64,000 nt of DNA from positions 1-64,000 of the forward strand of contig JAQGMS010000303.1 of the NCBI GenBank assembly GCA_028292245.1, in the 5' to 3' direction. The notes under the pieces were generated by a model. That model had not been told where the DNA came from. It did not search any database and worked only from the letters and a program-made list of their open reading frames with translations. Source of the stretch: Ramlibacter sp. GTDB taxonomy: Bacteria; Pseudomonadota; Gammaproteobacteria; Burkholderiales; Burkholderiaceae_C. A program made the position numbers and the translations under genes. Below are positions 1-64,000 of this stretch, piece after piece. Position 1 is the stretch's first letter, and each line of letters begins with the position of its first letter.

Positions 1-485
1 GTGCCGTAGGTGATGGAACCCGGCTGCGCCTTCGCCTTGTCGAGCAGGTCCTTCAGCGAGGTGATCGGCGAATCCGCCCTCACCGACAACACCAGCGGCA
101 TCTCGGCGACGATGGCGATCGGCTGCAGGTCTTTCATCGGGCTGTAGCCGAGCTTGGGATAGAAGTTCGGCGCCAGCGCCACGGCGTCGCTGCTGCCGAT
201 GCCGATCGTGTAGCCGTCGGGCGCGGAATGCGCGGTGGTTTCAAGGCCGATGGTGCCGCCCGCGCCGGCGCGGTAGTCCATGTAGACCGCCTGGCCCAGG
301 CTCGCGGCCAGCGGCTCGGTGATCAGGCGAAAGACCGCGTCGCCGCCGCCGCCCGGCGCATAGGGCACGACCAGGCGGATGGCCTTGGCGGGATACCCCG
401 GCGCGGCGGAAGGGGCCTGCGCCAGGCTCGCGTAGGAAGCTGCCAGTCCCAGCAGGCAGGCCAGGCCTTGGGTCAATCGGTTCAT
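1..485 (-). CDS. Bug-type tripartite tricarboxylate receptor, partial
   Basis: Periplasmic solute receptor of the Bug (TctC) family; its 3' end lies outside the window, leaving 161 N-terminal residues. A signal peptide (MNRLTQGLACLLGLAASYAS, then LAQA) is followed by the family signature IRLVVPYAPGGGGDAV and, further on, SAPDGYTIGIGSS. The ATG at 485 was chosen because it begins the signal peptide. It diverges from the MarR gene at 670, and the region between carries three similar operator-like repeats, so the MarR protein probably controls it. The ligand is unknown; carboxylic acids are usual for the family. Confidence 0.9.
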   Translation of the reverse strand, partial: MNRLTQGLACLLGLAASYASLAQAPSAAPGYPAKAIRLVVPYAPGGGGDAVFRLITEPLAASLGQAVYMDYRAGAGGTIGLETTAHSAPDGYTIGIGSSDAVALAPNFYPKLGYSPMKDLQPIAIVAEMPLVLSVRADSPITSLKDLLDKAKAQPGSITYG

Positions 486-507
486 CGCGGTCTCCTTGCG
501 TCAAAGT

Positions 508-630
508 AGTTCGACATGAAACTAGTTTAGTCAATAAAAGGTTCGATATCAAACCAAATCGCGTTGGTGATTTCCCTAGGAGGGCCGCCCGCGCCCGCTG
601 GGCCATGGCAAAACGGTTCGATCCAAAACT
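508..630. promoter_or_regulatory. Three operator-like repeats between divergent Bug and MarR genes
   Basis: Three 16-base near-palindromes lie at 508-523 (AGTTCGACATGAAACT), 540-555 (GGTTCGATATCAAACC) and 615-630 (GGTTCGATCCAAAACT). The shared pattern is RGTTCGAnnYnAAAC. They occupy the whole divergent promoter, as expected for a MarR regulator that controls both itself and the receptor gene. Binding is inferred, not shown. Confidence 0.6.
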
Positions 631-669
631 ATAATTGCGGCAAGGTGAGCCAGGACGGCTAGCCGGACC

Positions 670-1197
670 GTGGAGGGCAGGTTGAACAAGGAAAAGAGCG
701 AACGCGGGCGCAGCCTCAAGGGCCAGGATGAGATCGTCGAAGGCGACGACGCCGAGCTCGAGTTCGGCATGCTGCCTCAGCTGATCGCCCGCCAATTGCG
801 GATCGCGACGCTCATGGCGTTCAAGGACTTCGCCATGGAAGCCGCGAACTGGAACCTCAGCCCCGGCAGCTTCGAAATCCTCGAATTGCTCAGCCACAAC
901 CCGGGCCTTGGCCATTCACGCCTGGCGGCCGCGATCGGCCTGGAGAAATCCAGCCTCGTGCCGGCGATCGCGCGGCTGGAAGACCTGGCGCTGGTGGAGC
1001 GCAAGCAATCGGCCACCGACAAGCGCGCCCACGAGCTTCGCATCACCGCCAAGGGGAAGAAAGTGCTGGCCGAATTGCGCCGCTACATACTCGACCGCGA
1101 CTCCCGCATCACCAAGGGCATGTCGAAGGAAGACATCGCCAACTTGAACCGGCTGCTCAAGAAAGTCGCCTCGTCGATGGGCAGGGGCACACCGTAG
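670..1197 (+). CDS. MarR family transcriptional regulator
   Basis: Winged-helix regulator of the MarR family. The wHTH runs from about residue 60 to 140 (GSFEILELL, HSRLAAAIGLEKSSLVPAIA, then the wing LVERKQSATDKRAHELRITA), followed by a C-terminal dimerisation helix. The start is uncertain: GTG at 670 gives 175 residues, and TTG at 682 sits four bases after a GGAGGG that could be its ribosome site. It diverges from the Bug receptor gene, whose promoter contains three operator-like repeats, and lies 8 bases upstream of tag. MarR proteins usually repress and respond to aromatic acids; no ligand can be named here. Confidence 0.85.
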   Translation: MEGRLNKEKSERGRSLKGQDEIVEGDDAELEFGMLPQLIARQLRIATLMAFKDFAMEAANWNLSPGSFEILELLSHNPGLGHSRLAAAIGLEKSSLVPAIARLEDLALVERKQSATDKRAHELRITAKGKKVLAELRRYILDRDSRITKGMSKEDIANLNRLLKKVASSMGRGTP

Positions 1198-1205
1198 GCC
1201 GCTAC

Positions 1206-1769
1206 ATGAAAGAACACCATCGCTGCGCCTGGGCGGGAAGTGACCCGCTGATGCAGGCCTATCACGACGAGGAATGGGGCGTGCCGCAGCACGACTCGCG
1301 GATGCTGTGGGAGATGCTGATGCTGGAGGGCTTCCAGGCCGGGCTGGCGTGGATCATCGTCCTGAAAAAACGCGAGGCCTTCCGCCGTGCCTTTGCGCGC
1401 TTCGACCCGAAGAAGGTGGCGCGCTTCGGCGACGCCGACATCGAACGCCTGATGGCCGACGCTGGCATCATCCGCGCCCGGGCCAAGATCGACGCGACGA
1501 TCCGCGGTGCCCAGATCTACTGCGAGATGAAGGACAGGGGCGAGAGCTTCAGCGACTTCTGCTGGTCGTTCACCGGCGGCAAGGTGCTCAAGGGCGACGG
1601 CCGCAGCGTGATTGCGTCGTCACCCTTGTCTGAACAGATCTCCAAGGAGATGAAGCGGCGCGGCTTCAAGTTCGTCGGGCCGACGATCGTCTATGCGTGG
1701 ATGCAGGCGGTGGGCATCGTCAACGACCATTCGGTCGGCTGCCTTCGGCGCGCGTCAAGGCCATCCTGA
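1206..1769 (+). CDS. tag: DNA-3-methyladenine glycosylase I
   Basis: Removes 3-methyladenine from alkylated DNA. The 187 residues match the family's usual length. The N-terminal CAWAGSDPLMQAYHDEEWGV carries the zinc ligands (Cys7 and His20), LEGFQAGLAW carries the conserved Glu next to the base pocket, and the C-terminal NDHSVGC supplies the second His/Cys pair. It starts 8 bases after the MarR gene with no obvious ribosome site, which suggests translational coupling to it. The C-terminus (RRASRPS) is a little unusual but lies past the last zinc ligand. Confidence 0.93.
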   Translation: MKEHHRCAWAGSDPLMQAYHDEEWGVPQHDSRMLWEMLMLEGFQAGLAWIIVLKKREAFRRAFARFDPKKVARFGDADIERLMADAGIIRARAKIDATIRGAQIYCEMKDRGESFSDFCWSFTGGKVLKGDGRSVIASSPLSEQISKEMKRRGFKFVGPTIVYAWMQAVGIVNDHSVGCLRRASRPS

Positions 1770-1775
1770 AATACC

Positions 1776-2990
1776 TCAGGGGCGCCGAGGCAGATGGAGG
1801 CTGTGAAGGCGCGTGAGCCATTGGCCCAGGCGATGCTCTTGTTCCTCGCGTTCAACGGCAAACATGTCTTGCCCGACGTGCCTGTCGGTTGCGGTGCCCG
1901 GCGGCCAGGGGTGCGAACCCGGCACCCGAAAACATCGATCGTGCACCAGGCAACTCGTTCGCACGAACGGCCATACCTTGTCGCGCAAGAACCATTGGTC
2001 GATGTTGGGGGTTTCGATGGCGGGGGCCTTGTACACGGCGAGCAGGCTCGTCAAGTCGGGCAACACACCCGCAACCCCGCCCCACATTCCCGCGAGCATC
2101 AGGTCCGTGTGTGTCCACCAGTCGCGCATGACATGAAACCAGCGGCCGGACACGAGCCACTCATCGACCGCCGATTTTTCGCGCGCGTTGATCACCGAAT
2201 CGACGTCGCGCACCAGGAACCGCCCCACACCGGGATCGTTGGCCACCTTGAAACGCCAGGCAAGCCGCTGTCGCTGGCTCTGGCCGGCCGGCTCAAGGGC
2301 GATGTTCGCGCCCAGCGTCGCCAATGCTTCGCGCACTTCGATCGGCACGCTATCGTCCACGAAGAAACGCAACGTCCAGCCCGGGTAAAGCGTGGGTCCC
2401 GCGAGCGCATTGTCGATTGCGCCGCGCAGATAGCGAGGATGGCTGCCCCACAAAGAGAAAGCGATGACTCGCGTCTTGCCCGCGCCATCCGCCCAATCCG
2501 CCGGCGACGCGGACGGCAACCAGTTGCCCTCGGGAACGACAGCGCTAGCGTTGTCTTTTATAGTGAGTGCGCGGGCTCCAGCGGCGGCGGCTTCGCTGTG
2601 TCGTCCCAACTGGTGATATGCGGAACACAGGCAATCGAACGCGACCGGGTTGTCCGGCTCCAGCACCAGCAGCTCGTTGAGCCGCTCTACTGCCGTGCCG
2701 GGCTCGCGGCTTCGCGCCAGGCACACTGCCAGATTCAAGAGAAGTTGAGGACTGCGCGGATGATGGGGCCGGGCCAGTTCCAGGAAGTGCGCCGCCGCCC
2801 GGTAGTCGCCCGACAGGAAGATGTAGTACGCGAGCTGAAGTACCGCGGGCAATGGCTTTTCCGGGCCGTATCGATTGAGGACAGCCAGCGTGGCTTCGAT
2901 CGCCGCCTGTTTCTTGCCTTGTTGCCAATGTGCATGGGCCTGCGCGACCCAGCCGTCGGGAGCCTCCTGTAGTGGCGCGTTTGGCATCAT
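1776..2990 (-). CDS. TPR protein with glycosyltransferase-like C-terminal half
   Basis: Unnamed protein of 404 residues. Residues about 10-145 are degenerate tetratricopeptide helices (for example PAVLQLAYYIFLSGDYRAAA and VAFDCLCSAYHQLGRHSEAA). The second half opens with RVIAFSLWGSHPRYLRGAIDN, continues WTLRFFVDDSVP and contains FLVRDVDSVI, resembling a small glycosyltransferase-like fold with a DxD-type motif. The ATG at 2990 was preferred to an in-frame start further upstream because a strong terminator on the same strand (3003-3030) lies in between. Acceptor and donor are unknown. It appears to belong to the stable chromosome just outside the island. Confidence 0.6.
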   Translation of the reverse strand: MMPNAPLQEAPDGWVAQAHAHWQQGKKQAAIEATLAVLNRYGPEKPLPAVLQLAYYIFLSGDYRAAAHFLELARPHHPRSPQLLLNLAVCLARSREPGTAVERLNELLVLEPDNPVAFDCLCSAYHQLGRHSEAAAAGARALTIKDNASAVVPEGNWLPSASPADWADGAGKTRVIAFSLWGSHPRYLRGAIDNALAGPTLYPGWTLRFFVDDSVPIEVREALATLGANIALEPAGQSQRQRLAWRFKVANDPGVGRFLVRDVDSVINAREKSAVDEWLVSGRWFHVMRDWWTHTDLMLAGMWGGVAGVLPDLTSLLAVYKAPAIETPNIDQWFLRDKVWPFVRTSCLVHDRCFRVPGSHPWPPGTATDRHVGQDMFAVEREEQEHRLGQWLTRLHSLHLPRRP

Positions 2991-3002
2991 CGTGGCTGGC
3001 CC

Positions 3003-3030
3003 AAAAAACACGGGCCCTGAGGCCCGTGTT
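3003..3030 (-). terminator. Rho-independent terminator of the former tRNA-Asp transcript
   Basis: Perfect 10-base-pair stem (AACACGGGCC at 3007-3016, GGCCCGTGTT at 3021-3030) with a CTGA loop, followed on the minus strand by six T residues. It lies 12 bases beyond the tRNA-Asp 3' end remnant at 3043-3056, on the same strand, so it was probably the native terminator of that tRNA transcript. Confidence 0.8.
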
Positions 3031-3042
3031 TGCGAAGATTCC

Positions 3043-3056
3043 TGGCGGAGTGGACG
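3043..3056 (-). other. Attachment-site remnant: 3' end of tRNA-Asp
   Basis: Read on the minus strand, CGTCCACTCCGCCA equals the last 14 bases of a Burkholderiales tRNA-Asp: three T-stem bases, the acceptor strand CCACTCC, discriminator G and encoded CCA. Upstream of it (higher coordinates) the sequence no longer matches a tRNA. Integrative elements that enter tRNA 3' ends leave exactly such a short copy at one junction, and an integrase gene starts 138 bases away. The intact tRNA should lie at the other end of the element. Confidence 0.7.
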
Positions 3057-3193
3057 ACGGAAAATTGTATGTTCAACGAAGTCCAATGTCATTCATTCAA
3101 TTCTGTGCCACTGCTGCACGAAAAAACGGACGTTCAAGGTTGTCCAACTGGATGCAAGGCAATACAATGTAGAAGTGGGGTAGGAAATGGGGT

Positions 3194-4450
3194 ATGACCA
3201 AGCACAGTTTATTGGCGGACGCCTCAGTTCGAAGCCGCAACAAGCTTCCGGGCTATTACCTGGACGGGCACGGTCTGTATCTTCAGATCAGCAAGTCGGG
3301 CTCGCGGTCTTGGATCTTTCGCTACACGCTGAATCGCAAGACACGTGAGATGGGGTTGGGCTCGGTCGACGACTTTGGATTGGCGCAAGCACGGGAGCGA
3401 GCCCAGCGGGCGCGGCAGCTGGTTGCGGACGGAATCGATCCTATCGACAGGAGAGATGCGGACCGCAAAGCGCTGGCGCTAGTGCGGGAGGCTGAAGTAG
3501 CGAAACTCAAGACCTTTGAGAATTGCGCGCTCGAGTACCACCAGGCAAACGCAGATGAGTGGAAGAACCTCAAGCACGCTGCGCAGTGGATAAACACGCT
3601 TAGAGACTATGCGTTTCCCAAGTTCGGTCGGCTTCCTGTCGAAGAAGTATCCAAGGCCGAAGTGGTCAGAGCGTTGCAACCCATCTGGAAGACCAAAGCT
3701 GAAACCGCCAGCCGTGTTCTGCAGCGCATACGGACGGTAATGAATTACGCGGCGGCGAAGGACTACTGCAAGGGCCGAGACAGCGAGTTCTGGGAGCAGG
3801 TGAAGATGTCCCTGGGACCGAATGAGCGCGCGCGCAAAGTGGAACACCACAACGCTTGCCCCTATCCACTGGTAGGCGCCGTAGTGAAAGGTGTACGCGC
3901 CGGCCCGTCGTCACTGATCGTCAAATCGGCCTTCGAGTTCACGATCTTGACTGCGGCCAGATCGGGTGAGACTCGCGGAGCGCTATGGTCAGAGATCGAT
4001 AGCAAGACCGGTAGCTGGAACGTGCCGGAAGAGAGGATGAAGGCCGGACGCCCTCACAACGTGCCGTTGTCGGGAAGAGCATTGGAAATCATTCGGCAGA
4101 TGCACGAGCTTCGCGAAGCACGCGAAGCACATTCAGACATGGGGCTAATCTTTCCAAGTACGCAAGGCCTGCCCCTTAGCGACATGGTTTTCACGCAGCT
4201 ATTGCGGCGTATGGGGTTGGCCTACACGATGCACGGCTTTCGAGCCAGCTTCAGAACCTGGGGCAGCGAGCAAACAAAGTACGAACACGAGATGCTTGAA
4301 TTCGCGCTAGCTCACACAGTTGGAAACCAGACGGTTCGCGCATACATGCGCACGGACATGTTGGAAAAGCGTAGGCACCTTATGGAAGACTGGCACCGTT
4401 ACATGCGTCGAACGCAAGACGCGGAAATCGCCAATCTGCTTAAACAATAA
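3194..4450 (+). CDS. int: P4-type tyrosine integrase of a genomic island
   Basis: Site-specific recombinase of 418 residues, typical length for P4-type island integrases. The N-terminal DUF4102-like domain (LPGYYLDGHGLYLQIS, then SWIFRYT and REMGLGSV) is followed by the core-binding and catalytic domains. Catalytic residues are visible: Arg in ARSGETRGALW, Lys in MKAGRPHNVP, His-x-x-Arg in HGFRASFRTW, His in ALAHTVGN and Tyr in VRAYMR. The ATG at 3194 follows AGGAAA by 8 bases. It sits beside the tRNA-Asp remnant and appears intact, so the element may still be able to excise. Confidence 0.92.
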   Translation: MTKHSLLADASVRSRNKLPGYYLDGHGLYLQISKSGSRSWIFRYTLNRKTREMGLGSVDDFGLAQARERAQRARQLVADGIDPIDRRDADRKALALVREAEVAKLKTFENCALEYHQANADEWKNLKHAAQWINTLRDYAFPKFGRLPVEEVSKAEVVRALQPIWKTKAETASRVLQRIRTVMNYAAAKDYCKGRDSEFWEQVKMSLGPNERARKVEHHNACPYPLVGAVVKGVRAGPSSLIVKSAFEFTILTAARSGETRGALWSEIDSKTGSWNVPEERMKAGRPHNVPLSGRALEIIRQMHELREAREAHSDMGLIFPSTQGLPLSDMVFTQLLRRMGLAYTMHGFRASFRTWGSEQTKYEHEMLEFALAHTVGNQTVRAYMRTDMLEKRRHLMEDWHRYMRRTQDAEIANLLKQ

Positions 4451-4510
4451 GCAAATTTCACCGAAAACCCGCCATAACTCGTCATTTATAGGTACTTTAA
4501 TACTATTTTG

Positions 4511-4519
4511 TGTTAAAAT
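4511..4519 (+). promoter_or_regulatory. Candidate extended -10 promoter for the recombinase module
   Basis: The 257 bases after the integrase are much more AT-rich at their left end and hold TGTTAAAAT, an extended -10 element, in an otherwise gene-free stretch. No good -35 is seen. It is oriented towards the 4708-8138 gene cluster, with an untranslated leader of about 190 bases. I see no gene in 4451-4707. Confidence 0.35.
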
Positions 4520-4707
4520 TGCGGTAGCGTTACAAGGCCCCTCGACGAGTTGTCGGCGCGCGGAAGCAGGCAGCTGGACGACCCCGTTCACGCGCGTTAT
4601 CGCTTCTCTTTCCCCCTTCAGTTAGTTAGCTCGCATCAGGCCGGGGCTCGTGTTGCCCTGCCTCATGCTCGACGCTGAGCACCCTCTCTCGCTAGAAAGG
4701 ACTAGTC

Positions 4708-5037
4708 ATGTCGAATCATCGGCAGGATGGCACTCGCGTGCCGAAATTTCCATTGGGGCGTGTATTCGCGACACCCGGCGCGTTGGAGTTGATGCGCGAG
4801 ATGCAGACCGAACCCGCACATCTGCTCGCTCGCCACCAGTACGGCGACTGGGGCGATATGCCGCCCGAGGACGCAGCGGAAAACGAACGCTCGGTCACGG
4901 AGAACCTTCGCGTGCTCTCGTCCTATCTCCTGCAACCCCCACCCGACTGCTCATCCCGCCGGCACCTGACGCTCCTCTGGATCATCACCGAAGCAGACCG
5001 CAGCAGCACCACCCTGCTATTGCCCGAGGAGTACTGA
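4708..5037 (+). CDS. Plasmid/ICE-associated small conserved protein
   Basis: Protein of 109 residues. The segments FPLGRVFATPGALELM, LLARHQYGDWGDMPPEDAAE and WIITEADRSSTTLLLPEEY match a family I recognise from plasmids and integrative conjugative elements, usually annotated as hypothetical or plasmid-related. Its function is unknown. It ends one base before the recombinase start codon, so the two are almost certainly co-translated. A run of prolines and serines around residues 75-84 departs from the family pattern. Confidence 0.75.
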   Translation: MSNHRQDGTRVPKFPLGRVFATPGALELMREMQTEPAHLLARHQYGDWGDMPPEDAAENERSVTENLRVLSSYLLQPPPDCSSRRHLTLLWIITEADRSSTTLLLPEEY

Positions 5038-5038
5038 C

Positions 5039-5992
5039 ATGCAAAACGCGACATCCGCTAGCCAGTCGAAGCGCAAGAGCTCGGTTAAGAACTATCTCCA
5101 CTCTTCCTTGTCCCCCAACACCACCGCAGCGTACGCCTCCGACCTCGTTCGCTTCAAGCGTTGGGGCGGCACCGTCCCCGCCACCGCCCAGCAAGTCGCC
5201 CGCTACCTTGCCGCTGCAGCTGACTCGCTCAAGCCCAGTACGCTCACGCGCCGCGTCGCCGCCATCGCCTTCGCTCACGCGATCAAGAACCTTCCGTCTC
5301 CCACAACTTCCTCTCTCGTCAAGCGCACGCTACGCGGCATCCGCCGCACGCACGGCACCGCTCAACGCCAAGCACGCCCCCTCACCGCCGACCTCGTTCG
5401 CCGCATCTGCAAACCCCACCCCGCGTACACGCCGCTGCAAAACACGCGCGATCGCGCGCTGTTTCTCATAGGCTTCGCGGGCGGGTTTCGCCGCTCCGAG
5501 CTCGCCTCGTTGCGCGTGAGCGATGTCGAGATCGGGAGCGTGGGTGCGGTGCTGACATTGCGCAGCAGCAAGACCGACCAGTACGCGCGAGGGCGCGCCG
5601 TCGCAGTTCCCTTCGCAAAATCCGCTTCTCACTGTCCCGTCCGCGCGCTCGACGCCTGGCTACGAGCGATGGCGCGCGAACTCGGTGTCAACACCCTTCC
5701 AGCCACGTGCCCACTCTTCGCGCGCATCGACAAGCACAACCACTTGCACCCAGGTCTCAGCGGCTGTTCGGTCGGCTGGCTGCTAAAGCGGCGATTGGCG
5801 ACATTCGGCCTCCCCACTGCAGGTTTCTCTGCGCACAGCCTGCGCGCGGGCCTGGTCACGAGTGCGGCCAAAGCCGGCGTTCCGGTCTGGGCCATCCAGC
5901 GCCAAACCGGTCACAAGTCCGAACTCACCGTCCACCGCTACATCCGCAACCTCGACACCTTCGAGTGCAACGCCGTCACCTCTCTCTTGTGA
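5039..5992 (+). CDS. XerC/D-like tyrosine recombinase
   Basis: Second tyrosine recombinase in the island, 317 residues. The N-terminal SAM-like domain (SPNTTAAYASDLVRFKRW, LKPSTLTRRVAAIAFAH) precedes the catalytic domain with a complete set: Arg in GGFRRSELASL, Lys in RSSKTDQY, HSLRAG, TGHKS and the Tyr of VHRYIR. It is unrelated to the P4-type integrase beyond the catalytic fold. It is embedded in a tight same-strand cluster with three proteins of no known partnership, so it may be the recombinase of a separate nested element or may serve another local rearrangement. No inverted repeats marking element ends were found by eye. Confidence 0.9.
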   Translation: MQNATSASQSKRKSSVKNYLHSSLSPNTTAAYASDLVRFKRWGGTVPATAQQVARYLAAAADSLKPSTLTRRVAAIAFAHAIKNLPSPTTSSLVKRTLRGIRRTHGTAQRQARPLTADLVRRICKPHPAYTPLQNTRDRALFLIGFAGGFRRSELASLRVSDVEIGSVGAVLTLRSSKTDQYARGRAVAVPFAKSASHCPVRALDAWLRAMARELGVNTLPATCPLFARIDKHNHLHPGLSGCSVGWLLKRRLATFGLPTAGFSAHSLRAGLVTSAAKAGVPVWAIQRQTGHKSELTVHRYIRNLDTFECNAVTSLL

Positions 5993-6015
5993 TCCCTTCC
6001 TCAGGAGCCAACAAC

Positions 6016-6924
6016 ATGTCCTCTCCCTTCGCTTTCAGTCACCCCGCCGCCCACCCCCTCACCACACCCGCCTCCCTCTCGCATCTGTGCAAGATGGCGG
6101 TGCTGGACTGGCAAATTCTGGAGGCTCCCGCGACCTACGCGCCACCTGCACTGCCGCCCGAGCCCGTCATGGCTGTCGACGATGCCAAGGTGCTCTACCG
6201 CAGCGACACTCTGCAGGCACTCGCCGTCGTCCCCTCCCGCTTCAACCCAACCCAGCCCGACGAAGTGCTCGACTACTACCTGCGCTTCAGCGAGTTCTAC
6301 GCCCAACCCCTTGTCTCAGCGGGGTGCCTGCAAAGCGGCAAACTACTGTGGGGACTGATCCGAACGGGAAATCACCGCCTCATAAGGGAGAACGAAAACG
6401 CGTGGTCCCACCTGCTGCTCAGCACGCGCTGTGACAGCCCCATAGCCGCCACCCTCACCGGACTTTGCATCCTTGAGCGCGGTGGCACCACGCTGCCGGC
6501 GTCCTTCGCAACGCATGCTCCATTTGCGCTTGCGCACTCATCCGAGTTTCTGACTCCCGACGCGTTGTTGGGTGTGGCCACATGTGGTGCGGAGACGGAG
6601 CAGTTTTTGGAGGCATTAAAAGACTTGGCAACGGCGCAACTCAACATGACGCCGGCAAAATACCTCTCCGCTGTCTTTGAAACCGGTACATCGTCCCCGC
6701 GTGCCCCACGCTCCAAAGCGCCGCAAAAGATCCTGGCCGCTCTAGCCGCACCCGGTCGCACCCGCCCGCCTACCGCCCTTGATCTCGTAATCGCCGTCGC
6801 CGAGCACGTGGACCACGGCGCCTCACGCCACTCCGCCTACGACCGGCTGCACAGCGCGTGGTTCGGCGCGGGCGCGGCGCGAAAGCAGTTGGCGTTCACC
6901 CTCGCATTCAACTCCTTGCGCTAG
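6016..6924 (+). CDS. DUF932-like phage/plasmid protein
   Basis: Protein of 302 residues. The central stretch KVLYRSDTLQALAVVPSRFN, QPDEVLDYYLRFSEF, AGCLQSGKLLWGL and LLLSTRCDSPIAATLTGLCI follows the DUF932 (phage/plasmid-like TIGR03299) pattern. Its molecular role is unknown. The ATG at 6016 follows AGGAG by 8 bases, which excludes a longer in-frame start inside the recombinase gene. It is 23 bases downstream of the recombinase and probably in its operon. An alanine/proline-rich linker near residue 225 separates a C-terminal helical part. Confidence 0.7.
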   Translation: MSSPFAFSHPAAHPLTTPASLSHLCKMAVLDWQILEAPATYAPPALPPEPVMAVDDAKVLYRSDTLQALAVVPSRFNPTQPDEVLDYYLRFSEFYAQPLVSAGCLQSGKLLWGLIRTGNHRLIRENENAWSHLLLSTRCDSPIAATLTGLCILERGGTTLPASFATHAPFALAHSSEFLTPDALLGVATCGAETEQFLEALKDLATAQLNMTPAKYLSAVFETGTSSPRAPRSKAPQKILAALAAPGRTRPPTALDLVIAVAEHVDHGASRHSAYDRLHSAWFGAGAARKQLAFTLAFNSLR

Positions 6925-6994
6925 TCCGCGGCTCGCCCGCCATCCGCTCTTCTTTCACCCAACTTACGCGCGGAAGCGCGAGGAGACTCCGATC

Positions 6995-7870
6995 ATGGGC
7001 GTCACGTTTCAAATCCCTCCCCCCGCCATCCCCCCGCTCGGCGCCGGGCTCGACTACATCTGTTGCTCCGTCCCCCTCGCCCCGCTTAACTACGCCACCG
7101 CCTTCCCTACGCCTGCCGACGATCCTTTCCACCAGCTAACCGCACTGCTCAACTTCCTCCCCCACCCCATCGTGCGTGCGCGACTCCAAACCCTTGCCTA
7201 CGCGTCCTCTACCCACCACCGCACCAACGCGCTCAGCATTGACCCCGGCCTCCCCTTCCGCAGCAACCTCAACCTAGCGCCTGCCGGTTTCGGGACCGCG
7301 GTTCTCGCGTTGCCCGCCACCCCAGGCTCGCTGCCCGATCCCACCGCACCCAGGTCCGCGCTGCTTACGCTGCGCTCGTCCCACCACGTCATAACCACCG
7401 TCCTAGCCGTTGCCGCGCAGCCACGTTCGTGGCGCGCGGCGGGATTGAACGTGGACGGCTGGGTGCAGGCCGGCGCGGGCGCAGAGGGCAGCGCAGCCGA
7501 ACACATGTTTGCGGTCCTGGGAACTTTGATGAGCGCGGACACGTTGACGTGCGTGGACGAAGGCATGATTGCGGACACGCTTGGCAGCTATGAGCGGCCG
7601 GCGCGCGTGGCCGAGCTCATGTGGCTCGAAAGCGAGCGTCTACTCGTCTGGCTCCGCGCGCCGGACCACGAGCGCGCAAGTCTCGCGCACACCGCCATCG
7701 CGTTCCCGCTCACCGCCTCGCCTCTTCTCGCCTCAGCCAGCGCCCTCTACGTCGCGCTGCGCGCTGCGCTTCCCGCAACCGCCAGCCTCAGCATCAGCGT
7801 ATGCGTCTCGCTCCCCGCCCTCCCCTTCTCGTCCCCGCACGCCTATCCCGTCGCCCTTCTGTACCGCTAG
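6995..7870 (+). CDS. Unrecognised protein of the recombinase module
   Basis: I recognise no family in these 291 residues. The protein is rich in Ala, Pro and Leu, with no signal peptide; the start follows GAGGAGACTCCGATC, a good ribosome site. A middle part (SAAEHMFAVLGTLMSADTLT, then RPARVAELMWLESERLLVWL) looks like an ordinary folded domain. The coding strand is markedly C-rich compared with G, unlike the catabolic genes later in the window. It shares strand and spacing with the recombinase cluster, so its role is probably linked to that element. Confidence 0.55.
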   Translation: MGVTFQIPPPAIPPLGAGLDYICCSVPLAPLNYATAFPTPADDPFHQLTALLNFLPHPIVRARLQTLAYASSTHHRTNALSIDPGLPFRSNLNLAPAGFGTAVLALPATPGSLPDPTAPRSALLTLRSSHHVITTVLAVAAQPRSWRAAGLNVDGWVQAGAGAEGSAAEHMFAVLGTLMSADTLTCVDEGMIADTLGSYERPARVAELMWLESERLLVWLRAPDHERASLAHTAIAFPLTASPLLASASALYVALRAALPATASLSISVCVSLPALPFSSPHAYPVALLYR

Positions 7871-7925
7871 CCGCGCGCGCCGCCCCGCTGCTGCCTCACC
7901 AACTAAACTACCAAGTCTCACCGCC

Positions 7926-8138
7926 ATGCGCCTCGTCTTACTCATCACCGCGCTCCCGCTCGCGCTCACCGGCATCGCCTACCTCTGCGCTCCCCCGTTG
8001 CTGCACCGCGACCTAACACTGCTCGACGCCGTACTCCTCAACGCCGCAACGCTCGCTTCCATCGCTTGGGCGCGACGGCGGCGAAAACGCCTCCATCGAC
8101 AGCAAGCGGAGAGCATGCGGGATTCGGCACTATGGTGA
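7926..8138 (+). CDS. Small membrane protein of the recombinase module
   Basis: Seventy residues with two hydrophobic segments: VLLITALPLALTGIAYLCA (about 4-22) and LLDAVLLNAATLASIAW (about 31-47), followed by a strongly basic tail (ARRRRKRLHRQQ). The layout is that of a two-helix inner-membrane protein with a cytoplasmic basic end. It starts 55 bases after the previous gene with no strong ribosome site. The function is unknown; it may be the last gene of the module. Confidence 0.45.
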   Translation: MRLVLLITALPLALTGIAYLCAPPLLHRDLTLLDAVLLNAATLASIAWARRRRKRLHRQQAESMRDSALW

Positions 8139-8697
8139 AGCGGCGAGCTGGCAGCGGCTACTTGCGCGCGCGCGGGGGAAGCGGGTCAACTCCGCATAAG
8201 GCGGGGTTTACGTGAGTCAGACTAAGACAGGAAAAGCTACAAGCGTCTGGGGGCACTGCAATCGCGCGATGCATCCCTTTGAGGGCGTACCGGGCAGTGA
8301 CGCCGTCGTCCGCTGGAAAAGGAGCAGGTGGCAGGGCGCGGACTGAGCGGTCGCGGCCTATGGAAACGCCCCGGGAGCAGTGAACTGCCGGGACGTAATG
8401 TTCTGGTGGCCTGGGGCGGAATCGAAAACCCCGCTGCGGGCCGCGCCACTGCCAATTCTCTCGCGCCGTCCACCTGCGAGGGTACGTGCTGGGGGACACC
8501 AAACTGACCATCGGCTGGCGGGCTTCGAACCACCGACCGCCCGAATCAACCTGCCAGCATTATGTATGGCAGTTCCGTGCGCCGCTCCACGCCACAATGC
8601 GCCGCCATCTCGCGCAGCCTTCAGTTTCTCGGCCAAATGATCCAGGCCGCCCGAGCGTATACACAGGTGCGACGTTCATGTCAGCTCATTTCAAGTT
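8139..8697. other. Gene-free stretch after the recombinase module
   Basis: No supported coding region on either strand. Short open frames here lack ribosome sites and coding character. It contains several G/C-rich hairpin-prone patches, and a segment near 8515-8545 with a T-arm-like TTCGAACC that does not fold as a tRNA. The right end of the recombinase module presumably lies within it. Confidence 0.4.
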
Positions 8698-8730
8698 AAA
8701 AAAAAACCCCGCCACCTCACGACGGCGGGG
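8698..8730 (-). terminator. Rho-independent terminator, minus strand
   Basis: Stem CCCCGCC (8707-8713) with GGCGGGG (8724-8730) followed on the minus strand by nine T residues. It would end transcripts of the small protein gene at 8967-9326 or of the solute-binding pseudogene beyond it. A similar C/G-rich terminator follows the intact copy of that gene at 23266-23301. Confidence 0.75.
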
Positions 8731-8966
8731 CAAATGGCGCTTGGAGACACGCCTTGAAGAAACCGATGGCTGGGCCGGCAATTGCGACGGCAGCCAGCCA
8801 TTTGCTTTGAACTCATCGCCACCACGGGCAGGCTGCCCATCCGTCGCAGTACCGCATCGCTCGCGCACTGGTCGGTTAATTCCGCGAGCTCGTCGCTTAC
8901 GTCGCCAAGCAGTTCCCGGTCAACCACGACCCGGCTGCTCCGTTGGTATTTCGCTCCATGCCTTTT

Positions 8967-9326
8967 CTATACGGCCGAGCGAGGTCTGGATGCGTCCCAC
9001 GGTTCAGCAACGTGGCCGAGCCGCGTCAATGCACCGGGTGGCAACCAGCCCTCGAATATCGGCAAGAGTTCGTCAAGACGCCGGGCTGCTTCGGCCTCGC
9101 AGTGTTGGCGGGCAACGGCCTGGTATATCTCGCTACGCATCGCCCATATTTGCTGAGCCGTAGCAGCCCTGTTCAGCTGGAGACGAATCCGTCCGTCGTG
9201 CGGCCTCGTACAGTCAGCGAGCAAGTTCAGGCTGCTCTGCCGTAGCTCATTGATGCTGTGTAGTTTCGGCGGCGTACCGGCGGCTTGCACCGATTCGCCG
9301 TTCAGCCATTTCATGAGCGCACCCAT
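8967..9326 (-). CDS. Small hypothetical protein
   Basis: Protein of 119 residues without a recognised domain. It begins MGALMKWLNGES and continues with a mostly helical, charged sequence (INELRQSSLNLLADCTR, AAEARRLDELLPIFEGW-like). The ATG at 9326 is preceded by AAGGAG at 8 bases, so it is preferred over an upstream in-frame start. It lies between a minus-strand terminator and the broken solute-binding gene, as if inserted between that gene and its terminator. Function unknown. Confidence 0.5.
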   Translation of the reverse strand: MGALMKWLNGESVQAAGTPPKLHSINELRQSSLNLLADCTRPHDGRIRLQLNRAATAQQIWAMRSEIYQAVARQHCEAEAARRLDELLPIFEGWLPPGALTRLGHVAEPWDASRPRSAV

Positions 9327-9392
9327 GAGGGATACTCCTTTCTGCGTGCTCAACGCGCCGGTCGGCTGGTGCCAGGAGTACATTCACTATCC

Positions 9393-9971
9393 CTAGTAGA
9401 TGAGGCGACCCGCGTGGTTGATGACGCCGACGGCGACGTAGCGGCTGCCCGCCGCGCTGCGGGAGAAATCCACTCGAAAACCCCAAGGTTGATTTCGCCC
9501 ATCTTCTTTAGCGTCTGCGCGAAGTCAGCTGGGGTAGGCTTTTTTATTCGCATGGCCACTTCGGCAAACGGTTTGGCGCAGACGTAGCCCTCGAGGTGGA
9601 AGGCTGAATAGTCGGTGAGTGAGGGGAAAGACTTGCGCATCGCGGCCGGAAATTCAAGCTGCAGTGGCAGGGTTATGCCCATCGGATTGGGAAATGCCTA
9701 AGCGATGCCGACCCCCCGTGCGTTTGCCCCCGACACTTTGGTCAACTCTGACTGCACCAGATAGGACTGGGCAAACAGCGCCTGCGTACCACCCGCGTTG
9801 CGCAGCGCCACGATGGCGTCGGTCATGAACTTGGGCGGGCCGATCACCAGGGCTGCCCGGGCAGGGCTCGCCGCCACTTCCTTGGCGGCTACCAGAATTG
9901 ACTCTGGCGCGAGCGTGGCCCTGCGGCCGGTGACCTTGAGTCCGCCGACTTGCTGCGCTCCTCAATATCAT
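9393..9971 (-). pseudogene. Broken copy of the 23346-24482 solute-binding gene
   Basis: Degenerate duplicate of the ABC solute-binding gene located 14 kb away. The C-terminal part (for example MGITLPLQLEF, DYSAFHLEGYVCAKPFAEVA, KKPTPADFAQTL) and the start codon with its leader are retained, but about 555 bases of the middle are deleted, joining codon 4 or so to the second half. In addition a CAG codon has become TAG (GIAQ in the intact copy, GIA-stop here) and one base is missing near the C-terminus. The dispersed repeat found upstream of the intact copy is absent here. Confidence 0.85.
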
Positions 9972-10104
9972 GGCAACTCCTCTTACCGTCGCGAAGACGG
10001 ATCGCCGATTGTCGAGCGTCGGCGAACGCTGAGCTGATCTGCTTTGATGGACAATCATGGAGTCGACTGCCTTTCAAAAACCACTCGGCAACCTTTCCTG
10101 AACA

Positions 10105-11436
10105 TCAGGCGGTAGCAGGTACCATCGGCTCCGGAATTGGTTCGCGGCCTCCAAATCGATACGCCCCGAGTTGGGAGAACAACAACGCGGAGATCACCAA
10201 TAGTGTCGCCAGCGCCCACAGGGCCGGTGCATAGGTTCCAAAGTAGCCACGGCTATAGCCCAAGCCGATCGCTCCGAGACCCGCGCCGAATTGGAATACC
10301 GCAAAGACGACGCCGAAGATTCGACCAAATGCCTGCCGGCCCCAGTAGCGGGGTATCACATAGCTCAAAACGTCAAATTCCGCTCCGAGAACCAAGCCGA
10401 ACACGCACGCGCAGGCGGTCGCGACACCCAAATTGGCGCCCGCGCCCATCGCGAGTACCGCACATGCGGCAGCCGAGCCGAGCACGATGACGGTCATAAT
10501 TGACGCGGCCGTGAGCCGGTCGAGCAACCAACCCGTTCCGATTCTGCCGACGACCAATGAAACACCCAGCGCTGACATGAGGAGGCCAGCAGTTTGTGGA
10601 GTCAGTCCTTCAGCAATAAGAATACTAACCAGGTGAACGGCTATTCCTCCGTTCATGATGCCAAGCAAGGCAAAGGCACCCATCGATCTCCAAAAGGTCG
10701 ACGTGTTGGCGGCATCGCGAAGATTCATTGCCTGGCCCGCGGTCGCGTTCTGTTGATCCATGGCGCCGGCGTTATCCGGGGCATTCCTTTCTTGCAACCA
10801 GAAGAGTGCAATCGGCCATGTGACGACAATCGCTAGTGTGCCGAGAAGGACGTATGCGTTGCGCCATCCATAGTTCGTTATCACGTAGGTGATGATGATC
10901 GGAAGAAGGGCCGCGCCGATGCCGATGCCAGCATTCGTCAAACCCAGAGCGAACCCTAGTCTGCGATGAAACCAACTCGACGTGGCTTTCAAATAAGAGG
11001 CCGGCCAGAGACCCACGGCGCAAAGCGGGACTAACGCATAAGCGAGATAGAGCAGCACAATGTTGTCGCTCAATAAACTCACAGAAGCGAGACTGGCGCC
11101 GAAGACGGGAATCGAGAGCACGATCACCCGCCGTGCTCCAAACCGGTCGACGAGATACCCTTGTAGTATTGATGCAATTACGATCGTGACATTCATGATC
11201 GTTGCGGCGAACGAGATCGCCGGAATGCCCCAACCGAATTCCTTGTTGAGTGCGGGAACGAACAATCCGAATGAAATGGCAGTCATCGTGCTCGGCCCGA
11301 ACGTGAGCGCGACAGCGCCCGCGATCACAGTCATCCACCCCAGATAGACTCGACCCGCACCGAAGAAAGACTCGTCGTGGATATAGTTTTTGATCACTTT
11401 CACCTTTGCAAGACGTTTACCTGCATTTCCGCGCAT
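10105..11436 (-). CDS. MFS transporter, oxalate/formate-antiporter-like
   Basis: Twelve-helix major facilitator protein of 443 residues, inner membrane. Family features include LVDRFGARRVIVLSIPVFGA in the loop 2-3 region, GFALGLTNAGIGIGAALLPI in helix 5 and GRIGTGWLLDRL in the second half, closest in pattern to the OFA / monocarboxylate branch. It probably carries an organic acid or aromatic acid. The first residues (MRGNAGKRLAKVK) lack a good ribosome site, and a GTG about 11 codons in is possible. One copy of the dispersed repeat lies 30 bases upstream. It is the only membrane transporter in the window apart from porins. Confidence 0.85.
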   Translation of the reverse strand: MRGNAGKRLAKVKVIKNYIHDESFFGAGRVYLGWMTVIAGAVALTFGPSTMTAISFGLFVPALNKEFGWGIPAISFAATIMNVTIVIASILQGYLVDRFGARRVIVLSIPVFGASLASVSLLSDNIVLLYLAYALVPLCAVGLWPASYLKATSSWFHRRLGFALGLTNAGIGIGAALLPIIITYVITNYGWRNAYVLLGTLAIVVTWPIALFWLQERNAPDNAGAMDQQNATAGQAMNLRDAANTSTFWRSMGAFALLGIMNGGIAVHLVSILIAEGLTPQTAGLLMSALGVSLVVGRIGTGWLLDRLTAASIMTVIVLGSAAACAVLAMGAGANLGVATACACVFGLVLGAEFDVLSYVIPRYWGRQAFGRIFGVVFAVFQFGAGLGAIGLGYSRGYFGTYAPALWALATLLVISALLFSQLGAYRFGGREPIPEPMVPATA

Positions 11437-11465
11437 CAGTCCGCGAACTCGTAGTTGACGGCGAA

Positions 11466-11543
11466 GTGTGAATGGTCGCCCTCAACGCATTTGTTCGCCA
11501 ACAAAAAGGAACAATGTTCCCAATGCGATTGGTAAATGGGGGA
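11466..11543 (+). repeat. Dispersed repeat, copy A
   Basis: About 78 bases shared with copies at 15771, 18085 (reverse), 23131 and 24513. The core contains two adjoining 13-base palindromes, GGAACAATGTTCC and CCAATGCGATTGG, followed by AAATGGGGG. It lies 30 bases upstream of the minus-strand MFS gene and touches an IS3 relic on its other side. Confidence 0.85.
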
Positions 11544-11720
11544 GTCAGGTTTGGGTGCTGGACAGCGCCTACTCCCGATGCCGCGCGGCTTCGTCTACCT
11601 GGGCGCGGTGGTGGAGGTGGCGAGCCGTCGCGTGTTGCGAATCGTGAGCCGTTCACGCTGGAGGCCGGATGCAAGCTGTCCAGGGACGCCCGGCGGCGTC
11701 CCTGGCCGGAGCTAGCGCTT
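11544..11720 (+). pseudogene. IS3-family transposase (OrfB) remnant
   Basis: Translation gives QVWVLDSAY, then after a one-base deletion PMPRGFVYLGAVVE and ASRRVL, matching the region around the first catalytic Asp of IS3-group OrfB (pattern NQVWALDxxYIPMxxGFVYLxxVxDxxSRxVL). A second frame change follows before TLEAG. Only about 50 codons survive, with no terminal repeats visible. It abuts dispersed repeat A. Confidence 0.7.
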
Positions 11721-11739
11721 TGACTTCAAGCGGGTGAGA

Positions 11740-12639
11740 TCACCCGACTGAGAATTCAAACTCGCCGATCGATTCGATCCACTGCCGAACGACGTCACCG
11801 GGTTGTAGGAACAGGCCATTGGCCATGCCTACGCCCGACGGGGTGCCCGTCAAAATCACGTCGCCCGGGAGCAGCGTGATCCTGGAGCTTAGATAGGCGA
11901 TCTGCTCCGCAACGCTAAAAATCATTTGTCCGGTGTTCGAGTCTTGCTTCAGATCGTTGTTGACCCAGAGCTTCATGCAAAGGTTCTGCACCTCACCGAC
12001 CGCATTTGCCAACGTCATCGCTGGCCCCATCGGGCAGGCACCGTCGAACGACTTCTGGCCAATCCAATCCCACTTGAAGGGCGAGGTGTCAACGACATTT
12101 TTCCGGCCAGCGTGGTCGCGCGCCGAGAGGTCATTGGCGACGGTGTAGCCGGCGACGTGCTCGAGCGCTTGCGCTTCGCTGACGTTCTTCGCGGTTATGC
12201 CAATCACCACCGCGAGCTCGACCTCCCAGTCAAGCATGGGCGTCTCGTTCGGGCGCACGACGATCGCGCCAGGCCCGACCACGGTGGACCCCGTAGCTTT
12301 CATGCAGTGCCACGGGCGCACGCCCGAAGCCTTGGGATTTGAGTCGAGCGTGAGGTTGAGCTTTTTCTGCATCTCCTCGATGTGGTCACGGTAGTTGACG
12401 CCGGCGAAGTAGATGTTGCGTGGTGCAGTGATCGGGGCAAGAAACTGCGGAGAACTCAGGACCTCTGATTGTGTAGCGACTTGAAGGTCGCCGCCCGAGA
12501 CGTCGATGAACCGTTTCCAGTCCGCGAGCAACTCGGTACTGGTCGCATAGCTGTTCAATGGATGAACAGCCCCATTGACGAGCGCGGCCACGCGAGGGCC
12601 GAGGGCGCTGTTGATGCTGACGATCTGCATGTGCGACAT
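11740..12639 (-). CDS. Fumarylacetoacetate hydrolase family protein
   Basis: FAH-fold hydrolase or decarboxylase of 299 residues. The conserved parts are all present: NYRDHIEEM, PMLDWEVELAVVIG with the two metal-binding Glu residues, YTVANDLSARDHAGR, and the closing LLPGDVILTGTPSGVGM. Such enzymes hydrate or hydrolyse products of aromatic ring cleavage (for example 2-oxo-dienoates, acylpyruvates). The ATG at 12639 follows GAGG at 6 bases. It starts 8 bases after the VOC gene and forms an operon with it and the reductase at 13197-14237, a typical ring-cleavage set. Confidence 0.9.
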   Translation of the reverse strand: MSHMQIVSINSALGPRVAALVNGAVHPLNSYATSTELLADWKRFIDVSGGDLQVATQSEVLSSPQFLAPITAPRNIYFAGVNYRDHIEEMQKKLNLTLDSNPKASGVRPWHCMKATGSTVVGPGAIVVRPNETPMLDWEVELAVVIGITAKNVSEAQALEHVAGYTVANDLSARDHAGRKNVVDTSPFKWDWIGQKSFDGACPMGPAMTLANAVGEVQNLCMKLWVNNDLKQDSNTGQMIFSVAEQIAYLSSRITLLPGDVILTGTPSGVGMANGLFLQPGDVVRQWIESIGEFEFSVG

Positions 12640-12647
12640 CGCGCGCC

Positions 12648-13163
12648 TCAGGACCGCAGCTCTTCGAGCTTGGACGGGTTTGACTTATCGGCCTGCCCGA
12701 AGCGGTCGCCGAAATCAAAATAGTCATCGTGCTGGAAGCCGTTCTCGTAGTACTGGATCTCCCACCAGTTCTGGTCGAGGTCTTCAAGGTAGAACGAGTA
12801 GACGCCGTGCATGTCTTGCACGGGCATGACACTACGAATGCCGTATTTTTCCTTGAAAAGCAGTGCATCGGAGTGCGCCTTGTCGACCGCCTCTTTCGTG
12901 CTGACATCGAGCCCCCAGTGGTTCAGCAGATGTGCAGCGCGGATCTGGTCGCCAACCTCTACGCAGACGATGTGAAAGCGCATGCCGAGCCGCAGCGCCA
13001 TCGCCGGAAGCGCGTGTCGTACGCATTCGATCCCAAGGAACTCCTCGTAGAACTTGCGCGAGGCGGCAAGGTCGCGGCACTCCAACGTGCCGTGCCCGAT
13101 GCAATAGGGCTTGACAACAGATTCGCGCGCAGGCAGCTCGACGCGGCAGTCTTCGGGCAACAT
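12648..13163 (-). CDS. VOC family protein, extradiol-dioxygenase-like
   Basis: Single-chain vicinal-oxygen-chelate protein of 171 residues. Metal ligands of the extradiol type can be placed at His24 (GHGTLEC), His82 (NHWGLDV) and Glu135 (NWWEIQYYE). It may cleave a catechol-type ring or act as a lyase; half-size proteins of this kind are of varied function. The ATG at 13163 follows AAGGAG by 6 bases. It lies between the reductase (33 bases upstream) and the FAH-fold hydrolase (8 bases downstream), which favours a role in ring cleavage. Confidence 0.85.
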   Translation of the reverse strand: MLPEDCRVELPARESVVKPYCIGHGTLECRDLAASRKFYEEFLGIECVRHALPAMALRLGMRFHIVCVEVGDQIRAAHLLNHWGLDVSTKEAVDKAHSDALLFKEKYGIRSVMPVQDMHGVYSFYLEDLDQNWWEIQYYENGFQHDDYFDFGDRFGQADKSNPSKLEELRS

Positions 13164-13196
13164 AGCTTTCTCCTTGAAGTAAGTAGGCGCCGGCGG

Positions 13197-14237
13197 TCAG
13201 CCGGCGGCGCGGGCACGGTCGGCCGCGGTGATGAACGAATCGGCGAAAAATTCTTCGGCAGGCAGATTGCAGCGTTCTGTGAAGTCGCGGCGCGCACTGT
13301 CGACGACGATTGGCGCGCCGCAGGCATACACCTGGTGGCTGCCAAGGTCGGGAAAGTCTTGCATTACGGCATGGTGGACGAAGCCGGTGCGCCCGCGCCA
13401 ACCGGTTTGCGCCCCGGCTTCGCTGAGCACCGGCACAAACTGGATGTGTGCGTGCTCGCGTGCCCAGCCTTCGGCGAGTTCTGACATGTAGAGGTCGGCC
13501 GCCTGCCTGCCGCCCCAATACAACGCGATGGGCCGCTCGAAGCCCTTGGCAATGCTGTGCTCGATGATCGCCTTGATTGGCGCGAAGCCGGTGCCTGACG
13601 CCACCATCACGATAGGCTTCTCGCTCTTCTCGCGCCAATAGAAAGTGCCAAGAGGTACCTCTACTTTCCACATGTCGCGCACCTTGGTCTTGTGAAAGAT
13701 ATGCTCAGTGAATTGGCCGCCGGGCAGGTGGCGGATGTGCAGTTCCAGCTGCCTAACACCTTCTGAGCCTGGGACATTGGCCATCGAATAACTTCGCGTC
13801 AGGCCACCAGGCAATTGAACTTCGAGGTACTGTCCGGCCATGAAAACGACTGGCTCGTTGGCCGGCATTCCGAGTTTCACGACCATCACGTCGGGTGCAC
13901 GGCGCTCCATCGAGAGTACGCGGGATGGCAGCGTCTTCGGGCCCATCGCCTCGCTCGCATCGAGCTCTCGCGCCCGCACCACGAGATCGCTGATTGGACG
14001 CGCTTGGCACAGCAACGCGTACCCGGCGGCTCGATCGGCATCCGACAGGTGCGCCGGATGCACCGCGCCTAGATCGACATTGCCTTCGACAATCTTGCCA
14101 CGGCACGTGTTGCACACGCCCGCGCGGCAGCTGTATGGCAGAAAAATCCCGGCAGCCAGAGCCGCACTCAATACCGTGTTGGTCGGTCCGCAGTCGAAAC
14201 GGCGGCCGGACGGTTCCATCGTGACGCAAAAACCCAC
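13197..14237 (-). CDS. 2Fe-2S / FAD oxygenase reductase
   Basis: Electron-transfer component of 346 residues that passes electrons from NAD(P)H through FAD to a plant-type 2Fe-2S cluster. The order is ferredoxin domain first (YSCRAGVCNTCRGKIVEG, with a further Cys in YALLCQA), then an FAD domain (TRSYSMAN) and the nucleotide domain (IVMVASGTGFAPIKAIIEH, closing VYACGAP). It resembles CDP-6-deoxyglucoseen reductase / phenol hydroxylase reductases. GTG at 14237, after AAGGA, was chosen because VGFCVTMEPSG lines up with the usual family N-terminus; a longer GTG start exists at 14264. The oxygenase partner is not in the operon. Confidence 0.85.
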   Translation of the reverse strand: MGFCVTMEPSGRRFDCGPTNTVLSAALAAGIFLPYSCRAGVCNTCRGKIVEGNVDLGAVHPAHLSDADRAAGYALLCQARPISDLVVRARELDASEAMGPKTLPSRVLSMERRAPDVMVVKLGMPANEPVVFMAGQYLEVQLPGGLTRSYSMANVPGSEGVRQLELHIRHLPGGQFTEHIFHKTKVRDMWKVEVPLGTFYWREKSEKPIVMVASGTGFAPIKAIIEHSIAKGFERPIALYWGGRQAADLYMSELAEGWAREHAHIQFVPVLSEAGAQTGWRGRTGFVHHAVMQDFPDLGSHQVYACGAPIVVDSARRDFTERCNLPAEEFFADSFITAADRARAAG

Positions 14238-14401
14238 ACCGTTCCTTGTATTTTGTCTCCGCACGCGTTGTCTGCGGCGAACGAGTTCTCCAATTTGTCA
14301 ATTCTGCCCGCAGCGCTATGCTGCGCACTAGCAAAATTGGCGATGTCAGGTATGCGCTTTGTGAATGCGCGGCGGCGCTCTTCCCGAGACCATTCGCCAT
14401 C

Positions 14402-14516
14402 GACATCTAGAGAACTGGGCATCGTCGTGTTGCTCGCCATTACGCTCCACGTGGCCGCCGCGCTCAAGCACCACCTGATCGATCGCGATCGCCTGATCCA
14501 TCGCATGCTGCCCTGA
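14402..14516 (+). pseudogene. 3' fragment of a cytochrome b561 gene
   Basis: The final 35 or so codons of the reading frame ending at 14516 give ELGIVVLLAITLHVAAALKH, then HLIDRDRLIHRMLP, the well-known C-terminal helix and tail of bacterial cytochrome b561 (pattern LHVxAALxHHFxxRDxxLxRMLP). Nothing upstream resembles the rest of the protein, so only the 3' end survives. It lies between two unrelated minus-strand operons and marks a recombination scar. Confidence 0.65.
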
Positions 14517-14535
14517 CCGCGTCCGTGGCCGTTCC

Positions 14536-15723
14536 CTACTTCACGAGGCGGCCATCGGGTGCCAGCAGCGTGATTTCCGAATAGTGCGATCCGTGATGCT
14601 TGGTCGGACTGAAATCGACAATGTAGTGCCCCAGATCAATGTTGCGCATGCCCTCCAACGCCCGGATCAAACTCTCTCCGGTGATGTCGCGTCCCGCCCG
14701 CTTGAGGGCTTCAACCGTGATTCGCGCTGCAATGTGTCCCCAAAGCCCGATGTGCGAGAAATTGGTCACGCCCCTCCCTTTGCAGAGAGCCTGGTAGTCC
14801 TTGACGATGGGAGTCGCGGAGTTCCACGGGTAGGGAACAATCTGCGCAATGACGAGCCCGGCGCTCTCCGCTCCCAGTTTCTTGAACACGAGGTCCGTTC
14901 CGACGACGGAGCAGGTCAGCATCAATGCAGTCGAGCCGGTGGCGCGGAAAGCATGGATGAATTCGGCGGCGTTGTTGCCCACGGCACCCAGGATGACTGC
15001 ATCCGGCCGGGACGCTGCGATTACCTTCGCCGCCTGGGACTTGTCGCCTTCCAGGTCGAAAGCCGCGGAAGAGTGGAGAGCCTGCCCGCGCGCCTTCGTT
15101 GCGCGTGATGTCGCCTCCAGGATGGACTTTCCGAAAGGTACGGAGAGGTGGGCTACCGATATCCTTTTTGCGCCGATTGTGTTGGCGTGCGCGACCAACC
15201 GATCGATCTCGTCATCAAAGCTGCCGGTGGCCGTGAACAGGTAACGGTTGGGCTGTCGACGAATCGAAGGGTCCCCGTTCGTTGGAAACAGGAACGGCAT
15301 GCGTGCTTGCGCGGCCAAGGGGAGCGCGACAGCCGAATTCGCCACTCCCAGTACCCCGAAGAGCGCGAGGATTTCCTTGTTGGCGATCCACTCGCTGACA
15401 TTGGCCGCCGTCCGGTCGGGAACATAGCCGTCGTCTTTTGCGATGAGCTCGATCCTGCGTCCCCTGATCCCGCCCTGCGTATTGACCAGATCGAACATGG
15501 CAATCGCGGCTTCGGTGAATTCCCGTGCCACGCCGCCCAGAGGGCCGCTCTGGGCAATGGATTGCCCCAGCCTGATCGCGCCATCAGTCACGGCGGTTGC
15601 CGCGCGAGCGGGGCGCGAGAAGATCGAGATGCCTATGCTCGCCGCGGCGGCGCCTCGCAACAACAGCCGACGACGCGTTGGAAGGACCGGGGATCGATAC
15701 GATGCTGGGCGCGGGATGGACAT
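14536..15723 (-). CDS. ABC branched-chain-type solute-binding protein
   Basis: Periplasmic binding protein of the LivK/HAAT type, 395 residues. A Tat-like leader (TRRRLLLRGAAAASIGISIF) precedes the mature start; the body has GAIRLGQSIAQSGPLGGVAR, GRRIELIAKDDGYVPDRTA and PDAVILGAVGNNAAEFIHA. It would capture an amino acid or aromatic acid for an ABC importer, but no permease or ATPase gene is nearby. The ATG at 15723 follows AGGAG at 8 bases. Copy D of the dispersed repeat begins 48 bases upstream. The same class of protein is encoded at 23346-24482. Confidence 0.88.
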   Translation of the reverse strand: MSIPRPASYRSPVLPTRRRLLLRGAAAASIGISIFSRPARAATAVTDGAIRLGQSIAQSGPLGGVAREFTEAAIAMFDLVNTQGGIRGRRIELIAKDDGYVPDRTAANVSEWIANKEILALFGVLGVANSAVALPLAAQARMPFLFPTNGDPSIRRQPNRYLFTATGSFDDEIDRLVAHANTIGAKRISVAHLSVPFGKSILEATSRATKARGQALHSSAAFDLEGDKSQAAKVIAASRPDAVILGAVGNNAAEFIHAFRATGSTALMLTCSVVGTDLVFKKLGAESAGLVIAQIVPYPWNSATPIVKDYQALCKGRGVTNFSHIGLWGHIAARITVEALKRAGRDITGESLIRALEGMRNIDLGHYIVDFSPTKHHGSHYSEITLLAPDGRLVK

Positions 15724-15770
15724 GGTTGAGTCTCCTGTTTGGGGAGAACTCCCCGTCGTTGACTTATTGG

Positions 15771-15851
15771 TGGATGATCGCTCTCGATGAATTTATCCAC
15801 CAACAAAAGCGGGCAATGTTCCCAATGCGATTGCCAAATGGGGGAATGACC
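15771..15851 (+). repeat. Dispersed repeat, copy D
   Basis: Most divergent copy (GGGCAATGTTCC in place of GGAACAATGTTCC, and ATTGCC in place of ATTGGC), but collinear over about 80 bases with the others. It lies directly upstream of the minus-strand solute-binding gene, in the same orientation relative to that gene as copies A and B have to theirs. Confidence 0.75.
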
Positions 15852-16014
15852 AACGCTGTCGCGGCGGTCGGCGCGGGTCCCAAGCGCGGCGCGTTTTTTG
15901 TTCAAATCACGTATAGGGGACTTGCGAGACGCGGGCGTGAAGCGTGGCTGACCTTGAGCGCGCGACCGGTCTCGCCCTCTCGATCCGTACTGAAACCCGC
16001 GTCAGCTCGAGCGC

Positions 16015-17064
16015 TCAGCCATTCGCGACCTGCACCGGGCGCACGAAGGCTGGCGGGCGCTTGTGGGTCATGGAAGCCCCAGCCGGCACAACTGAGAGCG
16101 TGTTGAGGATCGGGGGCGCGGATAGGGGCGATTCGGCCGGGTGCGGCGCAGATGGTTCGTGCAGCAACTGAAATATCAGCTCGCGCAGCCAGCGGTTTCC
16201 ACTGTCCTGGTGATAGCGCTCATGCCATTGCTGATGGATCTTGAACGGCTGGACCTCGAAAGGCGTCGGCTGGCTCTTCAGGTCGTTGCGCGTCGCGACC
16301 ATCGAGCGCGCAAGTCGGCTCGGCGCCGTGAGCAGCAAGTTCGACGACGCGACGATCGACGACAGTCCAAGCGAGTGGGCGGCCGTCAGCACCACGTTAC
16401 GCTGGCCGATCATGCCGGCACGGAGCAGGGTCTGCTGCAACTCCGTGTCGGTCGCGCCGCTCGGACGGTAGGCGACATGGTCGGCAGCCATGTAGTCCTC
16501 TAACGTCAACTTGCCAGAGGCGAGCGGGTGATGCTTGCGCATCAGCACAACGAACGTTTCGTCGCAGACGCGCTGTTGATAAAACGCCTGGCCCATCGCA
16601 TCCCAGCTGCCGATGGCCAAATCGATCTGGCCTTGTTGCATCTTCTGGCGTGCGTCGGCGTGCGACACGTCGACGGTCTCGAAGCGGATCAGTGGCGCAC
16701 GCTCGAGCGCTGCGGCCAGAATGAGCGGCATCATAATCAGCTGGCCGATATCGTTGATGGCGAGCCGAAAGATGCGATTCGAAGTTGCGGCGTCGAAGTG
16801 CCGGCCTTGGTCGACCGCCTGCGAAAGTTGCGCCAGTCCGGCGTCGATCGGCCCGATCAGCCGCTGCGCCAGCGCCGTCGGCTGCATACCTTCGGTGGTC
16901 CGCACGTACAGCGGATCATTGAAGCGCTCGCGCAGCCGGCGCAGCGCGGCGCTCACCGCCGACTGAGTCATGCCGATGCGTTCGCCGGCGATCGTGACGC
17001 TGCGCGTCACGAAAATCGCCTGGAAGACGAGGAACAGGTTCAGGTCGACGGTATTGATGTTCAT
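16015..17064 (-). CDS. LysR family transcriptional regulator
   Basis: LysR-type regulator of 349 residues. The N-terminal wHTH is clear (DLNLFLVFQAIFVTRSVTIA, MTQSAVSAALRRLRERFNDP), the variant seen in the NodD/LinR/PnpR group, followed by the periplasmic-binding-like effector domain. The C-terminus is about 40 residues longer than usual (from PSAPHPAESP onward). The ATG at 17064 follows GGAG at 6 bases. It diverges from the MarR gene at 17203, and a perfect palindrome at 17129-17144 lies between them. The target genes are not evident. Confidence 0.9.
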   Translation of the reverse strand: MNINTVDLNLFLVFQAIFVTRSVTIAGERIGMTQSAVSAALRRLRERFNDPLYVRTTEGMQPTALAQRLIGPIDAGLAQLSQAVDQGRHFDAATSNRIFRLAINDIGQLIMMPLILAAALERAPLIRFETVDVSHADARQKMQQGQIDLAIGSWDAMGQAFYQQRVCDETFVVLMRKHHPLASGKLTLEDYMAADHVAYRPSGATDTELQQTLLRAGMIGQRNVVLTAAHSLGLSSIVASSNLLLTAPSRLARSMVATRNDLKSQPTPFEVQPFKIHQQWHERYHQDSGNRWLRELIFQLLHEPSAPHPAESPLSAPPILNTLSVVPAGASMTHKRPPAFVRPVQVANG

Positions 17065-17128
17065 GGATGTCTCCGTTCTGCGCGTCGTTTCCTGGCACCG
17101 ACGTATTGGATTGATTTAAGGCGATTTC

Positions 17129-17144
17129 ACTTGCATTTGCAAGT
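17129..17144. promoter_or_regulatory. Perfect palindromic operator between lysR and marR genes
   Basis: ACTTGCATTTGCAAGT: seven-base perfect arms separated by TT. It is 59 bases before the MarR start and 65 bases before the LysR start. The geometry (short spacer, TTGCA/TGCAA) suits a MarR dimer, making autoregulation by the adjacent MarR protein the simplest reading. Confidence 0.6.
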
Positions 17145-17202
17145 AATAATTGCTAGTGTTTTCCATGATATGGCATGTAAATGGGCTGATATGATTTGCC
17201 TT

Positions 17203-17739
17203 ATGAGCACCCGAAGAATAGAAAAACCGCTTGCAGTCAAAGGTAAAAGCGCTGCAAGGTCGCTGACTGGCGGGAAGGAAAAGGCGTCCAGTACTGTCGT
17301 ATACGACCTGGAGCGGTCGATACCGTATTTAATTGCTCGCGCAGGTAGTCGCATGGGCCAGTCGTTCACGGAAGAGCTGAAGCATTTCGACCTGACGCTG
17401 ACCGAGTGGCGGGTCTGCGCCTCGCTGCACCACAAGGCTCATCAGCGTCTGTCGGAGCTCGCCGCGAATACCTCTACCGAGGCCTCAACGCTGTCGCGCA
17501 CGGTTGACGGCTTGATGACCAGGGGACTATTGGTTCGAGACCGCAGTGGTGACGACGCACGCGCTCTTGCACTGAGTCTTACGGTCGAGGGCGTCGCATT
17601 GACCGAGCGGATTGTGCCGCTCGCGCAGCTCTACGAGCGGGTGACACTTGCTGGCATGAGTGCGTCCCATGCAGAGCAACTGCGCGACACGCTGATCCGC
17701 CTGTACGACAATATGGCGACGCTTGACAAGCTGCAGTGA
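17203..17739 (+). CDS. MarR family transcriptional regulator
   Basis: MarR-type regulator of 178 residues with a long basic N-terminal arm (STRRIEKPLAVKGKSAARS). The wHTH reads LTLTEWRVCASLHHKAHQRL, SELAANTSTEASTLSRTVDG, and the wing LLVRDRSGDDARALALSLT. ATG at 17203 was chosen; longer open frame upstream overlaps the LysR gene and the palindrome and is not coding. It is followed by nearly 700 bases without a gene and then by a porin gene, which it could regulate. Confidence 0.88.
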   Translation: MSTRRIEKPLAVKGKSAARSLTGGKEKASSTVVYDLERSIPYLIARAGSRMGQSFTEELKHFDLTLTEWRVCASLHHKAHQRLSELAANTSTEASTLSRTVDGLMTRGLLVRDRSGDDARALALSLTVEGVALTERIVPLAQLYERVTLAGMSASHAEQLRDTLIRLYDNMATLDKLQ

Positions 17740-18084
17740 GTCGGTGGGCAGACCAAGGGTAGCCGTGATTACCCGTGAAACGAATCGCCAAGCCTCAGTC
17801 GCATGTGCCCGGGTTCGTTCGTAGACTGCGCGTCACACATGCCGGCGTAGCCCGGCAATTTCATGAGCGCCGATCAACCGGTGCTTGCCCCCCGCGTCTT
17901 GGTGCTGCCGGCCCAGTGTCAGTTCGGCCCGCGCCAAGCGATCGTAAGAAGCGTCGAATTCTTCGGCAAGTCTAATGATGTGGTGCGCATCGCACTTGTC
18001 AAGGCGGCGCAGTGCGACCGGCCGGCAGACCTGAGTTGGCCCGCACGTGCATCGCTCGCAATCGGGTTGCGACCAGATCATTGG
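17740..18084. other. Gene-free stretch before repeat E
   Basis: Nothing convincing is encoded. Open frames on both strands read through parts of it (for example about 17870-18060) but without a ribosome site or a family match. Together with repeat E and the porin leader it makes a 688-base gap. Confidence 0.35.
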
Positions 18085-18212
18085 CGATGCCCCCATTTGC
18101 CAATCGCATTGAGAACATTGTTTCTTTTTGTTGGTGGACAAGTGCGTAGAGGGCGACTATTCGCACATTCGACAACTCTACGGCAGACACCCCGTGATTC
18201 AACAACCTGACA
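18085..18212 (-). repeat. Dispersed repeat, copy E (inverted, long form)
   Basis: Reverse-oriented copy located upstream of the plus-strand porin gene. Besides the core shared with all copies, it shares a further 45 or so bases with copy C (TTCGACAACTCTACGGCAGA, then GTGATTCA and CTGAC). Relative to the following gene its orientation is the same as that of the other copies. Confidence 0.8.
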
Positions 18213-18427
18213 CCGCTTACGGTGCCCACCTGACGGCGATGCAGCGCATTCAGCAGCCGGTGGTCCCTGAAGCCGGCGCCCTGCTCGCGGGCCGACCAAT
18301 GTAGCGCCAACGCGTACCTCCCAAAGGCTGGACCCGACGGCGATGCGAGTCGCCGGGGGAAGCCTTTGCGCCGGATTTCTCAAACCAACTCACTCACTGC
18401 CCCAAACACACAACCCGGAGAAGACCC

Positions 18428-19519
18428 ATGAAGAAGACCCTGATTGCAGTTGCCGCACTTGCGGCCACCGGCCTCGCCAGCGCGCAGTCGTCCGTGACGC
18501 TGTTCGGCGTCATCGACGCGAATTTGCAGCACGTATCCAACAGCGGCGCCGCCAGCAGCACGCGCTTGGCCAACTCGGGCTCCTCGGCCTCGCGCCTAGG
18601 CTTTCGCGGTACTGAGGACCTGGGGGGCGGCATGTCGGCCTCGTTCTGGCTGGAAACCGGCTTCAATAACGACGACGGCAGTGGCCAGACCTCCAACTCC
18701 AACAATCAGGTGAGCGGCCAGCCGGCTCCGCCCGGACTGCTCGGCGGCCAGGGCCTGACCTTCAATCGCCGTTCCACCGTGAGCTTGGCCGGCGGTTGGG
18801 GCGAACTGCGGCTTGGGCGCGACTACACGCCGCAGTTCTGGAGCCTGCTCCTGTTCCAACCATTCGGCGTCGTCGGTGTCGGCAACAATCAGGTCCTGAA
18901 CTCCATCATCACCGGCGTGACGGCGGTCCGTGCGTCCAACACCATCGGGTATCTGCTGCCCGAAAACCTCGGCGGCTTCTACGGCCAAGCCCAGTACTGG
19001 CTCGGAGAGAACGCGAGCAACGTCGCCAACAGCAAGGACGGTACCGGCGCGGGCGTTCGCCTGGGCTACGCGGCCGGCCCGGTCGATGTGGCCTTTGCCT
19101 ATGGCCGCACGAAGTACGCGACGACGGCTACGGCCGGTGATACGACGCAGAGCAACCTGGCGGGTAGCTACAACTTTGGCGTCGCCAAGCTGATGGCCCT
19201 GTACGAGCGCGACAAGCGCAACCAAACGGTGGCGCTGACTGGTACAGGCTGGTCGCTTGGCGTGCTGGTGCCGGTCGGGGCGGGCGAAGTGCGTGTTTCG
19301 TACGACCGCTACAAGACCAACGCAGCGGGCGAACCGACTGCCGGAAAACTGGCGGTTGGCTATCGGCACAACCTGTCGAAGCGCACCGCCCTGTATGTGA
19401 CGGTTGCCCGCGTGAGAAACAGCGGCGGCTCGGCGGCCGCTGTCGCGAACGGCTACGGCAGTCCGGCCATCAACGCCTCGTCAAGCGGCTACGATCTCGG
19501 CCTTCGCCACAGCTTCTAA
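18428..19519 (+). CDS. Gram-negative trimeric porin
   Basis: Outer-membrane porin of 363 residues, the Burkholderia/Neisseria OmpC-like family. A signal peptide (MKKTLIAVAALAATGLASAQ) is followed by the first strand SSVTLFGVIDANLQHV, the hallmark SRLGFRGTEDLGGGMSASFW, NRRSTVSLAGGWGELRLGRD near the eyelet, and the terminal YDLGLRHSF with C-terminal Phe needed for assembly. The start follows GGAG by 8 bases. It probably admits small anionic compounds for the adjoining catabolic genes. Close relatives are encoded at 34704 and 57944. Confidence 0.93.
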   Translation: MKKTLIAVAALAATGLASAQSSVTLFGVIDANLQHVSNSGAASSTRLANSGSSASRLGFRGTEDLGGGMSASFWLETGFNNDDGSGQTSNSNNQVSGQPAPPGLLGGQGLTFNRRSTVSLAGGWGELRLGRDYTPQFWSLLLFQPFGVVGVGNNQVLNSIITGVTAVRASNTIGYLLPENLGGFYGQAQYWLGENASNVANSKDGTGAGVRLGYAAGPVDVAFAYGRTKYATTATAGDTTQSNLAGSYNFGVAKLMALYERDKRNQTVALTGTGWSLGVLVPVGAGEVRVSYDRYKTNAAGEPTAGKLAVGYRHNLSKRTALYVTVARVRNSGGSAAAVANGYGSPAINASSSGYDLGLRHSF

Positions 19520-19609
19520 AATCGCCGCTACCAGTACCAATCTCGGGCGCGGCGGGCGACGCCCGTGTCGCGCTCGCCTCCGCTCATCGCTTTCCCCAAG
19601 GAGTTCATC

Positions 19610-20116
19610 GTGACTAGTTTCAAGTCCACCATTGCGTGGGTTTGCCTCATGCTTTTGGCGCAGACATCGACCGCGCAAGAGAGCCTTACCGGTACCTATC
19701 GCCTTGTCAGCGCTACGCGAACCATCACAGCGACGGGCCAGGTCGAAGACAGTTTCGGCAAGAACCCTATTGGCTTCATCCAATACGGGAACGATGGTCG
19801 CATGATGGTGCTCATTGTGCGCCTGCAGCGGCCGCGGGCAAGCTTCGGCACGCTGACCGACGCGGACAAGATCGCGCTGTTCGACACGATGGCCGCCTAC
19901 GGGGGTACGTACGATTTCGACGGCAAGACCGTCATCCATCACATCGATGTTTCGTGGAACGGAATCCTCAGCGGCACGGATCAGGTACGTTCTGTCAGGG
20001 CCGACGGGCGTCGCCTGATCTACACGAATCGGGGACGTTCGCCGACCGACGGCCAGTTGGGTGTGAGCGAACTCGTCTGGGAGAAGGTCGAACCCGGCGG
20101 AGGTCAACGCCCATGA
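19610..20116 (+). CDS. Secreted lipocalin-like protein
   Basis: Exported protein of 168 residues. A signal peptide (VTSFKSTIAWVCLMLLAQTS, then TAQ) precedes ESLTGTYRLVSATRTITATG, GKNPIGFIQYGNDGRMMVLI and VIHHIDVSWNGILSG, the pattern of the lipocalin-like family (PF13924 type) often found next to aromatic and terpenoid degradation genes. The GTG at 19610 was chosen because AAGGAG lies 6 bases before it and the signal peptide starts there. It is 90 bases downstream of the porin and probably co-transcribed. The ligand is unknown. Confidence 0.7.
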   Translation: MTSFKSTIAWVCLMLLAQTSTAQESLTGTYRLVSATRTITATGQVEDSFGKNPIGFIQYGNDGRMMVLIVRLQRPRASFGTLTDADKIALFDTMAAYGGTYDFDGKTVIHHIDVSWNGILSGTDQVRSVRADGRRLIYTNRGRSPTDGQLGVSELVWEKVEPGGGQRP

Positions 20117-20133
20117 GCTGCGTGCAGAAGCCC

Positions 20134-20814
20134 TCAGCCTGCCAGTTCGGGATCGCCCTCGGTCCAATAGTCCCACTGGCGCTCGGCCACTCGGCCAGCC
20201 CAGGTTGCGCGAGCGGCACATTGGTCCGCGTCAAGCACTGGCCCGTCGGCGCAGCCTGCTTGCAGCGCAACAAGTTCCACCCTGGCCGCGTCCTCCAGGA
20301 AGATAGCGAGTGCTAGCGCCTGCGCCGCACTGGCGCCCCCTACGAGGGCGCCGTTGACCGATACCACAACGGCCGCGCATTTTCCCATCGTGCGGGCCAC
20401 ACCTTCGGCGGCAGCGTCATTGCGGACCAATGCCGGATCCGGCCACAGCGGCACGTCGGGGCCGAAGTAGGCGCCGAAGCCGTGACGCGGGTGCGGGGTG
20501 CGCCCAATCGCCGCCAGGGCCAGGACGTTGGGAGAGACGAAACGCACGATGGCGTTCACGTCTTGTCGCAAGCGATAGACCTCGCGGTGCATGCGCACCT
20601 CACCCAGCACGCCCTCCGGCAACGGTCCGTCCAAGGGCACCACAGTGCCGGCATCGCGCGGCGTGATCCGACCCATCGGTTTGGGAGCACACACCAGGAA
20701 GAAGTTTGCATCCAACCGGACGCTGCAATGGCCGTACGCCGTCGTGAGGGCCGCGCGGTCGCAGGCGCGTGCGAGCAGGCGCACTTCGCGCTGTCGGGAT
20801 TCGTCGTGTTGCAC
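20134..20814 (-). CDS. Class II aldolase/adducin-like protein lacking metal histidines
   Basis: AraD/adducin fold, 226 residues. The general pattern is kept: AYGHCSVRLD, GEVRMHREVYRLRQDVNAIV, an alanine-rich helix and LEDAARVELVALQAG. However the zinc-binding His-x-His that normally follows is replaced (VRFVSPN instead of VHTHSPN) and the later NHG is SVNG, so the usual metal site is missing. It may be a non-catalytic or altered enzyme. GTG at 20814 follows AGGAGG by 9 bases; the ATG at 20823 touches that site and is unlikely. It is 49 bases after an FAH-fold gene on the same strand. Confidence 0.75.
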   Translation of the reverse strand: MQHDESRQREVRLLARACDRAALTTAYGHCSVRLDANFFLVCAPKPMGRITPRDAGTVVPLDGPLPEGVLGEVRMHREVYRLRQDVNAIVRFVSPNVLALAAIGRTPHPRHGFGAYFGPDVPLWPDPALVRNDAAAEGVARTMGKCAAVVVSVNGALVGGASAAQALALAIFLEDAARVELVALQAGCADGPVLDADQCAARATWAGRVAERQWDYWTEGDPELAG

Positions 20815-20863
20815 GGCGGTCATCCTCCTCGTTAGCTAGGGCACGCACTGAGCTCGTCCTGTA

Positions 20864-21733
20864 TCAGGAGGGCTCCGGCACCACACGGTTTTCGATCACG
20901 CCAATGCCATCGATCTCGCAGCGCATGACGTCGCCGAGCTTGAGAAACGAAGGCGGGTCCATGGCGACGCCGACGCCCGCGGGAGTGCCCGTTGCGATCA
21001 GGTCACCTGGCTCCAAAGTGAACGCAGTCGAGAGGTGGGCGATCTGCGCATAGATGTTGTGGATCATATTGGCCGTGAGGTCGTCCTGTCGCAACTCGCC
21101 GTTGACGAACAGGCGCAGGGACAGCGCGTGCGGGTCCGGCACTTCGTCGTCGGTCACGATCCAGGGCCCGGTAGGCCCGCATGTGTCGAAGGACTTGCCC
21201 AGCGTCATGGTCTGCGTTCGCAGTTGCCAGTCGCGCACCGAGACGTCGTTGCACACCGTATATCCGGCTATGACCGAGCGCGCGTCCTCGACCTTCACAT
21301 GGCGGCAGCGCTTGCCGATCACCACACCGAGTTCCACCTCGTAGTCCAACTGCTCGGAGACGCGAGGCATGTGCACCTCGCCATCCGGGCCGTTGACGCA
21401 GGACACTTGCTTGTTGAACCAGACCTGCGTGGGTGGCGTGTGCACGCCCACCTTGGCGGCCTCCGCGACGTGCTTGCGGTAGTTCATGCCGATGGCCAGG
21501 TACTTGGACGGGTTGGGCAGCGGCGCAAGCAGGCGGATCTGTGACAGCGGCACGGCGTGGAGCGAGCCGCCTTCTGCAGCACGGGCGCGCGCCATGGCTT
21601 CCGGGCCGGCGCGCAGCAGTTCGAGCATCGTGCTCGGGAGCGAAGGATCTGCGCCGGGGAGATCGACGACGGTACCGTCGACGACCTTGCCGATCGAAGT
21701 TCTGCCGTGGTGGCTGTAGGTGACGAGTTTCAT
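20864..21733 (-). CDS. Fumarylacetoacetate hydrolase family protein
   Basis: Second FAH-fold enzyme, 289 residues. Signatures: MNYRKHVAEAAKVG, the metal-binding QLDYEVELGVVIGK, YTVCNDVSVRDWQLRT, GKSFDTCGPTGPWIV and LEPGDLIATGTPAGVGVAMD. This form (with the SFDTCGPTGP loop) is typical of 2-oxo-hept-diene-dioate or ureidoglycolate-lyase-like members. It lies downstream of the extradiol-type dioxygenase gene at 21969, so hydrolysis or decarboxylation of a ring-cleavage product is likely. Confidence 0.9.
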   Translation of the reverse strand: MKLVTYSHHGRTSIGKVVDGTVVDLPGADPSLPSTMLELLRAGPEAMARARAAEGGSLHAVPLSQIRLLAPLPNPSKYLAIGMNYRKHVAEAAKVGVHTPPTQVWFNKQVSCVNGPDGEVHMPRVSEQLDYEVELGVVIGKRCRHVKVEDARSVIAGYTVCNDVSVRDWQLRTQTMTLGKSFDTCGPTGPWIVTDDEVPDPHALSLRLFVNGELRQDDLTANMIHNIYAQIAHLSTAFTLEPGDLIATGTPAGVGVAMDPPSFLKLGDVMRCEIDGIGVIENRVVPEPS

Positions 21734-21968
21734 GCGATGTTGTCTCTTGGAAAGGAAGGAGTGTCAGAGCGCACCCCGGCGGGTGCGGCTGCAGGGGTCG
21801 CAGCGGCACTCAGCGGCAGCACGTCGCCCGGGCGGGGCCGGTAGGAGTCGAAGGTATCCAAGCTCGCGCTCGTCACGAACGGGCCGGAGCCGGTACCGAG
21901 CGTGAAGATTGCTAAGGCATAGCTATGGAGCAGGTCACATAGCTGACCACATCGACCTCGGATGGCGC

Positions 21969-22883
21969 TCAAAGCGGCTCTCCGGTCTCCGCCAAAGCCG
22001 CGTTTTCACCAGCGCTGTTGAAGCAACGCGGGTCACGGTCGGAGCCCCAGTAGTCGAGCCACTCCGGCGCCAGCGGAAGCCGTCGCGGCTCACGTGAGAA
22101 CGTCTCGGAAAACGCCTCCATCCCGAAGCTATATTCCATGGTCAGCCCGTCGGGATCGAGGAAGTAAAGGAACACGCTGTCGGATGCCGGGTGGCGCCCC
22201 GGGCCAAAGACCACCGGCGCCTCTGCCTTGCGCAGGCGTGCCAGCGCCCGACCGATGTCGTCGATCTCGCTGACCATGTAGTTCACGTGGTGCAGGCTGT
22301 AACGCTCGGACTGCGCGATGCCGATCCCGTGGTGCCATGGGCTGGGCCAGCAGCGCATGAATGTAATCATCTCGCCGATGGCATCCGATATGCGGAAATT
22401 GAGCACATCGCGCCAAAAGGCGACGGCTTCGGCGGCCGTCGGCGTATTGAAGACCACATGGCCGAGCCGCTGGATACGCGCGACGGTCGGCTCGAACGGC
22501 CTTGCAACATCGAGGGCGGGCACGTAGAACTCGATCACTGCTCCCACCAGTGGCTCGAACACTCGCACCGCACGCTGCTGTTGCCGCCGCATGCAGGAAT
22601 GCCCGGGCACTTCATGCGGTCGCAGGCCGGCTTCGCGCAGCCGAGTCAGCAGCGGTACGAACTGCGCGTCGTCCTCCAGCATGAAGCCCGCCACACGCAG
22701 CCCCGCAGTGGTCGCCTCATGCAGGACAACGCTGTGATGCTCGTGATCGCAGCGCAGCAGCACTTCCTCTGCCGCGCCGGTACCGACGTACTGCAGGCCG
22801 ACGACTTGCTCATAGAACTGACGGGCGCGCTTCAGATCGGTCACACCGAGCTCTACCCGGCCGAGCTTTTGGTAACGGATCAT
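21969..22883 (-). CDS. Two-domain extradiol dioxygenase (VOC family)
   Basis: Protein of 304 residues with two glyoxalase-fold halves, as in catechol 2,3-dioxygenase and 2,3-dihydroxybiphenyl 1,2-dioxygenase. The catalytic second half has candidate iron ligands His (RLGHVVFNT), His (YSLHHVNYMV) and Glu (LTMEYSFGMEAF). It would open a catechol-type ring next to a hydroxyl. ATG at 22883 is preferred; a TTG at 22901 is also open. It belongs to the minus-strand group with the FAH-fold and aldolase-like genes, 235 bases upstream of the former. Repeat C lies about 250 bases upstream. Confidence 0.85.
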   Translation of the reverse strand: MIRYQKLGRVELGVTDLKRARQFYEQVVGLQYVGTGAAEEVLLRCDHEHHSVVLHEATTAGLRVAGFMLEDDAQFVPLLTRLREAGLRPHEVPGHSCMRRQQQRAVRVFEPLVGAVIEFYVPALDVARPFEPTVARIQRLGHVVFNTPTAAEAVAFWRDVLNFRISDAIGEMITFMRCWPSPWHHGIGIAQSERYSLHHVNYMVSEIDDIGRALARLRKAEAPVVFGPGRHPASDSVFLYFLDPDGLTMEYSFGMEAFSETFSREPRRLPLAPEWLDYWGSDRDPRCFNSAGENAALAETGEPL

Positions 22884-23130
22884 GGAAGACTCAGCGCTCA
22901 ATATTGGCCCCTTAGCGGCATGCCCATCCGCGCCTGGTCAGTCATCGTGGAGACCCGTTTCAGTGCACGAAGATGTGGCGGGTGACTGGTCTCGATCGCG
23001 ATGCCTTCGCTGCCAGTGCCGGCCAGGCCGACGGTGTGCAAGTCGTCGATCACGCGGTGATTACCAGTTGATTCACGAGCCGGTTCGCAGCGCATCCATG
23101 AGCCAACATAGGGTGGCCGCCGCAGGCGAC

Positions 23131-23259
23131 GTCAGATTGCTGAATCACGAGTGTCTGCCGTAGAGTTGTCGAAGGGTGTGAATGATCGCCCTCAATGCAG
23201 TTCTCCACCAACAAAAAGGAACAATGTTCCCAATGCGATTGGCAAATGGGGGAATGACC
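23131..23259 (+). repeat. Dispersed repeat, copy C (long form)
   Basis: Core (23175-23259) contains GGAACAATGTTCC and CCAATGCGATTGG as in copy A; the left extension (23131-23174) matches the extension of copy E. It separates the dioxygenase operon from the terminator of the solute-binding gene, which is flanked by copy C on one side and copy B on the other. Confidence 0.85.
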
Positions 23260-23265
23260 ATTTCC

Positions 23266-23301
23266 AAAAAAGAGCCCCCGCCGCCGTGAAGCAGCGGGGG
23301 C
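23266..23301 (-). terminator. Rho-independent terminator of the solute-binding gene
   Basis: Stem GCCCCCGC (23274-23281) with GCGGGGGC (23294-23301), followed on the minus strand by TCTTTTTT. It ends 44 bases past the stop codon of the gene at 23346. Confidence 0.8.
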
Positions 23302-23345
23302 AAACGGTGTGGAAACACCTTGGAGACCTCTTTGCGCGCCCATCC

Positions 23346-24482
23346 CTAATATTGGAGGCGACCGCTGTAGTTGATGACGCCGATGGCGATGTAGCGGCTG
23401 CCCGCCGCACCGCGAGAGAAATTCACCCGGAAACCCCCCAGGTCGATCTCACCCATACCCCTTAGCGTCTGCGCGAAGTCAGCTGGGGTGGGCTTTTTCA
23501 TTCGCTTGGCCACTTCGGCAAACAGTTTGGCGCAGACGTAGCCCTCGAGGTGGAAGGCTGAATAGTCGGTGAGTGCAGGGAAAGACTTGCGCATCGCGGC
23601 CTGGAACTCGAGCTGCAGTGGCATGGTTATGCCCATCGGATTGGGAAAGGCCTGAGCGATGCCGACCCCCCGCGCGTTGGCCCCCAACGCTTTGGTCAAC
23701 TCTGCCGGCACCAGATAGGACTGTGCGAACAGCGCTTGCGCGCCACCCGCGTTGCGCAGCGCCACGATGGCGTCGCTCATGAACTTGGGCGGGCCGATCA
23801 CCAGGACAGCCCGGGCAGGGCTCGCCGCCACTTCCTTGGCAGCTGCCAGAATCGACTCTGGCGCGAGCGTGGCCTTATGCCCGGTGACCTTGAGTCCGCC
23901 GGTTTGCTGCGCCGACCGCTCCGTGGTCGCGAAGCCGGAATGCCCACCGGGAGCGTCGACGTAGACCACGGCGAATTCCGAGACACCCACGGTCTTGACG
24001 TATTGGGTGATGCGCTCGATCTGCTGTCCGTCGCCGGCGCGGACGTGGAACAGCTTCGGATGGCCGGGGTTGCGGAACGACTCGGCGCCGGGCAAGACAT
24101 TCAACACCACCGTGTCCGCGCTGTCGAGTATCTTGCTTTCCAGCATGCGCTGCACCATCGGCGAGCCGGACGGAGACAGGATCGCGATCGCCTTGCGCTT
24201 CATAGCCTCGTCGAACTGTTTCATAAAGCGGTCGACATCGAAGGCGTCGTCGAGTTGAAGAAAATCGATCCGCTTGCCTTTGATCCCGCCCCGGGCGTTG
24301 ATCATGTCAAAGTAGGCGCGCATACCTTCGCCGAGCTGGATCACCCCGGGGACCGGCTTCTCGACCAACGCGCCGATTTGTGCAACTACAAGCTGCTCCT
24401 GCGCGTTCACATCCCGCGCCTGCAATAGCGCCGCGCACAGCAGCGCAGCGGCCGCCAGAGAACAAAGGCTCCTCAATGTCAT
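23346..24482 (-). CDS. ABC branched-chain-type solute-binding protein
   Basis: Periplasmic binding protein of 378 residues. A signal peptide (MTLRSLCSLAAAALLCAALL, then QARDVNAQ) precedes LVVAQIGALVEKPVPGVIQL, MINARGGIKGKRIDFLQLDD and DYSAFHLEGYVCAKLFAEVA. It belongs to the LivK/HAAT family used for amino acids and aromatic acids. The ATG at 24482 follows AAAGGAG by 5 bases; the longer open frame upstream crosses repeat B and is not coding. No ABC permease is nearby. A mutated second copy of this gene is present at 9393-9971. Confidence 0.9.
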   Translation of the reverse strand: MTLRSLCSLAAAALLCAALLQARDVNAQEQLVVAQIGALVEKPVPGVIQLGEGMRAYFDMINARGGIKGKRIDFLQLDDAFDVDRFMKQFDEAMKRKAIAILSPSGSPMVQRMLESKILDSADTVVLNVLPGAESFRNPGHPKLFHVRAGDGQQIERITQYVKTVGVSEFAVVYVDAPGGHSGFATTERSAQQTGGLKVTGHKATLAPESILAAAKEVAASPARAVLVIGPPKFMSDAIVALRNAGGAQALFAQSYLVPAELTKALGANARGVGIAQAFPNPMGITMPLQLEFQAAMRKSFPALTDYSAFHLEGYVCAKLFAEVAKRMKKPTPADFAQTLRGMGEIDLGGFRVNFSRGAAGSRYIAIGVINYSGRLQY

Positions 24483-24512
24483 GGCAACTCCTTTTACCGT
24501 CGCGAAGACGGA

Positions 24513-24596
24513 GTGTGAATGGTCGCCCTCAATGCATTTGTCGACCAACAAAAAGGAACCATATTCCCAATGCGATTCGCAAATGGGGGAATGACC
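24513..24596 (+). repeat. Dispersed repeat, copy B
   Basis: Copy starting 30 bases upstream of the solute-binding gene start. It carries small changes (GGAACCATATTCC; GCGATTCGC) that weaken both palindromes found intact in copies A and C. With copy C it brackets the solute-binding gene as direct repeats 1.4 kb apart. Confidence 0.85.
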
Positions 24597-24782
24597 ATCA
24601 GGGGGGCCATGACCACCGATCGCGCGCCGCCTGGCAGGGCCGCATCGCGGAGCGCATGTGGGATCTGTTCGCCGGCGAGAACAACACGCCGTGATAGTCG
24701 GAATGCGCTCAGCGAATTGGACGACGCCATACACCCGAACCTAAAATCAAACGCCAATTCCTGTCGGCAAAGGGAAAAATGG

Positions 24783-26138
24783 ATGTCAATCGTCGCCTCT
24801 TCATTGCACCCCGACGGCCGGTCGATGGTCATCCGGGGCGCCGCGGTCATTACCATGGACGGAGAGCTTGGCGATCTTCAGCAGGCTGACATCCATATAT
24901 TGGATGGTGTCATCAAGCAGATCGGACCGAGCCTCCAGGTGCAGGACGCGGAGACTATCGACGCCAGCGCAATGATCGCGATGCCCGGTTTCATCGACGG
25001 TCACCGCCATCTGTGGGAGGGCGTCATCCGCAATACATTGCCGACTGAAGACCTCGCAGCCTACTTTCGATTGGTCAACAAAAGCTTTGCCACCGGCTAT
25101 GGCCCGGAAGATGCCTACCTTGGGACGCTGGTCAGCGCGCTGGGCGCGCTCGACTCCGGCACTACGACTGTTTTCGACTGGTCGCACATTCAGACCACGC
25201 CGGCCCATACGGAAGCGACCATCGCCGCGCTGCGTGAGTCCGGCCTCAGATCGGTCTTCGGGTTTGGCATGCCGGCGCTTGAGGACCAGGGTCATCGATG
25301 GCCACAGGATCTTCTTCGCTTGCAGAAAGAAGAATTCTCGTCCGCTGACCAGCTTCTGACGCTTGCGTTGGCCAGTCTCAGCCCCGAGCACGTTCCCGAG
25401 GCCATGGCGAAGGCCCACTTTCAACTTGCGCGAGATGCGGGGCTCATCGGCGTTCACGCGGGTCTGCAAGGGATGGGCGAGGCGAATGCTATCGAGCGGT
25501 TCGGGAAAGTGGGCCTGCTGGGCCCCTACGTGAACCTTGTTCATTGCAACACGCTCAGTGCAACCGAGTGGAGCATGATCGAGGACACGGGGACCTCGGT
25601 TTGCATCACCCCATCGAGCGAGATGCAGATGGGTCAGGGCGTGCCGCCGATTCAACAAGCTCTCGATGCCGGCGTCATGCCGAGCCTGGGTATAGACGTC
25701 GAAACTTCGGTTCCGGGAGACATGTGGACCCAGATGCGTGTCTTGTACGCTCTACAGCGCTCTGACGCATTCAAGCTGCTTCATGCGGGCGCCAAGGCTT
25801 GCGGGATGATCGATTGCAATGACGTGCTGCAGTACGCGACCATCGCTGGCGCCAGGGCGGCGCGACTTGATCGCAAGGTCGGCAGCCTGGTTCCCGGCAA
25901 GGTGGCCGACATCGTCCTGCTTCGCGCAGACAGGCTGAACGTCTTGCCGCTCAACGACTTGAAGACCGCGGTCGTCTTGAACATGGATGCGCGAAATGTC
26001 GACACCGTCATGGTGGCGGAACGGGTTGTCAAGCGCGAGGGGCACATGAAACAGTTGTCCTCGCGTCCTTATCAAAGCCGCGACTGGGTGTTCAGCAAGG
26101 CCGCGATTCCCTGCCGAAGCCCCGGCCATCGGTTCTAG
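24783..26138 (+). CDS. Amidohydrolase (atrazine hydrolase / cytosine deaminase group)
   Basis: Metal-dependent hydrolase of 451 residues with the TIM-barrel amidohydrolase layout: IRGAAVITMDG in the N-terminal sheet, GFIDGHRHLWEGVIRN with the His-x-His pair, a later His in LVHCNTLSATEW, Asp in SLGIDVETSVPGDMW, and LDRKVGSLVPGKVADIVLLR at the C-terminal sheet. It resembles the TrzN/AtzA/SsnA group that deaminates or dechlorinates ring compounds. The ATG at 24783 follows AGGGA; the frame continues upstream through repeat B but has no ribosome site there. A GST gene follows 23 bases later. Confidence 0.88.
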   Translation: MSIVASSLHPDGRSMVIRGAAVITMDGELGDLQQADIHILDGVIKQIGPSLQVQDAETIDASAMIAMPGFIDGHRHLWEGVIRNTLPTEDLAAYFRLVNKSFATGYGPEDAYLGTLVSALGALDSGTTTVFDWSHIQTTPAHTEATIAALRESGLRSVFGFGMPALEDQGHRWPQDLLRLQKEEFSSADQLLTLALASLSPEHVPEAMAKAHFQLARDAGLIGVHAGLQGMGEANAIERFGKVGLLGPYVNLVHCNTLSATEWSMIEDTGTSVCITPSSEMQMGQGVPPIQQALDAGVMPSLGIDVETSVPGDMWTQMRVLYALQRSDAFKLLHAGAKACGMIDCNDVLQYATIAGARAARLDRKVGSLVPGKVADIVLLRADRLNVLPLNDLKTAVVLNMDARNVDTVMVAERVVKREGHMKQLSSRPYQSRDWVFSKAAIPCRSPGHRF

Positions 26139-26161
26139 CCAGCGGTGTCCCCCATCAGACC

Positions 26162-26788
26162 ATGACGATCCGTTACTACTTCTCCCCGGCAACTTGCTCG
26201 CTGGCCGGTATGGCGGCGCTGGAACTTGCACAGGCGTCCTATTCCCCCGTCGCCGTTGATCTTGCGGGAGATCGTGCGGAGCTTCGCGCCATCAACCCGG
26301 TTGGCAAGGTGCCGGCCCTTGCAATCGGGAACTTGGTGATCACCGATACGATCGCCATCATCTACTGGCTCGCCGGGCGCTTCCCTCAGGCGCGACTGAT
26401 GCCGGTGGCGCCCGACGAGATGTCGGCAGCCCTGGCTGTCATGGGTTGGTTCGGCTCAACGCTGCACATCATCCGTCGACAATATGTTCGCCCGGCCCTA
26501 TTCAGCCCCGACCCTGCTGCACAGCAGACGATCAGGGCCGCGGCCGCCCCGGTCTATTGGGCAGAGCTGCAACGCGTCGATGAATGGATCGCTGCCCAAA
26601 GCAGCACTGGGCCGATGACATCGCCGGGCGTTCAGGCTTACGCTCTGCTCTTTTACCACTGGGCGGCCAGCGATGGACTTGCCGTCCGGCAGCTTCCTCA
26701 CTTCACGGCCCTCGCCGAGCGCTTGCTCAGTCATACGGGTGTGGTGCGTGCGCTCGAGCTGCACGCCAGTCCGCTGCTTAACAAGTGA
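26162..26788 (+). CDS. Glutathione S-transferase family protein
   Basis: GST of 208 residues. The thioredoxin-like N-terminal domain begins IRYYFSPATCSLAGMAALEL and has NPVGKVPALAIGNLVITDTI, where the Pro after KV and the Thr-Asp-Thr reading in place of TES mark the glutathione site. The C-terminal half is helical. Related enzymes act in aromatic degradation (ring isomerisation, ether cleavage). It sits between the amidohydrolase and LysR genes, in the same direction and probably in one transcript. Confidence 0.88.
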   Translation: MTIRYYFSPATCSLAGMAALELAQASYSPVAVDLAGDRAELRAINPVGKVPALAIGNLVITDTIAIIYWLAGRFPQARLMPVAPDEMSAALAVMGWFGSTLHIIRRQYVRPALFSPDPAAQQTIRAAAAPVYWAELQRVDEWIAAQSSTGPMTSPGVQAYALLFYHWAASDGLAVRQLPHFTALAERLLSHTGVVRALELHASPLLNK

Positions 26789-26830
26789 ACACGCGCGCGC
26801 TGCAATTGCGCGCAACCGTTTCAACGTGCC

Positions 26831-27619
26831 ATGTCCAGGTTCGATCTCAATCTGTTGGCGCCGTTGGACGCGCTATTGCGTGAGCGCAATGTCACTGTCG
26901 CCGCCGAGAGGCTGGGCGTGAGCCAGCCTACGATGAGCGGCATGCTTCAACGCTTGCGAGAGCAACTGCAGGATCCGTTGCTCGTCCGAGTGGGGAAACT
27001 ATTCGAACTAACGCCTCGTGCGCAGGAGCTCGCCGATCAAGTGCACCAGACCATTCTCTCCATCGAGACGATGGTCGCTCCGCCGGCGAGTCTCGACATG
27101 GGCAAGGTCGAGCGACACTTCACCATTGTGGCCTCGGAGTTCAGCACTCTGATGATTCTCCCGAACTTGATTCGTCGTGCATTTGCCATGGGGCCAGAAC
27201 TCACTTTCGAGGTGGTCGCTATCAACAACCCGGCGGGGAGTGTGTACGCTGGACAAGTCGACATTTGCCTGACCGGTGTTTCGATTGCTGACATCGACGG
27301 AAGCGCGGCAAATTTCCTGAGAACACAGACACTGGAGATTGTTCGATTTGTGGGCCTCGTAGACGCGGCTCACCCGCTGAACGGGGAAGTGACGATGGAG
27401 CAGTTCCTTGCTTTTCCACACGTGACCACCCAGTTTCCGGGAATCGCACGGACTGTGGAAGACAACGGGATTCAGAATTTGTCTGAGACACATCCGCCTC
27501 GCGTGCGTGTGCCTGGCTTCTTTGCCGTCGGCCCGATCCTCAGCGGCACCGAGATGGTGGCAGTTTTTCCCACCCGGATGGTCCCATTGCTGCCCGCAGC
27601 CTGGAACCTAGGGTGTTGA
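26831..27619 (+). CDS. LysR family regulator, apparently frameshifted at the 3' end
   Basis: LysR-type regulator. The wHTH reads DLNLLAPLDALLRERNVTVA and LGVSQPTMSGMLQRLREQLQ; the effector domain follows. The frame closes early after LPAAWNLGC (262 residues). In another frame directly after, the sequence continues LEPRVLTLPDSFAPTSLQSI, WHSRHDKDPVHQWIRTTL and stops at 27741, which is the normal LysR C-terminus. One missing base near 27595 would explain it. Either the gene is recently inactivated or the assembly has an error. The full gene would be 26831-27741. Confidence 0.85.
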   Translation: MSRFDLNLLAPLDALLRERNVTVAAERLGVSQPTMSGMLQRLREQLQDPLLVRVGKLFELTPRAQELADQVHQTILSIETMVAPPASLDMGKVERHFTIVASEFSTLMILPNLIRRAFAMGPELTFEVVAINNPAGSVYAGQVDICLTGVSIADIDGSAANFLRTQTLEIVRFVGLVDAAHPLNGEVTMEQFLAFPHVTTQFPGIARTVEDNGIQNLSETHPPRVRVPGFFAVGPILSGTEMVAVFPTRMVPLLPAAWNLGC

Positions 27620-27803
27620 CCTTGCCCGACAGTTTCGCACCAACATCGTTGCAATCCATTTGGCACAGTCGTCATGACAAGGACCCTGTGCACCAGTGGA
27701 TAAGAACGACACTGATGGAGATCTGCGCGCGAACGGGATGACCCACTCTTGGCTGATCGTGGGCTGAGTTCGAATCGTGATTGGCGCCCGATCGATGATC
27801 AGC

Positions 27804-28403
27804 TCAAGCGGGCGCCAGGACCAGCGCGGCGTGCTGCGCGCAGCGCACCACTTGCAGCCCAACCAGCCTGATCTGTCCTTCCGCCTTTTCGTCAACGCAG
27901 CGGTCCTCCTTGAAGAGAGGCCCCACGGGCGTGATTGACGCGCCGAAAGGCGTGGGCCAGCCTCGCAGAGAGTGAACGATCGTCCGAAGAGCCATTAGGG
28001 TGCTCATGGCGGCCTGGCCGCCGCCGGCGATCGCGATCAGGCCGACGGGGAGATCGGTGAGGTACGGACGCTCATCACGTGCAGTGTCCTCGATGTAGTC
28101 AATTGCGTTCTTGACGACGCCGGAAAGGCAGCCATGGTAGCCAGGACTGGCGATGATCAACCCGTCGGCTGCGCGAATCATCGACACCAAATCGGCTGCT
28201 TCTGGTGACGAAGCGGCCTCAGGCATGAGGTAATAGGGCAGTCGCGAAATGCACTTCGCACCCAGCAGTCGCGTGCGCGCGCCGGCCGCTCGCGCCTCTG
28301 CCAAGGCGAGCGCGAGTGCCTTCTCGGTTGAAGAACCGGGCGCCGCACTGCCGCCAATGCCGACGATCAGCGGCCCTTCATCATCAAAACGTTCGAAAAT
28401 CAT
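27804..28403 (-). CDS. NADPH-dependent FMN reductase
   Basis: Flavodoxin-like reductase of 199 residues. IVGIGGSAAPGSSTEKALAL forms the phosphate-binding loop for FMN, and SPGYHGCLSGVVKNAIDYIE is the second signature of the family. It supplies reduced flavin. Its neighbour 42 bases upstream encodes an acyl-CoA-dehydrogenase-type monooxygenase, so the two are very likely the reductase and oxygenase of one two-component system. It is the last gene of the minus-strand operon that starts at 33231. Confidence 0.9.
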   Translation of the reverse strand: MIFERFDDEGPLIVGIGGSAAPGSSTEKALALALAEARAAGARTRLLGAKCISRLPYYLMPEAASSPEAADLVSMIRAADGLIIASPGYHGCLSGVVKNAIDYIEDTARDERPYLTDLPVGLIAIAGGGQAAMSTLMALRTIVHSLRGWPTPFGASITPVGPLFKEDRCVDEKAEGQIRLVGLQVVRCAQHAALVLAPA

Positions 28404-28445
28404 GCTTCGTTTCTAACGCGTGACAAAAATACCGCGGCGGCGCGG

Positions 28446-29675
28446 CTAGAAGCTACCCATCGGCTGCAAACCCAACAGGTGCTGCCCCACCATCGCATTG
28501 ATACCTTGGACGTCAAGGCTGACGTGGCGTGCGGCGAAGTTCACGTCGCGCCAGTGACGCTGGATGGGCGAGTCCAAGTCGCCGGAGCTGGCTCCCGCGC
28601 CCTCGAACAGGACGTTCACGGCTTCCACTGATTGGCGCGCAGCGAATCCGATGGCACGACGAACGCGCAGGCGCTGATCGATGTCGGGGATCTGGCCCGC
28701 GTAGACTGCCTCCTCGGCGGGGGCGAGCGCCACCCGGAGCAGTCCCATAGCCGCGTCGATTCCTGCCGCGGCGCGTCCGGCGCGCTCTTGGGTGAACGGG
28801 TTGGCCGACGCCAGCATCGCCGGACCGGGACGCATGTTTGCGCGCGCCTTGGATCGCAGCGACTCAGTGAACCAGTCGAGTGCGCCTTGAGCCATGCCCA
28901 GCACAGGGCCAATCAGGGCAACGGCACCGAAGGTCGAGAAGGCGAATTTTGCCATCGCGTTGTCCGGAATCGACACGCCAGGCGTTGTGCCTTGCTGAAC
29001 ATCCGAGAATCGGATAACCCGATGGTTCGGAACGAACACGGGCATGCTCGCATGGAGGGTCTTACTCCCGGTACCTTGCATCCCCGCGACGTGCCAACTG
29101 CTCTGGTCTATCTCAACGGAGGAGGACGGAATCAGGAACCAGCCGACGCCTGCTGGAACCCCGTCTCTCTCGGGCAGCATGGCGGAGACGAAGAGCCACT
29201 GGGAGTTTTCGCAGTTGCTGGCAAAGGGCCAACGGCCGCTGATCTGAAAACCACCCTCCGCAGGTTCGCACAGTCCAGTGGGAACGACCGTGCCGGCAAT
29301 GAGGTTGGCCGGTTTGGACTTCCAGATCTCATCCTGAGCTTCCTGAGGCCAGTACGCGAGGAACCAAGAGTTGCAGTTCGCCAGCATGGCGCACCATGCA
29401 GTGCTGCCACACGCGCGGCCGAGCTCGAAGCCAATTGGCAGCAAGGCGCTCGGCCCGTATTCAAAGCCACCGAACTGCTTTGGCTTTGTCAGGCCCAGGA
29501 GCTCGGCTTGCGACAGCAGTCCCATAGTGGCCGGTGACACACGGCGGTTCGCCTCGGTACTTTTTGCCGCTTCGCGCAGTACCGGTTGCAGCGACCGAGC
29601 CCGTTCCACGAGGCCCTCGAGCGACGGCCGCTGTATCGTTTCTTGGGTGCGGTGGGTGGTTGTGACAAGGTTCAA
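28446..29675 (-). CDS. Flavin-dependent monooxygenase, HsaA/HpaH type
   Basis: Oxygenase component of 409 residues with the acyl-CoA dehydrogenase fold. Signatures include LGLTKPKQFGGFEYGPSALL, ACGSTAWCAMLANCNSWFLA, ISGRWPFASNCENSQWLFVS and the C-terminal RHWRDVNFAARHVSLDVQGI, all as in HsaA and the C2 subunit of 4-hydroxyphenylacetate 3-hydroxylase. It would ortho-hydroxylate a phenol using reduced flavin from the adjoining reductase. The true phenolic substrate is unknown. Gene order with a flavoprotein hydroxylase and a serine hydrolase suggests a side-chain or steroid-like aromatic substrate. Confidence 0.85.
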   Translation of the reverse strand: MNLVTTTHRTQETIQRPSLEGLVERARSLQPVLREAAKSTEANRRVSPATMGLLSQAELLGLTKPKQFGGFEYGPSALLPIGFELGRACGSTAWCAMLANCNSWFLAYWPQEAQDEIWKSKPANLIAGTVVPTGLCEPAEGGFQISGRWPFASNCENSQWLFVSAMLPERDGVPAGVGWFLIPSSSVEIDQSSWHVAGMQGTGSKTLHASMPVFVPNHRVIRFSDVQQGTTPGVSIPDNAMAKFAFSTFGAVALIGPVLGMAQGALDWFTESLRSKARANMRPGPAMLASANPFTQERAGRAAAGIDAAMGLLRVALAPAEEAVYAGQIPDIDQRLRVRRAIGFAARQSVEAVNVLFEGAGASSGDLDSPIQRHWRDVNFAARHVSLDVQGINAMVGQHLLGLQPMGSF

Positions 29676-29775
29676 GCGTTGCCTCCTATGATTGCTGTGC
29701 CGGGCTGCCCATTGCCGCCTGCATGTGAATGATTCTTGTGGCGGAGCGTGGGTTTGTAAAATCGCCCATGGCTAT

Positions 29776-30633
29776 TCATGCATCGGCACGCGCGATATCA
29801 ACGCCTAGAGCGCGATGCAAAAAACTCGACACGAGGTGGTTGAAGATGACAGGCGCCTCCATGTTGGAGAGATGTCCAACGTCGGGCACCATTGATCTTG
29901 TAGCGCCAGGAATATTGTCAGCCAGTGTTTTGGCAATACGCAGCATGTCGGGAATGTCACAGTCACCAATCACTACCAGCGTTGGGGTCTTGATGGCGGC
30001 CAGGCGCTCGATAGCGGGCGGCGATGAAACAATTTGGGGATCTTCATTGAACCAGTGCCAACCAGAGTAGTCGTGAATGATCTCGGACAAGCGAGCTGCC
30101 GAGTTTGTCTGTTCCAAAGCCAACGCCAGCAAAGGGTGCGCGCGCCACAGAGCCTTCGCCGCATCGAGCCCGGCACGGCGCGCCTCCGCGATCACCTCTG
30201 CGAGCAAAGGACGCTCGAACTGGAATCCGTCCAGCCCTGAGTTCGCCACGATCAGCGCATCGACGCCTTCCGGGTACGCAAGGGTGAAATTGATGGCAAT
30301 CCTGCCACCCATGGACAGGCCAAGCAGCGCCGCATGTTCGATCCCGAGTTGACTCAGAAGGTCACGTAGATCGACAGCGTGGTCATACGCGCTCCCGTTC
30401 GGTACCGTTGATCGGCCAAAACCCCGCGCGTCGTATCGAATGACGAAATACTTCTTCGACAGTTCGGCAAACTGATCGTCCCACATCCTGAGATCGAACG
30501 TGTTGCCATGGATCATGACCAGCGGATGTCCGGCCCCCGATGTTTCGTAATACAACCGCGCGCCGTTCACTTCAGCAAAGCCGCTGCCGGGTGATAACGG
30601 GGCGTGTTCGTTCATTTGCGATGGGTCAGTCAA
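29776..30633 (-). CDS. Alpha/beta hydrolase, enol-lactonase-like
   Basis: Serine hydrolase of 285 residues. Oxyanion-hole HGNTFDLRMWDDQ, nucleophile Ser in GLSMGGRIAIN, acid in VVIGDCDIPDM and His in VPDVGHLSNMEAP form a complete triad. It resembles 3-oxoadipate enol-lactonases and C-C hydrolases of meta-cleavage pathways; the choice cannot be made by eye. Its first 8 bases overlap the end of the Bug receptor gene, indicating translational coupling. Confidence 0.87.
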   Translation of the reverse strand: MTDPSQMNEHAPLSPGSGFAEVNGARLYYETSGAGHPLVMIHGNTFDLRMWDDQFAELSKKYFVIRYDARGFGRSTVPNGSAYDHAVDLRDLLSQLGIEHAALLGLSMGGRIAINFTLAYPEGVDALIVANSGLDGFQFERPLLAEVIAEARRAGLDAAKALWRAHPLLALALEQTNSAARLSEIIHDYSGWHWFNEDPQIVSSPPAIERLAAIKTPTLVVIGDCDIPDMLRIAKTLADNIPGATRSMVPDVGHLSNMEAPVIFNHLVSSFLHRALGVDIARADA

Positions 30634-31612
30634 TTTTTGCTCCCGTGGTTCGGATCAGCTCCGCATAGCGGGCGGCGTCGTCGGTCATCGCCTTAGTGAC
30701 AAGCTCCGGCGCGCCACCGATCGGAACGAAGTCCAGGCGCGCCAGGTCGGCCTTCATGTCCGGGAGCGCGAGTGCCTTGTTGATTTCGCTGTTCAGGCGT
30801 TCTACAACTGATCGCGGCGTGCGCGCCGGCACAATGAACGCAGACCACACATGACTGTTGAATCCTGCCGGCCCGCCTGCTTCAGAGACGGTTGGAACAT
30901 TGGAAAAATATGCGCTGCGGTCCTTGCTCGCGATCGCGAGCGGCCGCAGCTGTCCGCTCGCCACTAAGCCGGCAACAGCCCCTATTCCCAGAAACATGAC
31001 ATCGACATCGCCGCGAATGAGCGCGGGGACAAAATCAGCGCCTTTGAACGGCACATGCACCATCTCGATTCCCGAGAGGCTCTTGAATTCTTCGGTAGCC
31101 AGGTGGATCACGCTGCCGTTCCCAATCGAGCCATAGGAAAGTCGCGAACTGCCCGACTTCGCCGCGTTGATGAATTCTCGAAGCGACTTGTATGGTGATT
31201 TTCCGCCCACGATCACGTACAACGGGGTGCTGAACGCCATTGCCACTGGCGCGAAGTCCTTCTTGGGATCGTACGGTAGCTTGGGATAAAGACTCGGGTT
31301 GATCGCGAGACCCGCAAGATCAGAATAGACGATGGTGTAGCCATCCGCATCCGCCTTGGATGCTGCACCCAGCCCAACGAGCGAATTGGCCCCGGGACGG
31401 TTATCGACGACGAATTGCTGCCCCATTGAACGCGACAACTTCTCGGCCGTCAGCCGCGCCAGGTAGTCGGGCGGTGTTCCAGCGCCAAAGGGCACGATAA
31501 GGCGCACCGGCTTGTCCGGGTAGTTCTGCGCCTGGACGCACAGAGAGGCTGAGCATGCGAGGAGCAAGAATATCTTCTTGACGAGGGCCAAGCTTAGTTC
31601 GCGGTTTGACAT
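30626..31612 (-). CDS. Bug-type tripartite tricarboxylate receptor
   Basis: Periplasmic solute receptor of 328 residues. A signal peptide (LVKKIFLLLACSASLCVQAQ) leads into NYPDKPVRLIVPFGAGTPPD, followed by DNRPGANSLVGLGAASKADA and LSYGSIGNGSVIHLA. GTPPD replaces the commoner GGxxD at the ligand loop. It lies in the TetR-flanked operon between the flavoprotein hydroxylase (17 bases) and the hydrolase (overlap), so it probably binds the operon's aromatic substrate. No TctA/TctB permease genes are near. Confidence 0.92.
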   Translation of the reverse strand: MSNRELSLALVKKIFLLLACSASLCVQAQNYPDKPVRLIVPFGAGTPPDYLARLTAEKLSRSMGQQFVVDNRPGANSLVGLGAASKADADGYTIVYSDLAGLAINPSLYPKLPYDPKKDFAPVAMAFSTPLYVIVGGKSPYKSLREFINAAKSGSSRLSYGSIGNGSVIHLATEEFKSLSGIEMVHVPFKGADFVPALIRGDVDVMFLGIGAVAGLVASGQLRPLAIASKDRSAYFSNVPTVSEAGGPAGFNSHVWSAFIVPARTPRSVVERLNSEINKALALPDMKADLARLDFVPIGGAPELVTKAMTDDAARYAELIRTTGAKID

Positions 31613-31629
31613 GTGTGTCTCCTGTTGAT

Positions 31630-33231
31630 TTAAGCTGCGCTCTTCAACCGGTATGCGTCCAATTGCTCCCTGAGTCTCAGCAGCATGTCCGAGACTCCCT
31701 GCACGCCAGCGGCGGCGCTGAATATGTAGAAATCTGGTCGGACCAAGATGGCGTCGACACTGTGGGCTTCGAAGAACCTGGAATAGGCCCCGGTGACATC
31801 GACCGGATGCCCATCACCCGGAGAATCGCCAACTTCGAGGATGGAGAGCGGCAGGCCGCTTACGAAGCCAAACGCTTCCCGATTGAGGAGCTTCGCGACC
31901 GGCAAGCGCGAAATCAAGTGCCACCCGGCGCCGACCAAATCGTCCGCGAGCGCGATTTTCCCCTCAAGGCTGATGCGCGCCTGAGGCCCTAGGTGTCCGA
32001 CAATCTTGCGCGCATCCTCATCTTGAGGCCGATCAAGCATTCCGTGCGTAAGATGTGGGAAGGGAGGCGGCGGAGGTGCCTTGCCTGCCAAAAATGCCTC
32101 GTCTCGCTGCCTTGCTTGATCAACGTCGACCATACAACTGACTCGACCGACCGCGACCGAAAGATCTATGACGCTTCGCACGTGCGGCTTTCTCTCGCGT
32201 TCGTAGACGTCGAGCAGCGCCTCGGATGCCTCCCCTCGCAGTACCATCCCGAACTTCCACGCCAGATTCGCGGCATCTCTTATTCCTGAGCACATGCCCT
32301 GCCCCATGAATGGCGGCATGATGTGTGCAGCATCTCCGATGAAGAAGACGCCTCCGCGCCTCCAGGTTTCCAGAAGTTTGGACTCGAAGACATAGGGTGC
32401 CTGCCTGATCAGTTCAGCATCGTTCTGTCCGATCCAGGGCTCGACGAGCTTCCAGCAGAACGCCGGGTCCCGTACACGGTGAGCCTCTCCGGGCAGGACC
32501 ATGAATGCGAAGCGGCGGTGCCGCTGTCCTAACTGGAACATGCACATAGGCCGCGCTGGATCGCAGATTTGCCCGTTTTCAAAGGGGAACTGAAGTTTTT
32601 GCTTTTCTCGGAAGTCCAGCACCAGCCAGTCTTGGCTAAATCCGAGATCCGTCATAGGCATTTCCAGCTTGCGGCGGACAAAGCTGCTTCCGCCATCAGA
32701 GGCGACTACATACCGAGCCCTGACAGTCCTGAGCTGTCCGCCACCTGAACCTTCGTCGCCCGTATTGCGCAGCATCACCCGCACATGGTCATCCAGTTGC
32801 TCGATGTCGACCGCTTCCCATGAGTGATGAACTTGCACTGATGGACAACGCCGCACGGCGGAGTCGAGCGCGACTTCCACATAGGGCTGATAGATCAAGT
32901 AATCGGACGGCCAACCCGAAACACCCTCTGCGTTCCAGTGGAAGCGAATTAGCGTCTTGCCTTCACGATTGCGCCACTCGTACTCATTTGAGCGCAGAGC
33001 GTCCGCCTCGATCTGCTCCGCGCATCCGAGAGACTGAAAGATTCGCATGACCTCGTGGTCAATGTGACCTGCTCGCGGCAGCCCATAGAGACCGGGGTAG
33101 CGCTCGAAGACCGCTACCCGTAGGCCCTCGCGCCCCAGCAGGGCGGCGTTCACCTGCCCGACGGGTCCGTATCCGATCTGGACAACGTCAAAGATGTCTT
33201 CATCGCCAAAGCTGTGAGTATGCTGTACCAT
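31630..33231 (-). CDS. FAD-dependent aromatic monooxygenase, MhpA-like
   Basis: Class A flavoprotein hydroxylase of 533 residues. FAD-binding VQIGYGPVGQVNAALLGREG and ERYPGLYGLPRAGHIDHEVM at the N-terminus, the DG motif VASDGGSSFVRRKL, and the second FAD motif FFIGDAAHIMPPFMGQGMCS are all present, with a C-terminal thioredoxin-like tail of about 140 residues. The pattern is that of 3-(3-hydroxyphenyl)propionate hydroxylase and resorcinol-type hydroxylases. It is the first gene of the operon and diverges from the TetR gene; an inverted repeat starts 1 base upstream of its start codon. Confidence 0.9.
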   Translation of the reverse strand: MVQHTHSFGDEDIFDVVQIGYGPVGQVNAALLGREGLRVAVFERYPGLYGLPRAGHIDHEVMRIFQSLGCAEQIEADALRSNEYEWRNREGKTLIRFHWNAEGVSGWPSDYLIYQPYVEVALDSAVRRCPSVQVHHSWEAVDIEQLDDHVRVMLRNTGDEGSGGGQLRTVRARYVVASDGGSSFVRRKLEMPMTDLGFSQDWLVLDFREKQKLQFPFENGQICDPARPMCMFQLGQRHRRFAFMVLPGEAHRVRDPAFCWKLVEPWIGQNDAELIRQAPYVFESKLLETWRRGGVFFIGDAAHIMPPFMGQGMCSGIRDAANLAWKFGMVLRGEASEALLDVYERERKPHVRSVIDLSVAVGRVSCMVDVDQARQRDEAFLAGKAPPPPPFPHLTHGMLDRPQDEDARKIVGHLGPQARISLEGKIALADDLVGAGWHLISRLPVAKLLNREAFGFVSGLPLSILEVGDSPGDGHPVDVTGAYSRFFEAHSVDAILVRPDFYIFSAAAGVQGVSDMLLRLREQLDAYRLKSAA

Positions 33232-33232
33232 G

Positions 33233-33276
33233 AAAAAATGATGACATAATCAGATTTGATTGTAAAATCATTTTTT
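33233..33276. promoter_or_regulatory. Inverted repeat in the tetR / hydroxylase divergent promoter
   Basis: AAAAAATGAT (33233-33242) and ATCATTTTTT (33267-33276) form perfect 10-base arms 24 bases apart. The region is strikingly AT-rich in a GC-rich surrounding and likely holds both -10 elements. It is the natural place for a TetR operator. Confidence 0.5.
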
Positions 33277-33343
33277 AGCATAAGTACCATTCCGAATACA
33301 GCCCCCGCCACAGCCCCACCTTCCAGGAAGTCAGCAGGTGCCC

Positions 33344-34075
33344 ATGAGCAGTCAAGCCACTCAACGTATTACCGGCCCCGGTAAAGGCCGCAAGGCGGTA
33401 GTCAATGGGAATACGGCCGACGATGCTGGCGCACCTCCCGCGAACCGAGCCCTCAGGGGCCGGGAAAGGACTCGCCGCAAACTGCTTGAGGCAGCACAGG
33501 GAGTGATGAGCAGGACCGGGGTGGAGGGCGCGACGATTGCGCAGATTGCCGAGGAAGCTGATGTCGCTTTCGGCTCCTTCTACAACCACTTCAAGTCCAA
33601 AGAGGAAATAGCTCTGACGGTTTTTTCCGAGCGGATCGAGCGGTTGGGCGGGCTCCTGGATTCGGTGAGACACTCAGTTGCTGATCCGGCGATGAGGGTG
33701 AGCATTGTTCAGCGCACGATGCTGCGCGAGGCCCGTTCGGACCCCATTTGGGGCTGGTTCCTGATTCGGGCCGGTTCAACACTGGAGCAAATTCATCGCA
33801 CATTTCACGACCGGGCGATGCTCACCCTGGTCGAAGGTTTAGCGCTTCGGCGGTTCAACTTTCGGTCCGCAGAGACTGTGCTGACGATCACCATTTCGGC
33901 CCTGTTCGGCGTTGTTCGTGGAATGCTGGAAGGGACGATTCCGCATGAAGCCGATTCCGACGTGGTCGAGATGCTGCTACGGATGTATGGCGTGGATCCC
34001 GTCGAGGCTGCCCAGCTCGCGCGCGCGCCGATTCCAGTTCAATTCAGTGAAGCACAAAGTGCGAAAAGTGCGTGA
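33344..34075 (+). CDS. TetR family transcriptional regulator
   Basis: TetR-type regulator of 243 residues. The HTH region is RTRRKLLEAAQGVMSRTGVE, GATIAQIAEEADVAFGSFYN, HFKSKEEIALTVF, followed by a helical ligand domain. The first 40 residues are basic and disordered-looking. ATG at 33344 is preferred to a GTG two codons upstream. It diverges from the operon 33231-27804 with an AT-rich inverted repeat between, so it probably represses that operon and itself. Confidence 0.9.
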   Translation: MSSQATQRITGPGKGRKAVVNGNTADDAGAPPANRALRGRERTRRKLLEAAQGVMSRTGVEGATIAQIAEEADVAFGSFYNHFKSKEEIALTVFSERIERLGGLLDSVRHSVADPAMRVSIVQRTMLREARSDPIWGWFLIRAGSTLEQIHRTFHDRAMLTLVEGLALRRFNFRSAETVLTITISALFGVVRGMLEGTIPHEADSDVVEMLLRMYGVDPVEAAQLARAPIPVQFSEAQSAKSA

Positions 34076-34093
34076 GCTGCACGAGGTCTGCGT

Positions 34094-34615
34094 TCACTCG
34101 AAGAACCTGTCCTCGTACAGTACTAGGGGAACCTCGTGGTTTTTCTCGGCCTGCCCGTCGAACGGCAGCCCGTCGAGGTCGACGCGCGTCATGACATCTT
34201 CCTTCGGATTGACGACAGCGCCAATGCGAAGGAGTACCAGCGTCTCGGCACCTTCAACCGCCTCGAACCGGTAGTAGGAACCACGAGGCAGGACCACGCA
34301 GTCGTTCTTCACGACATGCTTGGCTTCTCCCTGCGGCCCATAGAAGTTGGCTTCGCCTTGCAGGATGACAAATACATGGTCTTCATTGGAGTGGGCGTGC
34401 AGCCCATTCTCGCCACCGGTGGCGTACGTTTTCAGAACCACGCTCATGTTCGGAGTTGCTGCGAGCACATCGTTGGTACGGCCCTGCTTGGGCAGTTGTG
34501 CGCGCAGATGAAAGAAGCTTGGCGTGCGCACGGCCGCCAGACGTGCGATCTGCGCGCGCCAAGCGTCAGTGCTATTGGCGTTGGAAGGGTCGAGTTTAGT
34601 GGTCGAAGCTGGCAT
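34094..34615 (-). CDS. Cupin domain protein
   Basis: Small beta-barrel protein of 173 residues with one cupin: MSVVLKTYATGGENGLHAHS, NEDHVFVILQGEANFYGPQG and VVLPRGSYYRFEAV. The motif-1 His-x-His and Glu and the later region are compatible with a metal site, although the motif-2 His is replaced by Tyr-Tyr. It may be a dioxygenase-like enzyme or a binding protein. ATG at 34615 follows AAAGGA by 5 bases. It lies 88 bases after the porin gene and may be in its transcript. Confidence 0.8.
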   Translation of the reverse strand: MPASTTKLDPSNANSTDAWRAQIARLAAVRTPSFFHLRAQLPKQGRTNDVLAATPNMSVVLKTYATGGENGLHAHSNEDHVFVILQGEANFYGPQGEAKHVVKNDCVVLPRGSYYRFEAVEGAETLVLLRIGAVVNPKEDVMTRVDLDGLPFDGQAEKNHEVPLVLYEDRFFE

Positions 34616-34703
34616 GGTATTCCTTTTGCTAGATTTCGGAAGAGGAAAAGGAAGCAAGCAAAGACTCCTCCTCGAGGGCAACGTGCCCTTCATCGGATAA
34701 AGG

Positions 34704-35792
34704 CTAGAAGACGTGCCGTATCCCCACGGCCATTGCGGTCTGACCCTGCCCGGGACCCGGGTTGCCGCCTGCCTGTCCCGCGCTTGCCGAGAAGGTGGCC
34801 CCACCGCTGTTGCGCACCCGGGAACCAGAGGCGTAGACCGCAGTGCGCTTGCTGAGCGCATAGGTTCCGCGGACGATTAGCAGCTTTCCGTCATTCGCAC
34901 TGTTTTTCAGATCGAAGCGCGAGGCCTGGAGGTCGCCCGTGAGAAGCGGCGTAATCTGGTAGGTCAGCCCGACATACATGAGGTTGCTCTTCGGCGTAAC
35001 TGGCGATCCCTCATTCGTTCGCTGGATCAAGCCAGCGCCGATCTTCGTGGCGGCATTGAGGCGGCTGTACGCACCCCAGGAAATTCGTTTGTCCGTCATG
35101 TTCTGCGTTAGACCGGCGACCGGCGTAGGCGCGCCTCTGAACTCGTCAACGGCCACGGCAACACCACCCCAAGACGCGTCGTACTTGATCAGGCCAGACC
35201 ACTCTCGGCATGATTTCGAATCGTTTGGCAACTCACCGGGGCACGTCTGTGCGTCACGCCCTAAGCTGTAGGAAGCCCCCACGGTGAGCCCACCGAAAGT
35301 TCCCCGGTAGGTGATTGCGTTGTCGGCGCGGGCGCTGGATAAATAGGGATCGAAGGTCGAAATGGTGTGGAGGTTGGGGCCCATGACATCCGATTCGGCC
35401 TGCGCGTAGCTGAACATCGTGTTCTGCCGACCCGCAGCCATCGCGCCCCACGGACCGGCCAACCCGACGAAAATCTGGCGGCCAAACGGGCGACCGCCCT
35501 GGTTGAAGGAGCCCGAGTCCATGGCGAGACCCATTTCGAGCACGAAGTTCGCGCTGAGGCCATTCCCCAGGTCCTCGACACCCCGAAATCCCAGCCGGGA
35601 GGGAATGCTACCGGCGATGCTGGGCATACGCGTCAGGCCGCCGCTACCAGGTGCGGTATTGGTCAGATGCTCAACTGCCAAATCGGCCAAGCCATACAGC
35701 GTGACAGAAGCTTGTGGCGCTGATTGCTGCGCGCCAACTCCACCGCACAACGTCAACGCCACCACTGCGGCCCCAGTGTTGTTGAATCTCAT
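34704..35792 (-). CDS. Gram-negative trimeric porin
   Basis: Outer-membrane porin of 362 residues. Signal peptide MRFNNTGAAVVALTLCGGVG precedes ASVTLYGLADLAVEHLTNTA; the body has SRLGFRGVEDLGNGLSANFV and GPWGAMAAGRQNTMFSYAQA, and it ends MAVGIRHVF with a C-terminal Phe. ATG at 35792 follows AGGAGA by 5 bases. Two GTATACG operator sites lie 63 and 83 bases upstream, linking it to the 35-53 kb regulon. Confidence 0.92.
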   Translation of the reverse strand: MRFNNTGAAVVALTLCGGVGAQQSAPQASVTLYGLADLAVEHLTNTAPGSGGLTRMPSIAGSIPSRLGFRGVEDLGNGLSANFVLEMGLAMDSGSFNQGGRPFGRQIFVGLAGPWGAMAAGRQNTMFSYAQAESDVMGPNLHTISTFDPYLSSARADNAITYRGTFGGLTVGASYSLGRDAQTCPGELPNDSKSCREWSGLIKYDASWGGVAVAVDEFRGAPTPVAGLTQNMTDKRISWGAYSRLNAATKIGAGLIQRTNEGSPVTPKSNLMYVGLTYQITPLLTGDLQASRFDLKNSANDGKLLIVRGTYALSKRTAVYASGSRVRNSGGATFSASAGQAGGNPGPGQGQTAMAVGIRHVF

Positions 35793-35854
35793 GTCTCTCT
35801 CCTCGTGCGTAGTAGTTGGACTCGAATCGCAATTCACAAGACTCGGCATTTAAT

Positions 35855-35886
35855 ACCGTATACGTTCATATACTACCGTATACGGT
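35855..35886. promoter_or_regulatory. Tandem GTATACG operators upstream of the porin
   Basis: ACCGTATACGTT (35855-35866) and the perfect palindrome ACCGTATACGGT (35875-35886) are 20 bases apart, two helical turns, placing bound proteins on the same face. They lie between the porin and MarR genes. A weaker relative, GTGTATGCGTTCCAATG, is at 35947-35963. Sites of the same kind precede other units of the region (37949, 40596, 40744, 48985, 49287). Confidence 0.7.
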
Positions 35887-36220
35887 CTATTTTTCAACTA
35901 GTCTCCACATAAGGACTTTCCCCAATCGGCAGCGCGCTGGAATATGGTGTATGCGTTCCAATGCTCCTCCCAACGGGGCGTTGGGCTGCCGCCAGCAAAT
36001 GGCCGGCCGGCTGAAACGACGCAGCCACACGCTCCATCGAGCCGGCAGTCTTGGCTGGGCAGTGCTGGTGAAGTAGGGGGCACCGACAGGTGCGCGTGGC
36101 TACCTCATAGTCCTACGCCAGGAGCCCACAACGCGTTCGAGGACGAACGTCAGGTGGTCGAGGCGCCCTTGCGTGTTCCAGATTCGTACAATCGCCCAAA
36201 GCCGGTCCTGGAGACATTTG

Positions 36221-36715
36221 ATGAGCGCTGCAGCAAAACGAGAACCTCAGTCGAAAGATATTCCGCCCGCGGAGTTGCCAGAACTCGAGAATTTGGTCGG
36301 TTTTCTATTGCGCGTTGCGTCCAACACTGCCGACGCCTACTTCAGCAGGCAAATGAGCGATACGGATGTGACGCCTCGTCAGTATGCGGTCCTTCTGATT
36401 CTCTGCCGTCATGCGCAACTCACGCAGACAGAGGTGGCGTCAATAACCAAAATAGACCGCAGTACAACTAACGAGATGATTCCCCGCCTGGTCACCCGCG
36501 GCCTCGTTGTGCGCCATCAATCCAAGACGGATCGACGGGCGATGACGTTGTCGATTTCGTCAGCCGGCCGTGACGTTGTTCGCCGAGCCACGATCGCTGC
36601 CCAGGCATCCCATCAAAGCATCATGAATGCCCTCCCCCTCGAATATCGGAAGATATTCAAGCACTGCCTTGAAGTCATCATTCAGGCCAACGCAACGAAC
36701 CTCCCCACGGACTGA
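36221..36715 (+). CDS. MarR family transcriptional regulator
   Basis: MarR-type regulator of 164 residues. The wHTH is DVTPRQYAVLLILCRHAQLT, QTEVASITKIDRSTTNEMIP, then RLVTRGLVVRHQSKTDRRAM. ATG at 36221 follows GGAGA by 7 bases; the preceding in-frame codons lack coding features. It diverges from the porin with the tandem GTATACG sites between, and is the only regulator gene inside the 34.7-53.2 kb region, so it is the best candidate to bind those sites. Confidence 0.88.
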   Translation: MSAAAKREPQSKDIPPAELPELENLVGFLLRVASNTADAYFSRQMSDTDVTPRQYAVLLILCRHAQLTQTEVASITKIDRSTTNEMIPRLVTRGLVVRHQSKTDRRAMTLSISSAGRDVVRRATIAAQASHQSIMNALPLEYRKIFKHCLEVIIQANATNLPTD

Positions 36716-36776
36716 TTCGCTAGCGCGCGTAGGGTCGGGCAAGCAGGAATGCCACAGTTGAATATTTGGGCCGGCG

Positions 36777-37871
36777 TCAGGATCGGGAAATAGGCTTCGA
36801 TAGCGCCTCGGATTGTCGTCGCAGGGAGCGAGGCATGGCTGCAACCCTCTCCCGTCTTGCAAGCCATTGGGATGCAATTTCTGGGTTTTTGCAGTGGATC
36901 GGCATCTCGCCGCGCAGCACACGCAAGATGTTCTCGACCGCCGTCGCGACTGTGGCCGCGGCAACGTCCCGCGTGTGTCCGACCATGTGGGGCGTCAAGA
37001 TGACGTTGTCGAGCATCCTCAGCGGGCTATCTTCGGGCAGAGGCTCGGTCTCAAATGTGTCGAGCGCGGCCCCGGCAATGCGTCGGTCACGCAATGCCAG
37101 ATACAGCGCGTGTTCATCGACCAAGCTGCCTCGCGCAGTATTCACCAGGTAGGCCGTCGGCTTCATCATTGCGAGGGTTTCTGTGTTGACCATCTCGCGA
37201 TTGCCCGCGTCTGCGGTGGCAAACAAGCACACGACATCGCTCACCCTGAATACAGTGGCAGCGTCTACCAACTCCACATAGGGCGGCGCGGCGGCAGGTC
37301 TCGTGCGCGGCGACACGGCAATGCGAACGCCGAAAGCATTCAGCCTTTCGGCCGTCGCCCGGGCGACTCGGCCGAAACCGATCATGCCAACGACGCGTCC
37401 GCGCAGCAGTTGAGCCGCTGTCCTGTTCAATGGCGGACGCCCGCGTTTCCCCTGAAGCACTTCTTCCGCGGCACGAAGCTGGTAGAACAGATTCAGGATC
37501 AGCATCACATTGGCCTCGGCCATGCCTATATAGTTTTCGGGCACCGGACCGTGGCCGACGATGATTCCGAGTTCGCTGGCGGCCTGGACATCGACGGTGT
37601 CCACTCCAATTGTGGGATTCACCAATCCGACAAGGCGCGGCGCGCTTTCAATGACCTTCCGTGAACAATACGAACGCGTACCGAACATCATGACGTCGCA
37701 GTCGGCGAAGAATCCTTGTGAAGCTTCCTCGTCGTAGTCCGCGCGATTGCGTTCACCCGAAGGCAGCTTGCCGCGCAGGACCCTGACGCCGTTGGAGGCC
37801 AGCTGCGTACTGACCAAATTCAGCAGGACGTCAGCGTCCGCGTCCCTGTAAACAAAAACCGTAGGAGCCAT
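36777..37871 (-). CDS. D-2-hydroxyacid dehydrogenase (NAD-dependent)
   Basis: Two-domain dehydrogenase of 364 residues. The Rossmann motif GMIGFGRVARATAERLNAFG is slightly shifted from GxGxxG, the substrate Arg lies in LVNTARGSLVDEHAL, Glu in ALDTFETEPLP and His in VILTPHMVGHTRD. It interconverts a 2-hydroxyacid and a 2-oxoacid. The first 100 residues are the substrate domain. It has its own GTATACG site 77 bases upstream of the start, so it is transcribed separately from the aldolase gene that precedes it on the same strand. Confidence 0.88.
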   Translation of the reverse strand: MAPTVFVYRDADADVLLNLVSTQLASNGVRVLRGKLPSGERNRADYDEEASQGFFADCDVMMFGTRSYCSRKVIESAPRLVGLVNPTIGVDTVDVQAASELGIIVGHGPVPENYIGMAEANVMLILNLFYQLRAAEEVLQGKRGRPPLNRTAAQLLRGRVVGMIGFGRVARATAERLNAFGVRIAVSPRTRPAAAPPYVELVDAATVFRVSDVVCLFATADAGNREMVNTETLAMMKPTAYLVNTARGSLVDEHALYLALRDRRIAGAALDTFETEPLPEDSPLRMLDNVILTPHMVGHTRDVAAATVATAVENILRVLRGEMPIHCKNPEIASQWLARRERVAAMPRSLRRQSEALSKPISRS

Positions 37872-37948
37872 GTGCCGCTCAACTCTGTCACGAATGCGAT
37901 GGATTCACGTATTGATGGAGAAAATGGACAAAGTGTAGAGGCGCGTGG

Positions 37949-37958
37949 CGTATACGTC
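37949..37958. promoter_or_regulatory. GTATACG operator upstream of the dehydrogenase gene
   Basis: GCGTATACGT followed by CCAATG, same context as the site at 48985 (GTATACGTCCAAT). It sits 77 bases upstream of the start codon at 37871 and 37 bases from the stop of the aldolase gene. Confidence 0.65.
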
Positions 37959-37995
37959 CAATGTTCGGGGCGGACCTGATCTCGGGCACACCATC

Positions 37996-38730
37996 CTACT
38001 TTTCGTCTAGCATCTCGGCGCAACCCGCACGCCGCGTCCAGTATTCCCACGTGCGCTGGATCGCCGGTGACTCAGGGTCAAGGGCTGCCTGATGCGCTGC
38101 CTCGGCATCCGATAGCGCAGTGATCTCACCCCCCAGCGCGATGGCAGTCGTGAGGACGCGGGCGTTCGCCGGCAGGTAGATCGAAATCCAAAGCGCCTGT
38201 ATCAGCGATTTCGCGCCTGCCGAAAACCCGTGCCCCCGCATGAGAACGACGTTGCCGTCCTGCAGGCAGCCAGCCAGGTCACGTCCGTGGTCGACGCACG
38301 AAACCAGCAGGTTCGTGTCGCCGAACTTTGCGCGGATGTCCCATACCGGAATTCTGGTACCAATCGGTCCTGCTGCGTGAAAGACTGGCACCAGGGGCCG
38401 CTTGGTAACGCTGTATGGCAACACGCTCTCGGAATGGCTGTGGACGACCGAGTTGATTTCGGGCCGCGCATCGTAGATCGCCCCATGGATGAAGCGCTCC
38501 AGGTACGGAGGACGGTCGTCCTTCGTATTCGCGGGGCGCCCGTCCAGAGTGAACTCCATGATGTCATCTGCCACGACCAGCTCAGGGCTGCGGCTGCGCG
38601 AAAGAAGGTAGCGGTCTGCGCGCAGCGGGTGCCGGACACTCACATGGCCGTAGCCATCGACGATGCCCTCATTGGCGAGGATGCGATTGGCAATCACCAG
38701 GTCGCGAATGCTTTTCTTGATTGGATCCAT
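37996..38730 (-). CDS. Class II aldolase/adducin family protein
   Basis: AraD-like enzyme of 244 residues with an intact metal site: SVVHSHSESVLPY provides the His-x-His pair, and MRGHGFSAGAKSL the later His. GYGHVSVRHP and the Glu of YLERFIHGAIYDARPEINSV complete the active site. Such enzymes cleave or decarboxylate hydroxy-oxo acids. It lies 31 bases after the SDR gene in the minus-strand operon starting at 40551, and contrasts with the degenerate relative at 20134-20814. Confidence 0.9.
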   Translation of the reverse strand: MDPIKKSIRDLVIANRILANEGIVDGYGHVSVRHPLRADRYLLSRSRSPELVVADDIMEFTLDGRPANTKDDRPPYLERFIHGAIYDARPEINSVVHSHSESVLPYSVTKRPLVPVFHAAGPIGTRIPVWDIRAKFGDTNLLVSCVDHGRDLAGCLQDGNVVLMRGHGFSAGAKSLIQALWISIYLPANARVLTTAIALGGEITALSDAEAAHQAALDPESPAIQRTWEYWTRRAGCAEMLDEK

Positions 38731-38761
38731 ATCAGGCTTTCTTCATTGTCAGAGCCGCTCA

Positions 38762-39523
38762 CTACGGATTGAAACGACCCGCGCTCAGGCCGTTGTCGAT
38801 GCGGATCGATATGCCGGTGATCGAGCTGGCCGCGCTGGAAGCAAGAAACACAAACGTCTCACCCAGCTCCTGAGGCTGAACCACGCGCCCCAGCGGCGCC
38901 GTAGCAGCGAACTGGGATGGGTCCATGCCGAAAGACTTGGCCGCGCCACCCATCATGGGCGCCTCAATCGGGCCGGGACTGACGGCAATCACTCGTATTC
39001 CATCGCGTCCATGGTCCAGCGCCATGCATTTGGCCAAGTGAATCAACGCTGCCTTCGACACTGCATAGGCCAGCATGTTCGGCGTGCCGCGCTCGCCTGC
39101 CAGTGCTGTCGTCAACAGGATGACCCCGCCGCCGGCGTCGCGCATTACCGGCACGGCATGCTTGGCCAGCAATACGGCGGACTTCAAGTTGACGGACATG
39201 ACCGAATCGAATTCGGCTTCATCGATGGTTTCGGCTGTGCCGGAGCTCAACCGGGCAGCGTTGTGCAGCAGAACGTCGATCCGGCCGGTCAGCGCCGTGG
39301 CATCGGCTACAAGCCGCACGATGTAGCTGTGATCTATCAAGTCACCCTGGATGCAGACCGCAGTTGCGCCCGTATCACGGATTTCCGCACTGAGTTCGGC
39401 CATCGACGACATGTCCGCGAGCACAACGGCGTACCCCGCCGAGGCGAATGCCCTTGCCGCTGCCGCCCCTACCCCACCGGCTGCGCCAGTGATGACCGCG
39501 ACCCTCCGCTGCAACCTCTCCAT
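38762..39523 (-). CDS. Short-chain dehydrogenase/reductase
   Basis: SDR of 253 residues. Nucleotide motif AVITGAAGGVGAAAARAFAS, LLHNAARLS for the NAG element, and active-site YAVSKAAL are clear; the catalytic Ser position reads Thr (ILLTTALAG), which can still work but is unusual. It ends SSITGISIRIDNGLSAGR. ATG at 39523 was chosen because the longer frame would run into the Bug receptor gene and has no ribosome site. It is in the operon receptor-SDR-aldolase. Confidence 0.9.
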   Translation of the reverse strand: MERLQRRVAVITGAAGGVGAAAARAFASAGYAVVLADMSSMAELSAEIRDTGATAVCIQGDLIDHSYIVRLVADATALTGRIDVLLHNAARLSSGTAETIDEAEFDSVMSVNLKSAVLLAKHAVPVMRDAGGGVILLTTALAGERGTPNMLAYAVSKAALIHLAKCMALDHGRDGIRVIAVSPGPIEAPMMGGAAKSFGMDPSQFAATAPLGRVVQPQELGETFVFLASSAASSITGISIRIDNGLSAGRFNP

Positions 39524-39558
39524 CGGTGGTCCTGCAGAATGCCCTTGGATGGGCCGCG

Positions 39559-40551
39559 TCAATCGAGCTGAATGGCCAGTTGTTGGATCAACGGGCTCCA
39601 TCGCTGGCGGTCCTGGTGTGCCAGTTGGTCAAGGGCCTCGGGCGTGCCTGGCATGCCCATCACGCCGAATTCCAGAAGCTGGCGCTTCACGTCGTCCCGC
39701 TCAAGAGAGTAGTTCAGCGCTGCATTCAGTTTGGAGACCGTGTCGTTGCTCGTGGATTTCGGCACGAACATGCCGAACCAGGCGGCCACATCCAGGTCCT
39801 TGTGGAAGTCGCGGAACAACGGGGCGCTGGGGAAGCTCTGCTTCGCCAAGGGCCCCGACGCGGCAATCACTGCAATCTTCCCCTCCTTGAGCAGCGGCAA
39901 GGCCTCGACAAGGCCGGTGATGGTCACCTGGATGTCGCCCGCTATGAGCGCAACCACGCAGTCCGAGGTCCCCTTATATGGGATGTGCGCCAACTTCACG
40001 CCGAGTCGGTTCCAGATCAACTCCATGATCAGGTGGTTGGTGTGGCCGATGCCGGGGGAGCCGTAGTTCAATGTCCCGGGTCGCGCCTTGGCCTGCGCGA
40101 TCAATTGCTGCATATCCTTGATGCCCGAGGAAGGGTTTACCAGCAACAGGTGGGTTGCCCTGCCAATCAGACCCACCGCGCGAAACTCCTTCGCCGGGTC
40201 ATAGGGCAACCGCTTGTAGACATAGGGATTCGCAACCATGCTCGAGTCCGGCGTCAGGAAGATGGTGTGGCCGTCGGGAACAGACTTGGCCACGGCGTCG
40301 GCCGCGATCGCCAGTCCGGCCCCAGGCTTGTTTTCAACCACGGCGGACTGACCGAGGCGCTCAGCCAATTTCCCGCCGATCAGACGCGAAAGAATGTCGC
40401 CCAGGGCCCCCGGAGGGCTGCCCACCACGACCCGAATCGGTTTGGACGGGAACGCCTGCGCGAGTCCGCTCTTCTGTGCAGCGATGCCAGCGAAGCCCAT
40501 CAACGCCGCCGCCACGCCGCGTAAGTGAAAGCGCTTGCCAAGGTCCACCAT
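39559..40551 (-). CDS. Bug-type tripartite tricarboxylate receptor
   Basis: Receptor of 330 residues. Signal region GVAAALMGFAGIAAQKSGLA, then FPSKPIRVVVGSPPGALGDI, NKPGAGLAIAADAVAKSVPD and LNYGSPGIGHTNHL. SPPGALGD replaces the frequent YPPGGxxD. ATG at 40551 follows GGAGG by 5 bases. First gene of a minus-strand operon with SDR and aldolase; the promoter carries a GTACACG-type site at 40596. It has no permease partner here. Confidence 0.92.
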   Translation of the reverse strand: MVDLGKRFHLRGVAAALMGFAGIAAQKSGLAQAFPSKPIRVVVGSPPGALGDILSRLIGGKLAERLGQSAVVENKPGAGLAIAADAVAKSVPDGHTIFLTPDSSMVANPYVYKRLPYDPAKEFRAVGLIGRATHLLLVNPSSGIKDMQQLIAQAKARPGTLNYGSPGIGHTNHLIMELIWNRLGVKLAHIPYKGTSDCVVALIAGDIQVTITGLVEALPLLKEGKIAVIAASGPLAKQSFPSAPLFRDFHKDLDVAAWFGMFVPKSTSNDTVSKLNAALNYSLERDDVKRQLLEFGVMGMPGTPEALDQLAHQDRQRWSPLIQQLAIQLD

Positions 40552-40595
40552 CGTTGCCTCCGTCATAGATCGATTCAGCCCTCGGGGAATAATTA

Positions 40596-40608
40596 CACTG
40601 TACACGTT
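40596..40608. promoter_or_regulatory. GTATACG-like operator upstream of the receptor operon
   Basis: CACTGTACACGTT, one base different from the consensus GTATACGTT, followed by ATAA as at 40744 and 49287. It is 45 bases upstream of the receptor start at 40551. Confidence 0.6.
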
Positions 40609-40743
40609 ATAAGATAGATCGAGGCTGGGACTTCTACGGATGTCGATTTATCCAGCCCAATGGACCAATCGGTTGACCAATTTCCTCTGACAAGCTGAGT
40701 CTTTCGCGACACTTGAAACTGCCAGTGTCATATGAGAGACTAT

Positions 40744-40756
40744 ACGTATACGTTAT
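40744..40756. promoter_or_regulatory. GTATACG operator upstream of the ring-cleavage operon
   Basis: ACGTATACGTTAT, nearly identical to the site at 49287. It lies about 31 bases before the TTG start at 40788 and close to an AT-rich -10-like stretch (TATATT at 40754-40759), so binding would block transcription. Confidence 0.65.
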
Positions 40757-40787
40757 ATTTTGGCGCAAGCACCACGGAGACGGCCAA

Positions 40788-41993
40788 TTGGTCACTGAAA
40801 CTAAGGCATCAACACTCATTCTCGGCGGTGGCATTGGCGGAATGGCCACGGCGCTCGGCCTCGCTCGCCAAGGCATCCGCTCGCATGTCCTCGAGCAGGC
40901 TCCACAGCTTCGGGAGGTCGGAGCAGGTTTGCAGCTGGGGCCCAACGGGTTGCGCGCGCTCGACCACTTGGGCGTCCTGGACCATCTCTTCAAGACCGCG
41001 GTCTTTCCGCAGCATCAGGTCTTGCTCGACGTGCAGACCGGCAAAATCATCAAGGTCCTTGATATGGGCGCGAAGTTCTCCACGCGCTACGGCTACCCCT
41101 ATATCCTGGCCCACCGGCATGACCTGCTAGACGCGCTGGCCAAGGCGTGCGAGGACTCCGGACTGGTGACAGTGCAAACAAGCAAGGCGGTCACCCACGT
41201 CATCGACAGGGAGAATTCGGCCGAAGTGCAGTGCGCAGACGGCTCGCACTATGTGTGCAACGCTTTGATCGCTGCGGATGGACTGCGATCGGTCGTCCGA
41301 AAGGAAATTTTCGTCGACGACCCGCTGCGGCCGACCCCTTACGCTGCATTCCGCGGAACCCTGCCGGCAGCCGAAATCGTGCCGCAGACTGGCAAGGATG
41401 ACCTGCTGATCTGGGCCGGTTCCGACTCGCATCTTGTCCAGTATCCGCTGCGGGGGGGAGAGCTGTACAACCAGGTAGCGGTCTTGCGCACCGACCACGG
41501 TTTCGACACTGAGGACGACAGGCAGGCGGCATCGGCAGAGCTTGACACCCGTTTTTCCACCGCGCACCCGTCCGTGCGAGCGGGCGTTCGGAAGATCAAT
41601 CGCGGCGCGCGCTGGACCTTGTGGGACAGGGATCCAATCGTTGTCTGGACCAAGCACAGGATCGCGTTGCTCGGTGACGCTGCACATCCGATGCTGCAAT
41701 TCATGGCGCAGGGCGCCTGCCAGGCGCTTGAGGATGCCGTCTGCCTGTCGTGGAGGCTCGGTCAGACCCCCGACAACATCGAACGCGCCTTCACGCTGTA
41801 CCAGAACACACGGGTCCTGCGCGCCACCCGTGTGCAGCTGACGACCAGATTCATGGACCGCCTGTGGCATCCGAGTGGTACGGATTCCACCCTGCGGGAC
41901 GAGTTCCTTTCCAAGCTGGCGCCCACTGACTACGAGTTGTTTGACTGGCTGTATGGCGACAAGACATTTGTGGAGGGCACCCATGTCGCCTGA
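40788..41993 (+). CDS. FAD-dependent hydroxylase, salicylate / 3-hydroxybenzoate 6-hydroxylase type
   Basis: Class A flavoprotein of 401 residues. LILGGGIGGMATALGLARQG binds FAD, AHRHDLLDALAKACED and ALIAADGLRSVVRKEI are the mid motifs, and IALLGDAAHPMLQFMAQGAC the second FAD motif. It would convert a hydroxybenzoate to a dihydroxybenzoate. A TTG at 40788 was chosen as the start: GGAGA lies 7 bases before it, whereas the longer ATG-like frame would overlap the operator at 40744. The gene for a gentisate-dioxygenase-like cupin overlaps its end by 11 bases, which favours gentisate as product. Confidence 0.87.
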   Translation: MVTETKASTLILGGGIGGMATALGLARQGIRSHVLEQAPQLREVGAGLQLGPNGLRALDHLGVLDHLFKTAVFPQHQVLLDVQTGKIIKVLDMGAKFSTRYGYPYILAHRHDLLDALAKACEDSGLVTVQTSKAVTHVIDRENSAEVQCADGSHYVCNALIAADGLRSVVRKEIFVDDPLRPTPYAAFRGTLPAAEIVPQTGKDDLLIWAGSDSHLVQYPLRGGELYNQVAVLRTDHGFDTEDDRQAASAELDTRFSTAHPSVRAGVRKINRGARWTLWDRDPIVVWTKHRIALLGDAAHPMLQFMAQGACQALEDAVCLSWRLGQTPDNIERAFTLYQNTRVLRATRVQLTTRFMDRLWHPSGTDSTLRDEFLSKLAPTDYELFDWLYGDKTFVEGTHVA

Positions 41994-43029
41994 AATTAGG
42001 CAAGCGATTCTTCCCGCTGAGTACGGCGCGAAGCTGAAGTCACTGTCGCTGGCACCAGCCTGGCTCAAGCTGGGCCAGCTCGTTCCCGCCGGACGACCCG
42101 TGCGGCTTGCCGGTCCCGTGCATTGGTCCTACCGCGAAGCGCGGGCGTGCCTGACCACCGCCAGTGAGCTCGTCCCGATCGAGCAGGCCGAGCGGCGTGT
42201 GCTCGGGCTTGCCAACCCTGGGCTGACCAGCCGCCTGGCAACCACGCCTTCGATCTTCGGCGGTCTCCAGCTGATTCTTCCAGGCGAGCATGCACCTTCC
42301 CATCGCCACGTCCCGGCAGCTGCACGGCTGATCATCGAGGGCGCCGGCGCATTCACGCGTGTGAACGACAAGGACATTCCCATGCTGCCTGGGGACCTCG
42401 TGCTGACGCCTCCTCACCATTGGCATTCCCACCACTTCTACAGCGGGACGGAGCCAATGGTCTGGCTCGATATCCTGGACCATCCTATCTGCGTCCCGAT
42501 GGAGACATCGTTTCTGTCCGGTGAGCAGGAGGTCGACAACGACCAGCGCGCGGAGCGCGAATACCGGACCGACCATGTCATTCCGGGATTGGCGCCCTAC
42601 CGACGTCCGTCCCAATTGGCGCCCCGCTACCCGATCTGGCACTTCCCTTGGCCCAAAACAGAGTCGGCGCTGAACGCGGTCGCCGCAAACCGGAGAAAGG
42701 ACGAGCCGGTCCACATGATGTTCGTGAACGCCGAGACAGGGCAGAGCCTTCTGGAAACGATGGCGTTTTCGGTGCTCATGTTGCGCCCCGGAGAGGAGTA
42801 CGCAGCGCCGACAAGATCCGCGAGCACGATGGTGTCGATCATCGGCGGCGAGGGAGAAAGCACCGTCGACGAACTTCATGCGAAATGGGAAGCGGGCGAT
42901 ACGCTGTCCTGCCCTACGTTCGCGCAAGTGGTTCACAGAAACCGGTCTGGCACGAAGCCGGCGTATCTACTGCTCGTCGACGACAGTCCGATGCAGGTGA
43001 AGCTCGGCATCTATTCCGAAGAAGCCTAG
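41983..43029 (+). CDS. Gentisate 1,2-dioxygenase-like bicupin
   Basis: Iron dioxygenase of 348 residues with two cupin domains. The catalytic N-terminal cupin shows APSHRHVPAAARLIIEGAGA, then MLPGDLVLTPPHHWHSHHFY, giving the three His ligands expected for gentisate or salicylate 1,2-dioxygenases; the C-terminal cupin (VLMLRPGEEYAAPTRSASTM) has lost the ligands, as in the family. It would open gentisate to maleylpyruvate. ATG at 41983 follows GGAGGG at 5 bases and overlaps the hydroxylase gene. The next gene encodes an FAH-fold hydrolase. Confidence 0.87.
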   Translation: MSPEIRQAILPAEYGAKLKSLSLAPAWLKLGQLVPAGRPVRLAGPVHWSYREARACLTTASELVPIEQAERRVLGLANPGLTSRLATTPSIFGGLQLILPGEHAPSHRHVPAAARLIIEGAGAFTRVNDKDIPMLPGDLVLTPPHHWHSHHFYSGTEPMVWLDILDHPICVPMETSFLSGEQEVDNDQRAEREYRTDHVIPGLAPYRRPSQLAPRYPIWHFPWPKTESALNAVAANRRKDEPVHMMFVNAETGQSLLETMAFSVLMLRPGEEYAAPTRSASTMVSIIGGEGESTVDELHAKWEAGDTLSCPTFAQVVHRNRSGTKPAYLLLVDDSPMQVKLGIYSEEA

Positions 43030-43053
43030 AACAACCCGATCAGGAGATACCCC

Positions 43054-43941
43054 ATGCGCATCTGCCGCTTCAACGAAGACCGGCTCGGGATTGTCAAAGG
43101 CGATGAGATCTTGGACGTCAGCCCAGCGCTCCAGGCATTGCCACCGGTTCGATGGCCAATTCCCCATGGGGATCGCCTCATTGCGAACTGGGAGCGTGTC
43201 CGCAGCGAGGCGGAACGGCTGTGCCCGGTCGCACCGCGGCTTCCCCTGAAGGGCCAGCGGCTCAACAGCCCTGTTGCGAATCCCAGCAAAATCATTGCTG
43301 CGCCTGGCAACTACAAGCTCCACGTCGAGCTGGACACGAAGGATCCCGCCGTGGACGCGGGCATGCACCGCCAGATGATGACATCGTCCGAGGTGCCCCC
43401 GACGGAAAAGCTCGGTCTTTTCCTCAAAGCCAACACCTCGCTGGTGGGCGCGGCGGAAGGCGTGACCCTGCCGGCGATCGATCGGCGCGTGGACCACGAG
43501 GTCGAACTGGCCCTAGTGATCGGGCGGGAAGGCAGGAACATTTCCGCCGCCGACGCACTTGGCTATGTGATGGGCTACTCGATCGGGCTCGACATGAGTT
43601 TTCGCGGCGTCGAAGACCGCAGTTTCCGCAAGTCCGCGGATTCCTTCACCGTCCTCGGGCCTTACCTGGTAACGGCAGATGAAATCAAGAATCCGGAAAA
43701 TCTCGAACTGGCGCTTGAGATCAATGGAAGTCCTCGCCAGAAGTCGAACACGTCACTGCTGATGGTCGGCCTGGGCCGAATGATCGAAATCGCCTCCTCG
43801 ATCTACACGCTGTACCCGGGTGACATCATCCTCACCGGCACCCCCGAAGGTGTCGGACCCGTCGCACACGGCGACCACCTCGTCGCGACGTGCGAGGGCA
43901 TCGGCACCCTGACGTTTGACGTGAAATCTCTTCGCGCCTAG
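43054..43941 (+). CDS. Fumarylpyruvate/maleylpyruvate hydrolase-like FAH protein
   Basis: FAH-fold enzyme of 295 residues. Motifs: PGNYKLHVELDTKD, RRVDHEVELALVIGREGRNI with the metal-binding Glu pair, VMGYSIGLDMSFRGVEDRSF, SFTVLGPYLVTADEI and YPGDIILTGTPEGVGPVAHG. In gentisate pathways such an enzyme cleaves maleyl- or fumarylpyruvate to pyruvate and fumarate or maleate. No maleylpyruvate isomerase is seen in the operon, so direct hydrolysis of maleylpyruvate is possible. The start follows AGGAG by 8 bases. Third gene of the operon. Confidence 0.88.
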   Translation: MRICRFNEDRLGIVKGDEILDVSPALQALPPVRWPIPHGDRLIANWERVRSEAERLCPVAPRLPLKGQRLNSPVANPSKIIAAPGNYKLHVELDTKDPAVDAGMHRQMMTSSEVPPTEKLGLFLKANTSLVGAAEGVTLPAIDRRVDHEVELALVIGREGRNISAADALGYVMGYSIGLDMSFRGVEDRSFRKSADSFTVLGPYLVTADEIKNPENLELALEINGSPRQKSNTSLLMVGLGRMIEIASSIYTLYPGDIILTGTPEGVGPVAHGDHLVATCEGIGTLTFDVKSLRA

Positions 43942-43960
43942 GTTTCACTTGCTGCAATCC

Positions 43961-44839
43961 ATGACGCCCACAGATCGCTTGCGTGAACTCATCCGGCAGC
44001 CCGGCATCCTGCAGCTCCCCGGATGCTTTGACCCGCTATCCACAAAAATTGCGTTCGAAGCGGGCTTCGATGCGGTCTTCCTTGGCGGCTTCGGAATATC
44101 CGCCGCGCGCCTGGGACTGCCTGACACCGGGCTGATTTCATTCGCGGAGGTGCTCGACACGGTGCGGAACTGCGCGGGCGTCAGTGGGCGCAAGCCACTC
44201 GTCGTCGATGGCGACACGGGATTCGGGAACGCGATCAATGTCCGCCGAACCGTACAGGAACTCGCGCGCGCTGGTGTCGCGGCCATTACTATCGAAGATC
44301 AGGTCAGCCCAAAGCGCTGCGGTCATACCCGCGGCAAGCAGGTTGTGTCGCGCGAAGAAGCGAGCATGAAGATCCGTGCCGCCGTGGAGGCCCGCGGGCA
44401 AGACGGGCCCTTAATCATCGCGCGGACGGACGCCCGCTCCGTGCTTGGATTCGAGGAAGCATGGCAACGGTGCAAGGCCTTCGAATCGGAGGGCGCAGAC
44501 CTCATTTTCATGGAAGGACCGCGCGGGCGCGACGAAATGGAATTGCTATGCCGGAGCCTGAAAACGCCATGCGTGTTCAACATGGTGAATGCCGGTGATG
44601 CCCCTCCCCCAACGGCCCGCGAGCTAGCAAGCGCCGGTTTCAAAGTCGGCCTTCTTCCCGTCGACCTTCTGTCAGCGTCAGTAGCCGCGATGCGGCATGC
44701 CGCCGCGGCCATAGCCTCTGGCGTCAGGCCGGAAGCACCAATCTCCTTCGCCGAGTTGCAGTCAGTTGTCGGCTTCCCGGAATACTTCGACGAAGAGAAG
44801 AAATACGCTATCGCTAGCGACGGTGGGCAGGCAACGTGA
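43961..44839 (+). CDS. Isocitrate lyase / PEP mutase family enzyme
   Basis: TIM-barrel enzyme of 292 residues. LVVDGDTGFGNAINVRRTVQ and AAITIEDQVSPKRCGHTRGK are the hallmark motifs (KRCGH contains the lyase Cys), followed by IIARTDARSVLGFEEAWQRC. Members include 2-methylisocitrate lyase, oxaloacetate decarboxylase and dimethylmalate lyase. Pathway placement suggests cleavage of a hydroxylated dicarboxylate derived from ring cleavage. ATG at 43961 is preferred; a TTG at 43949 is also open. It ends the plus-strand operon. Confidence 0.87.
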   Translation: MTPTDRLRELIRQPGILQLPGCFDPLSTKIAFEAGFDAVFLGGFGISAARLGLPDTGLISFAEVLDTVRNCAGVSGRKPLVVDGDTGFGNAINVRRTVQELARAGVAAITIEDQVSPKRCGHTRGKQVVSREEASMKIRAAVEARGQDGPLIIARTDARSVLGFEEAWQRCKAFESEGADLIFMEGPRGRDEMELLCRSLKTPCVFNMVNAGDAPPPTARELASAGFKVGLLPVDLLSASVAAMRHAAAAIASGVRPEAPISFAELQSVVGFPEYFDEEKKYAIASDGGQAT

Positions 44840-45094
44840 CAACGAGCAACAGCGACTCATCGGAATGCAAGCTCTGTTTGAACACGCGACCAGCAAACCG
44901 CCGCGAGGCCGGATTCCGCGGCGTTTACGCGAACGACGATTGGCGGGCAATGCCGCGCTCGCCCGGTCGATCCGCAACCGCTTTCCTACATCGACTCCTT
45001 GCACCACCGAGGAGCCCGTGCGGCATCCACATCTCCATCAACGGGATCGCTGCAGGTCTTCGCAATACCGGATAGCCGCCGCTAAAATTGCACG

Positions 45095-46072
45095 CTACTC
45101 GGTGAGATCGAGTTTCTCGATCAGCGGCTTCCATTTGCTGACTTCGCCCTGGTACAGCTTGGCAAGCGTCTGAGCGTTGCTGATCGAAATCTCCGAAGCG
45201 CTTGCCGCACCCCACGTAGCGAGGGTCTTGTCATCCTTGACCTTGTTCATCGCATCGTTCCACCGGGCGACAATGGGTGCGGGAGTTTTTGCAACTGTGA
45301 ACAATGCAATGGTCGGCACATGGGTAAAAGCCGGATACCCCAGTTCCTTGGTCGTTGGCACATCAGGCATCAGGGCCGATCTGTTCGGCCCGAGTGTGGC
45401 GATGATCCGCACGCTCTTACGTTCGAGAGCGGGCCGCAACGTCGACTGGGTCAGTGTCAAAAAATCGAGAATCCCGGCCGACAGGTCGGTCACGGCCAAT
45501 GTGCCACCCTTGTAAGGGACATGCGTCATGCGCAGGCCGGCGGACTGCTCCAGCAGCTCCACTACCAAATGGGCTTCACTTCCCTTGCCCGGCGAACCAT
45601 AAGCCAATGTTCCCGGCTTGGCCTTGGCCAGCGCCACCAGCTCTCCCAAGGTCTTGACCGGCAGTTCGTTCTTCACCGCCAGGAAGAACGGTTGCCGGGC
45701 CATGGTCCCGATCGGCGCGAAGTCCCGGCCAATCTCAAAGCCCTTCTTGTTTGCGATGGTCGAGGCAACTAGACTCCCCACGGCGTCGGCCATCAGGGTG
45801 TACCCGTCCGGAGCCGAGCGGGTCAGTTCCGCCCGTGCAATGGCACCGGCTGCTCCAGGTTTATTTTCAATGATGATGGGCTGCCCGAGTTCCTTGCTGA
45901 CGGCATTCGCCACCTGCCGCGCGACCGTGTCAACCGTCCCGCCTGGCGCGTACGGCACCAGGATGCGAACGGGACGGTCGGGATAGGTGTTGGTTCCTTG
46001 GGCATACGCCTGAATCGCGCAAAGGCCCATGAGGACAAAACCGGCAACTTGTGATCGGGCGACCCATTTCAT
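45095..46072 (-). CDS. Bug-type tripartite tricarboxylate receptor
   Basis: Receptor of 325 residues. Signal peptide MKWVARSQVAGFVLMGLCAI, then YPDRPVRILVPYAPGGTVDT, NKPGAAGAIARAELTRSAPD and LAYGSPGKGSEAHLVVELLE. The C-terminus VSKWKPLIEKLDLTE is close to that of the receptor at 49412 (VRKWKPIVDKLDLSE), so these two are recent paralogues. It is the last gene of a minus-strand operon (peptidase-like, cupin, epimerase, receptor). Confidence 0.93.
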   Translation of the reverse strand: MKWVARSQVAGFVLMGLCAIQAYAQGTNTYPDRPVRILVPYAPGGTVDTVARQVANAVSKELGQPIIIENKPGAAGAIARAELTRSAPDGYTLMADAVGSLVASTIANKKGFEIGRDFAPIGTMARQPFFLAVKNELPVKTLGELVALAKAKPGTLAYGSPGKGSEAHLVVELLEQSAGLRMTHVPYKGGTLAVTDLSAGILDFLTLTQSTLRPALERKSVRIIATLGPNRSALMPDVPTTKELGYPAFTHVPTIALFTVAKTPAPIVARWNDAMNKVKDDKTLATWGAASASEISISNAQTLAKLYQGEVSKWKPLIEKLDLTE

Positions 46073-46134
46073 GTGTGCTCCTATAGGATGGTTGTTAGAA
46101 GACTCCGCCGCTGTATGACGGCATTCGACTGGAG

Positions 46135-47106
46135 CTATGCGTTTCTGGCCCGCATGGCGGCGAGGCTCTCGAGGTAATCGGCAACACCGCGGTCCACGTC
46201 GAACTCAGGCTTGAAGTCAAGCTGCTCGCAGGCCTTGGAGATGTCGTAAACGGCATAGACGGGATGCGGCATACCGAGGTAGTTCAATCCAGGTCCGATA
46301 CGAATGTCGGCCCCCGGTAGTCTGCGACGGATGGCATTAGAAAAGTCGTGCATGGTCGAGCCGACCCCAGTCCCAATATTGAAGACGCGATCCCTGAGGT
46401 TCTTCGCGATGCAGGCTTTGTATATGCCTTGCGCCGAGTCCTTGTTGTAAAGAAGATCGTCCTTTTGGTCGCCACCGGCTTCCATATTGAATGGAAGCCC
46501 GTTGAACGGATCCTCAACGATTTGGCTCGTGGCGCCCATTTTCCCGTGGCGACTCGTCTTGCCTGGGCCGTACGTGGTTCCGAAGCGGAGCACCACACCA
46601 TCGACACCCATATGGTCGTTGTAGTAGAGCACCAGCTGCTCGCCCATCAACTTCGCCGAATCGTAAATTCGCACAGGATTCTTGACGTGGTTTTCCGGAA
46701 CTGGCGTGTAAACAGGATGACCGTATTCCCCCAGAAACTTGCCGTACACCCCTTTCGCGCTCGTGAACACAACGCGCTCGACGTCAAACAAGCGTGCTGC
46801 TTCAAGCACATTCGTCGTGCCCACGACATTGACCTGCACGCTCTGCGCGGGATTGGCCTGAGACAGCGCACCGACGAACGCCGCAGTGTGGACGATATGG
46901 GTAATCCGATGCTTCTTCATGACCCCCAGCAGCTTGGGAAGATCAAGGACGTCACCCAGCTCTATGTCCACTTTGTCCACGATGTCGTGGATCAGCGTGT
47001 CGTCGTGATGACGTGCATAGATCACAGGGCGGTTCCCCTCGTCTACGAATTTCCGACTGGCCTCGGCTCCCATCACCCCCATGCCGCCGGTGATCAAGAC
47101 TCGCAT
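46135..47106 (-). CDS. NAD-dependent epimerase/dehydratase
   Basis: Extended SDR of 323 residues. LITGGMGVMGAEASRKFVDE at the N-terminus binds NAD(P), HTAAFVGALSQANPAQSVQV and FTSAKGVYG carry the Ser/Thr region, and RIYDSAKLMGEQ the YxxxK pair. It could act on a nucleotide sugar or on a hydroxy-acid derivative; catabolic operons often contain such enzymes of undefined substrate. ATG at 47106 follows GAGG by 8 bases. It lies 49 bases after the cupin gene. Confidence 0.87.
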   Translation of the reverse strand: MRVLITGGMGVMGAEASRKFVDEGNRPVIYARHHDDTLIHDIVDKVDIELGDVLDLPKLLGVMKKHRITHIVHTAAFVGALSQANPAQSVQVNVVGTTNVLEAARLFDVERVVFTSAKGVYGKFLGEYGHPVYTPVPENHVKNPVRIYDSAKLMGEQLVLYYNDHMGVDGVVLRFGTTYGPGKTSRHGKMGATSQIVEDPFNGLPFNMEAGGDQKDDLLYNKDSAQGIYKACIAKNLRDRVFNIGTGVGSTMHDFSNAIRRRLPGADIRIGPGLNYLGMPHPVYAVYDISKACEQLDFKPEFDVDRGVADYLESLAAMRARNA

Positions 47107-47155
47107 AGATACATCCTCGCATCCGAAATTGGCATCAAATCTTCCGAGAAAGCCG

Positions 47156-47692
47156 CTAACGCTCAGGCGGCAGGTCGTTTCCCGCAGTGGCCTGGCCCAA
47201 GACCGCGGCTCCGATGCCGATCGGAACGGCATCAAGCAACACAAACGCGACGCGCGCAAGCTCGGCCCCGCGGTTCACCCAGGCATGGTTGGTGCCGCGC
47301 TGAACAAGCACGTCGCCTTCCCTCAAACGCACGGAGGACGCGTCCATGTCCATGTCGATTTCACCGCTCATCACAACGACATAGTCCAACGTTTCCGTGC
47401 GGTGCATCAACGAAGGACCACCTGGGGGAAAGTCGATCACACAGAAGCGGCTGCCATTAGCTGGGGGCGCAGTCCCCAGCTTGCGTGCACCCCAATCCTC
47501 GACTTCCATCCCGATCGCGATGTCACAGGGGGTGGAATCAGTGACCCAAATCAGTGTCGATCGAATGCCATGCACGAACTTCGCATTCGTCGCGTCGCCG
47601 TCAATGATGGTCCGCGCCACTTTGTGGATGTCATGCCCCGTGACCACACGTCGGACCGGGGGCAGCGATTGCATGTTGGATTCGTGTGTCAT
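47156..47692 (-). CDS. Cupin domain protein
   Basis: Small protein of 178 residues. The cupin part reads RFCVIDFPPGGPSLMHRTET, LDYVVVMSGEIDMDMDASSV and VLVQRGTNHAWVNRGAELAR, with one His in motif 1, Glu, and one His in motif 2. A role as a lyase, isomerase or sensing protein cannot be decided. ATG at 47692 follows GAGG by 8 bases, with 10 bases between it and the stop of the preceding peptidase-like gene, so they are in one operon. Confidence 0.8.
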   Translation of the reverse strand: MTHESNMQSLPPVRRVVTGHDIHKVARTIIDGDATNAKFVHGIRSTLIWVTDSTPCDIAIGMEVEDWGARKLGTAPPANGSRFCVIDFPPGGPSLMHRTETLDYVVVMSGEIDMDMDASSVRLREGDVLVQRGTNHAWVNRGAELARVAFVLLDAVPIGIGAAVLGQATAGNDLPPER

Positions 47693-47702
47693 TCGCGCAC
47701 CC

Positions 47703-48923
47703 TCAAACCGGCAGGCTTTGGAAATTGAGATTGAACTCATGCATCCGGTGAGCGCCTTCATCGGTGATGACGACAGTTTCAGCAAACACGCAACCGGTCT
47801 CGCCGTTGCGGAACTTCGGGTTGAAGAGATCGATGTTGAATGCGAAAACCATTCCGGGACGGAATTGGTCTCCCAGGGTGGCAAGCGCCGCCTGGTCTGC
47901 CTGGATCGCGTGATGGCGATATCGGGGGTATTCGAGGGATCCAAGGCCATGACCGTGGATACCCGTCTCGCACATCCCAAGGCCGCGCGCTTCAATAGCT
48001 TGCTTGACGGCCTCCATGGCGACGGATATCGGCTTGCCCGGTCCAAAGTTCTTGAGCCCGGTCTCATACGCTTCAAGGCAGCCCGCATAGATGTCCAAGT
48101 ATTCGCCGGGCGGGTCGCCAAGGCAGAAGGTCCGCTCCACGTGCGTTGAGTACCCGGCATATTTTGGGTGCAACTCGCAAGTGATGAGGTCGCCACGCTC
48201 GAGCTTGCGCATGGTCGGCACGTGGAAGGGATGCGGCTGCGGCGACGCCCCCGCCCCCCACAAGAACAGAGTCGGCTCTTCGCCACCGTTGGCGACCATG
48301 GTCTGCTGCATGCGGGCATACACTTCGCACTCGCGCTGTCCGGGTCGGGCAGATTCCGCGCACTCAAGCAGCATCATGTCTCCCAGTCGCGCGGCCCGAC
48401 GCATAAACGCGAGCTCGTCTGCACTCTTGATACAGCGAATCACCTCCAGCATGTCACCAAGGTTCTGGAAGGTGGCGCCTGACACAAGTTCCCCCAGCTC
48501 TTTATAGGTGCTGTAGGGAATCCAGCCGTCAGGATCCAGGGCGCCCGCGAGCCCATCACATCCGACACGCCCTGAGTCGAGCTTCAACTCCTTAAGACGT
48601 TCTGCAACCGACTTGGCCCACGATCCTTTGCGCGCGCGAATATCAGTAACCCAATCCTGCGACGCATGCCAGTACGGCAACATCACAGATGAGTACACAT
48701 AGCAGGTAGGTTCGCCCTCGCGCGGAAAGACGAAGATATTGAACGCGTTGTTGCCGCCAATGGGACACAAATAGCGGGCATTTGCCGTATTGAAATCCCA
48801 GCACAACGGCCAACCGAAAAGCACCAGGCAATCGAGCCTCCGCGCGTCCATTTGGGCACGCACCGCCGCCCATCGCCTATCGCGCTCGCTCAAAGGCAAC
48901 CGGGGAAGATTCAACTGCTGCAT
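47703..48923 (-). CDS. M24 metallopeptidase-like (creatinase fold) protein, altered metal site
   Basis: Protein of 406 residues with a creatinase-like N-terminal domain and a pita-bread C-terminal domain (VIRCIKSADELAFMRRAARL; HGHGLGSLEYPRYRHHAIQA; FAETVVITDEGAHRM). In M24 enzymes two Asp ligands lie in a motif of type D-x10-D; here the segment reads CELHPKYAGYSTHVERTFCL, so they are Glu and His. The His and second Glu are kept. It may be a non-peptidase such as a creatinase-like C-N or C-S hydrolase. ATG at 48923 follows GGAG by 6 bases. First gene of the operon, with a GTATACG site upstream. Confidence 0.82.
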   Translation of the reverse strand: MQQLNLPRLPLSERDRRWAAVRAQMDARRLDCLVLFGWPLCWDFNTANARYLCPIGGNNAFNIFVFPREGEPTCYVYSSVMLPYWHASQDWVTDIRARKGSWAKSVAERLKELKLDSGRVGCDGLAGALDPDGWIPYSTYKELGELVSGATFQNLGDMLEVIRCIKSADELAFMRRAARLGDMMLLECAESARPGQRECEVYARMQQTMVANGGEEPTLFLWGAGASPQPHPFHVPTMRKLERGDLITCELHPKYAGYSTHVERTFCLGDPPGEYLDIYAGCLEAYETGLKNFGPGKPISVAMEAVKQAIEARGLGMCETGIHGHGLGSLEYPRYRHHAIQADQAALATLGDQFRPGMVFAFNIDLFNPKFRNGETGCVFAETVVITDEGAHRMHEFNLNFQSLPV

Positions 48924-48984
48924 GTTCTGCTCCGTCCTAGATTCATGACGCCTCAAACCAAGAGCGTTCCAGTGTGGCTTTTAA

Positions 48985-49300
48985 ACTGTATACGTCCAAT
49001 TATTGCACGCGCGATTCGCAATTTGTAGCTGTGCAAGGTTGCTGGTTTACCCTAGATCAGCACGGTTGTTACAACGTGCCCCGCTTATTCATGGCGCGCT
49101 CGCCGCCCCGGCTAAGTCAGTCGCCACCGGAATGCTTGACATGGCGGCCGCGGTTACAGGCTCAGTGCCCGCCGCAGCTGCCAAGTGAGCGGGCTTGCGC
49201 CATGTTTCCAGCTTGCGTTACCTCTCGCGAGGGCGACGTGCTGTCCGTATAGGTGGATTCCCGAATCAAAAAGCATTGTCAATAGCACGTATACGTTATA
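48985..49300. promoter_or_regulatory. Two GTATACG operators in a divergent promoter
   Basis: AACTGTATACGTCCAAT (48985-49001) lies 62 bases upstream of the peptidase-like operon, and GCACGTATACGTTATAT (49285-49301) 111 bases upstream of the receptor gene at 49412. Between them I see no gene. The 488-base divergent region thus has one site per direction. Confidence 0.65.
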
Positions 49301-49411
49301 TAAACTAGAGATGAAAGCGTGGGTCGCGCCTAGTCGGATTTGCGTGTTCCGAGCGCTCAAACATCCATTCCTACCGTTGTCGGATCTCCGATCTCTTGCT
49401 AAAGGCCAACT

Positions 49412-50386
49412 ATGAAAAGGCGGTCCACAGTCCTCGCCATCGCCGCATCCAGCATCGGGATACCGCTGTTTGCGCAGACGCCGCTGGCGGGTGCGTTCCC
49501 AACCAAGCCGATCAAGATCCTCGTTCCTTACCCCGCCGGCGGCTTCCTTGACGGGGCGGCAAGACAGGTAGGCAATGGCGTTTCCGCGCTCTGGGGGCAG
49601 CCTGTCGTTGTCGACAATCGCCCGGGCGCGTCAGGCGCGATTGCTGCGGGGGAACTTTCGCGCTCTCAGCCTGATGGTCATACCGTGATGGCTGAGGCAC
49701 TCGGCTCGCTTGTGATCACGGCGTTGATCAGCAAGAGGCAGGTCGATCCGCAGCGCGATCTCTCACCGATCGGAACCATCTCGCAACACCCGCTATTTTT
49801 CGCCGTTCGTGCCGGCCTACCGGTTAAGGACCTGGCGGAACTTGCGGCCCTGGCGAAGAGCAAACCCAAATCCCTAACCCATGGTTCACCCGGCAAGGGT
49901 ACCGAGTCGCATCTTGTCATCGAGATGTTCAAGCATGCCGCGGGCGTTGACATCGTTCACGTGCCCTACAAGGGCGGGAGTCTCGCGATGGTTGACCTCC
50001 AGGCCGGCCGACTGGACATGTTCGTCTCGACGATCATTCCGCTGCGTGCCGGACTGGAGCGCAACGAGATTCGCGTCCTGGCGACATTGAGCCCGAAGCG
50101 CGTGTCCATTGCTCCGCAGGTCCCCACAGTTGCCGAGGCGGGGTTTGCCGCGATGACCCACTCTCCGACCACCGCGCTCTTCGCTCCCGGCAAGACGCCA
50201 CCCTACGTGATCACGGCATGGGGCGAAGTCCTAAACGCCATCAAGGGTGAAAAGGCATTGAGCAGCTGGGCTGAGGCAAGCGGCTCCGAAGTCACTATCG
50301 GCGGAGCAAAGCAGCTGGCCGAGCTGCTCAACTCAGAAGTGAGGAAGTGGAAGCCCATCGTGGACAAGCTCGACCTCTCCGAGTAG
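49412..50386 (+). CDS. Bug-type tripartite tricarboxylate receptor
   Basis: Receptor of 324 residues. Signal peptide MKRRSTVLAIAASSIGIPLF, then FPTKPIKILVPYPAGGFLDG, DNRPGASGAIAAGELSRSQP and LTHGSPGKGTESHLVIEMF. Very similar in lay-out and C-terminus to the receptor at 45095, which is in the operon transcribed away from the same promoter region. It starts a plus-strand operon with another solute-binding protein, NTF2-like, GlcG-like and RraA-like genes. Confidence 0.93.
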   Translation: MKRRSTVLAIAASSIGIPLFAQTPLAGAFPTKPIKILVPYPAGGFLDGAARQVGNGVSALWGQPVVVDNRPGASGAIAAGELSRSQPDGHTVMAEALGSLVITALISKRQVDPQRDLSPIGTISQHPLFFAVRAGLPVKDLAELAALAKSKPKSLTHGSPGKGTESHLVIEMFKHAAGVDIVHVPYKGGSLAMVDLQAGRLDMFVSTIIPLRAGLERNEIRVLATLSPKRVSIAPQVPTVAEAGFAAMTHSPTTALFAPGKTPPYVITAWGEVLNAIKGEKALSSWAEASGSEVTIGGAKQLAELLNSEVRKWKPIVDKLDLSE

Positions 50387-50484
50387 CGGGAGGCCGGCTG
50401 TCACGGGCAAGTGCTCTCGGAATCCACCGAGACCGCTGGCTCCTCGATGGCGACAGCCCTCTTTCAGGCGGTACCACCAACACT

Positions 50485-51414
50485 ATGCTAACCCAGAATC
50501 AAACGCAGCGGCCGTTGGAGCCTTTTGTCTTCTGCACGACGTCACGCACCATCTTCAATCTGCCGGTGTGGATTAGCTTGGAACGTGGCTTTTTCCGTGA
50601 GGAAGGGCTCGACGTCTCCGTCAAAGTGGCCGACAACCTGGACCACGAAATCCAGCTAGTCACCAGCGGCGAGGTGCAGGTCGGCCTCAGCGCGCCGGAC
50701 GCCATCATCGCGGCGAAGGGCGACGCGGCCGCAACGACGATCATCGCCGGCAATGCCGAACGGCTGCCGCATTTCATCATGGCGAACGCGAGGATCAAGA
50801 CGTTTGCCGACCTGCGTGGCGCAACCTTCGGCGTTGCTGGGGCTCACGACGGCACTACGTCTCTGCTGGGCGAAATCGCCAAGGCGGGAGGTTTTCCGGT
50901 GTCCGAGCTGAAGCTGACCGTCACCGGTGGCGCGCCGAACAGAGTTCCGCTACTTAGGGAAGGCAAGATAGATGCGGCAATGCAGCCGTTTCCTCACTAC
51001 TACATGTCCGAGGCCGATGGGCTGACGAACCTCGGTCCCTTGTCGAATCTGGTTCCCTACTATCTGTTCTCCGCCTACGTCGTCAACAAGCGCTGGGCCC
51101 GGGAGAACCGCGGCAAGCTGGTGGCGTTCTTGCGAGCATTGACTCGCGGCAACGACGCCATGTTCGCCGATGCCGATGCCGCGGCCGCTGTAGTCGCACG
51201 TGAGATGCAGGCACCCATCGAACTCGCCAGACGTGCTGTGGACGATGCACTAAGGATGCAAATTCTGTCGCGGGACCTGTCCGTGTCCAGAACGTCGCTT
51301 GAAACCGTGTTCAAGACGATGCAGGACTCCGGTCGCGTAAGTAAGGACGCGCAGTTCACGTGGAGCGCCCACGTGGATGACAGCTATCTGGCCGATTCCC
51401 GCAAGACGGCATGA
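50485..51414 (+). CDS. ABC solute-binding-like protein (NMT1/SsuA type), no leader
   Basis: Protein of 309 residues with the SsuA/NMT1 pattern: VWISLERGFFREEGLDVSVK, HEIQLVTSGEVQVGLSAPDA and IKTFADLRGATFGVAGAHDG. No signal peptide is present before the domain, so it may be cytoplasmic, like thiamine-pyrimidine synthase homologues, or may be a regulatory or enzymatic relative. ATG at 50485 is the only good start. It follows the Bug receptor by 98 bases and is in the same direction. No ABC permease or ATPase is present. Confidence 0.8.
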   Translation: MLTQNQTQRPLEPFVFCTTSRTIFNLPVWISLERGFFREEGLDVSVKVADNLDHEIQLVTSGEVQVGLSAPDAIIAAKGDAAATTIIAGNAERLPHFIMANARIKTFADLRGATFGVAGAHDGTTSLLGEIAKAGGFPVSELKLTVTGGAPNRVPLLREGKIDAAMQPFPHYYMSEADGLTNLGPLSNLVPYYLFSAYVVNKRWARENRGKLVAFLRALTRGNDAMFADADAAAAVVAREMQAPIELARRAVDDALRMQILSRDLSVSRTSLETVFKTMQDSGRVSKDAQFTWSAHVDDSYLADSRKTA

Positions 51415-51487
51415 GCATCACGAGACCACCAGCCTACCAATTCAGCCCGACGACCGCGCGCCCACAATCACACAGAGGATAGCCAAG

Positions 51488-51943
51488 ATGACGAATGGAA
51501 TTCACCGCCGACAAGCAGGTTTCGCCGCCCTGGCAGCCATCGCTGCGCTGGCGTCCGCGCGAGGGCAGGCCGCTACGCCGGACGAGGCAGCCCTCTCGGA
51601 CGCGATCGCCCGCTTCTACAAAGCCTACGTCGAAGTGGACGGCGAGGCCTTTGACAAAGTTCTATCTGACCAGTTGAGCTTCGGCCACTCGGACGGGCGG
51701 ATCGAGAGCAAGCAGCGGGTCATCAGCGGCATCCTAAGCAAGCGCATTCTCTTCAAGAACTTCAGCTTCGAGAACGAGCAAATCACTGTGTCCAGCGAGG
51801 TCGCGATCGTTCGTCACTTGGCGACGATTGAATCCTTGGCAGCCGGTAAATCGGTCGTCGGGAAGGTGAATGTGCTGTTGGTCTGGCACAAGCAGGGCGG
51901 TGAATGGAAGCTCATCGCCCGACAAGCCATGGCGGTCGCATGA
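51488..51943 (+). CDS. Secreted NTF2/SnoaL-like protein
   Basis: Protein of 151 residues. A Tat-like leader (HRRQAGFAALAAIAALASAR) precedes an NTF2-like fold: ALSDAIARFYKAYVEVDGEA, GRIESKQRVISGILSK and GKVNVLLVWHKQGGEWKLIA. Such proteins act as small isomerases, dehydratases or binding proteins. The ATG at 51488 follows AGAGG at 9 bases. Its stop overlaps the start of the next gene (ATGA), indicating translational coupling with the GlcG-like protein. Confidence 0.83.
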   Translation: MTNGIHRRQAGFAALAAIAALASARGQAATPDEAALSDAIARFYKAYVEVDGEAFDKVLSDQLSFGHSDGRIESKQRVISGILSKRILFKNFSFENEQITVSSEVAIVRHLATIESLAAGKSVVGKVNVLLVWHKQGGEWKLIARQAMAVA

Positions 51944-52425
51944 GCACGCCGGATGAAAACAGTGTCGGCGTGCCGGCAAAAAGCACAGCGGCACCCGGAG
52001 GCTGTTTCACAGTCCGAAGGCTCTCAGCTGCATTGGCCAATGAAATGGTGGCGATGGCCGTGACACATGGCGCCGAAATGGGTTTCAAGGTCAGTGCGGT
52101 CGTTCTGGATACAAATGGCATTTGCCAGGCGCAGTTGCGCGGCGATGGAGCAGCCATCCACACGCTCGCAAGCTCATTCCACAAGGCCTATACAGCGGTC
52201 ACATTTGAGATGGACACGATCGCACTTGTCGAACAATCCAAGACCGGCACGGTGTCGAATTCCATTGGCAAGCTTCCCAACCTTCTCCTGGCCCAAGGGG
52301 GGGTCGTGATACGGATTGGTGAGGAGGTGATCGGTGCCATCGGCGTCGGAGGAGCACCCGGAAGCGACTTCGACACGCGCTGCGCCTACGCAGCCCTGGA
52401 GCGAATTGGGAATCGACTCGGCTAA
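51940..52425 (+). CDS. GlcG/HbpS family protein
   Basis: Protein of 161 residues of the GlcG (PF03928) family: ANEMVAMAVTHGAEMGFKVS, VVLDTNGICQAQLRGDGAAI, FHKAYTAVTFEMDT and GGVVIRIGEEVIGAIGVGGA. Family members bind heme or cobalamin or act as cofactors of glycolate and aromatic catabolism; the exact function is unresolved. It overlaps the preceding gene by four bases. Confidence 0.87.
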   Translation: MSTPDENSVGVPAKSTAAPGGCFTVRRLSAALANEMVAMAVTHGAEMGFKVSAVVLDTNGICQAQLRGDGAAIHTLASSFHKAYTAVTFEMDTIALVEQSKTGTVSNSIGKLPNLLLAQGGVVIRIGEEVIGAIGVGGAPGSDFDTRCAYAALERIGNRLG

Positions 52426-52550
52426 AAGCCGGGGCACACAGCTTGCAAGAACCCCACGGCCACCATAAGCGCTGGCGCGCTGGTCGGCCCGGGCGATCCG
52501 CGAACGGTTTCTAAAAGACGAACAGGCAATTGCTGCCTGAGGAACGCCGA

Positions 52551-53198
52551 ATGACAAGACTTGCCGAGCTGGACACCTACGACACATCGACGCTCTATGA
52601 CGCAGCCAGGCGCCTGGGCATCCCGACTGGATTGGCTGGTGTCGTGCCCATCAGAGCCGGGATGCGTCTCGCCGGTCCTGCCTACACGGTTCAATTCGTG
52701 GAAAAGGGATCGCGGCCGGCGAGTTCGTACACCTTCTACGACGTCATGGCCGCCGCTCCCGCCGGCAGTGTGCTAGTCGCCCAGGTCGGTATCGATCGCT
52801 GGATCAGCGGTGCGAACATGTCGCGCTTCGCGCAGCTCTCGGGTCTCGCAGGCATCGTGATGGACGGCTGCGTGCGGGATGTCAGCGTCTTGCGCGGCCG
52901 CGGATATCCAGTCTTTTCAAAAGGCGTGTCCGTTCAAGGTTATGGAGATTTCCTGATGCTTGGCGACTCCAACATCGAGATCTCGTGCGGCGGCCTGAGT
53001 ATCAGTCCCAACGACACCGTAGTCGGCGATGACGATGGCGTGGTGGTGCTGCCCAGAGCAAGGCTCGAAGAAATCCTGTACGAAGCAGAGGAGATCGTGC
53101 AACTGGACAAGCAGCTTGCTGCCGGCATCGAAGCCAGATTGCCCCTGGCCGCGCTCGACGAACCGCGCGTGCAGTGGTCGCGGCGCAGGCCCCGATAA
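52551..53198 (+). CDS. RraA-like / HMG aldolase-type protein
   Basis: Protein of 215 residues of the RraA family, which includes 4-hydroxy-4-methyl-2-oxoglutarate aldolase and oxaloacetate decarboxylase of protocatechuate and gallate pathways. TLYDAARRLGIPTGLAGVVP at the start, ASSYTFYDVMAAAPAGSVLV, and the signature AGIVMDGCVRDVSVL with the Mg-binding Asp and substrate Arg are all present. It would release pyruvate from a ring-cleavage product. ATG at 52551 follows GAGG by 8 bases. Confidence 0.88.
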   Translation: MTRLAELDTYDTSTLYDAARRLGIPTGLAGVVPIRAGMRLAGPAYTVQFVEKGSRPASSYTFYDVMAAAPAGSVLVAQVGIDRWISGANMSRFAQLSGLAGIVMDGCVRDVSVLRGRGYPVFSKGVSVQGYGDFLMLGDSNIEISCGGLSISPNDTVVGDDDGVVVLPRARLEEILYEAEEIVQLDKQLAAGIEARLPLAALDEPRVQWSRRRPR

Positions 53199-53706
53199 AT
53201 TTCCGTCGTTTCAGGATTGAGTGGGAGGCACAGCTGTGCGGTCCACCAATGCAACCGACGGAGCCCGGCTGGCCGGTGTCCGCCTGCCGGCGCCCAATCG
53301 CCTGCCCGTGCATGACAGCCTGGAAGATGGCATCGCCAACCACTTCACCACGATGGTCCCCGCTTATTCGGACCGATACCTTGTCCTGCCCTTCGGACTG
53401 TCGATTCGCCCCATCGCGCGGAGTGCAGCTCAGCGTAGCGGTGCAAATCCATTCTGAGTTTATCTGGGATTGCCATGGTGACTTTCACCATCGCGGATTT
53501 CAGCAGCGGTCCAAGGCGCAGATGAGCAGTCACGGCGCCCTTTGCTGAAAAAAAGAGGCTGATATGGCCCCAGAACCATGTCCTTGTTCGGCCCTCTTCT
53601 TCGAAGCGCTGAGGCCCATTTCAAGATTCAGGCTGGCCTTATTGCGCAGGCTGCGATAAGGTAGGAGCATACGCAGCTAAAAGCGCAGTTTCGCTCCGGA
53701 AGCACA
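53199..53706. other. Gene-free stretch
   Basis: No gene can be supported. Short open frames on both strands (for example 53221-53457 and 53345-53533) overlap one another and lack ribosome sites and family resemblance. An A-rich run at 53547-53554 is not part of a stable terminator hairpin. Confidence 0.4.
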
Positions 53707-54687
53707 ATGCAGCTCAAACCTGATAGTGAGAGTTCTTGGCCATCACTGGATTACTCCGGGTGGCGGGAGACGATGTTGAATTTCCAGCTCTGGACACAAA
53801 TCGTCGGCAAGGTTCGGCTCGCATTAACGCCGTGGCTCAACCACGGTTGGCAGGTTCCGCTCTACGTCACAGCTCGCGGACTGGGGACATCGGCCGTCTA
53901 TGCCGGTGATCGCGCATTTGAGGTCGAATTCGATCTCGTAAGTCATACCATCTTCGTGCGAACGCGTGAGGTGGCTGAAAGCGGTTTTTCGCTCGGCTCG
54001 ATGTCAGTTGCGAGCTTTTATCACCGCTTGATGGCACTCCTCGGCAGTGTCGGAATTCACGTCAGCATCGACACAATGCCCAATGAGGTACCAAACCCCA
54101 TCCGCTTTCCCGAAGACAACGTACACGCCTTCTACGATCCGGCGGCCGTGAACGCGTTCTGGCGCGTGTTGGTCCAATGCGACCGCCTGTTCAGGTTGTT
54201 CCGAACTGGATTTTTGGGCAAGGCGAGCCCGGTGCATTTCTTTTGGGGCGGGCCCGACCTCGCTGTCACCCGGTTTTCCGGACGTCCGGCGCCGCTGCAT
54301 CCGGGGGGCATCCCTGGCTTGCCAGATGCAATAACGCGCGAGGCCTATTCGCATGAGGTGAGCAGTGCGGGTTTTTGGCCAGGCAACGACCAGTTTCCGC
54401 ACCCTGCGTTCTATTCGTATGCCTACCCAACGCCGAAAGGCTTCGACCGCGCGCCAATCCAGCCCGAAGCTGCGGTGTGGTCCGCGAAACTCGGTGAATG
54501 GCTCTTGCCCTACGATGCGGTAAGAACAGCAGGAGACCCTGACGCGGCCGTGCTGGGATTCCTGAAATCTACATACCGCGCAGCGGCCGACCTGCAAGCA
54601 TGGGATCCGCGCCTCGACTGCGACACCGGCGTACCCCGCTGTCCACGGGCTGTCGGGTCACCCGGCGGTGACACCGCCAGCGTGTAG
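53707..54687 (+). CDS. DUF5996 family protein
   Basis: Protein of 326 residues that follows the DUF5996 pattern throughout: FQLWTQIVGKVRLALTPWLN, LYVTARGLGTSAVYAG, SPVHFFWGGPDLAVTRFSGR, YSHEVSSAGFWPGNDQFPHP and AFYSYAYPTPKGF. The function is not known; the conserved aromatic and His residues suggest a binding pocket. It is alone on its strand between the RraA-like gene and the molybdenum hydroxylase operon, and starts at an ATG without a clear ribosome site. The last 25 residues are low-complexity. Confidence 0.87.
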   Translation: MQLKPDSESSWPSLDYSGWRETMLNFQLWTQIVGKVRLALTPWLNHGWQVPLYVTARGLGTSAVYAGDRAFEVEFDLVSHTIFVRTREVAESGFSLGSMSVASFYHRLMALLGSVGIHVSIDTMPNEVPNPIRFPEDNVHAFYDPAAVNAFWRVLVQCDRLFRLFRTGFLGKASPVHFFWGGPDLAVTRFSGRPAPLHPGGIPGLPDAITREAYSHEVSSAGFWPGNDQFPHPAFYSYAYPTPKGFDRAPIQPEAAVWSAKLGEWLLPYDAVRTAGDPDAAVLGFLKSTYRAAADLQAWDPRLDCDTGVPRCPRAVGSPGGDTASV

Positions 54688-54706
54688 GGTCACTCTACCG
54701 ACGCGG

Positions 54707-55066
54707 TCACTCCGGAAGGGGCGCGCCGCCCGCAATCCATTGGGCGATAAGCCGCAGGTCCTGCTCGTTCGCCTGCGAATTGGGCGGCATCGGGACCGAT
54801 CCCCAGGCGCCGCTGCTGCCGCCGCGAATCTTCGCCAGCAAGACACCGCCGGCGCCATCGATCTGGCTGTACTTTCGGGCGACGTCCTTGAAAGACGGTC
54901 CGACGACCTTCTTGGCCGGCGCGTGGCAAGTGGTGCAGCCATTGCGGGAAAGCAGAGGCTCGACCGACGCGTAGGTCGATGGTGAAGGTTTCGCCGGAGT
55001 CTGGGCCTGAACCGGGATCGCAAGAATCATCGCTGCGAGTGCGAGAAGTAGCTTCATTGAATTCAT
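54707..55066 (-). CDS. Class I cytochrome c
   Basis: Periplasmic electron carrier of 119 residues. Signal peptide MNSMKLLLALAAMILAIPVQ precedes a single-heme domain with the CTTCH attachment site (RNGCTTCHAPAKKVVGPSFK) and a Met ligand in GSVPMPPNSQANEQ. Located 48 bases after the molybdenum-hydroxylase large subunit gene on the same strand, it is very likely that enzyme's electron acceptor, as in cytochrome-linked isoquinoline and nicotinate oxidising systems. Confidence 0.9.
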   Translation of the reverse strand: MNSMKLLLALAAMILAIPVQAQTPAKPSPSTYASVEPLLSRNGCTTCHAPAKKVVGPSFKDVARKYSQIDGAGGVLLAKIRGGSSGAWGSVPMPPNSQANEQDLRLIAQWIAGGAPLPE

Positions 55067-55114
55067 GAGTGGAGTTTCACTGGAGTCGATACCGCAAGCC
55101 GAGTTGGCGGAACA

Positions 55115-57367
55115 TCAAGCTGTCTGGGCTGGCGCACGAAGAGCCTCAAGAACGCGGTCGCGCGTGAACGGGATGTGACGCAGCCGCCGCTTCGTCAGGT
55201 TGAAGAACGCCGATGCGATAGCCGGCGCGACCAGCGGTGTCGTCATCTGCCCGACGCCGGTGGGCGCGTTCGGCGTCGCGATCACGTTGCAATGAATCTC
55301 GGGAATGTCGCGCATCCGCGGAATCTGGTAGTCGTAAAAGTTGGACTGCTCGACTGCGCCGTCCTTGATCGTGATGCGCTCATACAGCGCCAGACCGAGC
55401 CCGTATACGACGGAACTCGTGCTTTGCGCGACCACATTCTCGGGTTGCACGGGAAGGCCGCAGTCGATCGTTGCCCAGATGTCATGCACCTTGATCGAGC
55501 CATCCTCCACCACCGAGATTTCTGCCGCCACGCCGAGTTCGGTGCCGTTGTAGTTCAGATACGCGAGGCCGAGGCCCGTCGTCGTGCGCGGCTTCCCGTA
55601 GCCTGCGCGCTGGGCGACGTCGCGAAGAACCTGCTGAGCCCTGGGTGCGTTGTGCAGGAGCCGCATTCGCAGCTCCAGCGGATCCTCCTTCAGCTCCGCG
55701 GCGAGCTCGTCGACAAAGCATTCCATCGCGAACGTATTGGGGCCGACACCGATCCCGCGCAAGGGGGACGTTCGGATGCCGGTGTCCTGCGGCAGGTGTT
55801 CCGCGATGCGGTTGGCGACGTCGTATGTACGCAGCTCGGTCCCAACGATCGCGAGCACATCCGTGTTCCTGAATTGCCGGTAGCGGATCGGATCCATGAA
55901 GGGCATGACGTTGTCGGATGCCATTCGGTGCTGCCATGCAACGATATCGCGAGTGTTCGAAACACCTGCGCGCAGCAAGTGGGCGGACATCGGCCGGAAT
56001 CTGCCGTTCTTGACGTCGTCCTCCCGGCCCCAGATGCATTTCACAGGCGCTTTCACTGCGTTCGATAGCAGGACGCCGTCAACCACGAATTCCTCGTCAC
56101 GATTGCCGCGCCGACCGAAGCCGCCGCCCATCAGCATGACATTGAGCTTGATCTTGTCCTCCGGAATGTTCAGCGCCTGCGCCGCCGCGGTCAATGCCAT
56201 GGTCTGCGACTGCGTTCCGGCCCAGACTTCACACGACTTCCCGTCCGCAGCCACGGAGGCCACCACATTCAGTGGCTCCATCTGCGCGTGGTATGCATAG
56301 TCGCATCGGTATTCGCGCTGGACGACGGTTGCCGCCTTCTGCATCGCGCCCAATGCGTCACCCGCCGCGCCCCAGGGCTTGCCGGGCTTGGAGAGGTTGT
56401 GCACGTCGCGCGAGAATTCTGCGATCTTCTCCTCGCTGTTGAATCCCCAGCCGCGCGCCGACTTGTCCCACTCGATCTTGAGCGATTCGCGGGCCGCTTG
56501 CGCCGTCCAGGGCTTGTCCGCGATCACCCCCACGCCATTGGGGAGCAGCACGACTTCACGCACGCCGCTCATTCCCCGCGCGGCGCGGTCGTCGACCCGA
56601 AGCGGCCGGGCGCCTTCCACCGGGCTGCGAGTGACGACACCGTACAGCATGCCCGGCAGCTGAACGTCCATGCTGTATTGCGCGGACCCGTTGACCTTTG
56701 AAGGAACGTCGATGCGTCCGACGTCCCGTTTGCCAAGCAGCCGGAACGTTGCCGGGTCCTTGAGTTGCTCAGGCTTGATCTCCGGCGCAGCTGCCGGCAG
56801 TTCCATGAACTCGGCAATCTGGCCGTATGACAGGCGCCGGCCATCGGAATGGACCACGTAGCCGGGTTCGGTCTTAAGCTGCGCCGGCGGCACGTTCCAC
56901 CGGCGGGCCGCATTGGAAAGCAGGACCTGCCGCACTTGGGCCCCGAATCGACGCAGCGGCAGGTAGTAGCCCTGCACCGCCATCGATCCCGCGGTGTACT
57001 GCAGGCCCCCGAAACCGGGGTTGCCATAGAGTGCGTCGCTCGCGGGAGCCGGCACGATGACGACCTTGTCCCAATCCGCGTCCATTTCCTCCGCGACGAT
57101 GAGCGGCAGCGCCGTGAGAGAGCCCTGCCCCATTTCCGTTGCGGGCGACAGGATGTAGACGTACCCGTCCTTGCCGATGCTCACATAGGCGTTGAGCTTC
57201 TGAGCTTGGCTCGGCAAGGTCGCACCCTGTCCGGAGAGGGGTGCGGCGCCTTGCATCGTCGAGCAGGCGTTCAGCGTCGGTATGACCGTGAGGCTCAAGC
57301 CGGCGGCGCCAATCATGAACCCGCGACGATTCAGGCCGGTCGCGATTGTGTCGGTCGCCTGGTTCAC
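55115..57367 (-). CDS. Molybdenum hydroxylase large subunit (IorB-like)
   Basis: Catalytic subunit of 750 residues, xanthine-dehydrogenase family. A Tat leader ([15 protein letters not shown]) is followed by the molybdopterin domains: [54 protein letters not shown] and [20 protein letters not shown]. It hydroxylates a carbon next to a ring nitrogen in its relatives. The family's catalytic Glu in the final GVGE motif is Gln here ([16 protein letters not shown], about residue 707). GTG at 57367 overlaps the stop of the small-subunit gene. An FAD subunit is absent, as in isoquinoline oxidoreductase. Confidence 0.9.
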
Positions 57368-57825
57368 GATGAAGCTCCCTTCGCCACGCGCTCTATGGCG
57401 CGGACGATCTTCGGGTACGTTCCGCAGCGGCAGAGATTTGCGCTCATGTGATCGACGATCTCCTGACGGGTAGGCCGGGGCTTGGCCGCCAGCAACGCCG
57501 CCGCGCTCATGATCTGTCCTGACTGGCAGTAGCCGCATTGAGGAACCTGCTCGGCGATCCAGGCGACCTGCAAGGGATGGCTCCGATCCTTCGACAAGCC
57601 CTCGATCGTCGTGATCGCGCGCCCCTGGACTTCGGAGATGGGAACCTGGCACGAGAACATCCGCTCGCCGTCGAGATGGACCATGCAGGCGCCGCACTGG
57701 CCGGCGCCGCAACCGTATTTGGTGCCCTCGAGCTTCAGCTCTTCCCGCAGTACCCACAACAGGCGGGTTTCGGGCGGCGCCTCAACTCGCACGGCGCGGC
57801 CGTTTACTTTGAGATCGATTGGCAT
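57364..57825 (-). CDS. Molybdenum hydroxylase 2Fe-2S small subunit
   Basis: Iron-sulfur subunit of 153 residues. The plant-type cluster is bound by [17 protein letters not shown] and a later Cys; the second cluster by [16 protein letters not shown] and [17 protein letters not shown]. It passes electrons from the molybdenum subunit to the cytochrome. ATG at 57825 was chosen since the preceding basic codons are atypical. It overlaps the large-subunit start by 4 bases, fixing the order small-large-cytochrome. Confidence 0.93.
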
Positions 57826-57943
57826 TCGTTGTCTCCTCGTTCGTTTGACCATGGTAGGCGCACGCCCATAGCTGGCAACTAACTACTTGTGATCGCGCTA
57901 TAACCTGAAGGCATGGCCGCGACCGGTCGCGGCCACAAGCAGA

Positions 57944-59002
57944 TCAGAAGGCGTGGCGAATGCCCAAGTCGTAGCCGGTGGACGGGTCGTTCGCTCCGGT
58001 AGTCGCGCCGTTGAGCGCCACCCTCGATCCGCCGCTGTTGCTCAAGCGGGCATAGGTCGCGTACAGCGCCGTGCGCTTGGACAGGTTGTGCACATAACCC
58101 AGCGCCCACTTTTTGCTCTCGGGACTGCCAGCTGCGGTCGTTCGATAGCCGGAGTAGGAGGCCCTGAGCTCACCCACGCCGACTGGAAGGAGGCCGCCGA
58201 CCAGAAAGCCACGACCATCGAGCGCGCCGTTGCTGTCGCGCGTGTATTGCGCCATGACCCGGCCAAGGCGGAAGTTCCATTGCGCGCCGATGTTGTTCTG
58301 CCGGATATCGCCTGCAGCGTATTTGGTGCGGCTCAGCGCGATGGCTACATCGAAGACCGAATTGCCATATCCTGCCCGAAGTCCGTAGCCACTCCCATCA
58401 TCCTTCGTCGCGCCTGCGTTGCTCGGATTCTCGCCGAGGTAGTACTGAGCCTGTCCGAAGAATCCGCCCAAATTTTGCGGCAGCAAATAGCCCATGCTGT
58501 TGGATGCACGCACTGCCGTTACACCCGTGAAAGCCGAATTGTTGGTGCGGCTCGCGCCGGCGGCCGTGGAGTTGCCGAAGGGGTCATAGACCGTCAGGCT
58601 CCAAAACTGCGGCGTGTAGTCGCGACCCAGGCGGACTTCGCCCCAGCTACCGCTGAGACTGACAGTCGACCTCCGGTTAAACAGAAGCGCACTGGCCGAG
58701 CCGACCGCCGGCGTGCCGCTTGCCTGGTTGTTGGTGCTAGTGGGCTGGCCGCCCCCGTTGTCGTTGGCAAGTCCCGCCTCCAGCCAGAACGACGCCGACA
58801 TTCCGCCGCCGAGATCTTCGGTTCCGCGGAAACCGAGACGGGAGCTGTTGTAGCCGGAGTCTCTCATTTGGGTCAGGTTCGAGACGCTGCCGCGTCCAAC
58901 CTGGACTACCGCATCGACGACGCCGAAAATCGTCACCGAAGACTGGGCGGAAGCAGCGCCGCAGGCAGCGACGAGTGCTAGTGGAAGTAGAGCTCGTTTC
59001 AT
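57944..59002 (-). CDS. Gram-negative trimeric porin
   Basis: Porin of 352 residues. Signal peptide MKRALLPLALVAACGAASAQ, first strand SSVTIFGVVDAVVQVGRGSV, SRLGFRGTEDLGGGMSASFW, NRRSTVSLSGSWGEVRLGRD and the terminal YDLGIRHAF with C-terminal Phe. More similar to the 18428 porin than to the 34704 porin. It separates the molybdenum hydroxylase operon from the dehydrogenase group, all on the minus strand. Confidence 0.93.
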   Translation of the reverse strand: MKRALLPLALVAACGAASAQSSVTIFGVVDAVVQVGRGSVSNLTQMRDSGYNSSRLGFRGTEDLGGGMSASFWLEAGLANDNGGGQPTSTNNQASGTPAVGSASALLFNRRSTVSLSGSWGEVRLGRDYTPQFWSLTVYDPFGNSTAAGASRTNNSAFTGVTAVRASNSMGYLLPQNLGGFFGQAQYYLGENPSNAGATKDDGSGYGLRAGYGNSVFDVAIALSRTKYAAGDIRQNNIGAQWNFRLGRVMAQYTRDSNGALDGRGFLVGGLLPVGVGELRASYSGYRTTAAGSPESKKWALGYVHNLSKRTALYATYARLSNSGGSRVALNGATTGANDPSTGYDLGIRHAF

Positions 59003-59071
59003 CACAAGTGTTGTCCCCATGGTTTGTTAACGGAAAAATTCTTCGGCGCCGGTACGGCGCTGTTTCGGCAT

Positions 59072-59995
59072 TCAGCTCTCGAGCCCGTCGCTCATCTTCA
59101 CGTTGTCGGGCTTGAGTTCCATCTCCGCATCCCTGGCGGTCTCCAGCAGCAGCACGGCGAAGTCGATATCGTCGTGGCCGCGTCCCACCATGCGCGCGAC
59201 CGATTCGCGCGTGGCCGCCGCCGCCGGCATCACCACGCCGTGCGTCCTGGCCGCCGCCATGCCCAGGTCCATGTCCTTGAGCAGCAGCTTGGGCGTGAAC
59301 GTGACCTGGTCGAACGTGAGGTTGGTCAGCATCGGCGTCTTGTACCGGGTGTACATCGAGCCGAGCACCGAATCGTTGATGCTCTCCAGGAACACATGGC
59401 GCGGGATGCCGGCCTTTTCTGCCAGCACGGTGATCTCGCACAGGTTCTGGATGACCACGCCGAACATGACGTTGTGGGCGATCTTCCAGATGCGCGCCAA
59501 CTCGCCTTCACCCACCCACATCACCTTGCGCGCCATCGCCTGCAGGTAAGGCTCGGCCTGGTCGTACAGCGCTTTCGGGCCGGACGACACCATCAGCAAC
59601 TTGCCGGCCTTGGCCACCTTCGCATTGCCCGACACGGGCGTGCACAGGTAGGCCACGCCCGCCGCCTCGAGTTGGGCGCGAATCTGGGCCGAACCTTCCT
59701 GCGAGATCGACGAGCAGTCCACCACTACCTTGGGCTTGGCCTTGCCGGTGACCAATCCGCCGTCGCCGAACAGCACCTGCTTCAGGTCGTCGGTGGTCGA
59801 GACCATGGTGAAGACGATCTCGCACGCGGCCAGGTCCTGCTTGTTCGCGGCCACCGTCGCGCCGTATTCCGCCAGCGGCACCGCCTTGGCCGCCGTGCGG
59901 TTCCATACGCTGACGCCGTGTTCCTTCTTGAGCAGGCGCTTGACCATGGCTTCGCCCATGCGGCCCAGGCCGATCCATCCAATGCGGTTCGTCAT
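59072..59995 (-). CDS. 3-hydroxyisobutyrate dehydrogenase family enzyme
   Basis: NAD(P)-dependent beta-hydroxyacid dehydrogenase of 307 residues. IGWIGLGRMGEAMVKRLLKK binds the cofactor, VVVDCSSISQEGSAQIRAQL, TPVSGNAKVAKAGKLLMVSS and the catalytic Lys in GELARIWKIAHNVMFG complete the pattern. Substrates include 3-hydroxyisobutyrate, tartronate semialdehyde, or 2-(hydroxymethyl)glutarate in nicotinate pathways. Its stop side follows DoxX: its ATG overlaps the DoxX stop by four bases. Confidence 0.9.
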   Translation of the reverse strand: MTNRIGWIGLGRMGEAMVKRLLKKEHGVSVWNRTAAKAVPLAEYGATVAANKQDLAACEIVFTMVSTTDDLKQVLFGDGGLVTGKAKPKVVVDCSSISQEGSAQIRAQLEAAGVAYLCTPVSGNAKVAKAGKLLMVSSGPKALYDQAEPYLQAMARKVMWVGEGELARIWKIAHNVMFGVVIQNLCEITVLAEKAGIPRHVFLESINDSVLGSMYTRYKTPMLTNLTFDQVTFTPKLLLKDMDLGMAAARTHGVVMPAAAATRESVARMVGRGHDDIDFAVLLLETARDAEMELKPDNVKMSDGLES

Positions 59996-60405
59996 TTCGT
60001 GCTGCGGATTGAAGGACCGTAGCGACCGTCAAGGCTGAAGCGGCCAGCACCAAATGCGGCAAGCTGCAGCAGGCCTCCAGCTATCGCTATATCTTTCAGC
60101 AGGTGTATCGCCTGGTTCTGATCGGCGAGGTTGCTGTGGAACAGGACGGCAGTCAAAACGCAATAGCCAGCCAACGCGATCGCCGCGACGCGCGTTCGGT
60201 AGCCGCCCAGGAGGAGCAGGCCAGCGCCAACTTCGAGAACGATGGCAGCGATGTAAGCCAGTACCGGGAAAGGAATGCCGACCGACGCGATGTAGGCCTG
60301 CGTTGCACCGGCGGCGGCCAGCTTTCCGAGTCCACTGGCCAGGAAAAGTGCCGCGAGCAGAATGCGGCCGAGAAGGGCGACCGCGCCTTGGGTGTTGTTA
60401 TTCAT
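59992..60405 (-). CDS. DoxX family membrane protein
   Basis: Integral membrane protein of 137 residues with four hydrophobic segments (LLGRILLAALFLASGLGKLA, PVLAYIAAIVLEVGAGLLLL, VAAIALAGYCVLTAVLF and AIAGGLLQLAAFGAG). DoxX-like proteins are small inner-membrane components of redox systems; the role here is uncertain. It overlaps the dehydrogenase start and follows the Bug receptor gene by 23 bases, in one operon. Confidence 0.87.
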   Translation of the reverse strand: MNNNTQGAVALLGRILLAALFLASGLGKLAAAGATQAYIASVGIPFPVLAYIAAIVLEVGAGLLLLGGYRTRVAAIALAGYCVLTAVLFHSNLADQNQAIHLLKDIAIAGGLLQLAAFGAGRFSLDGRYGPSIRSTK

Positions 60406-60428
60406 TCAAGTTTCTGAAATGGAAAGGG

Positions 60429-61436
60429 CTAGGACGCATTCCTGCTTCCGCCGGCTTTGATGATTGCCGTATTCATGACCAGATCCTTACGGATCATCTC
60501 GGCGAACTGTTCAGTGCTCGTCACCAACGGCGCCACGCCCAGCTCAGTGAAGCGCGCTTTCAATACGGGGGTGTTCAGCGCCTTCAGCGTCGCGAGATTC
60601 AATCTCTGCACAATTGGCCGCGGGGTCTTCGACGCAACCAGGAAGCCCAGCCAGAACTGGTATTCGGCGTTGCGCACGCCGGACTCCGAAAGCGTCGGTA
60701 ACTCGGGCATCAAGTTCGAGCGCTCCGGCGTGCCGACCGCGAGTGCCGTCAGGTGGCCCGATTTGATCAGCGGCAACGCGGATGCCAGCGGAGCAAAGAA
60801 GAAGTCGACCCGTCCAGAGCTGACTTCCGTGAGGGCCTCGGGCGAGCCCTTGAGTGGAATGTGGACCACGCTGGTGCCCGTGACCATTCGAAACCGCTCC
60901 GCGCTCATGAACGTGGAAGAGCCGTAGCCGGCCGAAGCGTAGGTCAAGGTCCCCGGGCGCGCCTTGGCCGCGGCGATCAGATCCTTGACTGTCTTGAAGC
61001 GGCTGGTCGACGCCACGACAAGGACGTTCGTTGCGACCCCCAGTGTCCCGGCACCCGCGAAGTCCTTGACCGGGTCGTACTTGGCCGGGCCCATCAGGGG
61101 GACTATCGTGAGCGCTCCGCTGCCCATCAAGATCGTATGGCCGTCCGCGGGGGCGTTCAGGACCGCCTGTACCGAGATTAATCCGGATGCACCGACCTTG
61201 TTTTCGACAACCACGGGAACGCCCAAATCCTCGCGCAGTCGCTCGGCCGCAATGCGCGCAACCAAGTCGCCCACGCTTCCCGGAGATATGCCGACCACGA
61301 TCTTGATCTCGCGCGACCCGGGGTACGGTTCGGAAGTCTGGGCGAAGCCAATGGCCGATGGAAAGGCAACCAGCGACGCAGCTGCTTGAGCGAAGCGCCG
61401 GCGATCCGGCCGGAATGGGATGGGTTTTCTAGTCAT
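60429..61436 (-). CDS. Bug-type tripartite tricarboxylate receptor
   Basis: Receptor of 335 residues with a leader PDRRRFAQAAASLVAFPSAI of Tat-like appearance, followed by YPGSREIKIVVGISPGSVGD, NKVGASGLISVQAVLNAPAD and LTYASAGYGSSTFMSAERFR. GISPGSVGD replaces the usual PxxPGGxxD. A longer ATG start at 61448 is possible. Second gene of the operon after the C-C-hydrolase-like gene (29 bases away). Confidence 0.92.
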   Translation of the reverse strand: MTRKPIPFRPDRRRFAQAAASLVAFPSAIGFAQTSEPYPGSREIKIVVGISPGSVGDLVARIAAERLREDLGVPVVVENKVGASGLISVQAVLNAPADGHTILMGSGALTIVPLMGPAKYDPVKDFAGAGTLGVATNVLVVASTSRFKTVKDLIAAAKARPGTLTYASAGYGSSTFMSAERFRMVTGTSVVHIPLKGSPEALTEVSSGRVDFFFAPLASALPLIKSGHLTALAVGTPERSNLMPELPTLSESGVRNAEYQFWLGFLVASKTPRPIVQRLNLATLKALNTPVLKARFTELGVAPLVTSTEQFAEMIRKDLVMNTAIIKAGGSRNAS

Positions 61437-61465
61437 GCGATGTCTCATGCTTGTTTAGGGCTCGG

Positions 61466-62542
61466 TCACTGCTGAGGCAGGCCCAGTTGCGCGGCCATCC
61501 AGTCGGCCGTGAGGTTCCGCCATCGGTATGGTCGGTTGTTCGAGATGTGGTTGCCGTCCTCGATGGCGAGAAGCTTCACCGGCCCCGAGGCTTCATCGGC
61601 CAGCCGCTGGGAGTGCCGCCAGTCCACCAGGCGATCCTGCTTGCCCATCACGATGAACAGCGGGCATTCGATCTGCCGCGCGATGCCGCCCTTGAGCGTC
61701 AGGGTGCTGGCGTGTGATGCGGCTTCATCCAGCGTCGCCAGGTGGCTGCGAACGCGGAAGCATTCCTTTTGCATTTCAGGGGCGTTGTCCCAGGTCTCGC
61801 GAACGTCATACGGCCCCGACAGCGAAATGCACGCCTTGATCCTCTTTTCGAACGCGGCCGCGCGGGGCGCAAGGTACCCGCCCAAGCTGACGCCCCAAAG
61901 GCCGATGCGCGATCGGTCGATATCGGCACGGCCCTGCAGCCAGTCCACCACTGCCGTCACTGCCACTTCGGAGTCGCCGCGCAGGGCGTATTCGTACTCG
62001 GCCTCGCCCTGGCCGGGTGTATCGACCATCAAGGTGGCGATCCCGCGGGCGAGGAATGGCAGCTCGTAAGCCTCCATCTCCTCCTTCGCGGATTCCAGGC
62101 CGGGCACCATGATCATCACGGGAGGATGGGTCACGCCGGTCGGCACGCGCAGAATCCCCGCGAGAAAGGATCGTTCGTACGGGATTTCCACCCGCACGCC
62201 GGGCGGACGCAGGTACGGAAGCGCGTCCTGCCGGCACTTGATTGCACGCATATGAGCGGCTTTCATCTGCGGCACGTCGTTGACGAACATGAACTTTGCG
62301 AAGTGGTAGTAGACGGCCGCGCGGGACAGGTGCTCTCCTGCCGACAGGCGATACCCGCTTTCCAGGGCCTCGCGCCCCAGCAACTCATGAACTTCGCCTC
62401 GTTTGCACCAGGCCGCGCACCAGTCTTCCCAGCGGTCGAGACTCCGCGTGACTTCCTGAAAATCGATCCAGAGGACACCGTTCGAAATGAGTCGGGGGGC
62501 CCAATGAGATATCGCGGTCTCGACGCGAGCGTCTCTCGCCAT
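61466..62542 (-). CDS. Alpha/beta hydrolase, dihydropseudooxynicotine hydrolase-like
   Basis: Serine hydrolase of 358 residues with an N-terminal helical cap and an alpha/beta domain. MIMVPGLESAKEEMEAYELP is the oxyanion-hole region, Ser lies in IGLWGVSLGGYLAPRAAAFE, Asp in VMGKQDRLVDWRHS and His in IEDGNHISNNRPYRWRN. The architecture matches the C-C-bond hydrolase of nicotine breakdown and related DUF1100-type esterases. ATG at 62542 follows AAGGAG by 8 bases. First gene of the operon divergent from a LysR regulator, with which it shares a promoter. Confidence 0.85.
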   Translation of the reverse strand: MARDARVETAISHWAPRLISNGVLWIDFQEVTRSLDRWEDWCAAWCKRGEVHELLGREALESGYRLSAGEHLSRAAVYYHFAKFMFVNDVPQMKAAHMRAIKCRQDALPYLRPPGVRVEIPYERSFLAGILRVPTGVTHPPVMIMVPGLESAKEEMEAYELPFLARGIATLMVDTPGQGEAEYEYALRGDSEVAVTAVVDWLQGRADIDRSRIGLWGVSLGGYLAPRAAAFEKRIKACISLSGPYDVRETWDNAPEMQKECFRVRSHLATLDEAASHASTLTLKGGIARQIECPLFIVMGKQDRLVDWRHSQRLADEASGPVKLLAIEDGNHISNNRPYRWRNLTADWMAAQLGLPQQ

Positions 62543-62646
62543 GCTTTCGTCTCCTTCGGTGCGCCGCGGTCCCGACATCGGAACTTTATTGACCAGCGCG
62601 ACAGCAGTGAGACTATTGAAAAGCGACTCTTCCCGATAGTGATTGT

Positions 62647-62663
62647 TTATCATTGAGCGATAA
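62647..62663. promoter_or_regulatory. LysR-type operator (T-N11-A)
   Basis: TTATCATTGAGCGATAA: perfect 5-base arms TTATC / GATAA around 7 bases, the T-N11-A layout of LysR recognition boxes. It lies 22 bases before the LysR gene and 105 bases before the divergent operon. Confidence 0.65.
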
Positions 62664-62684
62664 CCCGCAGATATACTTCGAGCC

Positions 62685-63662
62685 GTGAATCTGCAACAGC
62701 TGCGCTATTTCTGCGGAGTCGCCGACCAGGGCCTGAACTTGTCCAAGGCGGCGGAAGTCCTGCACACGTCCCAACCCGGAATCAGTCGCCAGCTTCGTCA
62801 ACTCGAGGAGGAGTTGGGCACGGAACTGCTGGTCAGGCAAGGCAATCGCATCGCGGCGCTGACCGAGCCCGGCCGCGCGGCCCTGGAGATCGCGCGGCGA
62901 GTTCTCAGGGACATCGACAATCTCCGGTCGGTGGGCGCCGACCATGCCGATGAAGAGACCGGAACCCTGGTCGTGGCAACGACACACCTCCACGCACGAT
63001 ACATCCTCATCCCGATCGTGCATCTTTTCCACGAGCGCTATCCTGGTGTCAACCTGACTCTCAGGCAAGGCACGCCCGACCAGATTGCGCATTTCGTCAA
63101 CACGGGGGCCGCGGACCTCGGCATAGCGACAATTCCGACGACAGATATGCCGGCGCTCGCAAGGCTGCCGTACGCTTTGTTCCGGCGCGGAGTGCTGGTC
63201 CCCAAGCGCCATCCGTTGCTGCACAAGAAGCAGATCACCTTGGCGGACGTGGCCCACTATCCCATGATCAGCCTGGACCGCTCGTACGCGAGCGGCGTAT
63301 CCGTGATGAACGCCTTCGAGAAAAAGGGCATCAAGCCGAATATCGTCGTCACCGCGACGGATGCCGACGTGACCAAGGCTTACGTCGCCGCGGGGCTGGG
63401 CATCGCCACGCTTCCCGAAGCAGCCTACGACGCGAAAGAAGATGCGTCACTCAAACTCATCAACGCGCGCCACCTGTTTCCCGCGATCATGTGCTACATC
63501 TGGGTCCACCGTCACTTGTATCTTCGCGGCTACGCGTCGGAGTTCATCCGGATGCTGTCTCCAGCCTGGACGCGCCCGATGATCGATCGATACATGCGTT
63601 CGGAAGACGAGGCAGATCCCGGGCTCGCGCTCGATCCGCCGGCAGTGTTCGATCGCAAGTAG
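62685..63662 (+). CDS. LysR family transcriptional regulator, CysB-like
   Basis: LysR-type regulator of 325 residues. The N-terminal MNLQQLRYFCGVADQGLNLS, KAAEVLHTSQPGISRQLRQL, EEELGTELLVRQ matches the CysB/Cbl branch. The effector domain follows, with a longer C-terminus than usual (about 25 residues beyond the domain). GTG at 62685 begins the HTH directly. It diverges from the operon at 62542 over an LTTR box, so it probably controls that operon in response to the catabolite. Confidence 0.92.
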   Translation: MNLQQLRYFCGVADQGLNLSKAAEVLHTSQPGISRQLRQLEEELGTELLVRQGNRIAALTEPGRAALEIARRVLRDIDNLRSVGADHADEETGTLVVATTHLHARYILIPIVHLFHERYPGVNLTLRQGTPDQIAHFVNTGAADLGIATIPTTDMPALARLPYALFRRGVLVPKRHPLLHKKQITLADVAHYPMISLDRSYASGVSVMNAFEKKGIKPNIVVTATDADVTKAYVAAGLGIATLPEAAYDAKEDASLKLINARHLFPAIMCYIWVHRHLYLRGYASEFIRMLSPAWTRPMIDRYMRSEDEADPGLALDPPAVFDRK

Positions 63663-63784
63663 CGGCAGTTTGGATTGGAGCAACGGTCCCGTACCGAAAA
63701 CCCCCTAATTCGCCTAGGCAAATTGCTTATGCCAGGGAACGGGCCGGATGATCTGATGCACTGTCCGAGTTACAGAGGTTTTCA

Positions 63785-64000
63785 ATGGATCGCATCCCCA
63801 ATCGCTTGCTAGCTGTCCTGGCCGATGCCGCCTCCCTGCCTCTCGGCGCGGAAGAACAGTTGGCCCAAGCCCGCATCCAGCTGGCAGAAGCCCGCGACGA
63901 AATTGCTCGCGGACGTGCACAACTTGAACACCGCGATCGCGAACTGGTCTCCCGCGAGCATCTGGAGACTACGCTCAAAGCCGTGATCGACGCGATTCCA
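63785..64000 (+). CDS. Probable PAS/coiled-coil signalling protein, partial
   Basis: First 72 residues of a longer gene, open to the right edge. It starts MDRIPNRLLAVLADAASLPL, continues through a charged coiled coil (EEQLAQARIQLAEARDEIA, RGRAQLEHRDRELVSREHLE) and reaches TTLKAVIDAIP, the typical entry of a PAS domain. A sensor kinase, cyclic-di-GMP protein or chemoreceptor-like protein is plausible. The ATG at 63785 follows AGAGG by 7 bases. Confidence 0.55.
   Translation, partial: MDRIPNRLLAVLADAASLPLGAEEQLAQARIQLAEARDEIARGRAQLEHRDRELVSREHLETTLKAVIDAIP

Follow-up and report, generated by a model that had tools for sequence, protein, structure and literature searches.

A palindromic operator shared by six catabolic and uptake units of a Ramlibacter genome and its probable MarR-family repressor

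The DNA analysed here, referred to below as the window, comprises positions 1–64,000 of the forward strand of contig JAQGMS010000303.1 of Ramlibacter sp. (GCA_028292245.1; 5.81 Mb, 558 contigs, 85.6% complete). Six transcription units, with operon boundaries as we infer them, extend over about 19 kb from 34.1 to 53.2 kb, which is close to the 18-kb regulon proposed in a first-pass annotation of this DNA; the seven sites on which that proposal was built span 13.4 kb. No tRNA that could mark the border of an island was found in the 64-kb window. Genes were assigned by Pfam, with curated models contributing for all of unit 4, the M24 protein, the epimerase and the RraA-like aldolase. Unit 1 (minus strand) begins with a Gram-negative porin (Porin_4, 34704–35849; its sequence gives a probable start ATG near 35792) and probably continues downstream into a Cupin_2 protein (34094–34861). 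Unit 2 (minus) is a D-2-hydroxyacid dehydrogenase (36777–37871). Unit 3 (minus) starts with a TctC-type solute receptor (39559–40605), whose longest ORF overlaps operator 4 and whose likelier start is an ATG near 40550–40570, and includes a short-chain dehydrogenase (38762–39601) and a class II aldolase (37996–38730). In unit 5 (minus), an M24 metallopeptidase-fold protein (47703–48956) is the first gene, together with an ORF with a C-terminal Cupin_2 domain (47156–48367; the true gene is probably shorter), an NAD-dependent epimerase/dehydratase (46135–47109) and a TctC-type receptor (45095–46072). Unit 6 (plus) runs from a TctC-type receptor (49412–50386) through an NMT1-like receptor (50347–51414) and an HbpS-like protein (51904–52425) to an RraA-like aldolase (52530–53198).

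Unit 4 (plus) probably carries the ring-cleavage functions. Its FAD hydroxylase (40788–41993) has 3-hydroxybenzoate 6-monooxygenase as nearest curated model, with a score below the model cut-off. The following cupin (41875–43029), for which searches of relatives and curated models used the part from 41992, resembles gentisate 1,2-dioxygenase below the curated cut-off and also matches the 5-aminosalicylate dioxygenase model, again below cut-off and more weakly than the gentisate model. An FAA_hydrolase family protein (43054–43941), which from its operon position may be a fumarylpyruvate hydrolase, and a protein of the PEP mutase/isocitrate lyase family (43949–44839) complete the unit. The hydroxylase was found in 2 of 300 genomes of the order at E ≤ 1e-90 and in 34 of 59 genomes of the genus at E ≤ 1e-60, its own genome included in both counts. 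The best other genus protein is 42% identical, so these hydroxylases look like relatives and not like parts of the same regulon. Close plasmid relatives of the catabolic proteins were all below 60% identity, which made direct footprinting of the same regulon impossible.

Between units 1 and 2 lies a MarR-family gene (36221–36715, plus), the only regulator that Pfam found among the tested ORFs inside the regulon. Its product exceeds the curated family cut-offs of both PF12802 (52.7 bits, cut-off 27) and PF01047 (44.2 bits, cut-off 24.6). The segment IDRSTTNEM, which by MarR structures we take to be the recognition helix, fits the pattern [MIL]DR[NS]T..[ED]M that was derived in this analysis from relatives carrying MDRNTVAEM and similar segments. 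The first-pass annotation regarded this gene as the only local candidate regulator, which is not the case: the window also encodes a TetR protein (33338–34075, Pfam), two LysR proteins (16015–17064 and 26831–27619) and, judged from its sequence, another MarR-like protein (near 17170–17739).

The seven strings with a common core that had been noticed ahead of separate units were all located, and all are intergenic. Numbered along the plus strand, operators 1 (ACCGTATACGTT, 35855–35866) and 2 (ACCGTATACGGT, 35875–35886, a perfect 12-bp palindrome) lie at the porin, and the spacing of two helical turns claimed for them is borne out by a measured distance of 20 bp. Operator 3 (GCGTATACGTCC, 37948–37959) belongs to the dehydrogenase and is the weakest of the seven; operator 4 (CTGTACACGTTA, 40598–40609) precedes the receptor unit, operator 5 (ACGTATACGTTA, 40744–40755) the hydroxylase unit, operator 6 (CTGTATACGTCC, 48986–48997) the M24 unit and operator 7 (ACGTATACGTTA, 49287–49298) the last unit. 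A possible weak third operator (AATATGGTGTATGCGTTCCAAT, 35941–35962, plus) lies between porin and MarR.

This motif is restricted to this region of the host genome. An equal frequency in unrelated regions, the objection that the first-pass annotation itself had raised, was not what pattern searches found: GTAYACGTYMWW occurs at six places in the 5.8-Mb assembly, and all six are within the 13.4-kb stretch. Since that pattern was composed after the sites were known, other genomes are the fairer yardstick, and the near-identical GTATACGTYMWW gave 16 matches, never more than two per genome, across the genomes of 58 further members of the genus, whose listed sizes add up to about 270 Mb, against 5 matches in 13.4 kb here. 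With up to one mismatch, GTATACGT gave 34 rows in the window compared with 12.6 (sd 4.0) expected, palindromes scoring on both strands, and none of 100 shuffles reached this number. Over the whole assembly, ACGTATACGT has two distinct places, both in the window, ACNGTATACG has six, three of them in the window, and GTATACGT has 11, five of them in the window (35858 to 49296); the six remaining GTATACGT places appear coding on inspection of flanking sequence and ORFs.

The MarR protein at 36221 is linked to the motif by comparison with MarR loci of other species. A matrix made from the seven window sites was applied to the 800 bp ahead of the matched part of each MarR gene in 59 of 62 loci; two near-copies (L087, L088) were dropped and L046 had no tblastn match. 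All 17 loci bearing the helix reached scores of at least 10 upstream, as did 5 of the 42 MarR loci without it, and the counts were the same when both sides were considered; at a threshold of 12, with both sides counted, the numbers were 15/17 and 3/42. The exact core was present within 800 bp at 16 of 19 helix-bearing loci, the two near-copies counted, and at 1 of 42 others. The loci are related and were partly selected by the helix stretch, so Fisher values for these counts are not clean probabilities. Protein similarity alone leads to the same palindrome, which is present at both matches with the top bit scores (H6 and H4) among the 15 matches listed of 235 plasmid records. The three helix-bearing loci that diverge from the exact core have a near form (L083, score 16.7) or weak sites (L090 and L095, 10.8 each). 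The top tblastn homologue (L017, 37%), with the helix LERSSVAEV, has no such site nearby, its best score being 9.4. Five MarR genes that lack the helix (L092, L098, L023, L024 and L021) have related upstream sites, and the operator type is thus not exclusive to that helix. Genes with the AmnR-type helix have the palindrome upstream in Pseudomonas, Burkholderia, Comamonadaceae, Alcaligenaceae and some MAGs, and most of the helix-bearing genes adjoin 2-aminophenol (amn) genes.

The position of the palindrome is also similar. CGTAYACG stands upstream of the MarR gene at 36221, as it does in the relatives; operators 1 and 2 are 335–366 bp ahead of its start, and the best site of most relatives is 165–400 bp ahead of the matched part of the gene. 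Identity of the protein to the AmnR-type relatives retrieved is 31–38%. In the tree it joins 16 AmnR-type rows with support 94/95, on an end branch of 4.45 that raises a long-branch warning and makes the placement unsure, and control loci from the family and genus searches fall outside the AmnR-type group. A single-protein scan of genome contigs gave no close relatives; the protein was matched in 2 of 250 genomes of the family at E ≤ 1e-20 and in 23 of 60 of the genus at E ≤ 1e-12, its own genome included each time.

The reverse comparison used a matrix built from MarR-adjacent sites elsewhere, with no window sequence in it. Its sites were picked by the core pattern and are therefore biased towards the core; L087, nearly a copy of L071, was omitted, and no site came from L083. 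Six of the seven window sites took ranks 1–6 on the 64-kb window, with scores of 11.5–28.0 (operators 7, 6, 5, 1, 2 and 4 in descending order), and four of the seven outscored the maximum of 18.7 reached by 50 copies of the window drawn from a first-order Markov model. Operator 3, the dehydrogenase site at 37950, was weak (score 8.9, rank 10), and the possible third site near the porin scored 10.9 (rank 9). A control scan limited to L017–L046 (95 kb), leaving out L055–L070 as loci retrieved by the motif itself, had 5 positions of at least 8 and 3 of at least 11. Several of the top places in the control scan resemble related operators of other MarR groups.

A common regulator for the sites is supported by these comparisons, as the first-pass annotation had proposed, and the strongest candidate is the MarR protein at 36221, since the palindrome also stands upstream of MarR genes elsewhere that share its helix pattern. 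It is probably the repressor of the six units between 34.1 and 53.2 kb, a prediction drawn from sequence. According to our model, a MarR dimer would bind an 18–22 bp palindrome centred on CGTATACG ahead of the porin, the 2-hydroxyacid dehydrogenase, the TctC receptor–SDR–aldolase unit, the hydroxylase–gentisate dioxygenase–hydrolase–lyase unit, the M24–cupin–epimerase–TctC unit and the TctC–NMT1–HbpS–RraA unit, and would block their promoters, probably together with its own. An aromatic substrate or intermediate would then bind the protein and release the DNA, and passage through the outer membrane, capture in the periplasm and ring cleavage would be induced together. We consider this model likely.

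Action of the same protein as an activator, or in a dual role, in place of simple repression is unlikely. Such a role would agree with the promoter-like hexamers called by scan at two of the seven sites only, and with operator 6, which by eye reads TTGGAC on the minus strand and may overlap a −35 box. However, hexamers TTGTCA and TATAAA, spaced by 17 bp, are seen by eye on either side of operator 7, and operator 5 lies inside a scan-called promoter-like site (40732–40759); both are repressor positions, and AmnR is a proposed repressor (PMC3790839). The other scan-called overlap is at operator 2, covered by a minus-strand promoter-like site (35897–35870). The scan of 14 kb gave 3 such sites against 4.2 expected, so the overlap of operators and promoters is without statistical support.

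Reading of the sites by an FCD-type GntR protein encoded elsewhere in the genome, also suggested by the first-pass annotation, is now disfavoured and seems quite improbable. Some FCD-GntR operators resemble the GTATAC core, and the host genome has 27 FCD matches, but all of these lie on other contigs and the site flanks agree with the matrix of MarR-adjacent sites. Moreover, the full pattern is found nowhere else in the assembly, so the gene of a distant regulator would lack such a site. We give very little weight to control by the other regulators of the window. TetR directly adjoins the regulon, and the others are within about 17 kb; however, GTATACG is absent from the divergent promoter region of TetR, in which another inverted repeat (AAAATGAT...ATCATTTT) is visible by eye, LysR sites usually follow T-N11-A, and the MarR-like protein near 17170 has STEASTLSRTV at the position of the AmnR-type DRNTVAEM and no tblastn match to the protein at 36221 at E ≤ 1e-4. 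The possibility that chance or base composition gathered an AT-rich palindrome in intergenic DNA, a concern since the pattern was picked after the sites were known, can practically be set aside in view of the counts in the 58 genus genomes and the ranks given by the independent matrix.

With the MarR protein as the predicted repressor, a visual motif becomes a testable regulator–operator pair, and about 18 catabolic and uptake genes are assigned to one predicted switch. A porin and TctC receptors are tied to a pathway, which can help to find the substrate of orphan receptors. In addition, the palindrome at AmnR-type genes supports the published operator prediction for AmnR (PMC3790839).

In that 2013 study, the consensus predicted to precede amnJ is TAG(G/T)ACGTATACGTACTA, and AmnR, whose site this would be, is put forward as the repressor. 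No other report of the operator with a MarR protein appeared among the literature matches listed; a match in PMC6263354 is a primer unrelated to the operator. Compared with AmnR and the homologues retrieved here beside amn genes, our candidate is likewise of MarR type, with the same recognition-helix pattern and palindrome core, a site between regulator and divergent operon, and a link to aromatic catabolism. In contrast, its regulon would consist of six scattered units and not one amn operon, with gentisate-type ring cleavage, a porin and TctC receptors in place of amnBA. Pfam results for the regulon contain no amn-type dioxygenase, and amnB has no match in the 85.6% complete host assembly, so the controlled genes differ from those of AmnR; the adjacent amn genes expected of an AmnR orthologue were not found. 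Two further loci, in a Hyphomicrobiales MAG (L084) and a MAG named 'bacterium' (L086), resemble the window in having the AmnR-type helix, a ACGTATACGT site and a TctC match across it, with no amn match. Around L084, the genes that were tested (FAD-binding, saccharopine dehydrogenase-like, DUF169, DUF218, GGDEF-EAL and DHDPS) differ from the window set. On plasmid pBB2 of Cupriavidus necator N-1 (L073), a MarR gene next to a gentisate-type operon is divergent from cupin, FAA hydrolase and FAD monooxygenase genes, and this monooxygenase is 46.7% identical to that of the window; however, the MarR protein is only 25–26% identical, has the helix FDRTTIAGV and lacks the palindrome nearby. The best solved relative by sequence is CouR (PDB 6c28; MarR family, E 1.8e-11). 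Tentatively, and with more doubt than for the repressor itself, the pairing of regulator and operator could have kept its DNA specificity at about one third protein identity, with a complete exchange of the genes under its control: the single operon for amn meta-cleavage would have given way to six promoters, and through them an outer-membrane porin and three TctC receptors would be tied to a gentisate-type pathway. An amino- or hydroxy-substituted aromatic acid, such as 5-aminosalicylate, may still serve as the ligand.

The seven palindromes (sites 1–7) that the first-pass annotation had proposed as a shared operator were present at 35855, 35875, 37948, 40598, 40744, 48986 and 49287, and all are intergenic, given likely start codons. 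Two ORFs, if taken at their longest, extend over sites 4 and 5. In our choice of starts, ATG codons near 40550–40570 are likelier for the TctC ORF at site 4, and the TTG at 40788, near the beginning of the hydroxylase model match, is likelier for the hydroxylase; hence, both sites fall in promoter regions.

In the host assembly, ACGTATACGT occurs in two places, both in the window, and five of the 11 places with GTATACGT lie there. The pattern GTAYACGTYMWW was composed after the sites had been seen; all its six occurrences in the assembly are in the window and on the plus strand, the latter partly because of how the pattern was written, as sites 5 and 7 read almost alike on both strands. The 58 other genomes of the genus served as control for the post-hoc pattern, and gave 16 matches to GTATACGTYMWW, at most two per genome, versus five in 13.4 kb of the window.

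MarR homologues were gathered by protein similarity from two plasmid and 14 genome loci; in most of them, a palindrome such as TTTAGTACGTATACGTCTTATA precedes the matched part of the MarR gene by no more than about 400 bp. When the 64-kb window was scored with a symmetric matrix of these sites, built without window sequence, the top six places were, in order, 49289, 48988, 40746, 35858, 35878 and 40600; 11415, 31651 and 35949 followed, and 37950 was tenth. The observation of a core shared by the seven sites was right. With this matrix, TTCAACCGGTATGCGTCCAATT at 31643–31664 scored 11.0. It lies where the neighbouring hydroxylase-like ORF ends, some 40 bp ahead of a TctC-like ORF (30626–31612, minus strand), and is possibly a further weak operator beyond the stretch first annotated.

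In the reverse test, the matrix was built from the window's own seven sites and scored on 59 MarR loci, and reached at least 10 near 17/17 loci with an AmnR-type recognition helix ([MIL]DR[NS]T..[ED]M) and 5/42 without it. One of the two peptide patterns of the genome scan was the helix stretch, so the helix-bearing genome loci, though not the two plasmid loci, were partly selected by helix. Counts were unchanged in the upstream 800 bp alone (Fisher p 9e-11, which ignores kinship of loci), and at a cut of 12, both sides counted, were 15/17 versus 3/42. The exact core lay near 16/19 helix-bearing loci (near-copies included) versus 1/42 others. The order-wide scan by protein alone gave as top non-self match L088, which has the site and is apparently the L079 locus again; near its other matches the exact core was absent, and weaker upstream places were found at L090 (10.8), L092 (15.4) and L095 (10.8). 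At L017, which had the top tblastn score, the helix differs and such a site is lacking. In the tree, the window MarR (36221–36715, plus strand) joined the AmnR-type group (support 94/95), its long branch being flagged. Since the same palindrome lies upstream of MarR genes with this helix, the window MarR is probably the regulator, as first proposed.

In the five helix-less loci that reach 10 (L092, L098, L023, L024, L021), the scoring place always precedes MarR, a hint that related operators reach beyond the AmnR-type clade. Ten MarR loci (L020, L021, L023, L024, L029, L035, L089, L091, L094, L101) have palindromes of the same layout that differ in their inner letters (GTATGC, GCATGC, GTGTAC or GTATAC cores with ACTA-like arms), suggesting a single operator template with inner letters differing by clade.

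Other regulators are present. Between a TetR gene and the hydroxylase-like ORF that diverges from it (33231–33338), AAAATGAT...ATCATTTT, found by eye, is a possible TetR operator, unlike GTATACG. A second MarR-like gene (17170–17739) contains TCGTATACGA at 17297 within its apparent coding sequence, and contig C501 of the host (836–1267) carries a MarR homologue (32%) with one TAA inside the match. A phage-type integrase gene lies at 3194–4450, and no tRNA was found in the window; the catabolic genes could form an island.

By gene order, the six units comprise porin and cupin genes (unit 1); a 2-hydroxyacid dehydrogenase (unit 2); TctC receptor, SDR and class II aldolase (unit 3); FAD hydroxylase, gentisate dioxygenase-like cupin, FAA hydrolase and a PEP mutase/isocitrate lyase-type protein (unit 4); M24 protein, cupin, epimerase and TctC (unit 5); and TctC, NMT1, HbpS and RraA, with an additional ORF at 51377–51943 (unit 6). 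Neither the hydroxylase (388 of 459 bits) nor the dioxygenase (220 of 442 bits) reaches the curated cut-off of its best model, which leaves any substrate assignment tentative. Most likely, dimeric MarR would repress and an aromatic ligand would release it. Autoregulation is plausible, as operators 1 and 2 occupy the gap that separates porin from MarR, at 335 to 366 bp upstream of the latter's start. Scanned promoter-like sites overlap sites 2 and 5, although the regional total was not above chance (3 found versus 4.2 expected); by eye, TTGTCA and TATAAA with a 17-bp spacer flank operator 7.

Matches to amn proteins adjoin the MarR gene in 12/14 genome and 2/2 plasmid loci; two of those 12 (L076, L079) have amnC- and amnE/F-like matches, with no amnBA match in the stretch examined. 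A search of the host assembly (85.6% complete) gave no amnB match. At L084 and L086, an AmnR-type MarR gene with a ACGTATACGT site lies beside a TctC match instead of an amn match, apparently another redeployment of the same operator. A 2013 study of Burkholderia xenovorans LB400 (PMC3790839) gives TAGTACGTATACGTTTCA upstream of the amn operon in that strain and, for other 2-aminophenol degraders, TAG(G/T)ACGTATACGTACTA as the consensus before amnJ, with AmnR as proposed repressor; thus, the operator type was already described there, as a prediction. Among the matches listed, no published report of an AmnR-type operator in a regulon of such kind was found. The system would be a MarR switch encoded locally, with its AmnR-type operator spread over six promoters, and of a kind already known.
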